Positions 1 through 64,000 of a stretch of DNA of 64,000 bases are shown in pieces (within the stretch, counting starts at the first letter, position 1; each line of letters begins with the position of its first letter). The notes under the pieces are model-generated. The model had not been told where the DNA came from, made no database searches, and worked only from the letters and a program-made list of their open reading frames with translations. The translations under genes and the position numbers were made by a program. Source of the DNA: Limnospira fusiformis SAG 85.79 (GTDB lineage: Bacteria > Cyanobacteriota > Cyanobacteriia > Cyanobacteriales > Microcoleaceae); the NCBI RefSeq assembly GCF_012516315.1, contig NZ_CP051185.1, forward strand, positions 4,035,363-4,099,362. Direction: 5' to 3'.

Positions 1-2142
1 TGGCTGCCTCTGGCTGGCTATTCTCACTTTGAGATTAGAGCTTCTCAGTCAACTATTCAGGGCGCTAAATCAGCGATCGTTTTGCCAGATCTTGCCACTT
101 GTCCCCAATGCTTACAAGATATTTTTGACCCCCATAACCGCCGTTTCCGCTATCCCTTTACCAATTGTACTAATTGCGGGCCGCGCTACAGCATTATTAA
201 AACTCTCCCCTATGACCGGGAGAATACTACTATGGCCGCCTTCCCAATGTGTCCTAATTGCGATCGCGAATATCACCACCCTGGCGATCGCCGTTTTCAT
301 GCTCAACCTAATGCTTGTCCCGTCTGTGGTCCCATTTTAGAATTATGGAATCATCAGGGACAGGTTTTGGCTAACCGCCATCATGCCTTATTACAAGCCG
401 CCGCCGCCATGGGTCGCGGTCAAATTGTCGCCATGAAGGGTTTGGGAGGCTTCCAGTTACTTGTAGATGCTACTAATGCCGCCGCCGTTGAACAATTGCG
501 AGTCCGTAAGCATCGACCCCATAAACCTTTTGCTGTAATGTATCGCAGTATACAGCAAATAGCCCAGGTTTGTGATATATCCGCCGCCGAGGAACAATGG
601 TTGCGATCGCCTCAAGCCCCCATTGTGCTATTATCAAGGCTGCCCGGTGCATCCGCTTTGGCGGATAATGTCGCTCCCGGTAATCCTAATTTGGGGGTTA
701 TGTTACCTTATACCCCCCTCCATCATTTGTTGATGGCTGAGTTAGATTTTCCCATTGTTGCCACCAGCGGTAATTTTTCCAACGAGCCTATCTGTACTGA
801 CCAGACGGAAGCCCTCCACCGTTTGGGGAAAATTGCCGATATCTTTCTGGTTCACAACCGCCCTATCGCCCGACCAGTAGATGATTCCGTCGTGCGGAGT
901 GTTTTGGGTGAACAGATGGTTATTCGCCGCGCTAGAGGTTATGCACCCCTACCTGTGACAATTTTAGACAGAGATAGCCACCATACAACACATGATTCTA
1001 TTCTATCACAGAGCATTTCTAATTGTCAATACCCATATATTTTGGCAGTAGGTGGACACTTAAAAAATACCATTGCTATTGCCGTAGAAAAACAAGTTTT
1101 TATCAGTCAATATATTGGCAATTTGCAGAGTCCACAAGCGTTTCAGGCATTTAAAGAAGCAATTAACAGCCTCAGTAATATCTATGATTTTAAGCCTGAT
1201 GTGATTGCTTGTGACGCACACCCAGACTATATTTCCACTCAGTTTGCGTATCAATTAGCTGCTGATATTTGGCAACAAGAAAAACGGCAAGTTCCCGTCA
1301 TTCCAGTACAACATCATTATGCTCATGTTTTGGCGGTTATGGCAGAACATCAATTATCATTTCCCGTCTTAGGAGTAGCTTGGGACGGGACTGGTTATGG
1401 ATTAGATGAAACCATCTGGGGGGGAGAGTTTCTACTAATTAATAAAATCGGCTTTCAGCGAGTCGGACATTGGCGAAATTTCCCACTTCCTGGAGGTGAT
1501 AAAGCCGTCTTAGAACCCCGACGATTAGGCTTAGGATTATTATATGAATTGTGGGGGGAACAGTTATGGGATTATTTGAATAAGCAGAAAATTAGCTTAG
1601 GGAATTTCCCCCAGTTAAAGTTAATTTTGCAAATGCTGAACCGGAAAGTTAATACACCTAGAACATCTAGTGTCGGGAGGTTATTTGATGCGATCGCTTT
1701 TTTGGTCGGTCATGGCGACAATATCAGTTTTGAAGGACAAGCCGCCATGGACTTAGAATTTGCGATCGGCGATGTAATTACTGATGAGCATTACCCAATT
1801 AATTTGCACCAAAGTTCAGGTAAAATCATTTTAGATTGGGAACCCATGGTCAAGCAGGTACTTAAAGATTTTAACAATCATGTTCCTGTCAGCCTGATCT
1901 CTGCTAAATTTCACAATACCTTAATAGAGGGAATCATTATGGTATCTCAAAAGTTTCCAGAGGTTCCCCTTGTCTTGACTGGAGGATGTTTTCAAAACCG
2001 ATATTTATTAGAAAAGACTATCCAGCGACTAACTTCAGAAGGCATTATTCACTATTGGTCTAAACAGGTTCCCACCAATGATGGCGGGTTAGCATTAGGA
2101 CAGGTCATGGCTATTATCATCAACAATCTAATTAATAATTAA
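1..2142 (+). CDS. hypF: Carbamoyltransferase HypF, 5'-truncated by the window
   Basis: HypF makes the cyanide ligands of NiFe hydrogenases: it uses carbamoyl phosphate and ATP to carbamoylate the C-terminal cysteine of HypE in the cytoplasm. The frame is open from base 1, so the start lies upstream and most of the N-terminal acylphosphatase domain is missing. Visible in order are the paired zinc-finger cysteines (CPQC, CTNC, CPNC, CPVC, bases 100-330), a YrdC-like domain (about 370-960), and a Kae1-like domain with the metal motif HHYAH near base 1313 and GGCFQNRYLLE near 1981. The last codons are built from the first units of an AT heptamer tract, so the repeat array begins inside this gene's 3' end. 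It converges with dnaE. About 713 codons remain of a family usually near 760-780. Confidence 0.95.
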   Translation, partial: WLPLAGYSHFEIRASQSTIQGAKSAIVLPDLATCPQCLQDIFDPHNRRFRYPFTNCTNCGPRYSIIKTLPYDRENTTMAAFPMCPNCDREYHHPGDRRFHAQPNACPVCGPILELWNHQGQVLANRHHALLQAAAAMGRGQIVAMKGLGGFQLLVDATNAAAVEQLRVRKHRPHKPFAVMYRSIQQIAQVCDISAAEEQWLRSPQAPIVLLSRLPGASALADNVAPGNPNLGVMLPYTPLHHLLMAELDFPIVATSGNFSNEPICTDQTEALHRLGKIADIFLVHNRPIARPVDDSVVRSVLGEQMVIRRARGYAPLPVTILDRDSHHTTHDSILSQSISNCQYPYILAVGGHLKNTIAIAVEKQVFISQYIGNLQSPQAFQAFKEAINSLSNIYDFKPDVIACDAHPDYISTQFAYQLAADIWQQEKRQVPVIPVQHHYAHVLAVMAEHQLSFPVLGVAWDGTGYGLDETIWGGEFLLINKIGFQRVGHWRNFPLPGGDKAVLEPRRLGLGLLYELWGEQLWDYLNKQKISLGNFPQLKLILQMLNRKVNTPRTSSVGRLFDAIAFLVGHGDNISFEGQAAMDLEFAIGDVITDEHYPINLHQSSGKIILDWEPMVKQVLKDFNNHVPVSLISAKFHNTLIEGIIMVSQKFPEVPLVLTGGCFQNRYLLEKTIQRLTSEGIIHYWSKQVPTNDGGLALGQVMAIIINNLINN

Positions 2143-3523
2143 TAATTAATAATTAATAATTAATAATTAATAATTAATAATTAATAATTAATAATTGCCG
2201 GTGGGTTATTCATTATCAATTGATAGTATATCAACGGTAAAACCAGAAGTTTTTAACTGTTGTACGATCGCCTCTTGATTTTCTACCCAGAATTGAGCGC
2301 CAAAGCGTACCAATGGTTTAGGCGAAACTTGACCATCAACAATCTAATTAATAATTAATAATTAATAATTAATAATTGCCGGTGGGTTATTCATTATCAA
2401 TTGATAGTATATCAACGGTAAAACCAGAAGTTTTTAACTGTTGTACGATCGCCTCTTGATTTTCTACCCAGAATTGAGCGCCAAAGCGTACCAATCGTTT
2501 AGGCGAAACTTGACCATCAACAATCTAATTAATAATTAATAATTAATAATTAATAATTAATAATTAATAATTGCCGGGTGGGTTATTCATTATCAATTGA
2601 TAGTATATCAACGGTAAAACCAGAAGTTTTTAACTGTTGTACGATCGCCTCTTGATTTTCTACCCAGAATTGAGAGCCAAAGCGTACCAATGGTTTAGGC
2701 GAAACTTGACCATCAACAATCTAATTAATAATTAATAATTAATAATTAATAATTAATAATTGCCGGGTGGGTTATTCATTATCAATTGATAGTATATCAA
2801 CGGTAAAACCAGAAGTTTTTAACTGTTGTACGATCGCCTCTTGATTTTCTACCCAGAATTGAGAGCCAAAGCGTACCAATGGTTTAGGCGAAACTTGACC
2901 ATCAACAATCTAATTAATAATTAATAATTAATAATTAATAATTAATAATTAATAATTGCCGGTGGGTTATTCATTATCAATTGATAGTATATCAACGGTA
3001 AAACCAGAAGTTTTTAACTGTTGTACGATCGCCTCTTGATTTTCTACCCAGAATTGAGAGCCAAAGCGTACCAATGGTTTAGGCGAAACTTGACCATCAA
3101 CAATCTAATTAATAATTAATAATTAATAATTAATAATTAATAATTGCCGGTGGGTTATTCATTATCAATTGATAGTATATCAACGGTAAAACCAGAAGTT
3201 TTTAACTGTTGTACGATCGCCTCTTGATTTTCTACCCAGAATTGAGAGCCAAAGCGTACCAATGGTTTAGGCGAAACTTGACCATCAACAATCTAATTAA
3301 TAATTAATAATTAATAATTAATAATTAATAATTAATAATTAATAATTAATAATTAATAATTAATAATTAATAATTGCCGGGTGGGTTATTCATTATCAAT
3401 TGATAGTATATCAACGGTAAAACCAGAAGTTTTTAACTGTTGTACGATCGCCTCTTGATTTTCTACCCAGAATTGAGAGCCAAAGCGTACCAATGGTTTA
3501 GGCGAAACTTGACCATCAACAAT
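2118..3523. repeat. Tandem array 1: heptamer tract plus dnaE 3'-end copies
   Basis: Seven head-to-tail units, measured between successive copies of CATCAACAAT at 2118, 2334, 2515, 2711, 2900, 3095, 3283 and 3514, have lengths 216, 181, 196, 189, 195, 188 and 231 bp. Each unit contains a variable run of the heptamer AATTAAT, a GCCGGTGGG or GCCGGGTGGG box, and the last 46 codons plus stop of dnaE. The last unit is the genuine dnaE end. Length differences are mostly multiples of 7 plus the extra G. CATCAACAAT occurs both in the hypF 3' end and in dnaE, so it is the probable microhomology that made the first junction. Copies 1-2 read GAGCGCC where later copies read GAGAGCC. Confidence 0.95.
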
Positions 3524-6500
3524 GGCTTGAATAGGAACCCTTCCCAAGCCTTGATTACTTCGATATTCTTCCAAAATGCCTTTGAGAATTTGTAACCTTT
3601 CCAATTGGCAAATTTCTTCAGGAGTTAAACAGAGTTGAATCACTGAAGAAGCCGCCAAATTAGGCGGAAGTTGCGAGGGGGAACCTGGCTGATTATTCGG
3701 TTTAATTAACTCATCAGCAGACTTGATAGCGTCCACAATAATTTGAGTCTGATCATCCCGTTTTTCCACCTTACCCTCAACCACAACAACCGCATTTTCT
3801 TTTAACTCCTGTTGTACCGCCTCATAACTACTAGGAAACACCACAGCATCAATTTGTCCGGTCAAATCTTCTAGTAGTAGAAACGCCATGCGATCGCCTT
3901 TTTTAGTCAAATGGGGCTTAATATTAATTAAAATCACCGCCACCTTAACAGCAGCTTTTGACTTTTGTTCTGGCAGTTTATCCAAAGTCACATTATCCGG
4001 GAGTATCCCTGAGTCTAACAAAGACTTGAGAGGGTGATCCGAAACATAAAAGCCTAGTAATTCCTTCTCAAATTGCAACTTATCTTTAGGCGCATAATCA
4101 TCACCTTTCGGAAAAGCAGGTTCTCCCGAAGGTGAATTACTCTCAGTAGTTGCATAATTGACCAAATCAAACAAATTCGTTTGACCAATTTCTCGATTTT
4201 TCGCCCTATCTTGCGCCCAAGGAATAACTATATTCAAATATTCAATTGATTGCTTGCGGTTAGCATGGAGACTATCAAAAGCACCCGATTTAATTAAAGA
4301 TTCCAAAGCGCGACTATTAACCATTTGTAGATTAATGCGATCGCACAAATCCGCCAAACTGCGAAAAGGTCCCCCTTCCTCTCGTACAGATAGCAAATGT
4401 TCAATCGCGCCATCTCCCACATTTTTAATCGCCGACAACCCAAATACAATCCTATTTTCTATAGGCGTAAAATCCACATTAGAGCGATTAATATCAGGTG
4501 GAACTACATCAATACCCAAATGCTTACAGGATTCAATATAAGCCCTAACCTTGTCAGTATTGCCACTATTCTCCGTCAGCAAAGCCGCCATATACTCTGT
4601 CGGATAATTAGCCTTTAAGTAAGCCGTCTGATAAGTAATGTAACCGTAGGCGGTAGAATGGGATTTGTTAAAACAATATTCAGCGAACTTAACCATTTGG
4701 TCGAACAGATGTTCTGCGATATTTTGGGGGACTCCATTGCGCGTCGCACCATCAATAAAAGTTTCCCGATGCTTCTGCATTTCCGATGCTTTCTTTTTCC
4801 CCATAGCACGTCGCAGCAAGTCCGCCTGACCCAAAGAATACCCCGCCAAATCTTGAGCCATTTTCATAATTTGTTCTTGATAGACCAAAATTCCATAGGT
4901 CTCATTCAAAATAGGTTCCAAAAGTTTATGCTCATAGCGAATTGGTTCTCGTTTATGCTTACGATTAATAAACTGAGGAATTAAACCAGCGTCTAAAGGT
5001 CCGGGTCTATACAATGCCAAAATAGAAGAAATATCCTCAATACTGGAAGGCTTTAAGTCCTTCACAATCTGACGCATTCCCGAAGATTCTAGTTGAAATA
5101 AACCTTCCAAATCTCCTCTTTCCAAAATCTTATAGGTTTTCGCCACATCCTCCGGCATTTTTTTCACCGCACCTTTAGCCAGAATATCCATGGCTTTACG
5201 TTCGTCAGCGGCTAAATTATAGGGGTCAATATCTAGGTGATGATTTTGGGAAATATAGTTTAAAGTTCTTTGAATAATCGTCAAGTTTTTTAAGCCCAAA
5301 AAGTCCATTTTTAACAGACCCAGGGCTTCTATATCTTCCATAAAATATTGAGTAATGACCGACCCATCATTATTCCGTTGAAGAGGGACAATTTCATCTA
5401 AAGGCTGTTTAGAAATCACCACCCCCGCTGCGTGAACTCCAAAGGTTTTGTTAGTCCCTTCAATACGAATTGCCATGTCAACCCACTGGCGCACAGCAAT
5501 AGTTCCCACTTCCTCACCAGCATCATTTTTAATGGGTACAAAGTCATTATCGTATGCTTGTTTAAATTCCGGGGATGGACTTTGGTCAGAAATCATCACC
5601 TTTAATTTAGTCGGTTTACCACGAGATACCGGAATCATTTTTGCCATTTGATCCGATTTGCTATAGGGTATTCCTAACACCCTAGCAACATCTTTGAGTA
5701 CCGCCTTAGAAGTCATGCGGTTAAAGGTGATAATTTGAGCAACTTTCTCTTCCCCATATTTGGAGGTAACATATTTAATCATTTCATCACGGCGGTCTAT
5801 GCAGAAATCTGTATCAATATCCGGCATAGATTTTCGTTCTGGGTTCAGAAAACGCTCAAATAGTAACCCGTGATGAACCGGATCAATATTAGTAATTTGT
5901 AAGGCGTAAGCGACCAAGGAACCCGCCGCCGAACCCCTACCAGGACCGACAGGGATATGATTATCTCTAGCGTGTTTTATGTAATCCCAAACTACTAAAA
6001 AATAGGTAGCAAAACCCATTTTTTGCATCATTTTTAATTCATATTCGAGCCTTTCTCGATAGACGGGCTTGATTTCCGATCGCCCTTGAGCATTTAATCG
6101 TTTTTTCAAGCCTTCCCAGGCGATTTCTTCTAAATAAGTATCAGCCGTATGATTCGGAGGTATCGGATAATCAGGAATACGAGGTTCCCCTAAAATTCCG
6201 GTATAGGGTTCCACTTTTTCCGCCACTTCTAAGGTATTAGCGATCGCTTCTTTAATCACCTCATCTGGGAGATGATCTCGAAACAGTTGCATCATCTCTT
6301 CCGCCGATTTTAGGTACTCTGTGCCACTATAACGTAATCGGTTATCCTCAGTAATTAACTTTTGTGTATTAATACATAATAAGGCATCATGTGCTTCCAC
6401 ATCATTACAGGAAATAAAGTGTGAATCATTAGTCGCCACAATTTTGACTTCAAATTCCCTCGCCAGTTGCACCAAAGCGACATTAACAATGCGGTCTTCT

Positions 6501-7045
6501 GGGGAACCATGATCTTGAATTTCTAAATAGTAATCATCCCCAAACACCCTTTTATACCACTCAACAGTTTGGCGTGCCATATCCATGCGCCTCTGAAGAA
6601 TAGCTTGGGGAACCTCACCACCCAAACAAGCACTGGTAACAATTAAGCCTTCGTGATACTCTTCTAATAGTTCCTTATTAATACAAGGACGAGCAAAAAT
6701 TCCCTTTCCTTGAAAACCTTTTAAGTGAGAAATAGTAGTTAATTTCACCAAGTTTTTATAGCCTTGGGTATTTTTAGCCAAGACGACTTGATGATATTTT
6801 TTAATTCCTCGCTGTTGAACTGTGACATCAGCATTGAGGACATACATTTCATTGCCAATAATAGGTTTAATACCCTTACTGCGGCAGATTTTAATAAGTT
6901 CGATCGCCCCATACATCACCCCATGATCCGTAAGAGCGATCGCTGGCATTCCTAATTCCACAGCGCGACTGACCAACTGTGGGAGTTGAGAAGCACCATC
7001 AAGGAGGCTGTAGTCACTGTGAATATGCAGTCCTACAAAAGACAT
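3386..7045 (-). CDS. dnaE: DNA polymerase III alpha subunit, one piece
   Basis: This is the catalytic subunit of the replicative polymerase, 1219 aa, about the usual full length. It has an N-terminal PHP domain ([12 protein letters not shown], residues 7-18), the palm motifs PGRGSAAGS (368-376) and PDIDTDF (408-414, catalytic aspartates), a helix-hairpin-helix region and a C-terminal OB fold. The start ATG is preceded by GGAGAAG at good spacing. Residues 788-797 ([10 protein letters not shown]) span the position where many cyanobacteria split DnaE with a trans-splicing intein; here the frame runs through uninterrupted. The terminal 46 codons are also present as six extra tandem copies downstream. 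Convergent with hypF. Confidence 0.97.
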
Positions 7046-7096
7046 AATTTAACTTCTCCAACCATTAATTTTAGATGTACAATCCCAGCCCAAATG

Positions 7097-7411
7097 TTAA
7101 GATAGTGGCGGAATTAATAAGGGTTCTAATTTCCCTTCACTGTCTAACTGATAGAGGTCGTCGCAGCCGCCGATATGCTGATTATTGATAAAAATTTGGG
7201 GAACCGTGCGCCGACCGTTAGCCCGTTGTGCCATGGCTTCTCTAGCATTATTATCGCCATCTATTTGATAATCAGTATATTCAACCCCTTTCCACCACAG
7301 CAGCAGTTTGGCGCGGATACAGTAAGGACAGGTTTGCCAACTGTACACCTCAACCTTAGCCTTGAATTTACCGGGATTTCTGCCGATAATATTATTCAGA
7401 AAATCTAGCAT
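7097..7411 (-). CDS. grxC: Glutaredoxin (GrxC type, dithiol)
   Basis: A small cytosolic thiol-disulfide oxidoreductase of 104 aa that uses glutathione to reduce protein disulfides. The redox motif CPYC is in the first third, followed by the cis-proline motif TVPQIF and the glutathione-binding GGCDD motif, all in the expected order for a thioredoxin fold. The start ATG has TAGGAG about 8 bases upstream. It lies 50 bp downstream of the dnaE start on the same strand and may be co-transcribed into dnaE. The N-terminal extension of about 17 residues before the first beta strand is slightly long for the family. Confidence 0.92.
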   Translation of the reverse strand: MLDFLNNIIGRNPGKFKAKVEVYSWQTCPYCIRAKLLLWWKGVEYTDYQIDGDNNAREAMAQRANGRRTVPQIFINNQHIGGCDDLYQLDSEGKLEPLLIPPLS

Positions 7412-7445
7412 TTGATCAACTCCTATTATTTAGCAAAAACTCAGA

Positions 7446-7703
7446 TTAATTATAATTAATATAGTTCATGTTTTTAACTTCGGCACGCAGTCGCGAAATT
7501 AATTTTTGCTCCTTATATATTGATGTATAATAGTGCAGCATAAAAACCATATTGATTCCAAAAAACAAAGAAGTTAAAATGGTTCTAATAGCCGCCGCTA
7601 AACTCAACTCAGCAACCACCGTAAATAGAGCAAATACAATAGAACATAGACCAAAACCAGCCGCAAATGCACTGATGGTTAAAAATCGAACTTTGAGCAT
7701 CAT
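7446..7703 (-). CDS. Small two-helix membrane protein, unknown function
   Basis: An 85-residue protein I do not recognise. Two hydrophobic stretches (about residues 8-32 and 36-58) would form a transmembrane hairpin, followed by a charged tail rich in K, R and E. It sits between the glutaredoxin gene and the vipp1 duplication on the same strand. A second methionine follows the first directly, so the true start could be one codon later; no strong ribosome-binding site is visible. The left edge of the 1211-bp vipp1 duplication (base 7713) lies just upstream of its start, so the duplication spared this gene. No function is proposed. Confidence 0.55.
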   Translation of the reverse strand: MMLKVRFLTISAFAAGFGLCSIVFALFTVVAELSLAAAIRTILTSLFFGINMVFMLHYYTSIYKEQKLISRLRAEVKNMNYINYN

Positions 7704-7968
7704 AAGTTCAAAGAATGAGAAGTTAATTTATGCTTACCAATGGTTATAACCCCAAACAACATAAGTAGGTGCTTGATCTGGATTTACACAGATTATTGCT
7801 GATTTAGTCCCCAAAGTCAAAGAATTATCCACACTCAGACCTGGGGAAGATTTAGGGAGCAGGGAACAGTTGCCCAAAGCAGGGGGTTAAACCCCACGCG
7901 ATCAAAAACCCTACACCCTATTACTTCCCGGTTTTCCGACCCCAGACTCAAGCCTCCGAGACAGCAAC

Positions 7969-8736
7969 TTATTTATTAAGTTCTCTACGCAACTCTTCAA
8001 GTTCGTTGTCAATCTCCGGATTAGAAGTCGAACTATCAGTAGGCGCAGAAGGTGATAATTGAGGCTGATTAGCAGGAGCGCCAGCCAGTTGAGCCTTCAT
8101 AGCCGCCAACTCATCATCAATATCACTTGCCGCTTTCAGCTCGTCGATTTTGTCTTCCAAGCCACTATTTATCAACTCAGCCGCCGCAGTAGACCGAGCT
8201 TCCATTTCCAGGACTTTTTCCTCCATGCGTTCAAAAACGGAGGTAGCACTACTGGTATTAATACCACCAAGGACATTATTGAGCTGTTCATTAGCCTTAG
8301 CCGCCTGAGCTCTAGCCTTGAACATATTTTTCTTAGTCTTGGCTTCGGAAATTTTACTCTCTAAGCTAACCAAGTTCCGCTTGAGAGTCTCTACCTGTTC
8401 AGTTTGCTGCCTGAGACTAATTTCCAGGGTATTAGCGGTTTCGAGATAGCCCTTTTTGCGCTGGAGGGCCTCCCGCGCCAAGTTTTCATCGCCCTTTTGT
8501 AGAGCTAGTTGCGCGCGAGACTGCCATTGGTTAGCTTGGGACTGGGCTTGATTATACTGTTGTTGAGAACGTTTTTGCTGGGCGATGGTCTGAGCGACGG
8601 CTTGGCGCAACTGGATCAGATCCTCTTGCATTTCAATAACAGCTTGTTCAAGTATCTTTTCCGGGTCTTCTGCCTTATTCACCAAGTCATTCAAGTTGGC
8701 CCTTACAACTCGGCCGATACGGTCAAATAATCCCAT
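7969..8736 (-). CDS. vipp1: Vipp1/IM30 membrane-remodelling ESCRT-III-like protein, copy A
   Basis: A PspA/IM30-family protein of 255 aa that assembles into rings and rods on membranes and is needed for thylakoid formation and membrane protection. The N-terminal amphipathic helix MGLFDRIGRVVRANLNDLV is followed by a long coiled coil and the conserved core SEAKTKKNMFKARAQAAKAN. After residue 219 comes a Pro/Ser-rich linker and a C-terminal helix (IDNELEELRRELN), the extension that distinguishes Vipp1 from PspA. AAGGAAA precedes the start. It is the downstream copy of the tandem duplication and differs from copy B mainly in the region before the linker (EMEARSTAAAELINSGLEDKIDELKA in copy A, shown only by its ends here: EMEARSTAAA ... 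DKIDELKA). Confidence 0.92.
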   Translation of the reverse strand: MGLFDRIGRVVRANLNDLVNKAEDPEKILEQAVIEMQEDLIQLRQAVAQTIAQQKRSQQQYNQAQSQANQWQSRAQLALQKGDENLAREALQRKKGYLETANTLEISLRQQTEQVETLKRNLVSLESKISEAKTKKNMFKARAQAAKANEQLNNVLGGINTSSATSVFERMEEKVLEMEARSTAAAELINSGLEDKIDELKAASDIDDELAAMKAQLAGAPANQPQLSPSAPTDSSTSNPEIDNELEELRRELNK

Positions 8737-9179
8737 GACGCTGTTTTTCCTTAAATGGTGTATAATTGACTTAGAATAATCAGTCTGGTTAAAGTCAGCT
8801 AGTTTAAGGGTATAGGCTAAGACCTTCCCTGACTAGAACCGATAGCTATAGTTTAACTTGTTAATCGAAAGTGTTTTAGGATCGCTGTTCAATCACATCA
8901 AATAAACCCTCATCGAGATCGTAGAATGAGAAGTTAATTTATGCTTACCAATGGTTATAACCCCAAACAACATAAGTAGGTGCTTGATTCGGATTCAACA
9001 AGATTATTGCTGATTTAGTCCCCAAAGTCAAAGAATTATCCACACTCAGACCTGGGGAAGATTTAGGGAGCAGGGAACAGTTGCCCAAAGCAGGGCGCTA
9101 CACCCCACGCCCCAAAAAACCCTACACCCTACTACTTCCCGGTTTTCCGACCCCAGACTGAAGCCTCCGAGACAGCAAC

Positions 9180-9947
9180 TTATTTATTAAGTTCTCTACG
9201 CAACTCCTCAAGTTCGTTGTCAATCTCCGGATTAGAAGCCGAACTATCAGTAGGCTCAGAAGGTGATAATTGAGGCTGATTAGCAGGAGCGCCAGCCAGT
9301 TGAGCCTTCATAGCCGCCAACTCATCATCAATATCACTTCCCGCTTCCAGGGCGCAGAATTTTTCTTCCAAGCCACTACTAGTCAACTCAGCCGTCGCTT
9401 GAGACTTGGCTTCCATAATCATGACTTTTTCCTCCATGCGTTCAAAAACGGAGGTAGCACTACTGGTATTAAGACCACCAAGGAGATTATTGAGCTGTTC
9501 ATTAGCCTTAGCCGCCTGAGCTCTAGCCTTGAGCATATTTTTCTTAGTCTTGGCTTCGGAAATTTTACTCTCTAAGCTAACCAAGTTCCGCTTGAGAGTC
9601 TCTACCTGTTCAGTTTGCTGCCTGAGACTCATTTCCAGGGTATTAGCGGTTTCGACATAGCCCTTTTTGCGCTGGAGGGCCTCCCGCGCCAAGTTTTCAT
9701 CGCCCTTTTGTAGAGCTAGTTGCGCGCGAGACTGCCATTGGTTAGCTTGGGACTGGGCTTGATTATACTGTTGTTGAGAACGTTTTTGCTGGGCGATGGT
9801 CTGAGCGACGGCTTGGCGCAACTGGATCAGGTCTTCTTGCATTTCAATAATAGCTTGTTCAAGTATCTTTTCCGGGTCTTCTGCCTTATTCACCAAGTCA
9901 TTCAAGTTGGCCCTTACAACTCGGCCGATACGGTCAAATAATCCCAT
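9180..9947 (-). CDS. vipp1: Vipp1/IM30 membrane-remodelling ESCRT-III-like protein, copy B
   Basis: Second 255-aa Vipp1-type protein, nearly identical to the downstream copy over the amphipathic helix, coiled coil and C-terminal helix. Differences cluster around residues 175-205, where this copy has IMEAKSQATAEL and EEKFCALEAGS. This is closer to the common cyanobacterial wording (LDMEATSQAAGEL then an FAQLEA-like stretch) than copy A is, so copy B may be the ancestral form. The ribosome-binding site AAGGAAA and upstream region match copy A, so both probably share promoter elements. It lies between copy A and the CRR6-like gene. Confidence 0.92.
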   Translation of the reverse strand: MGLFDRIGRVVRANLNDLVNKAEDPEKILEQAIIEMQEDLIQLRQAVAQTIAQQKRSQQQYNQAQSQANQWQSRAQLALQKGDENLAREALQRKKGYVETANTLEMSLRQQTEQVETLKRNLVSLESKISEAKTKKNMLKARAQAAKANEQLNNLLGGLNTSSATSVFERMEEKVMIMEAKSQATAELTSSGLEEKFCALEAGSDIDDELAAMKAQLAGAPANQPQLSPSEPTDSSASNPEIDNELEELRRELNK

Positions 9948-10086
9948 GGCGCTGTTTTTCCTTAAATGGTGTATAATTGACTGAGAATAATCAGTCTGGT
10001 TAAAGTCAGCTAGTTTAAGGGTATAGGCTAAGACCTTCCCTCACTAGAACCGATAGCTATAGTTTAACTTGTTAATCCAAAGTGTT

Positions 10087-10572
10087 TTAGGATCGCTGTT
10101 CGATCACATCAAATAAACCCTCATCGAGATCGTAACCTAACATTTGAGCCATAGACTGAAGCCGGGAGCGACTTGGTAATCCCATCTCCTGAAGCCAACG
10201 GGTAATCACAAAAATTTTCTGCATCAGGAAAATCTCCAGAGCTTCTGGATTGTATTGTATGCCTTCGCGACCGTGAAACTGGTGGGGAACTAGCATAGCG
10301 ACATAACGAGCCAACTCTCCCGATCGCCAGTCTAAAACATAAGGTAGCCAGGGATATTGGCTATCAAGACAAATAAACCACAGTCGAACTTCTGGCACCT
10401 CAGACAACTCGCGGGGGTCTTGGTCATCTAGGGGATAGTCAATCTCAAAGCTGATTTCTGGTTCGGCACTTCTGAGCTGTGATTCCTGAATCAGTTGCTC
10501 AACAACCTTGTCAACAGGTGAGATATCCAGATGATTGATGCAGTGGGAGTCTAGTGTGATTCTAATGGTCAT
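10087..10572 (-). CDS. CRR6-like NDH-1 assembly factor (DUF1817)
   Basis: A soluble 161-aa protein that I recognise as CRR6-like. In plants and cyanobacteria CRR6 acts in maturation of the NdhI subunit during assembly of the photosynthetic NDH-1 complex. Supporting features are the central block PWLPYVLDWRSGELARY, then MLVPHQFHGREGIQYNPEAL and the hydrophobic helix IFLMQKIFVITRWL. No membrane segment is seen. The 3' part of this gene is the right border of the vipp1 duplication, so a 44-bp fragment of it recurs at 8880-8923. Family assignment rests on remembered motifs and would need a profile search. Confidence 0.75.
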   Translation of the reverse strand: MTIRITLDSHCINHLDISPVDKVVEQLIQESQLRSAEPEISFEIDYPLDDQDPRELSEVPEVRLWFICLDSQYPWLPYVLDWRSGELARYVAMLVPHQFHGREGIQYNPEALEIFLMQKIFVITRWLQEMGLPSRSRLQSMAQMLGYDLDEGLFDVIEQRS

Positions 10573-10874
10573 TAAGTTTAACTTGGGCCAAGCTACAATT
10601 AGCGGGTTACTTTAATTTTATCATTGCTTGACAAAGGAATCGGTATAGCTGCGGTTAGCCAAAATTGCCTGAGTATTAAGGCTAACATACAGTGCCATTA
10701 GGTGGGAAGTTACCAAGGCAACTTAACAATGATGCTCAAAGGGAATTGATCTGTTAACATCAAGTTGCCCTACAATGGTGTTTTTAACTCACCTGGGGTA
10801 AAACCAGGGGACAACTCAAGGAACCCACCCACCATGCTTAGGCTGAACCATTAGCACCAAAGGAAGATGAAGTT
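10573..10874. other. Divergent intergenic region
   Basis: About 300 bp between the CRR6-like gene and the helical-repeat protein gene, which diverge. It should carry both promoters. An inverted pair ACCTGGGG...CCAGGGG lies around 10791-10810, just upstream of the plus-strand gene, and AGGAAG precedes that gene's ATG. No RNA gene or riboswitch is recognisable. Confidence 0.4.
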
Positions 10875-13061
10875 ATGGCAACTCCCCAATTTGAACACTC
10901 TAGCCAACCTGCATTAGAAGCAAGTGCATCCAGTGATGTGGTTGTCTCTAGTGATGCGGGAATGATTGCAGAAACAAGTCAACCTATAGTTTACCCGAAA
11001 AAGCGAGGCAAAAGGCCGGGTGTCCCCAAGGGTTTTTGGGGATGGCAACTGCTTTGGTTATTTTTCCTATTAGGTTTCGGAACGACGGCAACGGGTGCAT
11101 TATTATGGCTACTGACTACGCCACCCCCTCCTAATTGTGAAGAAATCTCAGCAATTTCGGCAGCAGGCGATCGCCTACATTGTGCAGACCAAAGTACAAA
11201 ATCGGGTAAACTAGAGGATATTCAAGCAGCATTTGCCCTAGTTAACGGTTGGCCAGAAGACCACCCCCTGAAAAACCAGGGAAGACACATGATGCGAGAA
11301 TGGTCTCAGAGGCTGATATTCTTCGCCAATCAAAGACTAGAAGCGGGAGACTTGCAAGGAGCCTTAGATTTGGTGGCGGTGGTTCCGGCTGATAGCCCCG
11401 CCTATGAGGAAGTACAGCGAGCCATGGTGGGTTGGCAGAATTATTGGGATGAGGGTTTAAATTTAGCCAGACAAGCGGAAAACGCGATGAAATCCCAGGA
11501 CTGGAATCAGGCTTTCCGCTATATTCAAGCTGTGGGTAAGCTCAATAATGTACACTGGAACACTAACCGCTTTAATGAACTACTCGATCGCCTTAGCTTA
11601 GAAAGGCAAGGAGAACAGCGCCTAAAAGAAGCTGCCAACATAGCCAAGCGTTCTACTCCCGAGAGTTTAGTTGAAGCGATAGAACTGGCTAACAAGGTTG
11701 ATGAGCAACTGTTTATAGTTTCGTTAGCCAAAAAAGAAATTACCTCCTGGAGTCAGAAACTCTTAGAGTTGGCGGTATCCGCGACTGAGAAACAAGATTT
11801 TGATCAGGGGATTAAAATCGCCCGAATGGTTCCCTCGTATTCTCCGGTTCACAGGGAAGCGAAGGATATTATCTTACTAACTGAGCTGCAACAGGTGATT
11901 TCTAACCAATCCCTAGGACAGCCTCTGCTACAAATGGCCACGTTAATTGAGGGTCAAGCGGCGCTAGAAAGAATACCAAGCGATCGCCTTCTGTATCAAG
12001 AAACTAAGGCCATGGTGGATGATGCCTCCGCCAAAATTCAGGATTTAGTAGGCATACAATTAGCCAGTACCATAGCTAAAGTCAACCATCCCTGGGCTTT
12101 ACAATTGGCGATAGATCAAGCCCAGATGATTGCCCCAGAGCGTCCCCGTCGCCTTCAGGCTCAAACCTTAGTAGCACATTGGCGCAATGAAGTACAACGG
12201 ATACAGGATAGACCCTATATCCTCATAGCGAGAGAAGCAGCCAGAACGGAAACCGTCGATGGTTTTAGGACAGCGGTAGCCTATGCTGAAAATGTGGCAC
12301 TTGGGCGACCTTTACGCATTGAAGCCCAAACTCTAATTGCCGAGTGGACAAAACGGATTCAGATTATTGAAGATCAACCCATTTTTAGCGAAGCATTAGC
12401 CCTGGCTCAAGATCATAAATTGAGTGAGGCGGTGAAAAAGGCTTCAGAAATTGGCCGAGGTCGCGCCCTATATAACGACGCTCAGGAGAAAATTGCTGCA
12501 TGGGTGACAACCATTCAGACGGCGGAAGATCAGCCAATTTTGGATAGCGCCTACTCATTAGCAAGTCGGGGTAGGCTGACAGCAGCTATTAACGAAGCCT
12601 CTAAGATTGGTTCTGGTCGCGCTTTATATTTTGAGGCTCGAAATGCGATCGCTCGATGGTCAGCAGAACGCAACGCTATTTGGGCAAGTCAACGAGCAGC
12701 AGAGGAATCTTACCGCGCTCCGGCTCGTCAGTCTTACGATAACTCTAGGTCCTACGAGTCAAGTTATTCTGATAACTGGAGTTCAAACGAGCCAAGTTAT
12801 TCAGATAACTGGAGTTCAAACGAGCCAAGTTACTCTAATAATTGGGATTCTTACTCGTCAGGTTACTCTGATAATTGGGGTTCAAACGAGTCAAGTTATT
12901 CTAATAATTGGGATTCTTACTCGTCAGGTTATTCTGATTATGTAGCACCCGCCCCCGCCCCCGCCTATGAACCCGCCCCAGCGCCCGCCTATGAACCAGC
13001 CCCAGCGCCGGCTATTTCTGGAGATTACAGCGCTCCCGATTCTAATTTTTTCTTGGAGTAA
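10875..13061 (+). CDS. Membrane-anchored helical-repeat protein with low-complexity tail
   Basis: A 728-aa protein of unknown function. A Ser-rich cytosolic N terminus and a basic patch (KKRGKRPGV, 42-50) precede one transmembrane helix (about 55-80), so the bulk probably lies outside the cytoplasm. Residues 90-600 are alpha-helical repeats with recurring ALYNDAQEKIAAW and RIEAQTLIAEW-type segments, roughly 45 residues apart. The tail has imperfect repeats of YSDNWSSNEPS (residues about 625-690) and then APAPAYEP repeats. The order of cytosolic tail, single helix, short Cys-containing segment and helical repeats matches the gene at 58941-60437. Such proteins are often labelled 'chromosome segregation ATPase' without support; no P-loop is visible. 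Confidence 0.7.
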   Translation: MATPQFEHSSQPALEASASSDVVVSSDAGMIAETSQPIVYPKKRGKRPGVPKGFWGWQLLWLFFLLGFGTTATGALLWLLTTPPPPNCEEISAISAAGDRLHCADQSTKSGKLEDIQAAFALVNGWPEDHPLKNQGRHMMREWSQRLIFFANQRLEAGDLQGALDLVAVVPADSPAYEEVQRAMVGWQNYWDEGLNLARQAENAMKSQDWNQAFRYIQAVGKLNNVHWNTNRFNELLDRLSLERQGEQRLKEAANIAKRSTPESLVEAIELANKVDEQLFIVSLAKKEITSWSQKLLELAVSATEKQDFDQGIKIARMVPSYSPVHREAKDIILLTELQQVISNQSLGQPLLQMATLIEGQAALERIPSDRLLYQETKAMVDDASAKIQDLVGIQLASTIAKVNHPWALQLAIDQAQMIAPERPRRLQAQTLVAHWRNEVQRIQDRPYILIAREAARTETVDGFRTAVAYAENVALGRPLRIEAQTLIAEWTKRIQIIEDQPIFSEALALAQDHKLSEAVKKASEIGRGRALYNDAQEKIAAWVTTIQTAEDQPILDSAYSLASRGRLTAAINEASKIGSGRALYFEARNAIARWSAERNAIWASQRAAEESYRAPARQSYDNSRSYESSYSDNWSSNEPSYSDNWSSNEPSYSNNWDSYSSGYSDNWGSNESSYSNNWDSYSSGYSDYVAPAPAPAYEPAPAPAYEPAPAPAISGDYSAPDSNFFLE

Positions 13062-13229
13062 CACAAATCACATTTTGAGAAGATTCCTCAGGTGATTTCT
13101 GGTTGTAGGTTGAGGCTCAAAAAAATGGTTCCCGATGGTGGTTGTGCTTGGGTACTGATGCCATCAGGTCAGGTATAAGTCCCTGAAACCAACGACAAAA
13201 ATACTTTTATTATTTTGCTCGGACTGGAT

Positions 13230-15059
13230 ATGAGCCAATCGATTATTCAACTGCTGCTGATTGATGATGATCCTATATTTAGAATGGGAGTCAAATCAAT
13301 TTGTGAGCCATTTTCTGACCTGGAAGTGATTGCAGAAGCGGTCACTCTGAGAGAGGCTTTAGCAGTGTTAGATAATTGGGTAAAGCCACCAGTCGCGCCT
13401 ACATCGGGAGTGATTCCTGATACTGTGAAAGTGGCGATTTTGGAGTTGAGGATTAAAGATTTAACTGCCCAAAAAAATCAGGGTACTTTGAATCAGCAAC
13501 GTTCAGCGATCGCATTTTGTCAGCAAATCCAAGCCTCTTATAAAAATATACCCCTGTTGCTATTTACCTCGGAATCAGATCCTAACTTACTAATCTCTCT
13601 CCGGGATTTAGGAGTCCAGGGTTATTGTCCCAAGGGAGTAGGATTAGAAGAACTTTTGATCGCACTGCGACAAGTAGCAGCCGGAGAACGCTATTGGGTC
13701 AGTCCTATTTCTGGGGCGGCGCTATCTTCCCAGAGAAACCCACAGCGCGCGCTCACCAGTTGGCAAAAATTTCGCTATGGTTTAGTTAAACCGGGGCTAA
13801 GGTCGATTGAACAAGCGCTACAAGAATTAACCAAAGAACTCCAGGAGGCTGAATCTATCCCTAGTGATAAGGTTATGATGCTAAACTTGCTGATTACTAG
13901 GGGTCGCTATCGGGAGTTACGCGCCGCCAGGTGGCTGGTGAGTCAGTTAATACCACCATTACCACCCCCTGTTAATAATCCTCCCTCACCCCCAGACCCC
14001 CTTAGTCAACCATCATCCCCAGGAACTAACCAACCCCCCAACCCTGGTCAATTAGCAACCACAAACGATTCTAGTTTAGTATTAGCTACTGAGACTTCTA
14101 CGGTGGATGTACAGTCGCTATTATTTGATGTGACTGTGGCTAAACTGCAATCAGGTTTGGTTAATTATACTGGTATCCCCTTAGAAATAGATATACTTAA
14201 ACTAACTAAAAAACAAGAGCTGATTTATACAATATTGCGTAAATCTGAGGATTTAATCAATGAATTAAGGCTGTCGGAGATACAGCCAGAACAGCTAGAT
14301 AGAAAAAGTTATAGCCTGATTATAGATTTGTGGAAAGAAGCGATCGCCGATTTTTTTGGTAAGTATTATTCGCTCAATGTCAGAGATGCTCAAGTGGAAG
14401 TAGTACCGGTATTATTGAGGGATGCTCCCCTAGTGGAAAAGGAAATTCTTAATCATATTCCCCTGATTAGGGATTTACTGGCTCATTTGTTATTCGGAGA
14501 ACCCCTAACCATTGATAATCAAGTTTATGCCCTAGGTAGTTGGGAAGCCACACGACGCGCCGAAGCCTTATTGCAACATTGGGTGATTCAAGTCGCTAAT
14601 GGGGTAATGCAGCCTTTACTTAATCATTTTGCGGATCTGGAGGAAGTTAAACAAACATTCTATGATCGGCGGCTACTGTCAACTAGGGAAATTGAAAAAT
14701 TTAGGAATAACTTGTCCTGGCGATATCGCGTGAGACGCTATATGAGTGAACCCCAGGCGATTTTTGAAAGTAGCTATACATTATTCATTTTAGGCGATCG
14801 CGGGATTGAAAAACTGACAATCTATGCCTCCCGTCGCCAAGAACTAGAACAACTTTCCGGCATTCAGTTGGCGGTGACATTGGTCTTAGAAGGTCGCGAT
14901 GCGATCGCCCCTAGGGTGAGAACAGCTATATCCTTTATTGGTAGCACAGCAGTTTATCTATTAACTCAGGTGCTAGGTCGGGGTATAGGCTTGATTGGCC
15001 GCGGTATTATTCAAGGTATTGGTTCTTCCATTCAAGATAGCCAGTTTAGGAAAAAATAG
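13230..15059 (+). CDS. Response-regulator-like REC protein with DUF3685 (Ycf55-like) region
   Basis: Residues 1-150 form a receiver-like domain: acidic cluster LLIDDDP at the N terminus, Ser/Thr site LLLFTSESD and the conserved Lys in GYCPKGVG. The strand that should carry the phospho-aspartate reads VAILELRIKD, with Glu in place of Asp. A Pro-rich linker (PPLPPPVNNPPSPPDP) separates it from a helical C-terminal half of the cyanobacterial DUF3685 type, with no DNA-binding domain recognised. I chose the ATG at 13230 over a TTG 15 bases upstream because MSQSIIQLLLIDDDP fits a REC start. The C terminus is hydrophobic with Gly-rich turns and may touch membrane. The DUF assignment is from memory. 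Confidence 0.75.
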   Translation: MSQSIIQLLLIDDDPIFRMGVKSICEPFSDLEVIAEAVTLREALAVLDNWVKPPVAPTSGVIPDTVKVAILELRIKDLTAQKNQGTLNQQRSAIAFCQQIQASYKNIPLLLFTSESDPNLLISLRDLGVQGYCPKGVGLEELLIALRQVAAGERYWVSPISGAALSSQRNPQRALTSWQKFRYGLVKPGLRSIEQALQELTKELQEAESIPSDKVMMLNLLITRGRYRELRAARWLVSQLIPPLPPPVNNPPSPPDPLSQPSSPGTNQPPNPGQLATTNDSSLVLATETSTVDVQSLLFDVTVAKLQSGLVNYTGIPLEIDILKLTKKQELIYTILRKSEDLINELRLSEIQPEQLDRKSYSLIIDLWKEAIADFFGKYYSLNVRDAQVEVVPVLLRDAPLVEKEILNHIPLIRDLLAHLLFGEPLTIDNQVYALGSWEATRRAEALLQHWVIQVANGVMQPLLNHFADLEEVKQTFYDRRLLSTREIEKFRNNLSWRYRVRRYMSEPQAIFESSYTLFILGDRGIEKLTIYASRRQELEQLSGIQLAVTLVLEGRDAIAPRVRTAISFIGSTAVYLLTQVLGRGIGLIGRGIIQGIGSSIQDSQFRKK

Positions 15060-15166
15060 TCCTCATAGTCCCGGATTCTTTGGTAGAATGAGTCTAAGGC
15101 GGTATTTATTTCCGCGCTTTAACCCGTGTGGGTATCATTCAAGGGTTCGACCTACAGAATTTTGAG

Positions 15167-15916
15167 ATGACACAACTCCCAACTACCCTATCTGAAGCGA
15201 TCGAACAAGCCAAACAAGCGGCAACTGCTGCTCTCGATGATGGCTACAAATTGATTCAAGTTGAACTGGTATTCCCAGAAATTGAACTTCAAGCTCAGTC
15301 GATCGCCTCCCAGTTTATCCCCGCCCTCGAAAAACCCGACACCCTGCTTAAAGTCTTTTTTCCCGATGCAGGGTCGGCAGCTTTGGCTCGTCGAGATTGG
15401 GGAGAAACTCCTTTCCGAGTCACCGATATAGGAACCAGTCGTTCCCCCGTAGAAACTCGCCTACAACCCGATGATGGGCAGTTTTTGGTCGTGTCTCCAT
15501 CTCCTGTAGAAGTTAACCAAGTCGAAAATCTGCATAAATTGGCAGGCGATCGCTCGGTGGTTCTTCTTAATCCCCGTTTAGAAGATGTTGCTATCATAGG
15601 CATAGGATACGCGGCTCGCCAACTGCGGGAACGCTTCCTAAACATTATTGAGTCTTGCTACTATCTCAAGCCTCTCGATGGCGCGGCTTTATTTCGCTGC
15701 TATCCAGGAACTTGGGAAGTTTGGCTAGAAATTGAGGGGGAATACCAAAAAATTACCGAACAATCAACTAAACCTGTGGGTGATCAGCTAGAACAAATCT
15801 TGGCTCGTGCCACCCAGGGAGATGACCCGTCATCTGTTACACCCAACCTACCACCTGCTAAGAAAAAAGGTTTTCTGTCCGAACTGCAAAGTTTTATCAA
15901 TGCTTTGAGTAGATAA
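15167..15916 (+). CDS. DUF1995 family protein (LPA3-like)
   Basis: A soluble protein of about 249 aa. The opening MTQLPTTLSEAIEQAKQAA, the block VELVFPEIELQAQSIA, the acidic FFPDAG turn and the Rossmann-like LVVSPSPVEVNQVENL segment are typical of the DUF1995 family found in cyanobacteria and chloroplasts; a plant member (LPA3) helps photosystem II accumulation. The ATG at 15167 is preferred to the in-frame GTG at 15128 because the family normally starts here. The C terminus adds a short basic helix (AKKKGFLSELQSFINAL). It lies 110 bp after the REC-DUF3685 gene on the same strand and may be co-transcribed. Its biochemical role is unknown. Confidence 0.75.
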   Translation: MTQLPTTLSEAIEQAKQAATAALDDGYKLIQVELVFPEIELQAQSIASQFIPALEKPDTLLKVFFPDAGSAALARRDWGETPFRVTDIGTSRSPVETRLQPDDGQFLVVSPSPVEVNQVENLHKLAGDRSVVLLNPRLEDVAIIGIGYAARQLRERFLNIIESCYYLKPLDGAALFRCYPGTWEVWLEIEGEYQKITEQSTKPVGDQLEQILARATQGDDPSSVTPNLPPAKKKGFLSELQSFINALSR

Positions 15917-15961
15917 GCCACCTTTCACTCAGGGCAATTCATTGAGACATAAAGAAAGAAA

Positions 15962-16723
15962 ATGTCTAAGCGGCGGATTGTTATTGGTGATATACACGGC
16001 CACTATAAAGGAATGATGGCCCTTCTTGACAAGGTGGCTCCCAATAGTGATGATGAGGTCTACTTTCTTGGGGATCTCATTGATCGCGGCCCGAAAAGCG
16101 CTCAGGTGGTTGAATTTGTCAAAAATAGCCCCTATAAGTGCTTAATGGGTAACCATGAACAACTCATGTTGGAAGCCCTCCCGGAAGTAGGTAGAAATCA
16201 ACAGGCTTGGCAGGCTTGGCTTTATAGTGGTGGTCAAACTACTGTGGCCTCCTATCAAGAGGCGGAAATTATCCCTCGCGACCATCTGCATTGGATGCGA
16301 TCGCTGCCCCTATTTCTCGACCTCGGAGATACTTGGCTGGTTCATGCCGGAGTTAACCCCAGGCGACCAATTGAACAGCAAACTGCTTCCGATTTTTGCT
16401 GGATTCGTAAAGAGTTCCATTCTATCCCAAAACCCTATTTTGACAAAAAACAGATTATTATCGGTCACACGATCACTTTTACTTTTGATGGGGTGGAACC
16501 AGGAAATCTTGTCCAAGGACAAGGTTGGTTGGGTATAGATACAGGGGTTTATCATGCTAAGAGTGGTTGGCTAACAGCCCTGGAACTTGATACTAATACG
16601 GTGTATCAGGTGAATGCACTCTATTCTAAGTTTCGTGTCCTACCCCTAGAAGAAATTGTCACTACCCTCAAGCGACCCTCTATTTTTGATAGGTTGCGTT
16701 ATGTAAGCCCTCAAGCACATTAA
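15962..16723 (+). CDS. PPP-family metallophosphatase (Ser/Thr phosphatase-like)
   Basis: A 253-aa calcineurin-like phosphoesterase. The three family motifs are intact: GDIHGH (9-14), GDLIDRG (37-43) and GNHEQ (63-67). Later metal-binding histidines are in LVHAGVNP and IIIGHT. Such enzymes bind two metals and hydrolyse phosphoprotein or bis-nucleoside tetraphosphate substrates; the sequence alone does not decide which. The stop codon is one base from the end of the convergent M15-like gene. It is 45 bp downstream of the DUF1995 gene and likely in the same transcription unit. Confidence 0.88.
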   Translation: MSKRRIVIGDIHGHYKGMMALLDKVAPNSDDEVYFLGDLIDRGPKSAQVVEFVKNSPYKCLMGNHEQLMLEALPEVGRNQQAWQAWLYSGGQTTVASYQEAEIIPRDHLHWMRSLPLFLDLGDTWLVHAGVNPRRPIEQQTASDFCWIRKEFHSIPKPYFDKKQIIIGHTITFTFDGVEPGNLVQGQGWLGIDTGVYHAKSGWLTALELDTNTVYQVNALYSKFRVLPLEEIVTTLKRPSIFDRLRYVSPQAH

Positions 16724-16724
16724 T

Positions 16725-17309
16725 TTACTTCCCTGTTGACGGCGGCGGGATGATTTTTGTTAGCCAAGTCTCGATTCCTCTTTTAGTGGGTTTTCCTGAT
16801 GCGGTAAATCCCCAAATATCCCGCTTATGTTGGGGACCATAACTAATATGAATGGGGCGATCGCATCCATAAAAATATAAAGAGTCGAAGGGTAAATGAT
16901 GATCTATAATCCAATCAACCAGTTGGTTACTTTCCAGATTTATGATCATAAAATCACAGGAAGCCCCTAATCGAGAACAGTAATATTTGCCTTTTTGGTT
17001 AAGTTCATGGGCTAGATGTTGGTCTAGGTTAGGGGCAACCCTACCGTTTTTGATTCCGGTGTGGTCATCTTTTTTTTCTAGGTATCTTTTCAGGTCCTTA
17101 GAACAAAATCCATAGGTTAACTGAAAGCGATCGCGCCCAAATTCATCAATAATTGGGTCGAGAATTGCTTGATTTAAGTCCTTGATCGCCTCGATACTTT
17201 CTGGCTGTTGTGGGTAAGGATTAATGCGATCGCTATATTTAGCATAAGTTTTTGTACAAGTACAAAACTCTTCTAAAAACAGATATTTCCCCAGTTTAAT
17301 ATTATCCAT
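16725..17309 (-). CDS. Degenerate M15-like (D,D-peptidase fold) protein
   Basis: A 194-aa protein of uncertain function. The segment GKYYCSRLGASCDFMI followed by FDSLYFYGCDRPIHISYGP resembles the two metal motifs of peptidase M15 folds (SxHxxGxAxD and a late HxS). Ser occupies the place of the first zinc-binding His, so peptidase activity is doubtful. There is no signal peptide. It converges with the phosphatase with a one-base gap. Its start codon and first eight codons, with upstream DNA, have been amplified into the 135-bp tandem array immediately upstream, so its promoter environment is unusual. The fold call is inference from motif shape. Confidence 0.5.
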   Translation of the reverse strand: MDNIKLGKYLFLEEFCTCTKTYAKYSDRINPYPQQPESIEAIKDLNQAILDPIIDEFGRDRFQLTYGFCSKDLKRYLEKKDDHTGIKNGRVAPNLDQHLAHELNQKGKYYCSRLGASCDFMIINLESNQLVDWIIDHHLPFDSLYFYGCDRPIHISYGPQHKRDIWGFTASGKPTKRGIETWLTKIIPPPSTGK

Positions 17310-18355
17310 AAATCATGCCCCTAAACCTATCCTCCCTTTCCCAGAGAGCAGCTATATTAACCTGAACGCCCCCTAATTATTAATTATTAATTATTAATTA
17401 TTAATTAAATAGATCGCCTATTTCCCCAGTTTAATATTATCCATAAATCATGCCCCTAAACCTATCCTCCCTTTCCCAGAGAGCAGCTATATTAACCTGA
17501 ACGCCCCCTAATTATTAATTATTAATTATTAATTATTAATTAAATAGATCGCCTATTTCCCCAGTTTAATATTATCCATAAATCATGCCCCTAAACCTAT
17601 CCTCCCTTTCCCAGAGAGCAGCTATATTAACCTGAACGCCCCCTAATTATTAATTATTAATTATTAATTATTAATTAAACAGATCGCCTATTTCCCCAGT
17701 TTAATATTATCCATAAATCATGCCCCTAAACCTATCCTCCCTTTCCCAGAGAGCAGCTATATTAACCTGAACGCCCCCTAATTATTAATTATTAATTATT
17801 AATTATTAATTAAATAGATCGCCTATTTCCCCAGTTTAATATTATCCATAAATCATGCCCCTAAACCTATCCTCCCTTTCCCAGAGGGCAGCTATATTCA
17901 CCTGAACGCCCCCTAATTATTAATTATTAATTATTAATTATTAATTAAACAGATCGCCTATTTTCCCAGTTTAATATTATCCATAAATTATGCCCCTAAA
18001 CCTATCCTCCCTTTCCCAGAGAGCAGCTATATTAACCTGAACGCCCCCTAATTATTAATTATTAATTATTAATTATTAATTAAATAGATCGCCTATTTCC
18101 CCAGTTTAATATTATCCATAAATCATGCCCCTAAACCTATCCTCCCTTTCCCAGAGAGCAGCTATATTAACCTGAACGCCCCCTAATTATTAATTATTAA
18201 TTATTAATTATTAATTAAATAGATCGCCTATTTCCCCAGTTTAATATTATCCATAAATCATGCCCCTAAACCTATCCTCCCTTTCCCAGAGGGCAGCTAT
18301 ATTAACCTGAACGCCCCCTAATTATTAATTATTAATTATTAATTATTAATTAAAT
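17291..18355. repeat. Tandem array 2: exact 135-bp units from a gene 5' end
   Basis: CCAGTTTAAT recurs at 17291, 17426, 17561, 17696, 17831, 17966, 18101 and 18236, exactly 135 bp apart, giving about 7.9 units. Each unit holds the first codons and upstream region of the M15-like gene, a GCCCCC box and the AATTATT heptamer tract (reverse complement of the tract in the other arrays). Only scattered substitutions occur (AAAT/AAAC, GAGAGCAG/GAGGGCAG, one TTTTCCC). At each internal junction the gene copy turns into AGGCGATCTATTTAATTAAT on the minus strand, so every copy encodes only MDNIKLGK followed by a stop. Confidence 0.96.
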
Positions 18356-18428
18356 AGGAGGCTGGTTGATTAATCTTCTGGTTAGCAGAGGTAATTAACA
18401 GCCCAACCCCCCTACATTATCTTCCCCA

Positions 18429-19691
18429 TTATCGATTGTGTAAGGCGCGATCTACCGCCTGACAGGCTTGATTAACTTCCGCCTCCGTCACAATTAAAGG
18501 AGGTACAAATCGCACAACTTTCGGACCTGCTGGCACTAATAAAACCCCTTGTGCGATCGCCGCATTAACCAGATCAATAGAAGTCAATTCCACATCTGGT
18601 TTTAATTCCATCCCATTAATTAAACCCCAACCGCGAACCTCAGCAATTAAATCAGGATACTCAGAAGCGATCGCCTGTAGGCTGTTTCTGAGCTGTTCTC
18701 CCCGCTGTTGTACATTGCTAAGAATATTTTCCCTTTCCAGAGTTTGACACACCGCCAAAGCCACACCACAGGCGAACGGATTACCACCAAAGGTACTCGC
18801 ATGGTTTCCCGGTTCAAACACATCACAGAAAGACTTACACATCAGCGCACCGATAGGAATACCCCCTCCGAGTCCCTTAGCGGAAGTAAAAATATCCGGT
18901 TCTATACCCAGATTTTCATATCCCCACCAGCGACCAGTGCGACCCATTCCCACCTGTACCTCATCGAGAATCAGCAAAATTCCCTTTTCATCGCAAATCT
19001 GGCGAATTTTTTGGAAGTAGGCCACATCTCCCGGACGCACTCCCCCTTCACCCTGTAGGGCTTCTAAAAGGATAGCCGCCACCCGGCGACCGTTTTGGTC
19101 AACTTCTGCGATCGCATTTTCCAAAGCCGGAAGGTCATTATAGGGAGTATAGACAAAACCTGGAACCAGGGGACTAAATCCCTTTTGATATTTAGGTTGT
19201 CCAGTCGCCGTAATTGTAGCCAGAGTGCGACCATGAAAACTAGCGTGGGCGGTAATAATTACCGGATCTTCAATATTAAGGCGATCGTGGGCATATTTAC
19301 GCGCCAGTTTAATCGCCCCCTCGTTGGCTTCTGCGCCAGAGTTACAGAAAAAAACCCGGTCGGCTGCGGAATGCTCAGTTAACCAAGCTGCCAACTCTCC
19401 CTGTTCCGGGATATAGTAGAGATTCGAGACATGATGCAGCTTTTGGATTTGCTCGGTTACCGCTTCTATTAACTTGGGGTGCGCGTGTCCGAGGGTACAG
19501 GTAGCAATTCCCGCCACAAAATCCAGATATTCTTTCCCCTCTGTATCCCACACCTTACAGCCAGAACCTTTTTCCAGGGCGATAGGAAACCGCCCATAAG
19601 TGTTCATAACATTCGCGTTAAAGCGATCGATACTGAACTGTTCAGCCCCCGTTCCTAGACCGTCATCTCTGATTAAAGTTTCTGGACTCAC
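18429..19691 (-). CDS. argD: Acetylornithine aminotransferase
   Basis: A PLP-dependent class-III aminotransferase of 420 aa acting in arginine biosynthesis: it converts N-acetylglutamate semialdehyde and glutamate to N-acetylornithine and 2-oxoglutarate. Visible are GIATCTLGHAHP, the PLP phosphate-binding FCNSGAEANEGAIKLAR, ILDEVQVGMGRTG and the Schiff-base lysine in TSAKGLGGGIPIGA. The start is GTG at 19691 with AAGGAG eight bases upstream. It is expressed on the minus strand, divergent from the small secreted protein gene. The downstream side abuts array 2. Confidence 0.93.
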   Translation of the reverse strand: MSPETLIRDDGLGTGAEQFSIDRFNANVMNTYGRFPIALEKGSGCKVWDTEGKEYLDFVAGIATCTLGHAHPKLIEAVTEQIQKLHHVSNLYYIPEQGELAAWLTEHSAADRVFFCNSGAEANEGAIKLARKYAHDRLNIEDPVIITAHASFHGRTLATITATGQPKYQKGFSPLVPGFVYTPYNDLPALENAIAEVDQNGRRVAAILLEALQGEGGVRPGDVAYFQKIRQICDEKGILLILDEVQVGMGRTGRWWGYENLGIEPDIFTSAKGLGGGIPIGALMCKSFCDVFEPGNHASTFGGNPFACGVALAVCQTLERENILSNVQQRGEQLRNSLQAIASEYPDLIAEVRGWGLINGMELKPDVELTSIDLVNAAIAQGVLLVPAGPKVVRFVPPLIVTEAEVNQACQAVDRALHNR

Positions 19692-19868
19692 AAATCGCTC
19701 CTTCAGTCTTTATAATGCTGATATTGTTAACCATCATATATCAGCCTTTATGGGGGCGCGTCACCGATTCCCCATATCCACTGAAACCCTTTGGGGTTTA
19801 CCAACCCGCTGATTTTGCTGAACCCTAGCAATGGCTAAACTTGAGTTAAACTATCAAAATCAGTAGTA

Positions 19869-20312
19869 ATGAGTGAGTTTATGCGATCGCGATTCTTTCC
19901 AGTTATCTTGGCTTCTGTGATTATCGGCTTCCTCAGTTGGCTGTGGACCCCCCCCGCGTGGGCGATGATTCAGATCGAATTATTTGATATCGGTTATCAA
20001 GACTGTCCGGCAGAGTTATCAGAAGGTATGGTTTCTAGTGGTTCTATCCAAGAGGCAGACTGTTTTATTGTTACCGGAAAAGCTAACAATACCTCTGGTA
20101 AAACCGTTGTCGATGCCGATATCTTCGGGCGGATCTATGATGCTAACGATAATCGGGTAATGCAAAACCGCACCCGCCTCGGTAGTATTGATGTTGTCCC
20201 TCCAGGTATTAGCGATTTTGAAATCCGAATTTCTATAGCCTCTAATCTGGAAAAGCCCTTTAAGTTTAAGCAATTTAAGGCTTCTGGCTTTACGGGTCGT
20301 ATCGGCCGATAA
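19869..20312 (+). CDS. Small secreted protein, FxLYD-like fold
   Basis: A 147-aa protein with an N-terminal signal segment (RSRFFPVILASVIIGFLSWLW then PAWA, probable cleavage after AWA). The mature part looks beta-rich: NNTSGKTVVDADIFGRIYDANDNRV and VVPPGISDFEIRISI have the rhythm of FxLYD-type periplasmic domains. Two cysteines (in QDCPAE and EADCF) could form a disulfide. Start alternatives are ATG at 19869 or 19881; both keep the signal peptide. It precedes the adenylate cyclase gene by 64 bp on the same strand, perhaps in one unit. The function is unknown. Confidence 0.6.
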   Translation: MSEFMRSRFFPVILASVIIGFLSWLWTPPAWAMIQIELFDIGYQDCPAELSEGMVSSGSIQEADCFIVTGKANNTSGKTVVDADIFGRIYDANDNRVMQNRTRLGSIDVVPPGISDFEIRISIASNLEKPFKFKQFKASGFTGRIGR

Positions 20313-20376
20313 TTACCAGTTATCACGATATGGCAGTTAATTTCATTCTATCGGCTGCCTGAAACTCGGTCAAATT

Positions 20377-21705
20377 ATGAGTAAATATACCCCAGGCGAT
20401 CGCCAATTGGGTCCATGGTTAGATCGCACAATGAAACAGATATTTAAAGCCCCCGACATCATTAAAGCGGCTAACTATCAAACCTGGCAACATAGTTTTA
20501 TGCGTCAGCGCCTGGGTTTGGGACTATGGCTGGCTTTGATAGTCTATTTGACCTTTTCCCTATCTCAAATCAAGAATTGGCTATTCTATCCCCAAGATTT
20601 TCGCCTAGATTGGTTAATTACTCAGGTATGTGTACAATTGGGGGTATTGGTAGGGTTAGTGTTATTACGAACGGCGATCGGTCGCCAATACCCAGGTTTG
20701 ATTTTTCTGCTATTATCCTGGATGGTCACACTCAGCCCCCAAATTCGGGCAACATTTTTGGGCATATCTCAACCCGCGATTATTGAGTGGCCCCTCATGT
20801 TCTTTTCCCAAGCTACCCTGCTTCCTATCTGCTGGTGGTTACATCTCATTTCTCAATTGGGGGTATTACTTTATTATTTTGGCACTCAAATTATCCTAGA
20901 TCTTCCAGTCCGGTTACCTGTGGATTGGATGACTCAGGATTTTCTGGTGTTATACTTTTTTTGGATCTGTGTTATTTGCAATTTGTCGGTTTATTTATAT
21001 GACCGTCTCGCCCATTCTGAGTTTAACTCCCGTAAAGCCTTAGTTACTGCCTACGAACAGGTTAAACAAGAACAGGAAAATTCCGAAAAACTGCTACTTA
21101 ATATTCTACCATATCCTATCGCCGAACGCCTTAAACAAGACCCTAAAACTATTGCTGATGATTTTACCGATGCGGGGGTGCTTTTTGCTGATATTGTCGG
21201 TTTTACCGAGATTTCAACCAGGTTTAGTCCCACGGATTTGGTGCAGTTGCTAAATGGTATTTTTTCCAGATTTGATGGGTTAGCAGAACAACACGGTTTG
21301 GAGAAAATTAAGACTATTGGGGATGCTTATATGGTGGTTTCTGGGTTGCCTTTACCTAGAGACAATTATGCGGAAGCGATCGCTGATATGGCTCTGGATA
21401 TGCAGCGGACTCTCCGGGAGTTCAACCGACAACATCAACAAGGTTTTAAAATCCGTATTGGTATTGCTACCGGTCCCGTTATTGCGGGAGTAATTGGCTT
21501 GAAAAAGTTTATTTATGACCTGTGGGGAGATACCGTTAATATTGCTTCCCGAATGGAGTCCCATGGTATCGCTGATGAAATTCAGGTGACAGAAGAAACA
21601 TATATGGCACTTTGCGATCGCTATATCTTTGAAAAGCGCGGCACAATTCCCATTAAAGGCAAGGGTGAAATGACCACTTATTTGCTCAAAGGAAAACGCG
21701 AGTAA
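20377..21705 (+). CDS. Membrane-bound class III adenylate cyclase
   Basis: A 442-aa enzyme making cAMP from ATP. About five to six hydrophobic helices (residues 45-210) form a membrane module with no recognised sensor domain. A linker helix (QEQENSEKLLLNILPYPIAERL) leads into the cyclase domain. Metal aspartates are D272 (ADIVGFT) and D316 (IGDAY). The adenine-selecting pair appears to be K312 and D381 (YDLWGD), which favours ATP over GTP. N388 and R392 of the DTVNIASRME motif are present. The architecture is common in filamentous cyanobacteria that use cAMP in motility and light responses; the specific cya name is not assigned. Confidence 0.88.
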   Translation: MSKYTPGDRQLGPWLDRTMKQIFKAPDIIKAANYQTWQHSFMRQRLGLGLWLALIVYLTFSLSQIKNWLFYPQDFRLDWLITQVCVQLGVLVGLVLLRTAIGRQYPGLIFLLLSWMVTLSPQIRATFLGISQPAIIEWPLMFFSQATLLPICWWLHLISQLGVLLYYFGTQIILDLPVRLPVDWMTQDFLVLYFFWICVICNLSVYLYDRLAHSEFNSRKALVTAYEQVKQEQENSEKLLLNILPYPIAERLKQDPKTIADDFTDAGVLFADIVGFTEISTRFSPTDLVQLLNGIFSRFDGLAEQHGLEKIKTIGDAYMVVSGLPLPRDNYAEAIADMALDMQRTLREFNRQHQQGFKIRIGIATGPVIAGVIGLKKFIYDLWGDTVNIASRMESHGIADEIQVTEETYMALCDRYIFEKRGTIPIKGKGEMTTYLLKGKRE

Positions 21706-21763
21706 ACCAGGGGTAAAATTGGCTTTCTTCCCCACTTTGTCGCGATTAATTAAACTTTAATAC

Positions 21764-22060
21764 CTAGTTCTTATAGGCAATAAAATCACCCCGAACCCAA
21801 CCACGAGCCTTAGACGCTGGAAACTCCACATAATACCACCTATAGCCACCAACTACCCTTTCATTAATCACATCAACATAGTCTCCCGCATAACCATAAT
21901 GAGCTATAGAATAGTTAGTTCCAGGTCCTGAACGAATGTTAATTTGAGACCCCGGATCCCTCGCAAATAAACGCGCCGGATAAGCCCAAGCCGGAACTAC
22001 AGCGGCAGCTATCATAACCATAGATAGACCAGCAGACAGCAACAGTTTCTTGGCACTCAT
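21764..22060 (-). CDS. Secreted SH3b-domain protein
   Basis: A 98-aa exported protein. A signal peptide (MSAKKLLLSAGLSMVMIAAA, cleavage probably after AWA) is followed by one bacterial SH3 domain: INIRSGPGTNYSIAHYGYAGD, then VNERVVGGYRWYYVEF (seen as INERVVGG..) and GWVRGDFI. Such domains bind cell-wall peptides or other ligands in the periplasm. No catalytic domain is attached. It converges with the adenylate cyclase gene and is bounded upstream by the palindromic repeat cluster. Confidence 0.82.
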   Translation of the reverse strand: MSAKKLLLSAGLSMVMIAAAVVPAWAYPARLFARDPGSQINIRSGPGTNYSIAHYGYAGDYVDVINERVVGGYRWYYVEFPASKARGWVRGDFIAYKN

Positions 22061-22204
22061 TGATTGACTCCAGAATTAATTAGGTCAAATATTCAGCCAG
22101 CAATGGTTTAACTAATTAAGCAATTGTTCTAGCTTAGTCCTATTATCATCCACCAATTAACCAGCGTCATCAGTGTAATTGCTTACCTTTGAACAATCCT
22201 GGCT

Positions 22205-22424
22205 TGGTGTTGGGTTTCACCCAACCTACTGTGTTGGGTTTCAACCAACCTACTTTTCTGGGTTTCACCTAACCTACTGTGTTGGGTTTCACCCAACCTA
22301 CTTTTCTGCGTTTCAACCAAGTTACTCTGTTGGGTTTCACCCAACCTACTTTTCTGGGTTTCAACCAACCTACTCTGTTGGGTTTCACCCAACCTACTTT
22401 TCTGCGTTTCAACCAAGTTACTAT
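22205..22424. repeat. Cluster of nine 23-25 bp palindromic repeats
   Basis: Nine head-to-tail copies of a unit close to GTTGGGTTTCACCCAACCTA. The core GTTGGG-TTTCA-CCCAAC is an inverted repeat that could fold as a small hairpin in either strand. Copies alternate between perfect (CACCCAAC) and degenerate (CAACCAAG, CACCTAAC) arms, with spacers ACTTTTCT, ACTGT or ACTCT. A higher-order period of two units is visible. The cluster lies upstream of the SH3b gene and downstream of the FHA-ABC gene. Confidence 0.9.
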
Positions 22425-22495
22425 GGGGGTGAGATTAATACTTGATGTTGCGTTGACATCTAGTTTCACCCCCACCCTCAATTGTATCAGGGTTG

Positions 22496-25255
22496 TTAAA
22501 TTACGTCCTTGCGTTTTTGCACGACTAATAACAAGCCAAACATCACCGCAATTAAACCTATCAAAATCCCCCAATATTTGCCGACATTCACATTAAACAT
22601 GGAACCATAGTCCTGGAAAAAACGCTTAATGGTTCCTTCCGCTTCGCCTAAAGCACCCTCATATTTACCTCGCCATTCTCCATACTCATCCTGCCATTGT
22701 TGAATAGCTCTCTGGTACTCATTAACTCGGTCTTGATAGGCTTCTAAATCGGCTTGATATTGATCCATCTCATCCTCATAGTCCAGTTGCGCCTGAAAAG
22801 ATGGGTTATCAGGTCTAGTAGGTTGTTGGGGAGGGTCGCCAGGAGATTCAGGACGGACGGGTTCTGGCTGGTCAACAGCGGGATTATACTTAGCTAAAAT
22901 ACCGGGAAAACTGCATTGACTAAATAGGCTAGTTCCTAAACAAATACAGTCCTGTTTTTGGGCATCAGTTAAGGCATCGCGTTCATCCTCATCTAACTGC
23001 CAACAGGGGTCTTCAGCTACATCTCGACCTACTCCAGTGATAGTAACAAAGGATTCAAACGGCCATTTGGTGAGGGTGAGATGATTAATAATGAGTCCTG
23101 GTAATCCCAAGGTGTTAATAGGTAGCATTCCTCCGCCAAAAGTAATTTGAGGAACCAAAAATATAATGGTCAATAAAGGGGCGATATTCTGATTAGGAGA
23201 AATAGCGGAAACCAATAATCCCATTACCATTCCTGCCATGGTAGCCAAAACTAAGGTTATGTACAAGGAACCATAAACGGAAAAGTCACCGGGAATCTGA
23301 ACAGCTATCAGTTTAAACAATAGGAAAATTGCAGCTTGATATAAGGCGAATACTGAAGCTATACAAACCTTGGAAAGAATATAGGGAAGAATTTGTAAAC
23401 CAATAGTCCTTTCCCGGCGGTAGATATCGGCTTCTTTGACAATATCGCGCATGGTGGCGATACTACCGACCATGACGGCGACTAAGGCGGTAACAAATAG
23501 CATGGTAATGACCTGCCCAAAATCGCCTTTGGTATCGTCAAACATATAGCGATTCCACGTAAACCAGTCCAGTATACCGAGAATAGGCGCGATCGCTAAC
23601 ATTAAGATTAAACTAGCTCGATCGCGCCTTAAAATTGACCAATTCCGATTCGATAAAATCAGAAACTGTCGCCAAGCGGAAACCCGTTTAATTGTCGCGC
23701 CGGGAACCTGTTGCGATCGCCTATTACCATTAGTTTCAGCCTGAACATTGCTGAGAGTATTTTGGCGTTTAACCACAAACCTTTGGTATTGGGAAGAGTT
23801 GAGATAATCCTGCTGCCAATCTTCAGGCGATCGCTCCCTTTCCACCTTATGATAAATTTGATTAAAGCGCTCAACCCCAAAATATTCCTGGGCTTCTTGA
23901 GGAGGGCCGAAATAAGCAATCCGACCCCCCGCACCTAAAAAGACTACTAAATCACACAGCATCACATTATCGGTAGCATGGGTAATCAAAATCACCGTCC
24001 TACCTTGGTCTGCCAGATTTCGCAGCAGATTCATAATATCAGCTTCTGTACCCGGATCTAAGCCAGAGGTTGCCTCATCCAAAAAGAATAAACTAGGCTT
24101 AGTCAACAATTCCACCCCAATAGATACCCGCTTGAGTTGACCGCCACTGAGGGCTTTAATCGGAACATCTTGACGGTGAGATAATCCCAAATCCTGGAGA
24201 ACCTCATCAACCCGTTTCTGTCTTTCTGCTACAGTGGTATCAGCAGGCATTCGTAATTGGGCTGCATAATCCAAAGCCTGAGTCACAGTTAACTCAGTAT
24301 GGACAATATCCTTTTGGGGAACATAACCAATTTCGGTGCGGTAGGCGTTATAGTTTTTGTACAAGTCAACCCCATTGACTAATACATGACCCCCCGTAGC
24401 TGGACGAAAGCCGTTTAGGGCATCAAGAAGGGTAGATTTACCGCCGCCACTAACCCCAGCCACTACCACAAATTCCCGCGCCTGTATCGATAGGGAAATA
24501 TCATTGAGTAGGTTAACTTCTTTGGAAACCTGTTTATTTAAGCCTACCGCATCGAGGCGCAGATTACCTTCTTCGTTGACCTGTACTAGGGTCTCATCAA
24601 TGTTTAAGGTGAACCGACAAGGACCGATGCGAATATTATCTCCCACCGCCAGGGAGCGATCGCCTGTAATTACTTTACCATTGACAAAGGTTCCATTGGT
24701 AGAGTTTAGGTCTGTTAACACAAAAGACCCGTTTTTCCGGGCAATTTGGGCATGGTGGCGAGACACGGAGGGATGATTAATGACTGTATGATTACTCCCA
24801 TCGCGACCAATAGTAATTAGATCTTTTCCCCGTAACTCTAGGGTAAAACTTAGTACCGTGCCACTGCTCTGCCCTATAGTGTTATCAATCACTGTTTTTT
24901 CTGATCTGGCTGGGGCGGCGGCTTGGGTTGGGGCTACAGCCAGGGAACTAAAGCAAAAGGTTAGTTTAGTATCGCCTATTTGGATGGTGTCATTATTGGC
25001 TAAGGGTTGTGGCGTTTTGGGGGGAATTGTATCTGCGTTTAGCAGTGTGCCAATGGTACTGCCTAAATCCACAATTACATAGCGATCGCCTTCTAGTTTA
25101 ATCTCGGCGTGATGCCGCGAAACACTCATATCTGTTAATACTACGGTGTTATCGGGGGCGCGACCAATGGAAGCTACCCCATTATCAATGAGTATTTCCG
25201 AAACAGATGTGCTGCTGTGAATTTTGAGTTGGGCATTGGTTGATGGTAAACTCAT
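22496..25255 (-). CDS. FHA-FHA-ABC transporter fusion (ABCG-like half transporter)
   Basis: A 919-aa fusion. Two FHA phosphothreonine-binding domains come first (each with GR..N and SRHHA motifs, about residues 20-95 and 150-225). Then comes an ABC ATPase: Walker A GVSGGGKST, signature LSGGQLKRVSIG, Walker B SLFFLDEATSGLD. The C-terminal ABC-2 membrane domain has about six helices. Between the last two helices is a long insertion (about 125 residues) with Pro/Glu-rich sequence and a predicted coiled coil (QYQADLEAYQDRVNEYQRAI). GGAGATATTGC precedes the ATG. The layout suggests export gated by Ser/Thr kinase phosphorylation. The substrate is unknown. Confidence 0.88.
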   Translation of the reverse strand: MSLPSTNAQLKIHSSTSVSEILIDNGVASIGRAPDNTVVLTDMSVSRHHAEIKLEGDRYVIVDLGSTIGTLLNADTIPPKTPQPLANNDTIQIGDTKLTFCFSSLAVAPTQAAAPARSEKTVIDNTIGQSSGTVLSFTLELRGKDLITIGRDGSNHTVINHPSVSRHHAQIARKNGSFVLTDLNSTNGTFVNGKVITGDRSLAVGDNIRIGPCRFTLNIDETLVQVNEEGNLRLDAVGLNKQVSKEVNLLNDISLSIQAREFVVVAGVSGGGKSTLLDALNGFRPATGGHVLVNGVDLYKNYNAYRTEIGYVPQKDIVHTELTVTQALDYAAQLRMPADTTVAERQKRVDEVLQDLGLSHRQDVPIKALSGGQLKRVSIGVELLTKPSLFFLDEATSGLDPGTEADIMNLLRNLADQGRTVILITHATDNVMLCDLVVFLGAGGRIAYFGPPQEAQEYFGVERFNQIYHKVERERSPEDWQQDYLNSSQYQRFVVKRQNTLSNVQAETNGNRRSQQVPGATIKRVSAWRQFLILSNRNWSILRRDRASLILMLAIAPILGILDWFTWNRYMFDDTKGDFGQVITMLFVTALVAVMVGSIATMRDIVKEADIYRRERTIGLQILPYILSKVCIASVFALYQAAIFLLFKLIAVQIPGDFSVYGSLYITLVLATMAGMVMGLLVSAISPNQNIAPLLTIIFLVPQITFGGGMLPINTLGLPGLIINHLTLTKWPFESFVTITGVGRDVAEDPCWQLDEDERDALTDAQKQDCICLGTSLFSQCSFPGILAKYNPAVDQPEPVRPESPGDPPQQPTRPDNPSFQAQLDYEDEMDQYQADLEAYQDRVNEYQRAIQQWQDEYGEWRGKYEGALGEAEGTIKRFFQDYGSMFNVNVGKYWGILIGLIAVMFGLLLVVQKRKDVI

Positions 25256-25396
25256 GCAATATCTCCATTAGCTGGGAAACTGACTAGCTGTTGTTGACTA
25301 CCAGCTAATCTAAACGCATACCTTCCCTCAAACCTTAGCACAATCACAGTTCTCCGGCTCAAGCGCCCGGTCTTCTGGATTAGTAGACTGATACAT

Positions 25397-26593
25397 TTAC
25401 GCGACATTTATCCGGCTATTGCCTGACAATGCGACGATAGCACTATTACCCGTTAAGGTAACAGAGGCGGTATCCCGCAAAGCTTTTAGAAAGATTCCAA
25501 AAGCACCGTTCCAGTCCCTGGGTAGAGTGAACCCGCACTCAGGACATCGGAACACTTTTGAGCCACCTAGCTGGGAATGGACATGACCACAGTGAGTACA
25601 GGTTTTGCTGGTGTATTCTTCCGTCACATCTACAACTGTGGTTCCAGTTATTTCCCCTTGATGTCTCAGGGTTAGTTTGAATCTATAATGCGCCCATGTC
25701 AGCATGGCGCGGGCAGTCTTAGACCTGATTAGACGCTTCACCTTGGCAACCATATCGGAAGTCTCGAAGGTGGGCAAAAAAATTAGGCTGTAGTTGTGAG
25801 TCAAGTAGTGAGCAATTTGTTTGTGGGCTTCATCCACTAAATTCCGGATTTTAGTTCTCATTCGTTGAGCCGCTTGCCTCATCCGTCGCCTTCTTGAACG
25901 ACAGGGTTCCTTGGCGATTCGGCTCATCAAATCATCCAAATGTTGACATAGCCTAGTAATGCGTCCTATATCCCCGGAGCCAAATTCCAGAAACCGAGAG
26001 CCATCAAACCCAGTTATGAAAGTTCGCACACCCGGGTCTAATGCAATTACGCCATTCGCTTCAGTTGGGGTAACGGCAACTGGTTCAGGGAAAATCGCCA
26101 ACCATCGACCTTTGGTAAACACCAACTGAGTCCCTTGCCCGCAAGTTTTAGGGATGGGTTCGGAAACCATGAAAGTTAATCCTTTCGTGAGTCTTGGATA
26201 CCAACTCCCTGAAGAGAAATTAGTATTATTGAACTTAATCCCTTGAGAGCTGTCACGACAACTTCTAAACCTGGCATCAGGACTGGCTGAAAAGGCGAGA
26301 TAGGCATCAAAGATGGCATTTTGCCGAATGTGGCAGGGTGTTTCTTTGACCCATTCGGGTAAGTCACTCTGCATCACTTTATTGCGTAACTTTAACTTGC
26401 TTAGTCGTTTACCACTCCGGGATAATGCAATTGCTTGGTTGTAGCAATACCGACAAGCAGCCAGCCATTTACGCCAGACTTGATTTAGCTCCGGGCTGGG
26501 GTAAATCCGGATCTTCTTTGACCTGAGTTTTGTATTTACTCCGTCCGTATAATCTGGAGCTAAAGCAGTGGAGGAGGGCGAGGATGTCCTCAA
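25397..26593 (-). CDS. tnpB: TnpB, RNA-guided nuclease of an IS607-type element
   Basis: An OrfB/TnpB protein of about 380 aa. Homology starts at NTKLRSKKIRIYPSPELNQ (near 26533); there is no canonical start exactly there, and the TTG at 26593 is the nearest plausible one. The open frame extends up to 27088, but the extra N-terminal part is tnpA read out of frame. RuvC-like catalytic residues look intact: D in IALDPGVRTF, E in LIFLPTFETSDM, D in LPRDWNGAFG. The zinc ribbon is CTHCGH...CPECGF. It overlaps the tnpA end, as in IS607 elements. TnpB proteins cut DNA guided by an RNA from the element's end. Confidence 0.85.
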   Translation of the reverse strand: MRTSSPSSTALAPDYTDGVNTKLRSKKIRIYPSPELNQVWRKWLAACRYCYNQAIALSRSGKRLSKLKLRNKVMQSDLPEWVKETPCHIRQNAIFDAYLAFSASPDARFRSCRDSSQGIKFNNTNFSSGSWYPRLTKGLTFMVSEPIPKTCGQGTQLVFTKGRWLAIFPEPVAVTPTEANGVIALDPGVRTFITGFDGSRFLEFGSGDIGRITRLCQHLDDLMSRIAKEPCRSRRRRMRQAAQRMRTKIRNLVDEAHKQIAHYLTHNYSLIFLPTFETSDMVAKVKRLIRSKTARAMLTWAHYRFKLTLRHQGEITGTTVVDVTEEYTSKTCTHCGHVHSQLGGSKVFRCPECGFTLPRDWNGAFGIFLKALRDTASVTLTGNSAIVALSGNSRINVA

Positions 26594-27098
26594 CCATTTC
26601 TGGTTCTGGACTGAGACTTGTCTCGTTGAGAACCATGAGTGAGCAACTGTTTTGCTCACAGAGCCATCGAAACAAGTCAAATCCCCATATTGCCAATCAG
26701 TCTTTGTGGGCAACGACAACCATGCCGACATCTCCTGACAAATGATGTCCCAGTAAGGCCAGCATTTTCTTTCCCTTGAAGTTGAGCCCGCCTCCGATTT
26801 CTGAGACGACTTCTGCTTCGGGGTAGAGGTTGGACAGTGCGGCCACCTGTCGGTTGAGGTCTGACTGCTGGGCGCGGCTACTAACTCTGGCATAGATAAC
26901 GACTTTGCGTTTGTCACTGCCTGATTTGGCAGTATATCACTCAACGTTGTATCGTCGTTGCCCAGCGGGGGTTCTGATGGTGTCGATTGAGCCATTGTCG
27001 TCCCATCTGCGGAGTGTTCTTTCATGGACTCCAAGGATTTGGGCGGCTTCCTTGGGTTTGACATATCTGGCAATAGGTTTATCCTCAACTCTTCTCGC
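26469..27098 (-). pseudogene. tnpA: IS607-type serine recombinase TnpA, two nonsense codons
   Basis: One continuous minus-strand frame encodes a MerR-like helix-turn-helix (YVKPKEAAQILGVHERTLRRW), then the serine-recombinase catalytic segment KVVIYARVSSRAQQSDL, and ends with the family C terminus HCFSSRLYGRSKYK. It is broken by TGA at 26937-26939 (between YNVE and YTAKSG) and by TGA at 26697-26699 (HKD*LAIWGF, where the family usually has Arg). Both could be CGA to TGA changes. The start is also unclear: no ATG lies between the upstream TAA (27099-27101) and the helix-turn-helix. The transposase is therefore probably inactive, although its partner tnpB is not. Confidence 0.85.
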
Positions 27099-27224
27099 TT
27101 ATTAGACCCTATTGCCCTAAAATATTAACCTAATTTGAGATTAAATCATGCTCCAATGGCGATACCTTGGTCTAACCTGCTCTATAAAACTTAAACAAAA
27201 CCCGACATAGCCGGATCTTGATGT

Positions 27225-28350
27225 TTATTTCTGGCTTCGTCCGGGACTGTCGGCAGCACCCCGTCCACAAGTGTAATCGTCGGAACCAGGCGATTTTTCT
27301 AAATTTATACTGGCGTTCAAATCTCTATCAATCTTCAGGCCACAGTTCTGACATTCAAAAGTCCGACGGACTAGGGGCATTTTTTGACGATAACCGCAAT
27401 TAGAACACAGTTGACTGGATGGATAAAATCTATCGGCAATAATCAACTTTGAACCATAACGTTCTGCCTTGTAACCGAGTTGACGACGGAACTCATAAAA
27501 TGAAGCATCAGCGATAGAACCCGCCAAACCATGATTTTTCAGCATACCTGACACATTCAAATCTTCAATGACTACTTGGCTGTGGTTCTTAGCCAAGAAA
27601 GTAGTTATTTTATGAATCGTGTCCCGCCGAATGTTTGCTACTCTTTGATGTAGCTTTTGAACTTTTAAGAGACATTTGGCCCAATTTTTCGAGCCTTTGA
27701 CTTTGCGACTTAAATGACGTTGTAATCGAGCTAGTTTTTTGGTGGCTGCTTTATAAGCCTTGGGATTAGAGAATTGGGTCCCATCGGAGCAAGTCGCCAA
27801 ATTGTTAATTCCTAGGTCTACCCCGATTCTCTCTCGGAATTTCGGTGTGATTTCTGGTGTGATTTCTACGAAAAAGCTCATATACCAGTCCCCTGCTTGG
27901 CGCGTTAGGGTGACTTTCTTAACCCAACTTTCGGGTAGACCCTCAAATGTAGAAACCCAGCCCACAAAAGGCAGCTTATGGCGAGTTCCTGACAACTTGA
28001 ATGGTTTGCCGCCATTGTCAAGGGTAAAGCTATCATGGTGGCCTTTCTTCTTAAATTTAGGATAACTGCTTATTCCTTTGAAGAAGCGCTTAAAGGCGTC
28101 GCCTAAATTAATGAAGGCATATTGATAAACTCTAGAAGACAATTCGGACATCCAAGGATATTGAGGTTTCACATAATTCGTAAAAACCTTTTTGATGGAG
28201 TTGACGTTAGGCTTGAGTCCCTCTTCATAAGCTGACATCCATAAGTGTAATCCCCAATTGAACACAAATCGAGCATACCCCGCGTGTTTGGTCATCAAGG
28301 TAGCTTGACAGTCATTGAGTTTTAGTTTTGTCCGGAAAGCTTTGTAAGGG
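27225..28350 (-). CDS. tnpB: TnpB of an IS200/IS605-type element, main exon
   Basis: Second TnpB, unrelated in detail to the one downstream. Reading back from the first ATG (28295), the same frame continues upstream through YKAFRTKLKLNDCQATL, clearly the true N-terminal region, to a junction with a group II intron near 28350. Catalytic residues are intact: D in IGVDLGINNLAT, E in VVIEDLNVSGM, D in IDRDLNASINLE. The zinc ribbon is CSNCGY...CQNCGL. Splicing to the short upstream exon (29221-29240) would restore an ATG start in frame. No tnpA partner is seen, as for IS1341-type elements. Confidence 0.85.
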
Positions 28351-29220
28351 TTATGGTCGAAAGGGAAGTCGCCTTCCCCAACTCCACTTCCAAACCGTAC
28401 TTGAGACTTTCACCTCATACGGCTCCTAATGTAGATACCCTTTTTGTCACTAGGAACAGGGTTACGAACCCCCGCTTTATGATTCCAACTTTGGGAGCTT
28501 GGCATACAACTCGTAGTCTTTAAACTCGCTCTCGTCATATTACTCCTACTTGTCGCAGTCTCCATATCTACACCGTGACTAGTGGGCATATCCTAATCAT
28601 TACAATTAGGCATTGGCTTTCAGTCACATCCTTTCCCCTCAATGGTATACGCTTACACTTTTCACTACTCCTTGTGAGTAATATTGCTCACTTTTTTGAT
28701 AAGGAGAACCAATGAGGAGTTTAAACGTTCCGTTTATATGGGCATTCCATCTTTAGACTTGTCCTCTCCACCGGGGTACTTAAAAAGGTCTGTGTAGGTG
28801 TTTTATGCAAAACCCTACTTTTCCCCTTGCTCTTTTGAGCGCAGCGTGGCAACCTATTACGCTGCTAAATCATTACGATGGTTCAAGCCAGACATTCGGT
28901 TTCCCTAGTCATGGATGGTTGGCAGTGGTCGCATTTGGTAGTAGGTTCTACCTCACGCCTTCCGTTCCCCGCTTCAATCCCAGAATCGTGTATCCTGAAA
29001 TTGGGGGTGGCTATCGCCTTTACTCTCTACTCCCTGATTTCTCAGTTTGTTTATGACCTTGAGTCCCCTGCCTTGCTCAGATTTCTCCAAGCGTCGGGAC
29101 ATATAAACAGTTATGGGATGGTCAGGATACGAGTCCCTTATATTCCACCAAGGGGTGGAAGTCCCACTAGGAGGCTATTTCGGGCATTGCATCCCTATTT
29201 CACTCCTAAACGTCTCGCAC
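28351..29220 (-). mobile_element. ORF-less group II intron
   Basis: A self-splicing intron of about 870 nt on the minus strand. The 5' end at 29220 reads GTGCGAGACG, then AATAGGGATGCAATGCCCG typical of domain I. Domain V is a full 34-nt element at 28392-28425 with GAGCCG, a GTGAAAGT tetraloop stem and the closing CGGTT strand. Domain VI and the 3' end follow, ending near CGACCATAAC at about 28351. No reverse transcriptase or maturase frame is present, so mobility or splicing would need a protein in trans. The exact 3' splice site is uncertain by a few bases. Confidence 0.85.
28392..28425 (-). ncRNA. Group II intron domain V catalytic hairpin
   Basis: A 34-nt hairpin with the AGC catalytic triad near its 5' side, a GNRA-type loop (GAAA) and a matching distal strand, the most conserved part of group II ribozymes. 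It fixes the strand and extent of the intron. Confidence 0.88.
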
Positions 29221-29240
29221 GCATGATTGGATTTTACCAT
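29221..29240 (-). other. tnpB: Putative 5' exon of the interrupted tnpB
   Basis: Directly upstream of the intron's 5' end, minus strand, lies ATG GTA AAA TCC AAT CAT GC. Joined to the downstream exon with a suitable 3' splice position it reads MVKSNHA followed by YKAFRTKLKL, in frame with tnpB. An in-frame TGA lies 27 bases upstream of this ATG, and no strong ribosome-binding site is visible. Confidence 0.55.
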
Positions 29241-29421
29241 GAATCCGACTTGATGAGTATGTCGTCAGGGAAATTTGGCATGGTCTGGGGTTTGACCGTA
29301 TATTCATTATTGAGTTGCGAATCTTTTGGGGTATTGTACCTTATTGTCCTAAGATGTAAAGCAAATCTTGGATTAAATTCTGGCTCTGTCTAACCTCCCT
29401 CAAGGCTAACATCACAAAAAA

Positions 29422-29457
29422 AGCGATCGCCCTTCGCTCAATTTTACAGCGATCGCT
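29422..29457 (-). terminator. Terminator-like hairpin made of two HIP1 octamers
   Basis: AGCGATCGC at 29422-29430 pairs with GCGATCGCT at 29449-29457 (9-bp stem, 18-nt loop). On the minus strand the stem is followed by a run of seven T, the form of an intrinsic terminator. No minus-strand gene is seen feeding into it; it may be left from sequence displaced by the mobile elements. The rest of 29400-29886 shows no gene. Confidence 0.55.
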
Positions 29458-29886
29458 AGGTTTATGAAAAACAACCAGTTACTTCTATTATAATACCAAC
29501 ATCAACACAAGTCAACAATTCTTTCCCATTTAGCTGTAATTAAACTCGGTCTGATGCTCATTGAAACAAATGCCTTTACCAACTGGTTTATTAAATGCTG
29601 CTACTGTAAAAATTCAAGACTGAACAAGCTGTAATTAATGTTATAGGGAGGAACGCTATCAAAATTATTTAATCCCCGCGAGGATGATTAAACACCAAGG
29701 CTAGACCAATTTAACAGGGGGTTCTGTAAAAATAATGGGAATTTTGATAAAGATTGTGTAAAATGATAGCATCCTAATCTAGGCTCGTAACTGCGACCCG
29801 TGGGGACTAAGTTAACCCAGATTAGTGGTCAGGGAATTTGCATCAACGGTTGGGAAACCCATCAGCAACCTCTAGGAACTCTAGTT

Positions 29887-30831
29887 ATGTCTGAACCGCT
29901 GATTTCTGCGATCATTTGTACCCATAATCGAGCCAACTACTTAGGGGCGGCGATCGATAGCTTGCTAGACCAGGAATTTGATGAGTTTGAGGTGATAGTG
30001 GTAGATAATGCTTCGAGCGATCGCACCCGTGAAATAGTCGAAAGCAAACTCGATCACCCTAAACTCGGTTATGTCTACGAGCCGATCACAGGTCTGTCCG
30101 TCGCCCGCAATACCGGAGCCAAAACCGCCCAGGCTCAAATTTTAGCTTACCTAGACGATGATGCCGTCGCTAGTCGCCAATGGCTAAGGGTACTCTACAG
30201 AGCGTATCAAGACAACCATAAACTAGCCGTAGCAGGAGGTCGCGTTACCTTAATTTGGCCAGAAGGCATCACCCCACCCCCATGGCTATCCCCCGGTTTA
30301 GCCGAAAACTTAGGAGCATATAACCTGGGAGATGATATCCTTTATATCACTAATCCCGGCTTAACCCCCAGAGGACTAAACTACTCTATCCGCCGCACCT
30401 TTCTTGACCAAATTGGAGGCTTTGACCCTAATCTAGGTAGAGTGGGAAAACGGCTGCTTTCTAACGAAGAACTGGTGATGACAGAAGAAGCTCTCAACCG
30501 AGGCTGGGAGGTGGCTTATATTCCCGATGCTTTGGTGGCTCATAATGTCGCTCCGGAAAGAGTTAAGCGCAGTTGGTTCATGGAGAGAGGCTGGTGGCAG
30601 GGAATTAGTGAGTGTTACCGTGAACAACTGTCAGGACGCGCCAACTGGGGACAATTAGGGCGGGGCGGCGAGAATATGGTCAGAGGACTTTACAAATCCC
30701 TAAAGTATTTTAACGATCCAGCTACCCGATTTGATAATTTGGTTTATGCTTATGGTCAAATTGGCTATTTAGGAGCGGCGATCGCTGGTTTGTTAAACAT
30801 CAACAACACAGCCACCAAACCCAAAACATGA
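29887..30831 (+). CDS. GT2 family glycosyltransferase A
   Basis: A 314-aa inverting glycosyltransferase with a GT-A fold, expected to transfer a sugar from a nucleotide donor during polysaccharide synthesis. The N-terminal nucleotide-binding motif ISAIICTHNRANYL is followed by VVDNASSDRT and the DxD-type metal site AYLDDDAV. A later segment, SNEELVMTEEALNRGW, holds the probable base ED/EE. The ATG at 29887 (AGGAAC upstream) is preferred to an in-frame GTG at 29800, which would add 29 unrelated residues. It is first in a three-gene operon with the second GT2 and an acetyltransferase. Confidence 0.85.
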   Translation: MSEPLISAIICTHNRANYLGAAIDSLLDQEFDEFEVIVVDNASSDRTREIVESKLDHPKLGYVYEPITGLSVARNTGAKTAQAQILAYLDDDAVASRQWLRVLYRAYQDNHKLAVAGGRVTLIWPEGITPPPWLSPGLAENLGAYNLGDDILYITNPGLTPRGLNYSIRRTFLDQIGGFDPNLGRVGKRLLSNEELVMTEEALNRGWEVAYIPDALVAHNVAPERVKRSWFMERGWWQGISECYREQLSGRANWGQLGRGGENMVRGLYKSLKYFNDPATRFDNLVYAYGQIGYLGAAIAGLLNINNTATKPKT

Positions 30832-30872
30832 GAAATCACCTATCTTAATGGTCTACTTATCAACATTGTGTT

Positions 30873-31823
30873 ATGAGCATTACTGCATCCAAAATTCCCG
30901 TTTCCGTGCTAATTCCTGCCAAAAATGAACAGGAAAACCTCCCCGCTTGTCTAGCTAGTGTGGCTGTGGCTGATGAAATTTTGGTGGTCGATTCTCAAAG
31001 TAGCGATCGCACTGTGGAAATTTCCGAGAGTCTGGGAGCTAAAGTTGTACAATTCCACTTCAATGGTCAATGGCCGAAAAAGAAAAACTGGTCCTTAGAA
31101 AACCTCCCCTTTCGTAATGAATGGGTGCTAATTGTGGACTGTGACGAACGCATCACCCCCGAATCTTGGCAAGAAATTGCCCAAAAAATCCAAGACCCGG
31201 AATATTCTGGCTATTACATTAATCGTCGGGTATTCTTCCTGGGGAAATGGATTCGCCACGGCGGTAAATATCCCGACTGGAACCTGCGTCTATTCAAGCA
31301 TAAACTAGGTCGCTACGAAAATCTAAACACGGAGAATGTCCGCAATACCGGAGATAACGAAGTACACGAGCACGTAGTTATCTCGGAAGGAAAAGTCGGT
31401 TATCTTCAAGAAGATATGCTTCATGAGGATTTCCGGGATTTGTTCCACTGGATAGAACGCCATAACCGTTATTCTAACTGGGAAGCACGGGTTTACTACA
31501 ATATCCTCACGGGTCAGGACGATAGTAAAACCATTGGGGCTGATTTATTTGGAGATGCAGTCCAGCGGAAACGCTTTTTAAAAACTATTTGGGTCCGACT
31601 GCCCTTTAAGCCTCTGTTGCGATTTATCCTATTCTATATTATCCAACTGGGTTTTTTGGATGGTCGCGCTGGCTATATTTATGGCCGACTATTGAGCCAA
31701 TATGAATATCAAATTGGGGTGAAACTGTACGAATTGCGTCAATTTGGTGGTCAGTTGAATGTGGCTAAAACCACCACAAACACGGTCACGCCTCAGTCTG
31801 TACCTCAAACAGTGGAAAAATGA
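30873..31823 (+). CDS. GT2 family glycosyltransferase B (WaaE/KdtX-like)
   Basis: A 316-aa GT-A glycosyltransferase. The opening SVLIPAKNEQENLPACL, the VVDSQSSDRT loop and the DxD motif IVDCDERITP match the subfamily that includes WaaE-like sugar transferases. GWIRHGGKYPDW-type sequence (seen as KWIRHGGKYPDWNLRLF) and EVHEH are also subfamily marks. The C-terminal part has a hydrophobic amphipathic helix (FKPLLRFILFYIIQLGFLDG) suggesting membrane attachment. It overlaps the following acetyltransferase by four bases (ATGA), implying translational coupling. Probable role is exopolysaccharide or hormogonium-type slime synthesis; acceptor unknown. Confidence 0.85.
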   Translation: MSITASKIPVSVLIPAKNEQENLPACLASVAVADEILVVDSQSSDRTVEISESLGAKVVQFHFNGQWPKKKNWSLENLPFRNEWVLIVDCDERITPESWQEIAQKIQDPEYSGYYINRRVFFLGKWIRHGGKYPDWNLRLFKHKLGRYENLNTENVRNTGDNEVHEHVVISEGKVGYLQEDMLHEDFRDLFHWIERHNRYSNWEARVYYNILTGQDDSKTIGADLFGDAVQRKRFLKTIWVRLPFKPLLRFILFYIIQLGFLDGRAGYIYGRLLSQYEYQIGVKLYELRQFGGQLNVAKTTTNTVTPQSVPQTVEK

Positions 31824-32404
31824 CGAAAACCGACACATCGACAGAAGCCTGGGTTGATCTGCGAAAGTATGATCAATCTGGGTTTGACCGGGGGAAGCCA
31901 GGATGGTTTATTTTGCTGTGGTGGCTGGTTCAGGCGATCGCCTTTCCCCTCACTCCTCACCCGTTTAATAACATTCGCTGTGGGATTTTGCGACTGTTTG
32001 GGGCCAAAATTGGTCAAGGGGTAATTATTCGACCTACCGCTAGGTTTACTTACCCCTGGAAAGTGGCGATCGGTGATTATAGTTGGATTGGTGATGATGT
32101 GGTACTTTATAGCCTAGACCGTATCGAAATCGGTGAGCATTGCGTGATTTCTCAAAAGTCCTATTTGTGTACCGGAAGCCACGATATCCATGACCCCGCT
32201 TTTGGTCTACAAACCGCCTCAATCGCGATCGCCCCTGGGGTGTGGGTGGCTACAGATTGCTTTATCGGACCGGGTGTGGCGATCGGTGCTAATACAGTTG
32301 TCGGCGCTAGATCCAGCGTCTTCAGTGACCTACCAGCAGCCCAAATTTGCTTAGGAACCCCCTGTCGTCCCCATTCCCCCCGAAATCTCATAATTAACAA
32401 TTAA
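31820..32404 (+). CDS. Hexapeptide-repeat O-acetyltransferase (WcaF/HpsU-like)
   Basis: A 194-aa left-handed beta-helix acetyltransferase that would acetylate a sugar of the polysaccharide made by the two preceding transferases. Hexapeptide turns run from IGQGVIIRPTARF through IGDDVVLYSLDRIEIGEHCVI to IGPGVAIGANTVVGARS. The probable catalytic His lies in CTGSHDIHDPAF. The N terminus has a WWLVQAIAFPL hydrophobic segment. The protein resembles WcaF and cyanobacterial HpsU of hormogonium polysaccharide loci. The gene's last codons (IINN) are encoded by the start of the AT heptamer tract that opens array 3. Confidence 0.82.
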   Translation: MTKTDTSTEAWVDLRKYDQSGFDRGKPGWFILLWWLVQAIAFPLTPHPFNNIRCGILRLFGAKIGQGVIIRPTARFTYPWKVAIGDYSWIGDDVVLYSLDRIEIGEHCVISQKSYLCTGSHDIHDPAFGLQTASIAIAPGVWVATDCFIGPGVAIGANTVVGARSSVFSDLPAAQICLGTPCRPHSPRNLIINN

Positions 32405-32408
32405 TAAT

Positions 32409-35218
32409 TAATAATTAATAATTAATAATTATGGGGGCGGGTTCTGTTAGTTGATCGCCTTCCCACCCCACCATATTAATAAACCCGATCCAACTCGGGG
32501 CTGCTGTTATTCATTCATAGTCTTATAGGTCGATACTGCGGAAGGTGAACTGCGGTTGAGGTAGCGGAAAATCCAATACTTAAATACCGCATCTAATATA
32601 ACCGGAAAAGTTGCAATAAAGAGAAAGTTAAAATCTCGACTTTCTGCTACTCCTAAATTTCTAGCCACACTTTCCATAATTACCTCCCATAATAATTAAT
32701 AATTAATAATTATGGGGGCGGGTTCTGTTAGTTGATCGCCTTCCCACCCCACCATATTAATAAACCCGATCCAACTCGGGGCTGCTGTTATTCATTCATA
32801 GTCTTATAGGTCGATACTGCGGAAGGTGAACTGCGGTTGAGGTAGCGGAAAATCCAATACTTAAATACCGCATCTAATATAACCGGAAAAGTTGCAATAA
32901 AGAGAAAGTTAAAATCTCGACTTTCTGCTACTCCTAAATTTCTAGCCACACTTTCCATAATTACCTCCCATAATAATTAATAATTAATAATTATGGGGGC
33001 GGGTTCTGTTAGTTGATCGCCTTCCCACCCCACCATATTAATAAACCCGATCCAACTCGGGGCTGCTGTTATTCATTCATAGTCTTATAGGTCGATACTG
33101 CGGAAGGTGAACTGCGGTTGAGGTAGCGGAAAATCCAATACTTAAATACCGCATCTAATATAACCGGAAAAGTTGCAATAAAGAGAAAGTTAAAATCTCG
33201 ACTTTCTGCTACTCCTAAATTTCTAGCCACACTTTCCATAATTACCTCCCATAATAATTAATAATTAATAATTATGGGGGCGGGTTCTGTTAGTTGATCG
33301 CCTTCCCACCCCACCATATTAATAAACCCGATCCAACTCGGGGCTGCTGTTATTCATTCATAGTCTTATAGGTCGATACTGCGGAAGGTGAACTGCGGTT
33401 GAGGTAGCGGAAAATCCAATACTTAAATACCGCATCTAATATAACCGGAAAAGTTGCAATAAAGAGAAAGTTAAAATCTCGACTTTCTGCTACTCCTAAA
33501 TTTCTAGCCACACTTTCCATAATTACCTCCCATAATAATTAATAATTAATAATTATGGGGGCGGGTTCTGTTAGTTGATCGCCTTCCCACCCCACCATAT
33601 TAATAAACCCGATCCAACTCGGGGCTGCTGTTATTCATTCATAGTCTTATAGGTCGATACTGCGGAAGGTGAACTGCGGTTGAGGTAGCGGAAAATCCAA
33701 TACTTAAATACCGCATCTAATATAACCGGAAATGTTGCAATAAACAGAAAGTTAAAATCTCGACTTTCTGCTACTCCTAAATTTCTAGCCACACTTTCCA
33801 TAATTACCTCCCATAATAATTAATAATTAATAATTATGGGGGCGGGTTCTGTTAGTTGATCGCCTTCCCACCCCACCATATTAATAAACCCGATCCAACT
33901 CGGGGCTGCTGTTATTCATTCATAGTCTTATAGGTCGATACTGTGGAAGGTGAACTGCGGTTGAGGTAGCGGAAAATCCAATACTTAAATACCGCATCTA
34001 ATATAACCGGAAAAGTTGCAATAAAGAGAAAGTTAAAATCTCGACTTTCTGCTACTCCTAAATTTCTAGCCACACTTTCCATAATTACCTCCCATAATAA
34101 TTAATAATTAATAATTATGGGGGCGGGTTCTGTTAGTTGATCGCCTTCCCACCCCACCATATTAATAAACCCGATCCAACTCGGGGCTGCTGTTATTCAT
34201 TCATAGTCTTATAGGTCGATACTGCGGAAGGTGAACTGCGGTTGAGGTAGCGGAAAATCCAATACTTAAATACCGCATCTAATATAACCGGAAAAGTTGC
34301 AATAAAGAGAAAGTTAAAATCTCGACTTTCTGCTACTCCTAAATTTCTAGCCACACTTTCCATAATTACCTCCCATAATAATTAATAATTAATAATTATG
34401 GGGGCGGGTTCTGTTAGTTGATCGCCTTCCCACCCCACCATATTAATAAACCCGATCCAACTCGGGGCTGCTGTTATTCATTCATAGTCTTATAGGTCGA
34501 TACTGCGGAAGGTGAACTGCGGTTGAGGTAGCGGAAAATCCAATACTTAAATACCGCATCTAATATAACCGGAAAAGTTGCAATAAAGAGAAAGTTAAAA
34601 TCTCGACTTTCTGCTACTCCTAAATTTCTAGCCACACTTTCCATAATTACCTCCCATAATAATTAATAATTAATAATTATGGGGGCGGGTTCTGTTAGTT
34701 GATCGCCTTCCCACCCCACCATATTAATAAACCCGATCCAACTCGGGTCTGCTGTTATTCATTCATAGTCTTATAGGTCGATACTGCGGAAGGTGAACTG
34801 CGGTTGAGGTAGCGGAAAATCCAATACTTAAATACCGCATCTAATATAACCGGAAAAGTTGCAATAAAGAGAAAGTTAAAATCTCGACTTTCTGCTACTC
34901 CTAAATTTCTAGCCACACTTTCCATAATTACCTCCCATAATAATTAATAATTAATAATTATGGGGGCGGGTTCTGTTAGTTGATCGCCTTCCCACCCCAC
35001 CATATTAATAAACCCGATCCAACTCGGGGCTGCTGTTATTCATTCATAGTCTTATAGGTCGATACTGCGGAAGGTGAACTGCGGTTGAGGTAGCGGAAAA
35101 TCCAATACTTAAATACCGCATCTAATATAACCGGAAATGTTGCAATAAACAGAAAGTTAAAATCTCGACTTTCTGCTACTCCGAAATGTCTAGCCACACT
35201 TTCCAGAATTACCTCCCA
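32409..35218. repeat. Tandem array 3: ten exact 281-bp units from the pxcA 3' end
   Basis: TCATTCATAG recurs at 32511, 32792, 33073, 33354, 33635, 33916, 34197, 34478, 34759 and 35040, exactly 281 bp apart. Each unit has an AATTAAT heptamer tract, an ATGGGGGCGGG box, about 70 bp of the pxcA downstream region and the last 61 codons of pxcA. The tenth unit is the real gene end. The nine extra copies share CTCCTAAATTTC and TTCCATAATT where the genuine gene has CTCCGAAATGTC and TTCCAGAATT. Copy 5 and the genuine copy share AATGTTGCAATAAACAG against AAAGTTGCAATAAAGAG elsewhere, which suggests exchange within the array. Confidence 0.97.
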
Positions 35219-36457
35219 ACCGTGGGGGGAGTGGAAACCTACGAACATATCAGTTAACAAAATAATGATAAATGCCTTGGCGCTATCACTGAGACCATAA
35301 ATTATATCCCCCATAAATGATTTCAAAACTTGCACTTCTTGCTTGTTGTTAGACAAAATTAACACAAACGTAAACACTGATATAATATCAGCAAAAATGT
35401 TTTTAATAGCATTAGAACTTAATGTGCGATATTCCTCGGCAATTTTGATGGCTTTGGCTTGGGTTCTTTCCTCCAACTCTTCCTCGGTTAATTCTGGTAT
35501 GAAACCCACCATCATCTCAAACTTTAACCTGGCCTCATATCTCTCGATTTCCATCAATGCTTCTTCTTCCATGTCAACATTCATAAATATGGGCGTGTTT
35601 TCATTTACCCAAAATCTATCGACCAAGGGACCAACCACAAAGTTTTTCGACAATTGCTGAGTCAGAAGCGGCACTAAAATCAAAATGAGAATAAATCTAA
35701 TTGCAATAATAGTTTTAACTTTCGATTTCCGATAATCTTTAATGACCTGTTCTTCTGACTCTGGGTTAAGTTCCCGTTTAATGCGAGTCACAGTTCTGAG
35801 CAAAGTTCGAGGTAGAAAGCTAGTGCCGGAGTTTTCAGATTGGAGGTTATCTTTAAGATTATTATCCGCTTTGGGGGGAGAAATAGGGATATCTGAACTG
35901 AGAATAGACTTAGACTTTTGGGGAAGCGAAACCAGTCCATTTTCTGGATCGTTAGGTATCAGAGAACGGCTTTCTAAGTCCTCAAGTTTTACCAGTGCTT
36001 TAGATGTTGATGGTACTTTGCTTGGGGATTTTTTTTGATGATAACGGCTAGTTACAGCATCAATAAATTCTAGTTTTTCACAGACGATCGCAATGGTATC
36101 GGCATCTTGATGGCGATCGTAAATATCATCCTGATTCCGCAACTTTCGATTAAGTTCGGCGGGGTCTATTTGTTCGGAAATGGCGAAAATAGAGCGGCTA
36201 GTGTTAAATTCTGCCAACCGCATTTGAATGACTTGTAAATACCTATTAACCTCCGATTTAAAATAAGACAAGACTCGATCGCTATACTCATCAGAAGACG
36301 ACCCGATCGCCTCACCATGAAAATGCTCATTTTCCAGAGAGCGGATTTTGAGAGCCGCATCTAATGCCTGATCTAAAGCTCGATCAGGAGTATCACGAAA
36401 CCACTGATTAGCGCGATTGAGAAACCGCTTAAACTGAGTCCAATTTGAGGATGTCAT
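35036..36457 (-). CDS. pxcA: Proton extrusion protein PxcA (CemA family)
   Basis: A 473-aa inner-membrane protein of the PxcA/CemA family, needed in cyanobacteria for light-induced proton release and acclimation to pH and light change. The N-terminal 230 residues are hydrophilic (coiled-coil and Ser/Pro-rich linker). Four hydrophobic segments follow: IIAIRFILILILVPLLTQQ, IFADIISVFTFVLIL, AFIIILLTDMFVGFHSPHGW and [20 protein letters not shown]. The sequence FVGFHSPHGWEVILE is a family hallmark. It converges with the acetyltransferase gene across array 3, which contains nine extra copies of its last 61 codons. It diverges from the P-loop protein gene. Confidence 0.92.
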   Translation of the reverse strand: MTSSNWTQFKRFLNRANQWFRDTPDRALDQALDAALKIRSLENEHFHGEAIGSSSDEYSDRVLSYFKSEVNRYLQVIQMRLAEFNTSRSIFAISEQIDPAELNRKLRNQDDIYDRHQDADTIAIVCEKLEFIDAVTSRYHQKKSPSKVPSTSKALVKLEDLESRSLIPNDPENGLVSLPQKSKSILSSDIPISPPKADNNLKDNLQSENSGTSFLPRTLLRTVTRIKRELNPESEEQVIKDYRKSKVKTIIAIRFILILILVPLLTQQLSKNFVVGPLVDRFWVNENTPIFMNVDMEEEALMEIERYEARLKFEMMVGFIPELTEEELEERTQAKAIKIAEEYRTLSSNAIKNIFADIISVFTFVLILSNNKQEVQVLKSFMGDIIYGLSDSAKAFIIILLTDMFVGFHSPHGWEVILESVARHFGVAESRDFNFLFIATFPVILDAVFKYWIFRYLNRSSPSAVSTYKTMNE

Positions 36458-36537
36458 AGTGAGTTGCCATAAACACCTATTTGAGGTTAGGCGCGAAAAA
36501 ATGGTAATGTACGGGGTATATTAGCACTTTTACTGAA

Positions 36538-38763
36538 ATGGCTGTGGTTTGGCAATCACTGTGGATTACCGGAGGCTCACGAACAGGTAAAACTACCCGT
36601 TTGGTAGAGCAATTTTGTCTTTGGAGTCAAATGTATCTAGGCGCTATCAAAGCGCCCTATTCAGCCCCATTTAAGCCCAAGCACCCTCTACAAGGCTTGC
36701 GTCCCCTAGTTTTAGCTGCTAATGGAACCAATAAACGCCATTTAGTTGATAGGATAACCCAAGCATCTGCTGGACAATATCCATTTTCCGCCATCACCAT
36801 TATGGGATTTTTTCAGCAGGAAGTGCTTTTGTTCTGGCCCCTGCTAATTGAAGCCCTAGACCTGAGAGCCCAATTTCCCCAGAGGTTGCGTCCTGAACTA
36901 GAACAGGAACTTGCCAGCCAACTTTGGAGTCCTGAAATCGATAGCGGAAAATTAACGGACCTTGGGAAAGGACGCGATCGCATTGTCCGTACAACCCTCG
37001 ATCTATTACAACTAGCAGCACTCAGCGGCACGCCTGTTGAAGATCTGCCTAGTATTTTAGAACGCCATGAGGCTGTTGATGACATTCCTGAGACAACCTA
37101 TACCTGTATGACCGAGATGCTCCTGCGTTGGCAAAATTGGTGTCAGCAAAAGGGATTACTGACTTATGGGATTATAGCAGATTTATATTGGCCACATTTG
37201 TTAAAGCATCCCACCTATCAAAAGCATCTGCTCAATCAGCATCGAGTTATCTTAGCCGATGATGTGGATGAATACCCAGCGATCGCCCGCCATGTATTCG
37301 AGTTTTTATTAGAGAATCAAGTGATGGGAGCATTTACTTACAATCCCCAAGGTGCAGTGAGACTAGGTTTAGGGGCAGATCCTAAATATCTAGCACAGTT
37401 GCAAGATCGCTGTCAGATAGAACAGCTTTCTCCTGTCGAGGGTTTAGCGAAAACTCTCGGTACTCAGGTGGTGTCATGGATAAATCAAGATTATGGTCAC
37501 TTTCCCGACTTGAGCAACTCTCAGCAGTCAGTTTTTGCCATAGAAACCACCTCTAGGGCTGAACTATTGCGGCGGACTGCTACAACCATCATAGAAGCCA
37601 TTAAAAATGATCAAGTACAGCCCCAGGATATTGCTATCATCGCTCCGGGGCTAGATGCGATCGCCCGCTATAGCATTCGGGAAATTTTAACCCATGAAGG
37701 TATTGCCCTAGAAGAAATTCAACCACAGCAACCGCTGATAACTTCTTCCGTAGTGCGATCGCTACTTACCCTACTAGCCTTAGTATATCCAGGCTTAGGA
37801 CGGTTAGTAGATAAAGATGCGATCGCCGAAATGCTGACCATTATCAGTAGCCATATCCCAGAGAGTAAACACAGCAGCACATCAGACCCCGACTCACCCG
37901 CGGCCAATTTTCCCATCCAGAATGCGATCGATCCAGTGCGAGCCGGTTTATTAGCTGATCACTGTTTCGCCCTTGATGTGCAAAATCCGAAATTACTGCC
38001 AATTAATACCTTTCCACGCTGGGACTGCCTCGGCTACCGTGCAGCCAACACCTATAAATATATTTGTGAGTGGTTAGCCCTACAGCAACAGCAGTATCAT
38101 CAGAACCTCCTCCCCAGTCCTGTCGCCTTATTAGAGCGAGCCATCCAGGAATTTTTCCTTCCTAGGGCTACAGGTTCATCTTACTTAATTATGGATATGA
38201 ATCGCCCAGCCTTAAAGGTTTTTGCACAAATCGACCTGTTGCGGGAATTAATGGAAACCGCCATCCACTTTTGGAATATTTATACCAGAGACAAACCCCA
38301 GCCATCACCCTTAGAAACCGTCGAAATCACTCGCCAATTTATTGAACTGTTGCGCCGGGGAGTTGTGACCGCCAACCCCTATCCCATGGGAGAAATGGCT
38401 GTTAAACCTCATCGTGTCACCCTCGCCACCATTTTCCAATACCGTGTCAATCACCAATCCCATTCCTGGCACTTTTGGCTAGATGTGGCCTCACCCCTCT
38501 GGTTCCAAGAGGGAGCCAGTAGCCTTTGGGGTGCGCCTCTGTTTCTCAGAGATATTCAACAGCAGAGACAGCCTTGGACCAGTGAGGATATGATGGCAGC
38601 AAACCAACAAAGACTACAAAGGATAGTCTGGGATTTATTAAGTCGGGTTAGCGATCGCCTTTACCTGTGTCATAGTGAATTATCAGTTAACGGTCAAGAA
38701 CAACTCGGACCTCTTCTACCCCTCGTTAATAGTGTACAATACGCCCCTAGACCTAATCTGTAG
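36538..38763 (+). CDS. UvrD/AddB-like P-loop protein, cyanobacterial type
   Basis: A 741-aa protein with a Walker A motif GGSRTGKTT (residues 12-20) and a Walker B-like RVILADDVDEYP. Together with DIAIIAPGLDAI and a TSSVVRSLLTLLALVYP segment these recall superfamily I (UvrD/AddAB) helicase-like proteins. I do not see an intact full set of helicase motifs, nor the iron-sulfur cysteines of AddB nucleases, so it may be a recombination-associated ATPase without nuclease function. Similar cyanobacterial proteins are often labelled 'recombinase family protein'. The start ATG lies 80 bp from the pxcA start, with which it shares a divergent promoter region. Confidence 0.6.
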   Translation: MAVVWQSLWITGGSRTGKTTRLVEQFCLWSQMYLGAIKAPYSAPFKPKHPLQGLRPLVLAANGTNKRHLVDRITQASAGQYPFSAITIMGFFQQEVLLFWPLLIEALDLRAQFPQRLRPELEQELASQLWSPEIDSGKLTDLGKGRDRIVRTTLDLLQLAALSGTPVEDLPSILERHEAVDDIPETTYTCMTEMLLRWQNWCQQKGLLTYGIIADLYWPHLLKHPTYQKHLLNQHRVILADDVDEYPAIARHVFEFLLENQVMGAFTYNPQGAVRLGLGADPKYLAQLQDRCQIEQLSPVEGLAKTLGTQVVSWINQDYGHFPDLSNSQQSVFAIETTSRAELLRRTATTIIEAIKNDQVQPQDIAIIAPGLDAIARYSIREILTHEGIALEEIQPQQPLITSSVVRSLLTLLALVYPGLGRLVDKDAIAEMLTIISSHIPESKHSSTSDPDSPAANFPIQNAIDPVRAGLLADHCFALDVQNPKLLPINTFPRWDCLGYRAANTYKYICEWLALQQQQYHQNLLPSPVALLERAIQEFFLPRATGSSYLIMDMNRPALKVFAQIDLLRELMETAIHFWNIYTRDKPQPSPLETVEITRQFIELLRRGVVTANPYPMGEMAVKPHRVTLATIFQYRVNHQSHSWHFWLDVASPLWFQEGASSLWGAPLFLRDIQQQRQPWTSEDMMAANQQRLQRIVWDLLSRVSDRLYLCHSELSVNGQEQLGPLLPLVNSVQYAPRPNL

Positions 38764-39319
38764 GGGCGAAAAATTTTGCGACCCTACATTCCCCAATAGT
38801 TGAAACCGTCGATAAACCTCAGATAAAACTGGGTAGTATATATATCAGTTCTGCCAAGAGAGAAGTTAGGAAAACCGCCATATGAATCAAATTAAATTTA
38901 TGAAATCCCGCTCAATACCCCCCTAAACTCATCAGATAATCTCAATCATACCAAATATTTTTTAATGCTGATTAATTCCCAATTCAGCTATAATTCACCC
39001 TGAACCAGTAAATTCTCAGTGTTTGTGCATGACAAATATACTCAATAATACCTCTTGATTTTCCAGAATCAGTCACCGGAAAACCTCAATAATTTATGAT
39101 TAAAAGTCACAGTTTCTGCGATATTAGTATACGGGCATTGACTGAGCCATCATTAATCTGTTTAAATTGATAGCCATTCATCTTATGGCGATGACTTCAA
39201 ATCACCCATGTGGCTACCTTCCCCAAATCATGCCCCCAAAAACTTAAATAGCCTAACCGTTAAAATAACCCCTTGTCTATGCCAAAATTCCCAAGTCATC
39301 ACCAATTAGGAGTCACCTC
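38764..39319. other. Intergenic region upstream of the first RTX gene
   Basis: About 550 bp without a convincing gene. AT-rich, with TAGTATATATATCAG around 38834 and several short AT palindromes. AGGAG lies 9 bases before the RTX start at 39320. It probably holds that gene's promoter; nothing else is recognised. Confidence 0.35.
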
Positions 39320-42300
39320 ATGACCAGTTCAACCATTCCCACCGCCCCCGCTCAACTTGCGTTGCGAGTATCTCCTGGAGATCAAATTCTCAGCCTCAAC
39401 CAAGTTGTCCTCATCTTTCCCGCCGAACCAATACCCAACAGATTTGAAACCTTCCCTGGGTCCATCACCAACATATTACCCGCCTCCAACGGCTTAGGGG
39501 ATACCCTACTCGGAGAGGGAGGAGTCACACTATTTGTTCCCGATGAGCCAGGCTTTGAAGCTACAATTCAAGGTAGCAGTGAAACCGTAATAGTAGTTAG
39601 AGCCGGCGGACAAGACCAAGGATTCCTCACCGTTCTAAATCGAGAACCCGGTAGACTCCAAAGCCGTGCAGACGGCTCCTTTGTCTTTATCCCTGACGAT
39701 GCAGGAGACCCAGAGCCAGACCCAGGGACTGACCCATCACCAGATCCAGGAACTGACCCAGGAACTGACCCAGAACCAGAACCCAGGGAAAATCAACCCC
39801 CCATAGCCAACGATGTTTTTGTCACCACCACCCAGGGACAAGACACCTTTTTTGATGTACTCTTCAACGACACAGACCCAGACGGAGATACCCTCAGCGT
39901 TCAAAACTTCAGCAGCACCGCCAACGGAGCCCTAATCTTTAACGGTGCGGGAATCTTCACCTATCGACCCAACCCAGACTTTTTTGGTACTGATGGCTTT
40001 AGTTACAATGTCACCGACGGGACAGACTCCGACCTAGCGCAAGTGGTGATCTCAGTTCAACCTACCGACCTTCCCCAAATTATCGAAGGAATAGGTCAAG
40101 GAACTACCGGAGATGACTCGATTATCGGCTCATCAGGAGATGATGTCATCAGTGGTTTAGCTGGAAACGATACCATCTTCGGTTTGGCAGGAAACGACCT
40201 CCTACAAGGTGGGGAAGGCGATGACCTACTATTCGGCAACCAAGGGAACGATACCCTAGACGGTGGACCGGGTAATGATACCGCCTATGGAGGTCAGGGA
40301 GATGACCTGATGATTGGTGGGGATGGTAATGACTTACTATTCGGCAACCTCGGCAACGATACCCTATTGGGGGGACCTGGGGCAGATTCTATGTATGGCG
40401 GGGACGGCAACGACTGCATTCGGGGTGGTATTGGGAATGACTTGATTTTTGGCGACAAGGGTAATGATATCCTCTGGGGAGATGACGGCAACGACACGAT
40501 TTATGGTGGCGAGGGAGATGATTTAATCTTCGGTAATGATGGTGCTGATCTATTATTTGGAGGAGTTGGAAACGATACCATTTTTGGTGGACCAGGAAAC
40601 GATACTATCATCGGCGGCGAAGGTGATGATCAAATTGCTGGAGAAGTGGGAGATGATTTATTATTTGGAGGTCCCGGAGCCGATACCCTAACAGGTGGTT
40701 CCGGTAGTGATACCTTTGCGATCGCCGAAGGTAGTGGAGGCGGTAGCGTAGAAGAAGCTAATGTCATTAATGACTTCACTGGTGGGACTGATAAAATTGG
40801 TTTGTTGGGGAACCTCACCTTTGAACAACTCAGCATTACCCAAAGCGAGGAAAACGCCGGGAATGCTATTATCCGTAATGGTAGTGATGGAGAGTTCCTA
40901 GCAGTTCTCATTGGGGTTAACAGCAATAACTTAACCGCCTCCGATTTTGTCCCCGTCGTCGGCTTGGACATCGGCATACCCACACCACCCACACCGACAC
41001 CACCGACACCACCGACACCACCGACACCACCGACACCACCGACACCCACACCGACACCACCGACACCCACACCGACCCCTCCTGTACCTCCACTTCCGCC
41101 ACCCCCACCCCCTATCAACTTGCCACCTAACGCAGTTGATGACCGGGTGAGACGAGCAGTGAACCAACCAGTGACCTTTGACGTACTCGCCAATGATAGC
41201 GACCCAGAAGGGGAACCTATTAGGGTGATTGAATTTACCATGACCACTGGGGGGGACTTAATCCAAAGTCCTGCTGACCCCAGAGGCGGAACATTTACTT
41301 ATACTCCTAATCCTGGCTTTGTAGAGCCGGAAACCTTTACCTATACCATAACTGATGGTAGTGGTAACACTGCTCAAGCCACTGTATTTATACAGGTTAA
41401 TCAACCGCCAGAATTAGTAGTTAATCGCGGGATTATCCTACTGCCAACTCAGCAACAAACCATCACAGTTAATAACCTATTTGCCGAAGACCCAGACAAT
41501 CTTCCGACTGAGGTATTTTATGAGGTATTAAGAGAGCCTCAAGCTGGTATTATGCAGAGATTGGGGACTACTTCCACCGATCGCATCAGAACTGGCGATC
41601 GATTCAGCCAAGAAAGCATTAATACTGGTGCTATTATCTATACCTCTGGTAGAGAGTCTGGCGTAGATGATTTAGTATTCCGACTCACAGATAGTGTGGC
41701 CACCTTACCCCAGCAAATCTTTAGTATCTCAGTCGTGGATGACTTCATTCAGGGAACTGATGAAGATGACAACATAGAGGGTACCGCCTTGAGTGAGTAC
41801 ATTCAAGGATTTGGTGGTAATGATACCCTCGTGGGTGTTGGCGGTCGAAATATCCTCGATGGAGGTCCGGGAAATGACTCCATAGTGGGGGGAAGTGGTA
41901 ATGATGTCATTGATGGTGGAGAAGGAAACGATACCCTATTGGGTAACGAAGGTAACGACTCCATCTTTGGTGGACCCGGTAACGATTCCATCATTGGCGG
42001 TAGCGGAATTAACAGTCTATTTGGAGAAGGTGGAGACGATACCATTATCGGCGGTGATGATGGTAATTTACTCAGTGGTGGTGTTGGTAATGACTCCCTC
42101 ACTGGTGGCACAGGTAACGATACCATTTTTGGTGGTGATGGTAATGACACCATAATTACTGAGCGAGGCGATAACCAATTATTTGGAGATGACGGTAACG
42201 ATTTAATCTTCGGTGGAATTGGTCGAGATCTCATTCAAGGCGGACCAGGCAATGATACCCTAATTGCTGGCTCTGGTAATAACACCATTTTTGGTGGACT

Positions 42301-43078
42301 GGGTAACGATTCTATCGTTGGCGGCGAGGGAGATGACACCCTGTTTGGTGGTGAAGGTAACGACACCATTGATGGAATTGGCGGTGATAACAGCATCTTT
42401 GGCGGCGCTGGGAATGATTCGATTATAGCCGGACCCGGTAATGATACCGTATTTGCTGGACCAGGTAATGATCAGGTCTTTGGTGGTGATGGTAACGACC
42501 TCATCTTCGGAGACAGTGGCAATGATACCATCTTTGGTGGCAGTGGAGATGATACCATATCTGGGGGAGCAGGTTCTGACCTACTCACAGGAAATTCCGG
42601 TAACAATGTCTTCTACTACCTCAACCCCGGCGAGGGAGTCGATATCATCACTGATTTTAAACAACCAGGAAACGATCGCTTCTTAATTGTATCTGGAGAA
42701 AACAATTTTGATGGCTTAGTTCCCACCGTTGGCACCGCCGCCGCACCCCTCCAAAGTGCTATCATTAGCGCTCTAGGCTCCGAAGGTACCGACATTAGCG
42801 GACGACAATTAATTATCTTCCAAGACACCTTTGATAATATTCAAGCCGTTAACGCCGCGCTCAAAAATCAAAGGGGTTCAGATGGCGGTTCCGCTTTGTT
42901 CCTCTACCGGAATAACCTCACCTATCCAGGTTTCCAAGGTAACTATATTCTCGGTTTTGACCCGGACTTATCTGATGATAGTTTACCCGCCTTTGACCTG
43001 GCTATTCTGCAATCAATTGATCCTTCGACCGATAACATTAGTACCATTCTCGGCTCTAATGATTTCATCATCATCTAG
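39320..43078 (+). CDS. RTX calcium-binding surface protein A
   Basis: A 1252-aa protein predicted to be exported by a type I system and folded by Ca2+ outside the cell. Order: an N-terminal domain of about 130 residues shared with the next gene, an acidic PDPGTD linker, a cadherin/Big-like domain (PPIANDVFVTT...FNDTDPDGD), a first RTX block of about 200 residues of GGxGxDxxx nonapeptides, a PTPPTPP linker (bases 40978-41100), a second Big/cadherin region, a second RTX block (about 805-1090) and a C-terminal domain ending GSNDFIII. No N-terminal signal peptide, as expected for type I secretion. AGGAG precedes the ATG. No ABC/HlyD export genes are in the window. Confidence 0.85.
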   Translation: MTSSTIPTAPAQLALRVSPGDQILSLNQVVLIFPAEPIPNRFETFPGSITNILPASNGLGDTLLGEGGVTLFVPDEPGFEATIQGSSETVIVVRAGGQDQGFLTVLNREPGRLQSRADGSFVFIPDDAGDPEPDPGTDPSPDPGTDPGTDPEPEPRENQPPIANDVFVTTTQGQDTFFDVLFNDTDPDGDTLSVQNFSSTANGALIFNGAGIFTYRPNPDFFGTDGFSYNVTDGTDSDLAQVVISVQPTDLPQIIEGIGQGTTGDDSIIGSSGDDVISGLAGNDTIFGLAGNDLLQGGEGDDLLFGNQGNDTLDGGPGNDTAYGGQGDDLMIGGDGNDLLFGNLGNDTLLGGPGADSMYGGDGNDCIRGGIGNDLIFGDKGNDILWGDDGNDTIYGGEGDDLIFGNDGADLLFGGVGNDTIFGGPGNDTIIGGEGDDQIAGEVGDDLLFGGPGADTLTGGSGSDTFAIAEGSGGGSVEEANVINDFTGGTDKIGLLGNLTFEQLSITQSEENAGNAIIRNGSDGEFLAVLIGVNSNNLTASDFVPVVGLDIGIPTPPTPTPPTPPTPPTPPTPPTPTPTPPTPTPTPPVPPLPPPPPPINLPPNAVDDRVRRAVNQPVTFDVLANDSDPEGEPIRVIEFTMTTGGDLIQSPADPRGGTFTYTPNPGFVEPETFTYTITDGSGNTAQATVFIQVNQPPELVVNRGIILLPTQQQTITVNNLFAEDPDNLPTEVFYEVLREPQAGIMQRLGTTSTDRIRTGDRFSQESINTGAIIYTSGRESGVDDLVFRLTDSVATLPQQIFSISVVDDFIQGTDEDDNIEGTALSEYIQGFGGNDTLVGVGGRNILDGGPGNDSIVGGSGNDVIDGGEGNDTLLGNEGNDSIFGGPGNDSIIGGSGINSLFGEGGDDTIIGGDDGNLLSGGVGNDSLTGGTGNDTIFGGDGNDTIITERGDNQLFGDDGNDLIFGGIGRDLIQGGPGNDTLIAGSGNNTIFGGLGNDSIVGGEGDDTLFGGEGNDTIDGIGGDNSIFGGAGNDSIIAGPGNDTVFAGPGNDQVFGGDGNDLIFGDSGNDTIFGGSGDDTISGGAGSDLLTGNSGNNVFYYLNPGEGVDIITDFKQPGNDRFLIVSGENNFDGLVPTVGTAAAPLQSAIISALGSEGTDISGRQLIIFQDTFDNIQAVNAALKNQRGSDGGSALFLYRNNLTYPGFQGNYILGFDPDLSDDSLPAFDLAILQSIDPSTDNISTILGSNDFIII

Positions 43079-43101
43079 CCATAGTTCCTGATTTCCCAAA
43101 G

Positions 43102-43135
43102 CAGGGGAGAACAGTTAAACCCATATCCTCCCCTG
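43102..43135 (+). terminator. Hairpin after RTX gene A
   Basis: CAGGGGAG (43102-43109) and CTCCCCTG (43128-43135) form an 8-bp perfect stem with an 18-nt loop, followed by TTTCAATATT. It lies 24 bp after the stop codon of the first RTX gene and 47 bp before the next start, so it may terminate or attenuate between the two. Confidence 0.55.
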
Positions 43136-43181
43136 TTTCAATATTCCCCCTAATACTTGATCACTATTAAGGAGTTCCATC

Positions 43182-46100
43182 ATGACTGGTGTTAATATCC
43201 CTACCACCCTCGCTCTCATCTCTCGCCGAGTTATTCCTGGTAATAGTCTACTAAACACTAATAATATTGAATTAATTTTTCCGGCTGACCCCATTCCTGG
43301 TAAATTTCAAACCTTTGGGGGGACTATCGGGGATACCATGACCGGAGCCAATGGGGAACTCTTATTTATTCCTGAACAACCGGTTTTACAAGCTGTTTCG
43401 ATCGCTACCAGTTCCATTGTTTATCTTGAACAAACTGACTCAGGCTTGCAAAGTCTCACAGGACAAGTCGGAGAAACTTTACCTGGTGGTGGCGGGGAAA
43501 TTCTCTTTCGACCAGAGGGTTTTGAGTTTCCCGAACCGGAACCCGCACCAACTCCCGCACCAACTCCCGCACCAACTCCCGCACCAACTCCCGCACCCGA
43601 CCCAGAACCCGCACCCGACCCAGAACCCGCACCCGACCCAGAACCCGCACCCGACCCAGAACCAGAAATCATCACCATACAAGGTTCAGGAGTTGGTACA
43701 GAGGGAAACGATACCATTCTGGGTAGTGATTTTAATGATGCGATCGATGGTGTAGGTGGTAATAACATCATTTTCGGTTTAGGGGGAGATGACTTTATCC
43801 GAGGGGGTGATGGTGCAGACTCCATTAATGGCAATGACGGTAATGATACCATCTATGGTGGCGACGGAGATGATTGTATCCGGGGTGGTCAGGGTAATGA
43901 TTTAATTTTTGGTGAAGGTGGGAATGACCTGTTATTCGGTGATAAAGATGCTGATATCCTCTTCGGTGTCTCTGGTAATAACACCATGTATGGAGGTCAA
44001 GGTAATGACAGCCTCATAGGGGGTGAAAATGACGACCTGATGTTTGGCGATAAGGGTAGCGATACATTAGTAGCTGGTGGTGGCAATAATACCCTTTATG
44101 GTGGCGCTGATAATGATTTCCTGTTTGGTGGGACTGGTAACGATTTACTCTTTGGTGATGATGGTAATGATGAACTCGTTGGTGGTAAGGGGAATGATAC
44201 TATCTTTGGCGGTCCCGGTGACGACATAATTTTTGGCGGTGATGGTAATGATATATTAAGAGGCGGAAAGGGTAACGATCGCCTCTTTGGAGATGAAGGT
44301 AATGATTTACTAGAAGGCGGTCGTGGTGTTGATACCCTCACTGGTGGTGGTGGTAGAAATATATTTGTTGTTGGCTTAGTTGTCAGTGCGTCTGAAGGTG
44401 GTGGTAGTGTAATTACAGGTACCACTGGCGGCGCTTCCCCAGAATTAGCAGATTTGATCACCGACTTTCAAGCTGGTGTTGACAAAATTGGATTAACCGG
44501 AGGACTCACCTTTGCGGATATTGAAATTCGTCGTGGTGAAGGTGCCAATATCAGAAATACATTGCTCATAGACCGCAATACCGGAGACTTTTTAGCAGTT
44601 TTATTAAATGTAGATCCAGCCATGCTGGACGAAACAGATTTTCTCATCGACCCAGACGGACCTTTAGTAGATCCTGAACCTGAACCTGAACCTGAACCCG
44701 GACCTGAACCTGAACCCGAACCTGAACCTGAACCTGAACCCGAACCCGAACCCGAACCCGAACCTGAACCCGGACCCGACCCAGAACCCGAACCCGACCC
44801 AGAGCCAGAACCTAGTCCGACTCCGACTCCGACTCCTAGTCCTGAACCGACTCCCACTCCTCCTGTTCCCACTCCTCCCCCGGTTCCCACGCCAACCCCG
44901 ACCCCGACTCCGACTCCGACCCCGACTCCGACTCCGACTCCTTCTGATGGTATTGAAGCCGGAAATGATACCCTTAGTGTGGCACAGAACAGTTCATTAA
45001 ACGTTAATAATTCCACTCTGTTAGAGAATGATAGTCCGTCAAGACCAGGGGATATTCTCACCATCACAGATCTACCATCAACCACCAGCGAAGGTGGCAC
45101 AATCGAGCGGACTAATTCATCTTTTATCTATACACCACCCAGGGATTTTGTGGGGGTAGATAGTTTCGTTTATACGGTGCGAGATAGTGCTGGTCAAACT
45201 GCTACTGCTACAGTTTTCATTAATGTAGAGTTAGTTAATGAGCCTCCTGTTATTGACCTCAATTCTGCCGCACCTGGGAACGATTTTAGCACCGACTTTA
45301 CCGAAGGAGATTCTCCTGTCCGTATTGGCGCACTGGGTAGTATTAGCATTAGCGACCCAGATGGTGATGATATAGTTTCAGCCACTGTTACTATTACCAA
45401 CCCCGCCAATGGAGAGGAAGAAGGTTTATCAATTACCGGGCTTTTATCTCCCAATATTACCGCCGATGCTTATGACCCAAATACGGGGGTTTTACTACTC
45501 ACTGGAACTGCGCCTCCCGTAGCTTATGAAGATGCCATTTCCCGAATATTTTATAATAACACATCCCTAGCACCAGGGACAAGCGATCGCCTAATTACCG
45601 TCATCCTTAGTGATGGCATTGAAGACAGTAATCCCGCCAATTCTATCATTAGGATTACCGCCATTAATAACCCCCCGGAAAATACAGTTCCCGAACCACA
45701 AGAAACCGATGGAGAAACCCCCTTAGTATTCAGTGAAGAGAACAACAATTCCATTAGTATTGCCGACCCTGATGCTGGTAGTAGCCCAGTAGAAGTTAGC
45801 CTAGTTGCCACCAACGGCATTTTAACAGTCGGCACCAATACAGAAGGGGTGCAAATTAACGGCAGCGACACCGACACCCTAACCCTTACAGGTGTAATAG
45901 ATTCACTTAACCGCGTCCTAGATGGTTTAACCTTTACCCCCACCGAGGGATTTAATGCCCAAAACGGACAGTTAGAAATTACCACCAACGACCTCGGAAA
46001 CACCGGAGAAGGCGGTCCTTTAACGGCTACAGATACCATCACCATTGAAACCCTAAACCGACCACCCGTCGCGGAAGATGATCAGGTTGATGCTTTACTA

Positions 46101-49100
46101 AATACTGCCATAAACATCCCTGGGGAAACTTTACTAGCTAATGATAGCGACCCTGATGGTGATGTTCTGACCATCATAGAAGTGGCTAATGCTAATAACG
46201 GTACAGTAGAACTAGACCCAGAAGCCGGTGATGTGTTATTTACCCCGGACTCGGACTTTCTCGGAGAAGCTAGTTTTGAGTACACCATTAGTGATGGACG
46301 TTCAGGTACTGACACAGCCACAGTGACGGTGCTGGTAAAATCTCTCCCTACGGCTGTTGATGACGAGAATAACACCCTTGCTAACCAAATTTTGAGTGTT
46401 GAGTCATCGGAGGGAGTTCTCGCCAATGACTTCGATTTAGACGGGGATCCGTTAACGGTTGTGGCTTTTGATGGCAGGAGCGCTCAGGGTGCTACAGTAC
46501 AAGTTAATCCCGATGGTAGTTATACATTCGACCCCAGAAATGCTAATGCTTTATTGGCGTTGCGGGAAGAACAGGAGATAGTTGATACTTTCACGTACAC
46601 TATCGAGGATATTGATGGTAATCAGGCTACGGCTACCGTCCGCATTACTGTAACTGGAGTTAATGAACCTCCTGTTGCTGTCGATGATAGCAATAGTATC
46701 CTGGCGAATACAGTCTTAACTGTAAATGCGGCTCAAGGAGTTTTGGTTAATGATACCGACCCGGAAGGGGGTCTGTTAGAGGTGGTTGGTTTTGACTCTA
46801 ATAGTTCTCGGGGTGCTACAGTTACCGTTAATTCTAATGGTAGCTACACCTACAACCCAACCGCAGTAGAATCATTTATAGCATTGCGGTCTGGTGCCAC
46901 CTTAGAAGATACCTTCACCTATACAGTAGCTGATGATATGGGTAGTACAGCCACCGCTACTGTCACCATTACTGTCACCGGGGTTAATGAACCACCCAGT
47001 AACAACGTACCAGAAACCCAAGCCACTAATACTGATACACCGCTGGTATTTAGCACAGAAACTGATAATGCTATTACCATTGCTGACCCAGACGCGGGGG
47101 ATGACCCGTTAGTGGTGACTATAGTGGCGACCAATGGGACAGTTACCCCAGGGGAAAATACCGAAGCGGTGGAAGTTACTGGCGAAAACACGGAAACTCT
47201 CACCTTGACTGGTACTCTCTCAGCTATTAACCAAGCCTTAGAAGGGTTAACATTTACCCCATTACCAGAGTTTCTCAACGAAAATGGTAGCTTGGAAATT
47301 ACGACTAATGACCAAGGTGGTGGAGATCCTGATAATCCTTTAACGGCTACAGATACCATCACCATTGAAACCCTAAACCGACCACCCGTCGCGGAAGATG
47401 ATCAGGTTGATGCTTTACTAAATACTGCCATAAACATCCCTGGGGAAACTTTACTAGCTAATGATAGCGACCCTGATGGTGATGTTCTGACCATCATAGA
47501 AGTGGCTAATGCTAATAACGGTACAGTAGAACTAGACCCAGAAGCCGGTGATGTGTTATTTACCCCGGACTCGGACTTTCTCGGAGAAGCTAGTTTTGAG
47601 TACACCATTAGTGATGGACGTTCAGGTACTGACACAGCCACAGTGACGGTGCTGGTAAAATCTCTCCCTACGGCTGTTGATGACGAGAATAACACCCTTG
47701 CTAACCAAATTTTGAGTGTTGAGTCATCGGAGGGAGTTCTCGCCAATGACTTCGATTTAGACGGGGATCCGTTAACAGTTGTGGCTTTTGATGGCAGGAG
47801 CGCTCAGGGTGCTACAGTACAAGTTAATCCCGATGGTAGTTATACATTCGACCCCAGAAATGCTAATGCTTTATTGGCGTTGCGGGAAGAACAGGAGATA
47901 GTTGATACTTTCACGTACACTATCGAGGATATTGATGGTAATCAGGCTACGGCTACCGTCCGCATTACTGTAACTGGAGTTAATGAACCTCCTGTTGCTG
48001 TCGATGATAGCAATAGTATCCTGGCGAATACAGTCTTAACTGTAAATGCGCCTAGAGGTGTGCTGAGTAATGATACAGACCCGGAAGGGGGTCCGTTAGA
48101 GGTGGTTGATTTTGACTCTAATAGTTCTCGGGGTGCTACAGTTACGGTTAATCCTAATGGTAGCTACACCTTTGACCCAAGGGAGGTAGAATCATTTATA
48201 GCATTGCAGGAAGGGGAAACTTTAGAAGATACGTTTACTTACACAGTAGCTGATGATATGGGTCTTACAGCCACGGCTACCGTCACCATTACTGTCACCG
48301 GGGTTAATGAACTTCCTGTTGTGGATCTGAGTCCTGATGATTCGGGAACCCTTAATTTTGCCACTACTTTCACCGAAAAAGAGCCACCAGTTTTGATCGC
48401 TTCTGGTGATGGTGTTAGGATTACCGACCCTGATAATGATAGCCTAGTGGGCGCTACTGTCAGGATTACTAATCTGTTAGATGGGGATTTTGAGGAATTA
48501 GCAGTTAATACGGGTGATACCGATATTACGGCTAATTATAATCAAACTACGGGGGTGTTAACACTCTCTGGGGAAAATTCCCTGAGTGTTTACGAAGAGG
48601 TTTTGGCAACGGTAACATATATAAATCGTTCCCTCGATCCAAATACAAGCGATCGCATTATTGAAGTCGTGGTAAATGATGGCAGGGATGATAATAACCC
48701 CCTAGCTGTTAGCACTATTTCTGTCGTGGCGGTTAATGACCCCCCTGTAATTGATTTAGATACCACTAACAGTGTCGTCGGCGGTAACAACTTCGCTACT
48801 ACCTTTGAAAGGGGAGGAGAGCCAGTGGCGATCGCTTCTAATAATGTCAGCATTACCGACCCAGATAATACTACCATCCAATCCGCAACTATTACTCTGA
48901 CCAATCCCATCAATGGGGAAGATGAGGGTTTATCCGTCATTGGCGGACTTCCGGGGGGTATCACTGCCGAAACCTATAATCCCGAAACGGGGGTTCTTAG
49001 CCTCTCTGGTAGTGCCTCTTTAGCCAACTATCAAACAGCTATTTCCCGCGTGTTTTACAACAATACCTTAAATCGTCCTGACACTACAAACCGCATAGTA

Positions 49101-50018
49101 ATAGTGGTTGTGAATGATGGCAGTGATGACAGTAATGAACCTCGGACAACTATTGATATCCTGCTTATAAATCGGCCTCCGGTGGCTGTGGATTATGGTC
49201 CAGTTTACACCAACGCTAGAACTCAATTCTCCTTTAACCCCGTTTCTAATGATACCGATCCAGATGAAGATCCGCTTACCTTAGAAAGTATCAGAGGCAC
49301 GTCTGACTTCGCACTGGTAACTACTAGCGGGAATTTAATCAATTATACTCGACTTACTAATGACACACTAACTGATGAGTTCTCCTATTTCATTAATGAT
49401 GGACAGGGTGGAACCGCCACCGCTATGATTAGCGTTGAATGGCTACCCCGACCTACTGATGATCCACAAACAGTTACAGGGGGTGAATTTAGCGACTTTT
49501 TGACTGGTGGCGCTGGTAATGATACCCTAATTGGTCTAGGGGGTAATGATACCTTATCGGGATTGGGTGGTAATGATAGCCTAGTTGGTGGTTTGGGGAG
49601 TGATTGCTTGGTCGGTGGTACTGGTAATAACATTTTTGCCTATGAAACCCCTGATGATGGTGGCGGCACCGCATTTAATGCTGATAGTACAGGTAGTATT
49701 GATGAACAAATTGGCACCGGGTTATATGATACGATCGCCGATTTCACAGGTCTGGGAGATGCCGAAGGAGATGCGATCGCTTTATCTAGTGATTTGATTC
49801 CCAATACTGACCGCATTCTCCTAACCGTTCAAACTGATATTTCATCTAATGTCTTGAATGGAAATAATCTGTTTGCTTATGATGATGGTAGCCATACTTA
49901 CATCATTTATGATGGTGATGGTGATAATACTACCGGGGACGACTCCCAGATTTTAGCCAGACTCCAAAATATCACAGGGATAACCGAGTTATCACCCGAT
50001 GATTTTCTGATTTTTTAG
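43182..50018 (+). CDS. Giant RTX/cadherin/VCBS surface protein B
   Basis: A 2278-aa secreted, adhesin-like protein. The first 115 residues match the N terminus of protein A ([12 protein letters not shown]...[14 protein letters not shown]). Then come an AP/EP linker, RTX nonapeptides (about 170-410), a long EP then TP linker (bases 44665-44945), and some fifteen hundred residues of Ig-like modules: Big/cadherin-type ([12 protein letters not shown]), VCBS-type ([15 protein letters not shown]...[10 protein letters not shown]) and cadherin-like [11 protein letters not shown] units. A short RTX block and a domain ending SPDDFLIF close it. A 715-bp segment is present twice, 1320 bp apart. AGGAG precedes the ATG. 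Likely roles are cell surface or filament adhesion. Confidence 0.85.
43540..43670 (+). repeat. Pro/Ala-Thr-Glu linker microsatellite
   Basis: Direct 12-bp repeats (CCCGCACCAACT type) followed by 18-bp repeats (GCACCCGACCCAGAACCC type) encode APTPAPTP and then [10 protein letters not shown]. In-frame unit gain or loss would change linker length without breaking the gene. Confidence 0.85.
44665..44945 (+). repeat. Pro-Glu and Pro-Thr hexanucleotide linker
   Basis: A run of CCTGAA/CCCGAA hexamers encodes PEPEPE for roughly 45 residues, followed by CCGACT/CCCACT hexamers encoding PTPTPT. Hexamer units keep the frame, so copy number can vary freely. Confidence 0.88.
46016..46730 (+). repeat. 715-bp direct repeat, copy 1 (copy 2 at 47336-48050)
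   Basis: This block and 47336-48050 are offset by exactly 1320 bp (440 codons). Reading them side by side I find one difference (GTTAACGGTT versus GTTAACAGTT near 46456). Sequence on both sides is similar at the protein level but clearly diverged in DNA. The sharp borders point to recent duplication or gene conversion of a Big plus VCBS module. Confidence 0.93.
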
Positions 50019-50026
50019 AGAGTCTC

Positions 50027-50047
50027 ACCCGCCTATAACAGGCGGGT
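50027..50047 (+). terminator. Intrinsic terminator-like hairpin after RTX gene B
   Basis: ACCCGCCT (50027-50034) pairs with AGGCGGGT (50040-50047), a perfect 8-bp stem with a 5-nt loop, 8 bp after the stop codon of the giant gene. It may also serve the convergent CarS-like gene. The T-rich tail is weak. Confidence 0.65.
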
Positions 50048-50116
50048 ATGTCCTGCTTTTGGGGAGGAATATAGCCAACTCCAGAACCCGCCTCTACTCG
50101 TGAATATGGTATGATA

Positions 50117-50674
50117 TTACTTCAACCCTAACCTTTTTCGTAGCCAAGTTGCACCCATAAATAATAAGGGAGTGGCGATTAAACCCACACTGATAAAATG
50201 TAGGGGAAAGTGGAAGTAAAAATACCATAAAATCAGAACTCCATAGGTCGAGTCTATATGGTCAAACAGATAAGTAATGATATTCGCTTCTTCTCCCGGG
50301 GCAATATTTAGCCGACGTTTGATATAAGAGTTGGGCAATTCTGACAGGTTAAATACCAACCCGGTTAGCAACCCAAATTCAACCGCCTTAAAGTCTTGGA
50401 AATGGATAGGAAAATCCGGGTTAATTCCCGCCAATGATTCTAGGAATTGAAACCCGAATACACTCACCATAAAAGTGAGGGGTAGACTAATGAGACCCCG
50501 CCATTTTTTGTTTTCGCCAAACCATTCTTTTTGCACCGGGAAGTTTAATAATTGAAACGGTGGAGTTTTCCATAAGAATGCTTCTAAAACTCCTGCCACA
50601 AATAACCCGCAGGCTATCCACATCAAATTCAGTAAGTCCCAGGTTAGCATTGATAATATATCAGTTCTTGTCAT
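50117..50674 (-). CDS. CarS-like (CDP-archaeol synthase family) membrane protein
   Basis: A 185-aa integral membrane protein with about five hydrophobic helices. The motifs WFGENKKWRGL, LPNSYIKRRLNI and YLFDHIDSTYG match the spacing of the CarS/CDP-diglyceride synthase superfamily, where charged residues bind metal and CTP. Enzymes of this family activate lipid alcohols or phosphatidate as CDP-lipids. In a bacterium without archaeal lipids the substrate is unknown. The gene converges with giant protein B and stands alone. The family call is by motif memory. Confidence 0.6.
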   Translation of the reverse strand: MTRTDILSMLTWDLLNLMWIACGLFVAGVLEAFLWKTPPFQLLNFPVQKEWFGENKKWRGLISLPLTFMVSVFGFQFLESLAGINPDFPIHFQDFKAVEFGLLTGLVFNLSELPNSYIKRRLNIAPGEEANIITYLFDHIDSTYGVLILWYFYFHFPLHFISVGLIATPLLFMGATWLRKRLGLK

Positions 50675-51364
50675 GGCATGAGATTAATAGAGTCAATTTA
50701 TTATCCATTATAAATTATCCCGCCCCCATACTGTATTATTAATGGGATATCGTCGCTTAATAGGATTCCCTGTAGTAGAGCGATCGCTTTTTGGCTCCCG
50801 CATCAAAGGGCTATTTCACATCAACTATCCGGCATCATCAGACCCCAGTCCCAGCCTCAAAAAGTTGCACAAATCGGATATAAAAATTGATGGAGGTGTG
50901 ATATACTCGTGTCATGGGTTTACTAAAGCCCTGCCTAATCATCTCGTTTTCCCAATCAGAAACCGAGACCAATGACTCCTCCCTGGTTTCGGGGTTATCC
51001 TCTGAACCTCCGGGGAATCGAGTCTACCTAATCCCATCTGGTCAGGAAACAATCCAATATATTCTCAATCAAGCTGTGTGTGCAGTTGTTAGCTGAACAC
51101 AGACGGGCTGCGATTTATTGACTGAATAATCTGGATAATTACGACCAGTTTCCGAGATTCACGTCGTGTCTCTCTCCGAGGCTGTATTTGGCTCAAGTAG
51201 TTGAGTTTTTTCCCATGCAGATTGATGGGGGTTTTTTGTGCTGTCAAAAATCCCACACCAACCATTAAACCTGCCAACCTCTTGACTATTATCAGCCAAT
51301 CCCCAACTTATTCCAGATGATTTTCCTGACTCATAAATAAAGGGGAAACACAGCCATAACTAAG
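50675..51364. other. Intergenic region, no convincing gene
   Basis: About 690 bp with only short overlapping frames lacking ribosome-binding sites or recognisable domains. One HIP1 octamer lies at 50780. The composition is mixed, and it may hold decayed coding sequence, but I cannot assign any. Confidence 0.4.
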
Positions 51365-51708
51365 ATGATGTCAAATCCCAAAACTTTCACCATTCCGTAT
51401 TCCCGCCATTTCCGAGAATGGCTAGACCCACAGCAACTCAGCCTAGGACTCACCACCTATCAAACCAACCGCCTCTGTCTCAGAGGACTCCAACCCGACC
51501 GCCAAATCTACACCCCATCTCGGAATTTGACCGTCCCATGACAATTCAGGCTACCTCAGACCGCCTCTATGTCCTGGCTGCCACTCACCCCACTGGGCCC
51601 GACCCCAGAGGGGAGGGAGTCAGGGTCATAGAACTTCAGACCCACCCCCTCATTCCCCAACAGGAGCAGGCTGGAAAAACAGTTTTTCCCTATACCACTG
51701 CATCTTGA
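51365..51708 (+). pseudogene. TIGR03032-like protein fragment, frameshifted
   Basis: Starting at ATG 51365, the frame reads FREWLDPQQLSLGLTTYQTN, which resembles the N terminus of TIGR03032-type proteins (WL..q.lSL..TTYQtn). That frame ends at TGA 51539-51541. A second frame continues the homology with PISEFDRPMTIQATSDRLYVLA and stops at 51708 after unrelated sequence. So there is at least one frameshift near 51510-51535 and loss of the remaining C-terminal part. It directly precedes the sulfotransferase gene. Function of the family is not established. Confidence 0.7.
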
Positions 51709-51744
51709 GTCCATAGCTGCCCAAGTCTAAAATTCCGAGCCAAA

Positions 51745-52608
51745 ATGTCTTTATCAACCCCAACCCTCCATAAAAATATCATCTATGTGACCGGATTACC
51801 CCGGTCTGGTTCAACTCTCACCTGTCAACTGCTGGGAGAACATCCAGCCATTTATAGTCCCGGTCACAGTTCCCCCTTACTCAGTGGGATTAAAACCCTG
51901 CAACGCCACCTGAGTGATAACGAGTTTTTGCTCTCCCAACTCGACCATCAATTTGAACCGGTGTATCAACGGCTGTTGAATGCCTATCGGGGATTTATCA
52001 ACGGTTGGTTTGCCGAAACCGAGAAAAACTGGGTCGTTGATAAAAATCGAGGTTGGCTGAACTCCCTGGATTTAGCCCTACACCTAGACCCCAACTGTCG
52101 CCTGGTGGTTTGTGTCAGGGAACTGGGACAAATTTATGGTTCCATTGAACAGCAACACCAGAAGACTCTCCTGCTAGACTTTCCCGATGACTTAGCCAAT
52201 CTCGCCCCTTACCAACGCTGTGAGCGGCTGTTTGCCCCTCAGGGAGTCGTTGGCGGTCCTCTGGAAGCCATTCAGGGGCTACAGGAGAGAACTCCAGAGC
52301 AGCAAGAACGGTTATTTTTCGTCGTTTTCGAGCATTTGATGAGCCAACCCCTGGAAGTCATGGGGGACTTATTCACCTGGTTGAACCTAGAACCCGTGAA
52401 GATTGACCCCCAAAACCTAACGGTGCGACCCTCAGAAGCGGACAGTTATTACCGCTTCAAATATCTCCATCAAACCTATCCCCAAATTCAGCCCCCAGGG
52501 AAACATCCGATTTCCTCTCGGATGCAAGTGGAACTGCAAACCTCTTATCGCTGGTTTTACGAGTTGTTCTATCCGGGACTCTTACCCACTGTAACAGGAG
52601 ACTCCTGA
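51745..52608 (+). CDS. Sulfotransferase family protein
   Basis: A 287-aa soluble enzyme predicted to transfer sulfate from PAPS. The 5'-phosphosulfate loop GLPRSGSTL is at residues 17-25 and the 3'-phosphate-binding region is represented by RLVVCVRELGQIYGSI near 120-135. KNWVVDKNRGW supplies a probable catalytic-side lysine. Related cyanobacterial enzymes sulfate polysaccharides or small molecules; the acceptor is unknown. It lies downstream of the TIGR03032-like remnant and upstream of the Gly-rich surface protein, which makes a cell-surface substrate conceivable but unproven. Confidence 0.82.
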   Translation: MSLSTPTLHKNIIYVTGLPRSGSTLTCQLLGEHPAIYSPGHSSPLLSGIKTLQRHLSDNEFLLSQLDHQFEPVYQRLLNAYRGFINGWFAETEKNWVVDKNRGWLNSLDLALHLDPNCRLVVCVRELGQIYGSIEQQHQKTLLLDFPDDLANLAPYQRCERLFAPQGVVGGPLEAIQGLQERTPEQQERLFFVVFEHLMSQPLEVMGDLFTWLNLEPVKIDPQNLTVRPSEADSYYRFKYLHQTYPQIQPPGKHPISSRMQVELQTSYRWFYELFYPGLLPTVTGDS

Positions 52609-53189
52609 GCGTGAAACCCAATTTAGCTCGTCCCCCTAGCCTTTAGCCTGCCTCACCCCACAGAGGGGAGAGGCATCCTAAGCTGGACTCTGTTTTCACC
52701 CATCAGTCATTTTTATTTATCTAAACGAGGTCAACATCATGGCAATTTTTCGAGTTACCCAAGCCACAGATAATGGTTTAGGCGATACAGAAGGAACCCT
52801 AAGCTGGGCAATCTTTGAGGCGAATAAAAACCCCGCAGCCGCCACAATTGTCCTAGAAACCGATGTGACCATTGAAGGTGTGATGAAGCGGCTGATTAAC
52901 AGCAACATCACCATTACCGGGAATGACCCGGATACCACGGAAATAGAGACAGCCACCATTAGCGGTGGTGACGAGTTTCGCCCCCTGTTTGTCAAGTCAG
53001 GAACGGTCAACCTCAACAACTTGACTCTCACCGAGGGGAAAGCCTTGGGTGGCAGTAGTCGCTTCGGTGGCGGGGGTGCCGGGATGGGGGGTGCGCTGTT
53101 CATTTATGATGGAACGGTCACGATTGAGAATGCTCAGTTTACCAACAACACTGCCCAGGGTGGGTCGGCTAATGTCAATACATTGAGCT

Positions 53190-53595
53190 TTGGCGGTGGC
53201 GGGATGTTTGGTAATGCTGGCGGCGCTGGCGGCGGCGGGTTGTTTGGTGATTCTGACAGCAATGATGGCGGCTATGGCGGCGAGGGTGGCTATGGCCGCT
53301 TTAGCTTTGGCGGCCGCTTTGGCTTTGGCGGCGGCTTTGGCGGCGATGGCGGCGGCTTTGGCCGCGATGGCGGCGATGGCGGCTTTGGCGGCGGCGGCGG
53401 CGGCAGCTTGGGCGGCTATGGCGGCTTTGGCGGCGGCGGCGGCGGCGGCTTTGGCGGCGGCCGCGGCGGCTTTGGCGGCCGCGGCGGCTATGGCGGCGGC
53501 GGCGGCGGCGACCGCGGCGATGGCGGCTTTGGCGGCTTTGGCGGCGGCGACGGCTTTGGCGGCTTTGGCGCCGCCGGCGGCGGCGCGGGATTCGG
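53190..53595 (+). repeat. GGC-rich polyglycine island
   Basis: About 400 bp of GGC triplets interspersed with TTT, TAT, GAT and CGC codons, encoding GGFGGGGGGFGG-type sequence. GC content is far above the surrounding DNA. Sits inside surface protein C. Slippage-prone and liable to secondary structure. Confidence 0.9.
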
Positions 53596-54652
53596 TGGTG
53601 CCATTTTCATTCGCAGTGGCAGCCTGAGCATTTTCGATACCAGCTTCAGTGATAACAGCGCCACAGGTGGAAGAGGGGCTAACCGAGGTGAGGGACTCGG
53701 CGGTGCTATCTTTGCCATGAAGTCCACCACCAACACGAACGGTAACAACCAAGGAATGCCTAGGGATTTGCCTGTCGTACAACTCGGCAACGTTAGCTTC
53801 ACCGATAACAGTGCAGCCAACGCCATTGGGACTGCACCCGCAGATGGTGTCGGACCCGACCAAAATAATAATGATATTTTTGGAACAACAACGGCCGGGA
53901 CTGTCATCACCGAAGTCAGCGTACCACCGAACCAAACCTACGGCATCGGACAGGCACTCGAATTTACCGTCACCTTCTCAGAGGCGGTGACTATCACCGG
54001 TGCGGTCTCCTTGCCCATTACTCTAGACACAGGAGGTATGGTGAATGCCACCCTGGTGGGTGATGGGTCATCTTCTACCACCCACACTTTCCGTTACACG
54101 GTTAATGAGGGCGATGAGGATACCAATGGCATCGAGGTTGGCACGGCTTTAGTCTTATCCGACGGTGCCAGCATTCAAAATGACGATGGCTTCACGGCCA
54201 GCCGAACCTTAAATAATATCGGCGATACCACAGGCATCCTGGTTGATACCACCCCACCGGAGGCACCGACCATTACCACCACGGGTGTCACCAACGGCGT
54301 GATTGAAGGAACCGCCGAAGCCCGAAGCACAGTCGAAGTGTTCCTAGACGGTGACTCTATTGGTACAGCTACTGCTGATGGGGATGGGAACTGGACATTT
54401 ACCCGTGAGAAACTCAGTGCCGGAATTTTGACAGCTACCGCCACCAATAAAGCGGGGAACATCTCTGAGAAATCAGCAGTTGTCAGTCTAACTAGAGAAA
54501 GAACCGCACCAATTCTCAGTCAAACCGAGTTTAGCCTAACAGCAATTTTCCAAGGCACTACCGACCACACTGGAGATAACCTAAAGACAATAATTGGTGA
54601 TAGCATCACTGCAGAGCAACTGCCTAACACCTTAAACTTCAGCCACGCTACC

Positions 54653-55740
54653 GATATCAACCTGCCCGGTGTTTCCCAGGGTTCGGTAGCCACAGCAGAC
54701 TTCAATGGCAACGGCCAGATCGACATCCTGCTCACGGGCCAAGATAGTAGCGATAACCGCATCAGCCGAGTCTATCTCAACGATGGCAGTGGCGGATTTA
54801 CCCCGGCCACCGATATCAACCTGCCCGGTGTTTCCCAGGGTTCGGTAGCCACAGCAGACTTCAATGGCAACGGCCAGATCGACATCCTGCTCACGGGCCA
54901 AGATAGTAGCGATAACCGCATCAGCCGAGTCTATCTCAACGATGGCAGTGGCGGATTTACCCCGGCCACCGATATCAACCTGCCCGGTGTTTCCCAGAGT
55001 TCGGTAGCCACAGCGGACTTCAATGGCAACGGCCAGATCGACATCCTGCTCACGGGCATTGATAGTAGCGATAACCGCATCAGCCGAGTCTATCTCAACG
55101 ATGGCAGTGGCGGATTTACCCAGGCCACCGATATCAACCTGACCGGTGTTCGCTTCAGTTCCGCAGCCACAGCGGACTTCAATGGCAACGGCCAGATCGA
55201 CATCCTGCTCACGGGCCAAGATAGTAGCTTGAACACCATCAGCCGAGTCTATCTCAATGATGGCAGTGGCGGATTTACCCCGACCTTTACCGATATCAAC
55301 CTGCCCGGTGTTTCCCAGGGTTCGGTAGCCACAGCGGACTTCAATGGCGACGGCCAGATCGACATCCTGCTCACGGGCACAATGAGTTTCTTTGACGGCA
55401 TCAGCCGAGTCTACCTCAACGATGGCAGTGGCAGATTTACCCAGGCCAGCGATATCAACCTGCCCGGTGTTTTCCAGAGTTCGGTAGCCACAGCGGACTT
55501 CAATGGCGACGGCCAGATCGACATCCTGCTCACGGGCGCAATGAATCTCTTTGACGGCATCAGCCGAGTCTACCTCAACGATGGCAGGGGCGGGTTTACC
55601 CAGGCCACCGATATCAACCTGCCCGATGTTTCCCAGAGTTCGGTAGCCACAGCGGACTTCAATGGCAACGGCCAGATCGACATCCTGCTCACGGGCCAAC
55701 ATAGTGGCAGAAGCATCAGCCGAATCTATCTCAACGAGAC
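54653..55740 (+). repeat. Seven 159-bp FG-GAP repeats
   Basis: Units start at GATATCAACCTG (54653, 54812 and so on); the first units are nearly identical in DNA, later ones carry small changes such as GGCGACGGC for GGCAACGGC and ATGAGTTTC or ATGAATCTC in the loop. Each encodes one calcium-binding FG-GAP blade of a likely seven-bladed beta-propeller (DFNGNGQID motif). Confidence 0.9.
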
Positions 55741-57350
55741 AATAGAACCCTCACCAGGCAAAGCCATTATTGAAGCGGACACCAGCAACGGCACCTGGCA
55801 ATACAGCACGGACAGTGGCACGACTTGGGTAGACTTCCCAGCAGTTCGTCAAACCAACGCCCTCCTCCTCGACGGTAGCAGCCAAGTCCGGTTTGTCCCC
55901 AACTCCGACTACTCCGGAGAAGCCACTTACAGCTTCCGCGCCTGGGACCCATCCGATGAACGCGCCGTCGGTAGCACTGCAAATGTTCGCGACCATGGTG
56001 GCACGACTCCCTTTAGTGCCGATACAGCCACGGCCACCATCACTGTAGAACCACTCCCAGAGATTACTGTAGAACCACTGCCGGAAACTGACGTTAAGGG
56101 TGTCAGTGGCTCGTTCGATGACCCCACACCGGAACCTGACCCCTCACCTGAGCCAGACCCCACACCGGAACCTGACCCCTCACCGGAACCTGACCCCTCA
56201 CCGGAACCTGACCCCTCACCCGAGCCGGACCCCACACCGGAACCTGACCCCTCACCCGAGCCGGACCTCCACACCGGAACCTGACCCCTCACCCGAGCCG
56301 GACCCCACACCGGAACCTGACCCCTCACCGACTCCCACACCGACTCCCACACCGACTCCCACACCGACTCCCGAACCTATTGCTGAGGACACTGAAGAAA
56401 CACCGATAACAGTACCCCGTGTTTCTACCTTATACAACCCGGCTAACTTCGTTGCTCCTATCTCCTTCCCTCTGTTGTTATCGCCGGAAATGATGTCTCC
56501 AACTCCCGGAATTTTCACCAGTGATGATGGCGTAATTCAGGGAACAGAAGGGGATGATGTGATTGTAGGTACTGAAGAAGATGATACTATCCTCGCCGGT
56601 CAAGGGGATGACATGGTTATTGCTAATGGCAATAGTTTGATTTTCGGCGAAATGGGTAACGATACCCTTGTTGGCGGTCCGGGAAATGATACCCTGTTTG
56701 GCAACCAAGGAAATGACCTGATTTTTGGTGGCTCTGGCAATGATGAAATCTATGGTGGTCAAGGAAATGACACCATTTCTGGTGGCGGTGGAAATGACCT
56801 GATTTTTGGTGATATTGGTGATGATTTCATCGAAGGAAATGAGGGTAATAATACCTTGTTTGGAAACCAGGGTAATGACACTATTTTCGGTGGTTCAGAC
56901 AATGACCTTATCTATGGCGGTCAAGGAAATGACCTCATCCACGGAGGTTCGGGAAATGATACTCTATTCGGAGACAAAGGAAATGACACCATTTTCGGTG
57001 GAGAAGGTGATGACCTGATTTTTGGTGGAGAAGGTGATGATATCCTGATTGGTGCGGAAGGTAATGATACGCTGACAGGTGGAGGAGGTCGGAATGGCTT
57101 TGTGATTGCTGCTAACTATGGCACTAATACGATTACTGATTTCACCGTGGGTCAGGATACGATTCTCCTTGATGGTGGATTAACTTTTGAGGAACTGACG
57201 ATCGCCTCTGTTGGCGGTCAAACTCAGATTCTGTTTGGGTCAGAAGTGTTGGCGGAACTTTTGGGTGTCGATGCTAATACCATTAGCCAAAATAACTTCG
57301 ACACTTTTGTATACTAACTAGGTATTTGTCTCTGGTTATGGTCTCCCCCT

Positions 57351-58862
57351 ATGTTCCAAGCTACTCGAAGACGTTTAGCGATTTGGTACACTGCTGTAAC
57401 TGCGGTTTTGTTGTTGTTATTTGCTAGTGGGTTTTATCTGTATGTCCGCAATACGTTAATCGATCGCATTGATGACACTCTCAACCATGTCGTCGAGGTA
57501 GTAGAGCGATCGCTTGTCATTGAACCCGCCCTCAGCACCATTTCCCCATCTTCCCAGGGGGTGGGGCTTATCACTGTTAATGTCGAAGCCAGTTTTGGCA
57601 ATAATGTTGATGCTGCTGCTGATGATGACCATATTGATTTAGAATGGTTCAGCCCCACCGGAGAGTTGTTATGGTCTACCCTCTCTCAACCCCTTGATAT
57701 TCCCCTCCATACCCACCGCAATGGCGAAACTGTCAGGCTAACCGATCATCATTGGTCTTTGGCTAGTCAACTTTCTGGAAATTCTCACCTCACCTCTCAG
57801 GAAGTGGTATTGCGACAGGTCACAGACCGCGTAGAAAGAGGTCGCCAGGTGTTGGGATATTTACGGGTCAGTCATCCCTGGTTTGAGGTCACAAAGCCTA
57901 TTCGTCAATTATTAACCGATTTGGCTATGGGGGGGGTGATGATTTTAATTTCCGTGGCGGCTATTGGTTGGTTTTTATCCGAATTAGCGATCGAACCTGT
58001 GCGAGAATCCTATCAACATCTTAAACAGTTTACGGCTGATGCTTCCCACGAACTCCGTAGCCCGATCGCCACTATTCAAACTAATGTCCAGGTGGCTTTA
58101 GCAGAAACTGATGTTAATGCAGATATTCATCAGCAATTACAGGTTATTGAAAGGTTGACCAGACGCTTAGGTCGCTTGGTGGATGATTTGCTATTTTTAG
58201 CCCGCACCGATGGTAGAATTGTGGAATCTCAGTTTACTTCTGTTCCCCTCGATGCTTTGCTGATGGAAGTCATGGAGGAACAGTCTGCTAACGCGGAGGC
58301 GGCTGATATTAATTTATCACTGAATTTGGTGGATCCTCCTTCCCTGTTGTCGGCGGGTGATACTTTACCCCCAGAAACGGAAACTGATTGGTTTACTATG
58401 GAGGGCGATCGCGATCAATTGGTTCGGTTGTTGATTAATTTAGTCAGTAATAGTCTCCGCTATACTCCCAGAGGGGGAGAGGTGTCTTTAACTCTGCAAT
58501 ATCTCCCCAAAAATAAGCGATCGCCGCATCATGGTAACTCCAAAGAATACTACCATTGGCAAGAACAGTTTGAGGGCTTACAGGTGATAGTCAAAGATAA
58601 TGGTATTGGTATCCCCCCACAAGCTATTCCCCACATTTTCGATCGCTTTTATCGAGTAGATCCAGCCCGCCCCAATTTAGACGCGGAAAAATCTGGGGAA
58701 GTTACTCAGATTTCCGACACCCCCCAGACATCAGGTTCCGGGCTAGGTTTGGCGATCGTATCAGCGATCGTTGATCATCATCGAGGTAAAATTGAGGTGG
58801 AAAGTGCAATTAATCAGGGAACAACCGTTACTGTTACCTTTCCCCTGCAACAAAGTAATTGA
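57351..58862 (+). CDS. Two-component sensor histidine kinase, orphan
   Basis: A 503-aa membrane kinase, similar in plan to the RppB/NrsS type. Two transmembrane helices (about residues 11-32 and 193-211) flank an extracytoplasmic sensor region of 160 residues. The phospho-acceptor is H233 in ADASHELRSPIAT. The N box LLINLVSNSLRYTP, the G1 box VKDNGIGIPP, the F box IFDRFYRVD and G2 box GSGLGLAIV are intact. No HAMP domain is obvious. No response regulator gene is adjacent, so the partner is elsewhere. It starts 33 bp after surface protein C. Confidence 0.88.
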   Translation: MFQATRRRLAIWYTAVTAVLLLLFASGFYLYVRNTLIDRIDDTLNHVVEVVERSLVIEPALSTISPSSQGVGLITVNVEASFGNNVDAAADDDHIDLEWFSPTGELLWSTLSQPLDIPLHTHRNGETVRLTDHHWSLASQLSGNSHLTSQEVVLRQVTDRVERGRQVLGYLRVSHPWFEVTKPIRQLLTDLAMGGVMILISVAAIGWFLSELAIEPVRESYQHLKQFTADASHELRSPIATIQTNVQVALAETDVNADIHQQLQVIERLTRRLGRLVDDLLFLARTDGRIVESQFTSVPLDALLMEVMEEQSANAEAADINLSLNLVDPPSLLSAGDTLPPETETDWFTMEGDRDQLVRLLINLVSNSLRYTPRGGEVSLTLQYLPKNKRSPHHGNSKEYYHWQEQFEGLQVIVKDNGIGIPPQAIPHIFDRFYRVDPARPNLDAEKSGEVTQISDTPQTSGSGLGLAIVSAIVDHHRGKIEVESAINQGTTVTVTFPLQQSN

Positions 58863-58891
58863 TAATTGGCGTGTTTGGTTGGGTGCTATGT

Positions 58892-58924
58892 TTGGGCGGG
58901 TTATGGTCGTCTTCGCCCGCCCAA
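58892..58924. terminator. Bidirectional terminator-like hairpin
   Basis: TTGGGCGGG (58892-58900) and CCCGCCCAA (58916-58924) form a perfect 9-bp stem with a 15-nt loop, between the convergent kinase gene and the 498-aa protein gene. Flanking T runs are short. Confidence 0.6.
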
Positions 58925-58940
58925 TATGCTAATAGGGGTA

Positions 58941-60437
58941 TTACATTGAGGGAAAATGAGTGCCGATTTTCTGACCGTCTGGCATATAAACTTGTAGGGG
59001 AATCTTAGCATTATCGCTAATAGACTCCAAAGCTACAATCAGTGTATTAACATGGTTTCTCGCCTGCGATCGCGGCTGTGGATTTCCCGCCCTATCTCCA
59101 GCAATTGCCGAGTTTTTAATTTGCTGAACATACTCAGAAGTTAACCGGACTGTAATCAAATCACGACTAATGCCATAATTGCAGACTTTCGGATTTCCCG
59201 CACAAGTGCGACTGAGATCCCCCCGTGCTTTTTCTAACCGCGATTCAATTTGCACCTGAGCCTGTACCCGTTGCCATGCTTCATTATAACCTCGTATTAG
59301 GGACTGCATTTCCAGGTGATAGGAACTACTCTGAGGCACATTATTAGCAAAAGAAATCGCACGACCCCAGGAGCGAGATGCTTCATTCCAGGCTTCCCTT
59401 TCTTCAAAAATGCGGGCTTGATCAGCATTATTTACCGCTCGGTTATAGGCTTCCAAACCGACCTGTTCAATAGTTTTGCGATCGCGAGCATCTTCCAAGC
59501 TGGGCTGATAACGAACCCGTAATAATTGAGCCTCCTGGTAAGCCATAGTACCCGGCGGAATCGCTGCCAGAATATTCATTGCACTTTGCCAGGTATCATA
59601 GACTGATTGCCAACTTTGCGCGTGTCTAGCGACCCCCTGACGCGCCCTGGCGACCTGTGCGGTGTTTTTTGCCCTTTCCAGGGTTTGCTGGGCTTCTCGC
59701 TCCAATGAGAGCCGCCCACGGACTGTGGCTAAATTGGCACGATATTGAGTTGAGCGGGTTTCAGCAAAGGGATAAATAATGCTCTCTGGGGTGACTTTTT
59801 GTAGTTGAGCGATCGCATCTTCCCATAACTGCTGCATTTTCAGCCAATCATCTACAGGGTGGGGGGGATTTTGACTCATTTGCGCCGCCTGTCCAGCCAT
59901 AGTCAAAGCCGTGACCACAGAACTTAAATTCTGTTGTTCAGACTGATAATCCCTCAATAGCATCCGCGCCTCCAAATGATGAGGAGACCACCAGGGGATA
60001 TTTTGCAGTAATGCGATCGCTCCTACCAACTCCTGACGAGCCAATCCCGGCGCTCTCGCCGTCGGTACAGTTTCGATAGTATTTTGGGATTGTTGAGCCA
60101 AACTCCTCGCCTGGTCAATTTCCCGACATTCCCCAATCACACAGGGACGGGTGAGAGTATACAAACAAGCCAAAGCCACCACCACCCCAACCCCCATTTG
60201 AGGAGAGAGCAGAATTTTCCTGAGTAAACCCGGAGATTTCTCAGAGTCACCCTCCGAGCCATCAGTCAGAACCAAATCTTCCAAATCCTGCGGGTCAAAA
60301 GGATTTTCAGCATCATCGATCGCAGTATCATACTCCGACTCATGCTCAAAAGGATTGGGTAAATCCGGGGCGACAGATGTATCCGTTGTCGGATAGTTTC
60401 TAGTCAATGATGGTTTTTCTTGAAGGGTTGCCTTCAT
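58941..60437 (-). CDS. Membrane-anchored helical protein, relative of the 10875-13061 gene
   Basis: A 498-aa protein of unknown function. An acidic N-terminal tail (EDLVLTDGSEGDSE) precedes one transmembrane helix (about residues 80-98), then a short Cys pair (CVIGEC) and about 340 residues of alpha-helical repeats (for example AYQEAQLLRVRYQPSLEDAR). The C-terminal 80 residues carry three cysteines or prolines near CAGNPKVCNYG and a beta-like domain ending PDGQKIGTHFP. The general plan matches the protein encoded at 10875-13061, without its YSDNW tail. Convergent with the histidine kinase. Confidence 0.65.
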   Translation of the reverse strand: MKATLQEKPSLTRNYPTTDTSVAPDLPNPFEHESEYDTAIDDAENPFDPQDLEDLVLTDGSEGDSEKSPGLLRKILLSPQMGVGVVVALACLYTLTRPCVIGECREIDQARSLAQQSQNTIETVPTARAPGLARQELVGAIALLQNIPWWSPHHLEARMLLRDYQSEQQNLSSVVTALTMAGQAAQMSQNPPHPVDDWLKMQQLWEDAIAQLQKVTPESIIYPFAETRSTQYRANLATVRGRLSLEREAQQTLERAKNTAQVARARQGVARHAQSWQSVYDTWQSAMNILAAIPPGTMAYQEAQLLRVRYQPSLEDARDRKTIEQVGLEAYNRAVNNADQARIFEEREAWNEASRSWGRAISFANNVPQSSSYHLEMQSLIRGYNEAWQRVQAQVQIESRLEKARGDLSRTCAGNPKVCNYGISRDLITVRLTSEYVQQIKNSAIAGDRAGNPQPRSQARNHVNTLIVALESISDNAKIPLQVYMPDGQKIGTHFPSM

Positions 60438-60591
60438 GCTTCACTCCTAACGTAATAATAGGAAAATTGTTAGATTACAGCCTGTTCAGAAATCATCTGA
60501 TCACATCTCAAAGTCCCTCTCCCCCTCTGGGATCCAGATTTAGGGTGAGGGCAATCTATTAAGCGACTGGTGAACAAGCTGTAGCGAGCCA

Positions 60592-61575
60592 TTAATTTAA
60601 GCCTAGTTCCCGCTTGAGCAAATTAATCGACTTGCTACCGATATAATTTTCACAGCAAACCAACTGAGGGGGGCGGATAATCTCCTCACGATTAGCCAGT
60701 ATGGCATCCTTAACAGCTTTGACACTAGCCTGATCGCAAATCACGACCTTAGCACTGCGAACAATAGCATTAATTTTATAGTCATTTGGCAGTTGAGCAG
60801 TCATAACTAATACATCATCCCCCCGCAGACTGTGAATAATCACCTCCGTGGCTCGTAACAACCCCGAACTGAGGCTAATAATTCCCAAATAAGTTCCTTT
60901 GGGTAACTGTTGAACCAAAGCAATTTCCTTAGCAAAATCATAAATGTCTACCGGAATGACCCGCACCGACCTCGGACCTGCTACAGCTTCCGCTTGTCCG
61001 ATAAAATAGCGACTGGTGACCACAGTTCCCGACGGAACCTGTTCTATGGTTTCTGCTAGTTTTTCAATGGGTATGAGTTGGACCGGAATTTTTAGGGCGA
61101 CTTCTAACTCCTGAGCCATTAACTGACCAATACCAATATCCTGGGTGGGGGCTGTGACTAAGACGCGGGCGCTACAACGTAACCGCCAGTCAATTTCCGC
61201 TAAAAATAGTTCGCGGGCTTCATTGAGGCTACAGCCTTGGGATAATAAGTTATCTAAACTCTGTTGAATAATTTGGTTAGCTTGTGGGTAATGCTCCAAA
61301 ATGGGAGAACTAGCCCGGGAACCGCCTTCATGACCCAAGGCTTTCACATAAATTCCTGACCCGGCTTGGGCTTCTACTAAACCATGGTCTTCCAATTGTC
61401 GATAAACTTTACTAATCGTATTGCGGTGTAGTCCTGTCTGCATCGCCAGTTGACGGGTGCTGGGTAAGCGGTGTCCTGGGGGAAACTGGCGAGAAGCTAT
61501 GGCAAACCGAATTTGGTTAAAAAGTTGATTGGAAGCAGGAATGTCGCTATCGGGTTGAATGTAAAACTGAACCAT
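60592..61575 (-). CDS. GntR-family transcriptional regulator
   Basis: A 327-aa regulator. The N-terminal winged helix-turn-helix is typical of GntR: IRFAIASRQFPPGHRLPSTRQLA, then MQTGLHRNTISKVYRQLEDH and the wing AQAGSGIYV. The C-terminal 240 residues have an alternating alpha/beta pattern and are not an aminotransferase domain of the MocR type; no effector family is recognised. The ATG at 61575 is preferred to a TTG two codons upstream. It diverges from the dienelactone hydrolase gene across 177 bp and could control it, but no operator is visible. Confidence 0.82.
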   Translation of the reverse strand: MVQFYIQPDSDIPASNQLFNQIRFAIASRQFPPGHRLPSTRQLAMQTGLHRNTISKVYRQLEDHGLVEAQAGSGIYVKALGHEGGSRASSPILEHYPQANQIIQQSLDNLLSQGCSLNEARELFLAEIDWRLRCSARVLVTAPTQDIGIGQLMAQELEVALKIPVQLIPIEKLAETIEQVPSGTVVTSRYFIGQAEAVAGPRSVRVIPVDIYDFAKEIALVQQLPKGTYLGIISLSSGLLRATEVIIHSLRGDDVLVMTAQLPNDYKINAIVRSAKVVICDQASVKAVKDAILANREEIIRPPQLVCCENYIGSKSINLLKRELGLN

Positions 61576-61752
61576 AACCAATTTCCAGAGGGTCGGTATG
61601 AGCAGACTTTAGCCTGCGGTGGGGTTTGACGGTTAGGGGAACTGTCGGGTTTGAGAGATACTTTAAAGTGTAACCAGTAAAGCATGATCAGCCCATGGAT
61701 GATTTTGGGGCTGGCTTTCCTGTGTTACCGAAAATAACTGAATCATGGAATT

Positions 61753-62499
61753 ATGGCAGATTTAGAAATTCGTACCAATCATGTTACCGTTAAAAATGGC
61801 GATCTGAATATCGCGGCTTATCTGGCGCAACCTACCCAGGGGGGACCGTATCCCGGTGTGGTGGTGATCCAAGAAATTTTTGGGGTCAATTCCCATATCC
61901 GAGATGTTACCGATCGCATTGCTGGGCTAGGATATGTGGCGATCGCTCCTGCTATTTATCAACGCTTGGCTCCCGGTTTTGAGGTCGGTTACACCGACGC
62001 AGATCTGCAATTGGGACGCAAATACAAGGAACAAACTACAGCCCCGGAACTCCTGAGCGATATTCAAGCTACTATTGATTTCCTCAAACAGCAAGATCAT
62101 GTCAAAAATGCGCCCTTTGGGGCTATTGGCTTCTGTTTTGGTGGTCATGTGACTTATTTGGCTGCTACCCTCCCTGACCTGGGGGCGATCGCTTCCTTCT
62201 ATGGCGCGGGAATTGTTACCGGAACTCCCGGCGGCGGACCTGCTACCGTTACTCGCACTCCCGAAATTAAAGGGACTCTGTATGGCTTCTTTGGTACCGA
62301 AGATCCTTTAATCCCTAATTCTGAGGTTGACCAAATTGAGGCGGAACTGCAAAAATATAAGATTCCCCATCGTATTTTTCGTTATCAAGCCACCCACGGT
62401 TTTTTCTGTGATCAGCGAGATAGCTATAATAAAGATGCCGCTGAAGATGCCTGGAAACAAGTTAGGGAACTGTTCGCTCAGGAACTAACCGGATCTTAG
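61753..62499 (+). CDS. Dienelactone hydrolase family protein
   Basis: A 248-aa alpha/beta hydrolase of the carboxymethylenebutenolidase type. The triad is complete: C128 (GFCFGG), D184 (GTEDP) and H215 (ATHGFF), with E41 in the supporting QEIFG motif. Family enzymes open lactone rings; in cyanobacteria the true substrate is usually unknown. It is soluble with no signal peptide. Located between the divergent GntR gene and the S1-domain gene. Confidence 0.88.
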   Translation: MADLEIRTNHVTVKNGDLNIAAYLAQPTQGGPYPGVVVIQEIFGVNSHIRDVTDRIAGLGYVAIAPAIYQRLAPGFEVGYTDADLQLGRKYKEQTTAPELLSDIQATIDFLKQQDHVKNAPFGAIGFCFGGHVTYLAATLPDLGAIASFYGAGIVTGTPGGGPATVTRTPEIKGTLYGFFGTEDPLIPNSEVDQIEAELQKYKIPHRIFRYQATHGFFCDQRDSYNKDAAEDAWKQVRELFAQELTGS

Positions 62500-62685
62500 G
62501 AACTTGGGAAGGCTGGAGGGGTTGGCGATCGCATATCGCTTAACCCTTTCAATTCGGTCTACTAAATGGCTTCTCATCTTAGGATATCTTAGACTTTTGT
62601 TCTCAGAGAGCAGCCAAAACTCCGAAATCCAGGGAAAGTGCGAGAACGGGTTAAAGTGTGAATTTGTTTTGGGTTGGTTTATTCT

Positions 62686-63570
62686 ATGACTACAGGAAAT
62701 CAGTCGTTTTCAATTGATGATTTTGCCAAAGCCCTAGAAGCTCATGATTATGATTTACAAAAAGGGCAAATCGTGACAGGTCGGGTATTTGAGTATGATT
62801 CTAATGGTGCATATATTGAAATCAAAGGTGGGAAATCACCCGGATTTTTACCGATGTCCGAAATCTCCTTCACCGCAGGGGATAATCTATCGGAGATTTT
62901 ACCCCTAGGTGAAGAACAAGAGTTTTTGATTATCCGTGACCAAAACTCCGATGGTCAGGTATTACTGTCTCTGCGAAAATTGCAAGTTGAAAAGGCTTGG
63001 GATCATTTGTCGGAAATATCCGAAAATTCCGAAAGTTTACAGGTAGTAGTTACTGGCGTTAATCGCGGCGGCGTGACTGTAGATGCCGATTGTTTGCGCG
63101 GATTTATTCCTCGATCGCATCTCCTGGTTCGGGATAATTTAGAGGCTTTGGTCGGTGAAACTATCACCGTCACTGTTCTCGAATTTAATCGCGATCGTGA
63201 AAAGCTGGTACTGTCTCAACGTATGGCTTCTCAATCCGTTTCCTTTAGCCAGCTTCAAGTTGGTCAACTCGTAGAGGGAACTGTCGGAAGTATTAAACCT
63301 TTTGGTGTGTTTATCGAACTAGAAGGCGTAACTGGGTTGATTCATATTAAGGAAGTTAGCCAAAAATATGTCGGTTCTCTCCCTGATATATTTACCATAG
63401 GTCAAACCGTCAAAGCCTTAGTTATTAGCCTAGAAGAGGGTCGCCAGCGCGTGTCTCTTTCTACTCGACTTCTGGAAAATTACCCCGGGGAAATTGTCGA
63501 TAAATTCCCCGAAGTGATGGATTCTGCCGAAGCACGCGCCGAAAGGGCTCGCAAGTTACTTACAGCTTAA
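62686..63570 (+). CDS. S1-domain RNA-binding protein (Rps1B-like)
   Basis: A 294-aa protein with three S1 (OB-fold) domains, starting near residues 28 (GQIVTGRVFEYDSNGAYI), 115 (QVVVTGVNRGGVTVDA) and 195 (GQLVEGTVGSIKPFGVFI). Cyanobacteria carry two such short S1 homologues besides ribosomal S1 variants; they help mRNA binding at the 30S subunit. I start at ATG 62686 rather than the TTG at 62674. The C-terminal tail SAEARAERARKLL is basic and helical. The intergenic stretch 62500-62685 shows no gene. Confidence 0.85.
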   Translation: MTTGNQSFSIDDFAKALEAHDYDLQKGQIVTGRVFEYDSNGAYIEIKGGKSPGFLPMSEISFTAGDNLSEILPLGEEQEFLIIRDQNSDGQVLLSLRKLQVEKAWDHLSEISENSESLQVVVTGVNRGGVTVDADCLRGFIPRSHLLVRDNLEALVGETITVTVLEFNRDREKLVLSQRMASQSVSFSQLQVGQLVEGTVGSIKPFGVFIELEGVTGLIHIKEVSQKYVGSLPDIFTIGQTVKALVISLEEGRQRVSLSTRLLENYPGEIVDKFPEVMDSAEARAERARKLLTA

Positions 63571-63645
63571 ATATCGCCGAAAATCGGGCAGCTTTTTAGT
63601 TGCCCGAACCCGTGAATTAACTGATAAAGTGATGGTGATTTATTG

Positions 63646-64000
63646 ATGGTTTATGGACTAGGAATTGATGGGGGTGGCTCGAAAACTGTTTGTCTGTTAA
63701 TTGACGATCGCTATCAGGTCTTAGGTAGGGGAGAAGCTGGACCCTCGAATTATCAAAGTATCGGTTTGTCCGCCGCCACAATGGCTATTAAAAACGCTAT
63801 TTCTCAAGCCGTTAGCTATCACCAACCGGGGATTTGTATTGGTAGTTTGGGGTTGGGTTTGGCGGGGGTGGGTCGCCCCGAAGATATCGAAATTGTGCGG
63901 GAATTGGTGCGACAAATTCAGTCCAATGAACAACTACAAATTAATTGGAATATTGCACCGGAAAATTTTTTTATTGGCGGCGATAGTCTGATCGCACTCG
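63646..64000 (+). CDS. BadF/BadG-type ATPase (N-acetylglucosamine kinase-like), 3'-truncated
   Basis: The frame opens at ATG 63646 and runs off the window. It begins MVYGLGIDGGGSKTVCLLID, the phosphate-1 loop of the ASKHA superfamily, and continues with GRGEAGPSNYQSIG and GLGLAGVGRPED, typical of the BadF/BadG/BcrA/BcrD family that includes N-acetylglucosamine kinases. About 118 of roughly 310 residues are visible. It follows the S1-domain gene by 75 bp on the same strand. Confidence 0.85.
   Translation, partial: MVYGLGIDGGGSKTVCLLIDDRYQVLGRGEAGPSNYQSIGLSAATMAIKNAISQAVSYHQPGICIGSLGLGLAGVGRPEDIEIVRELVRQIQSNEQLQINWNIAPENFFIGGDSLIAL

Follow-up and report, generated by a model that had tools for sequence, protein, structure and literature searches.

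A probably homogenised tandem array behind pxcA in Limnospira fusiformis and its association with TAATTAA heptad tracts

Limnospira fusiformis is an edible cyanobacterium known as "spirulina". The window analysed here is a stretch of 64,000 bp from strain SAG 85.79 (NZ_CP051185.1, 4035363–4099362), the genome of which is one contig of 6,423,694 bp. The pxcA gene (window positions 35036–36457, minus strand) encodes an intact proton extrusion protein of the CemA family with 473 residues, as shown by its matches to the curated models NCBIfam NF002703 (588 bits against a cut-off of 526) and Pfam CemA (334 bits). Downstream of pxcA and in the same sense lies a tandem array of 10.0 units of 281 bp (32409–35218, minus strand), which faces the convergent hpsU gene for a hormogonium polysaccharide acetyltransferase (31820–32404, plus strand). 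The last 56 codons and the stop codon of pxcA are contained in unit 10, the genuine gene end (34938–35218, minus strand). The left edge of the array is a TAATTAA heptad tract (32390–32431, plus strand). The hpsU stop codon (32402–32404) is embedded in this tract (32390–32404), and several other heptad arrays of the genome start within about 60 bp of gene stop codons.

As read from the sequence, each unit consists of a TAATTAA heptad tract, a dispersed palindromic repeat of about 80 bp, the pxcA 3′ UTR and the last 56 codons of pxcA. Along the minus strand, the order in each unit is the 56 codons, the stop codon, a short hairpin that is broken in unit 9, the palindromic repeat and the heptad tract. 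Unit positions 2–80, which hold the palindromic repeat, match many other arrays in the SAG 85.79 genome. The heptads, present at the array edge and within every unit, are tandem 7-bp units in intergenic DNA, as expected of STRR sequences, and the tract is one component of the 281-bp unit rather than the whole of it. TRF reports a period of 281, 10.0 copies and 99% matches at 32409–35218, and slicing the array every 281 bp yields ten head-to-tail units of equal length, in agreement with the constant period noted earlier. An array of this kind cannot arise by chance. With units of constant period arranged head to tail, and with copies closer to each other than to their source, it shows two properties of a satellite-like concerted array.

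The preliminary description spoke of ten exact units, which is correct for their length but not for their bases. Units 1, 2, 3, 4, 7 and 8 are letter-identical, and the remaining units differ by 1–5 bases: unit 6 carries 131T, unit 9 carries 92T, unit 5 carries 201T and 213C, and unit 10 carries 201T, 213C, 246G, 251G and 269G (window positions 35138, 35150, 35183, 35188 and 35206). Three of the substitutions relative to the gene (246, 251 and 269) are found in all nine extra units, and the other two in eight of them. Unit 5 (33533–33813, minus strand) is a mosaic, being gene-like at T 33733 and C 33745 and copy-like at the other three sites; AATGTTGCAATAAACAG is present in units 5 and 10 only, as had been noticed for copy 5. 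An alignment of the units thus confirms the earlier variant map and shows that the units in the assembly are not all identical.

Near-identical units of 281 bp would give short reads no unique place, and polishing may therefore misplace variants, so that the copy number or the variants of units 5, 6 and 9 could be wrong. The genome has, however, been closed with nanopore reads longer than 35 kb at 114x coverage (PMC8085491), and such reads exceed the array more than ten times in length, which makes collapse or misassembly of the array unlikely. Since the separately sequenced genome of Arthrospira sp. PCC 9108 also holds similar arrays, an assembly or polishing artefact is extremely improbable.

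At the sites matching 269, 251 and 246, outgroup genes carry a Leu codon, CAT and TTT or TTC, respectively. Judged from these sequences, the gene has kept the ancestral state at sites 269 and 251 and the copies have changed; the same is probably true of site 246, where Leu is about as frequent as Phe among 78 homologues. Eight of the nine copies share derived variants around the interior unit 5, which is ancestral at two sites, supporting homogenisation of the array. In crude models, the unit-5 pattern appears in none of 200,000 simulated arrays that grow by duplication of single units and in about 0.1% of those that evolve by block duplication and deletion. The mosaic would fit an exchange of blocks as well as conversion by the gene over a tract of 13 bp or more, and two diagnostic sites are too few to separate conversion proper from block exchange. 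All five differences between gene and copies fall in the 81 bp adjoining the edge of homology to the gene (P ~0.002 over the whole unit and ~0.02 over its coding part). This gradient fits an exchange process that keeps the interior uniform and works poorly near the edge of homology; it fits equally error-prone copying or mutations at the original breakpoint, from which the same gradient is expected. Together, the interior ancestral unit, the simulations and the clustering at the edge support the proposal in the preliminary description of homogenisation by unequal exchange or conversion.

Each of the nine copies contains an open reading frame of 56 codons, the first at 32507–32677 (minus strand) and the others at intervals of 281 bp up to 34755–34925; these are identical or nearly so, with an Ala to Thr change in that of unit 6. 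The start codon arises from a Leu to Met change at site 269 that is common to all nine copies; outgroups have Leu codons there, and Leu occupies the position in 75 of 78 homologues. By direct reading, every copy has a Shine-Dalgarno-like GGGAGG at a distance of 5 nt upstream of the new ATG (32683–32688, minus strand, in the first), a sequence that stems from the conserved codons for GWEV in pxcA. The encoded peptide matches positions 174–229 of the CemA profile with 93.7 bits. In one alternative reading, the nine units would work as a set of genes for 56-residue membrane peptides that equal the C-terminal end of PxcA and could bind or tune it. In its favour are the spacing of GGGAGG and a derived ATG in nine of nine copies, the open frame in all of them and the profile match. 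At 99% identity, however, open frames are expected anyway, and other heptad arrays copy unrelated, mostly noncoding sequence. A search of the minus strand of the array found no sigma-70-like promoter site. Moreover, all 78 homologues have His at position 7, where each of the nine copies has Asn, and the change of this invariant histidine points to decay or relaxed constraint. The copies have three nonsynonymous and two synonymous changes, against one and six for the live gene end compared with PCC 9108; together with the replaced histidine, this pattern, drawn from few sites, is not that of purifying selection. A working gene set therefore appears very unlikely, and the predicted frames would be by-products whose start codon was probably gained by chance.

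A terminator-like hairpin, CCCGAGTTGGATCGGG followed by TTTATT (32484–32499, minus strand, in the first unit), is found in nine of ten units; in unit 9 the 92 G>T change breaks the stem. According to the preliminary description, any read-through RNA from pxcA would include nine further copies of its 3′ coding end. The orientation of the array is right for this, but the hairpin in nine of ten units counts against it. An Rfam search of the array gave no match to a known structured RNA family at the gathering score. Selection might act at the RNA level if the repeated hairpins and heptads formed a transcription barrier between the convergent pxcA and hpsU genes and prevented read-through antisense RNA. 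Besides the hairpins of the nine units, this would agree with the position of many heptad arrays near stop codons between convergent genes and with the presence of another hairpin array at this spot in PCC 9108. The hairpin is short, however, and its T run is poor; the folding of the element is not superior to that of shuffled sequences (z −0.5); arrays occur at gene starts as well; and the nine hairpin hits represent one site that has been copied. We regard a barrier function as unlikely.

The association of heptad tracts with tandem arrays was surveyed over 1.97 Mb of the genome in two contiguous segments (1–1,575,000 and 4,005,363–4,399,362), using clustered heptad tracts of at least 21 bp and tandem arrays with a period of at least 40 bp. 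Twenty-two of 27 heptad clusters touch tandem arrays, whereas points placed at random in intergenic DNA would give 4.7. Of the five remaining clusters, three have an array no more than about 300 bp away. In 1000 trials of random placement, the maxima in the two segments were 9 and 6; the observed numbers are 15 and 7. The association depends on the length of the tract: none of 11 clusters with a longest tract of 12–13 bp is in an array, as against 23 of 25 with at least 28 bp (p = 1e-7). Long heptad tracts in L. fusiformis are thus nearly always inside amplified pieces, and the tract may start the event or ride along with it. The units of the heptad arrays have periods of 92–680 bp and, once dispersed palindromes are set aside, are for the most part unrelated in sequence; the copied material is a 3′ gene tail in some, a 5′ start in others and nothing but intergenic repeats in many. 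Two further examples lie in the window. One has about six copies of a unit of ~188 bp (2129–3523) taken from the 3′ tail of a 969-residue ORF on the minus strand, and each of its joints carries the 10-bp direct repeat CATCAACAAT. The other has eight units of 135 bp (17284–18357) that copy the 5′ start of a 194-residue ORF on the minus strand. Since units elsewhere are unrelated, and copy 3′ tails and 5′ starts alike, DNA and not mRNA appears to be the template; copying of gene tails through reverse transcription is ruled out by the arrays of 5′ starts. The preliminary description treated the array as a feature of pxcA and missed the large genome-wide class, nearly always tied to TAATTAA tracts, to which it belongs.

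The largest heptad array seen is intergenic and has 26.3 copies of 234 bp, extending over 6.1 kb (L. fusiformis 568314–574462). In an array of 3.2 units of 680 bp (4350535–4352715), each unit holds a whole ORF of 184 residues, so complete ORFs are amplified too. A second kind of tandem DNA occurs within the window at 39320–57089, where one or more large ORFs contain RTX-like repeats of 27 bp (9 residues) together with coding tandem repeats rich in proline and aspartate.

In the sister species, Arthrospira sp. PCC 9108 (CP066886), pxcA is intact (92%) without copies of its tail, and the spacer between pxcA and hpsU holds a different palindrome array. The PCC 9108 counterpart of the array at 2129–3523 is another array, with units of 234 bp, and that of the array at 17284–18357 is a single copy. 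With different arrays at two orthologous spots and a single copy at the third, none of the three arrays in the window is shared. Searches for an exact 22-base heptad pattern gave 564 occurrences in L. fusiformis and 10 in PCC 9108, and no other genome searched within the order had more than 12. A tentative hypothesis, possible but not the likelier case, is that a process specific to L. fusiformis uses long TAATTAA tracts as start points to seed arrays of 92–680 bp from adjacent DNA, including gene ends, and that the loci have turned over since the split from PCC 9108. The array density is 60 per Mb in L. fusiformis and 64 per Mb in PCC 9108, which is nearly without heptads; this similarity counts against the heptad-linked amplification favoured below. 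In other cyanobacteria, as sampled by 79 pxcA neighbourhoods in which draft assemblies may hide arrays, the density is about threefold lower (22 per Mb) and arrays make up 0.5% of the DNA, compared with 5–6% in both Limnospira genomes. The richness of both in arrays relative to other cyanobacteria suggests that the genus amplifies intergenic DNA readily. None of 20 heptad tracts of 21–63 bp in other genera is in an array (seven from contigs larger than 1 Mb and 13 from smaller draft contigs that could hide arrays), which rules out heptads as a sufficient cause.

Loss of a gene for hairpin or mismatch processing was considered and rejected, as L. fusiformis has mutS, which scores over the cut-off, and an SbcC-like gene, which falls just short of it. 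xseA was not found in this genome, and its absence explains nothing yet because several relatives also lack it. In PCC 9108, a mutS1 match that is intact in L. fusiformis is split into two overlapping pieces (2770512–2772985), reflecting either disruption of this mismatch-repair gene or an error in the sequence. The 26-base pxcA joint has no match among viral contigs, and a plasmid search with two units returned nothing beyond ordinary pxcA homologues carried by cyanobacterial plasmids.

These observations lead with good confidence to the interpretation that the array is a recent and most likely neutral product of local tandem amplification and homogenisation, and that many heptad-bearing spots have undergone the same process. 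The joints suggest that an illegitimate duplication would first have connected the heptad side of the pxcA–hpsU spacer to a site within pxcA some 57 codons ahead of the stop codon. Microhomology of at most 2 bp at this joint counts against such a step, whereas the joints of the second array have their 10-bp direct repeat. The resulting direct repeat of 281 bp could then have grown by slippage or unequal exchange, and exchange or conversion would keep the units uniform except near the edge of their homology to the live gene, as in the variant pattern described above. The same course may be supposed for many heptad-bearing intergenic spots, as found over the 1.97 Mb surveyed, where the heptad tract would mark or help amplification and would not suffice alone. 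As the added copies lie beyond its stop codon, pxcA stays intact. The array thus most likely has no function of its own and is one of many unstable tandem arrays in the genome, although neutrality is weakly tested by the few variable sites.

STRR is the name given to cyanobacterial heptanucleotide repeats. Such heptamer repeats have been reviewed (PMC4679880), and the TAATTAA tracts likewise consist of seven-base direct repeats in intergenic DNA, but here the tract is only part of a unit of 92–680 bp that is itself repeated. Genomes of Arthrospira and Limnospira are rich in tandem sequences, which account for more than 300 kb in PCC 8005 according to a review (PMC11395459). The pxcA-tail array is one instance of this abundance of head-to-tail repeated DNA in the same genus, for which it is ordinary. 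For these tandem-rich genomes, no description of the heptad link, of units composed of gene ends or of the pxcA locus was found, nor did the open-access literature yield anything on heptad-associated arrays in Arthrospira or Limnospira. The link between tract length and arrays, absent in the other genera sampled, offers a testable lead on the tandem-rich, hard-to-assemble spirulina genomes. As a clean case in which the 3′ end of a live gene is copied behind its own stop codon, the locus also makes the boundary between homogenised and protected sequence readable. A known likeness is the triplicated promoter and 5′ end of anaB in Anabaena sp. WA102, which was found by long reads (PMC4907049): in both, near-identical tandem copies of a gene end and its flank stand beside an intact gene. 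The anaB case has three copies of about 0.6 kb of the 5′ end with its promoter at one locus, whereas ten 281-bp copies of a 3′ end lie behind pxcA and related arrays are found at many loci.
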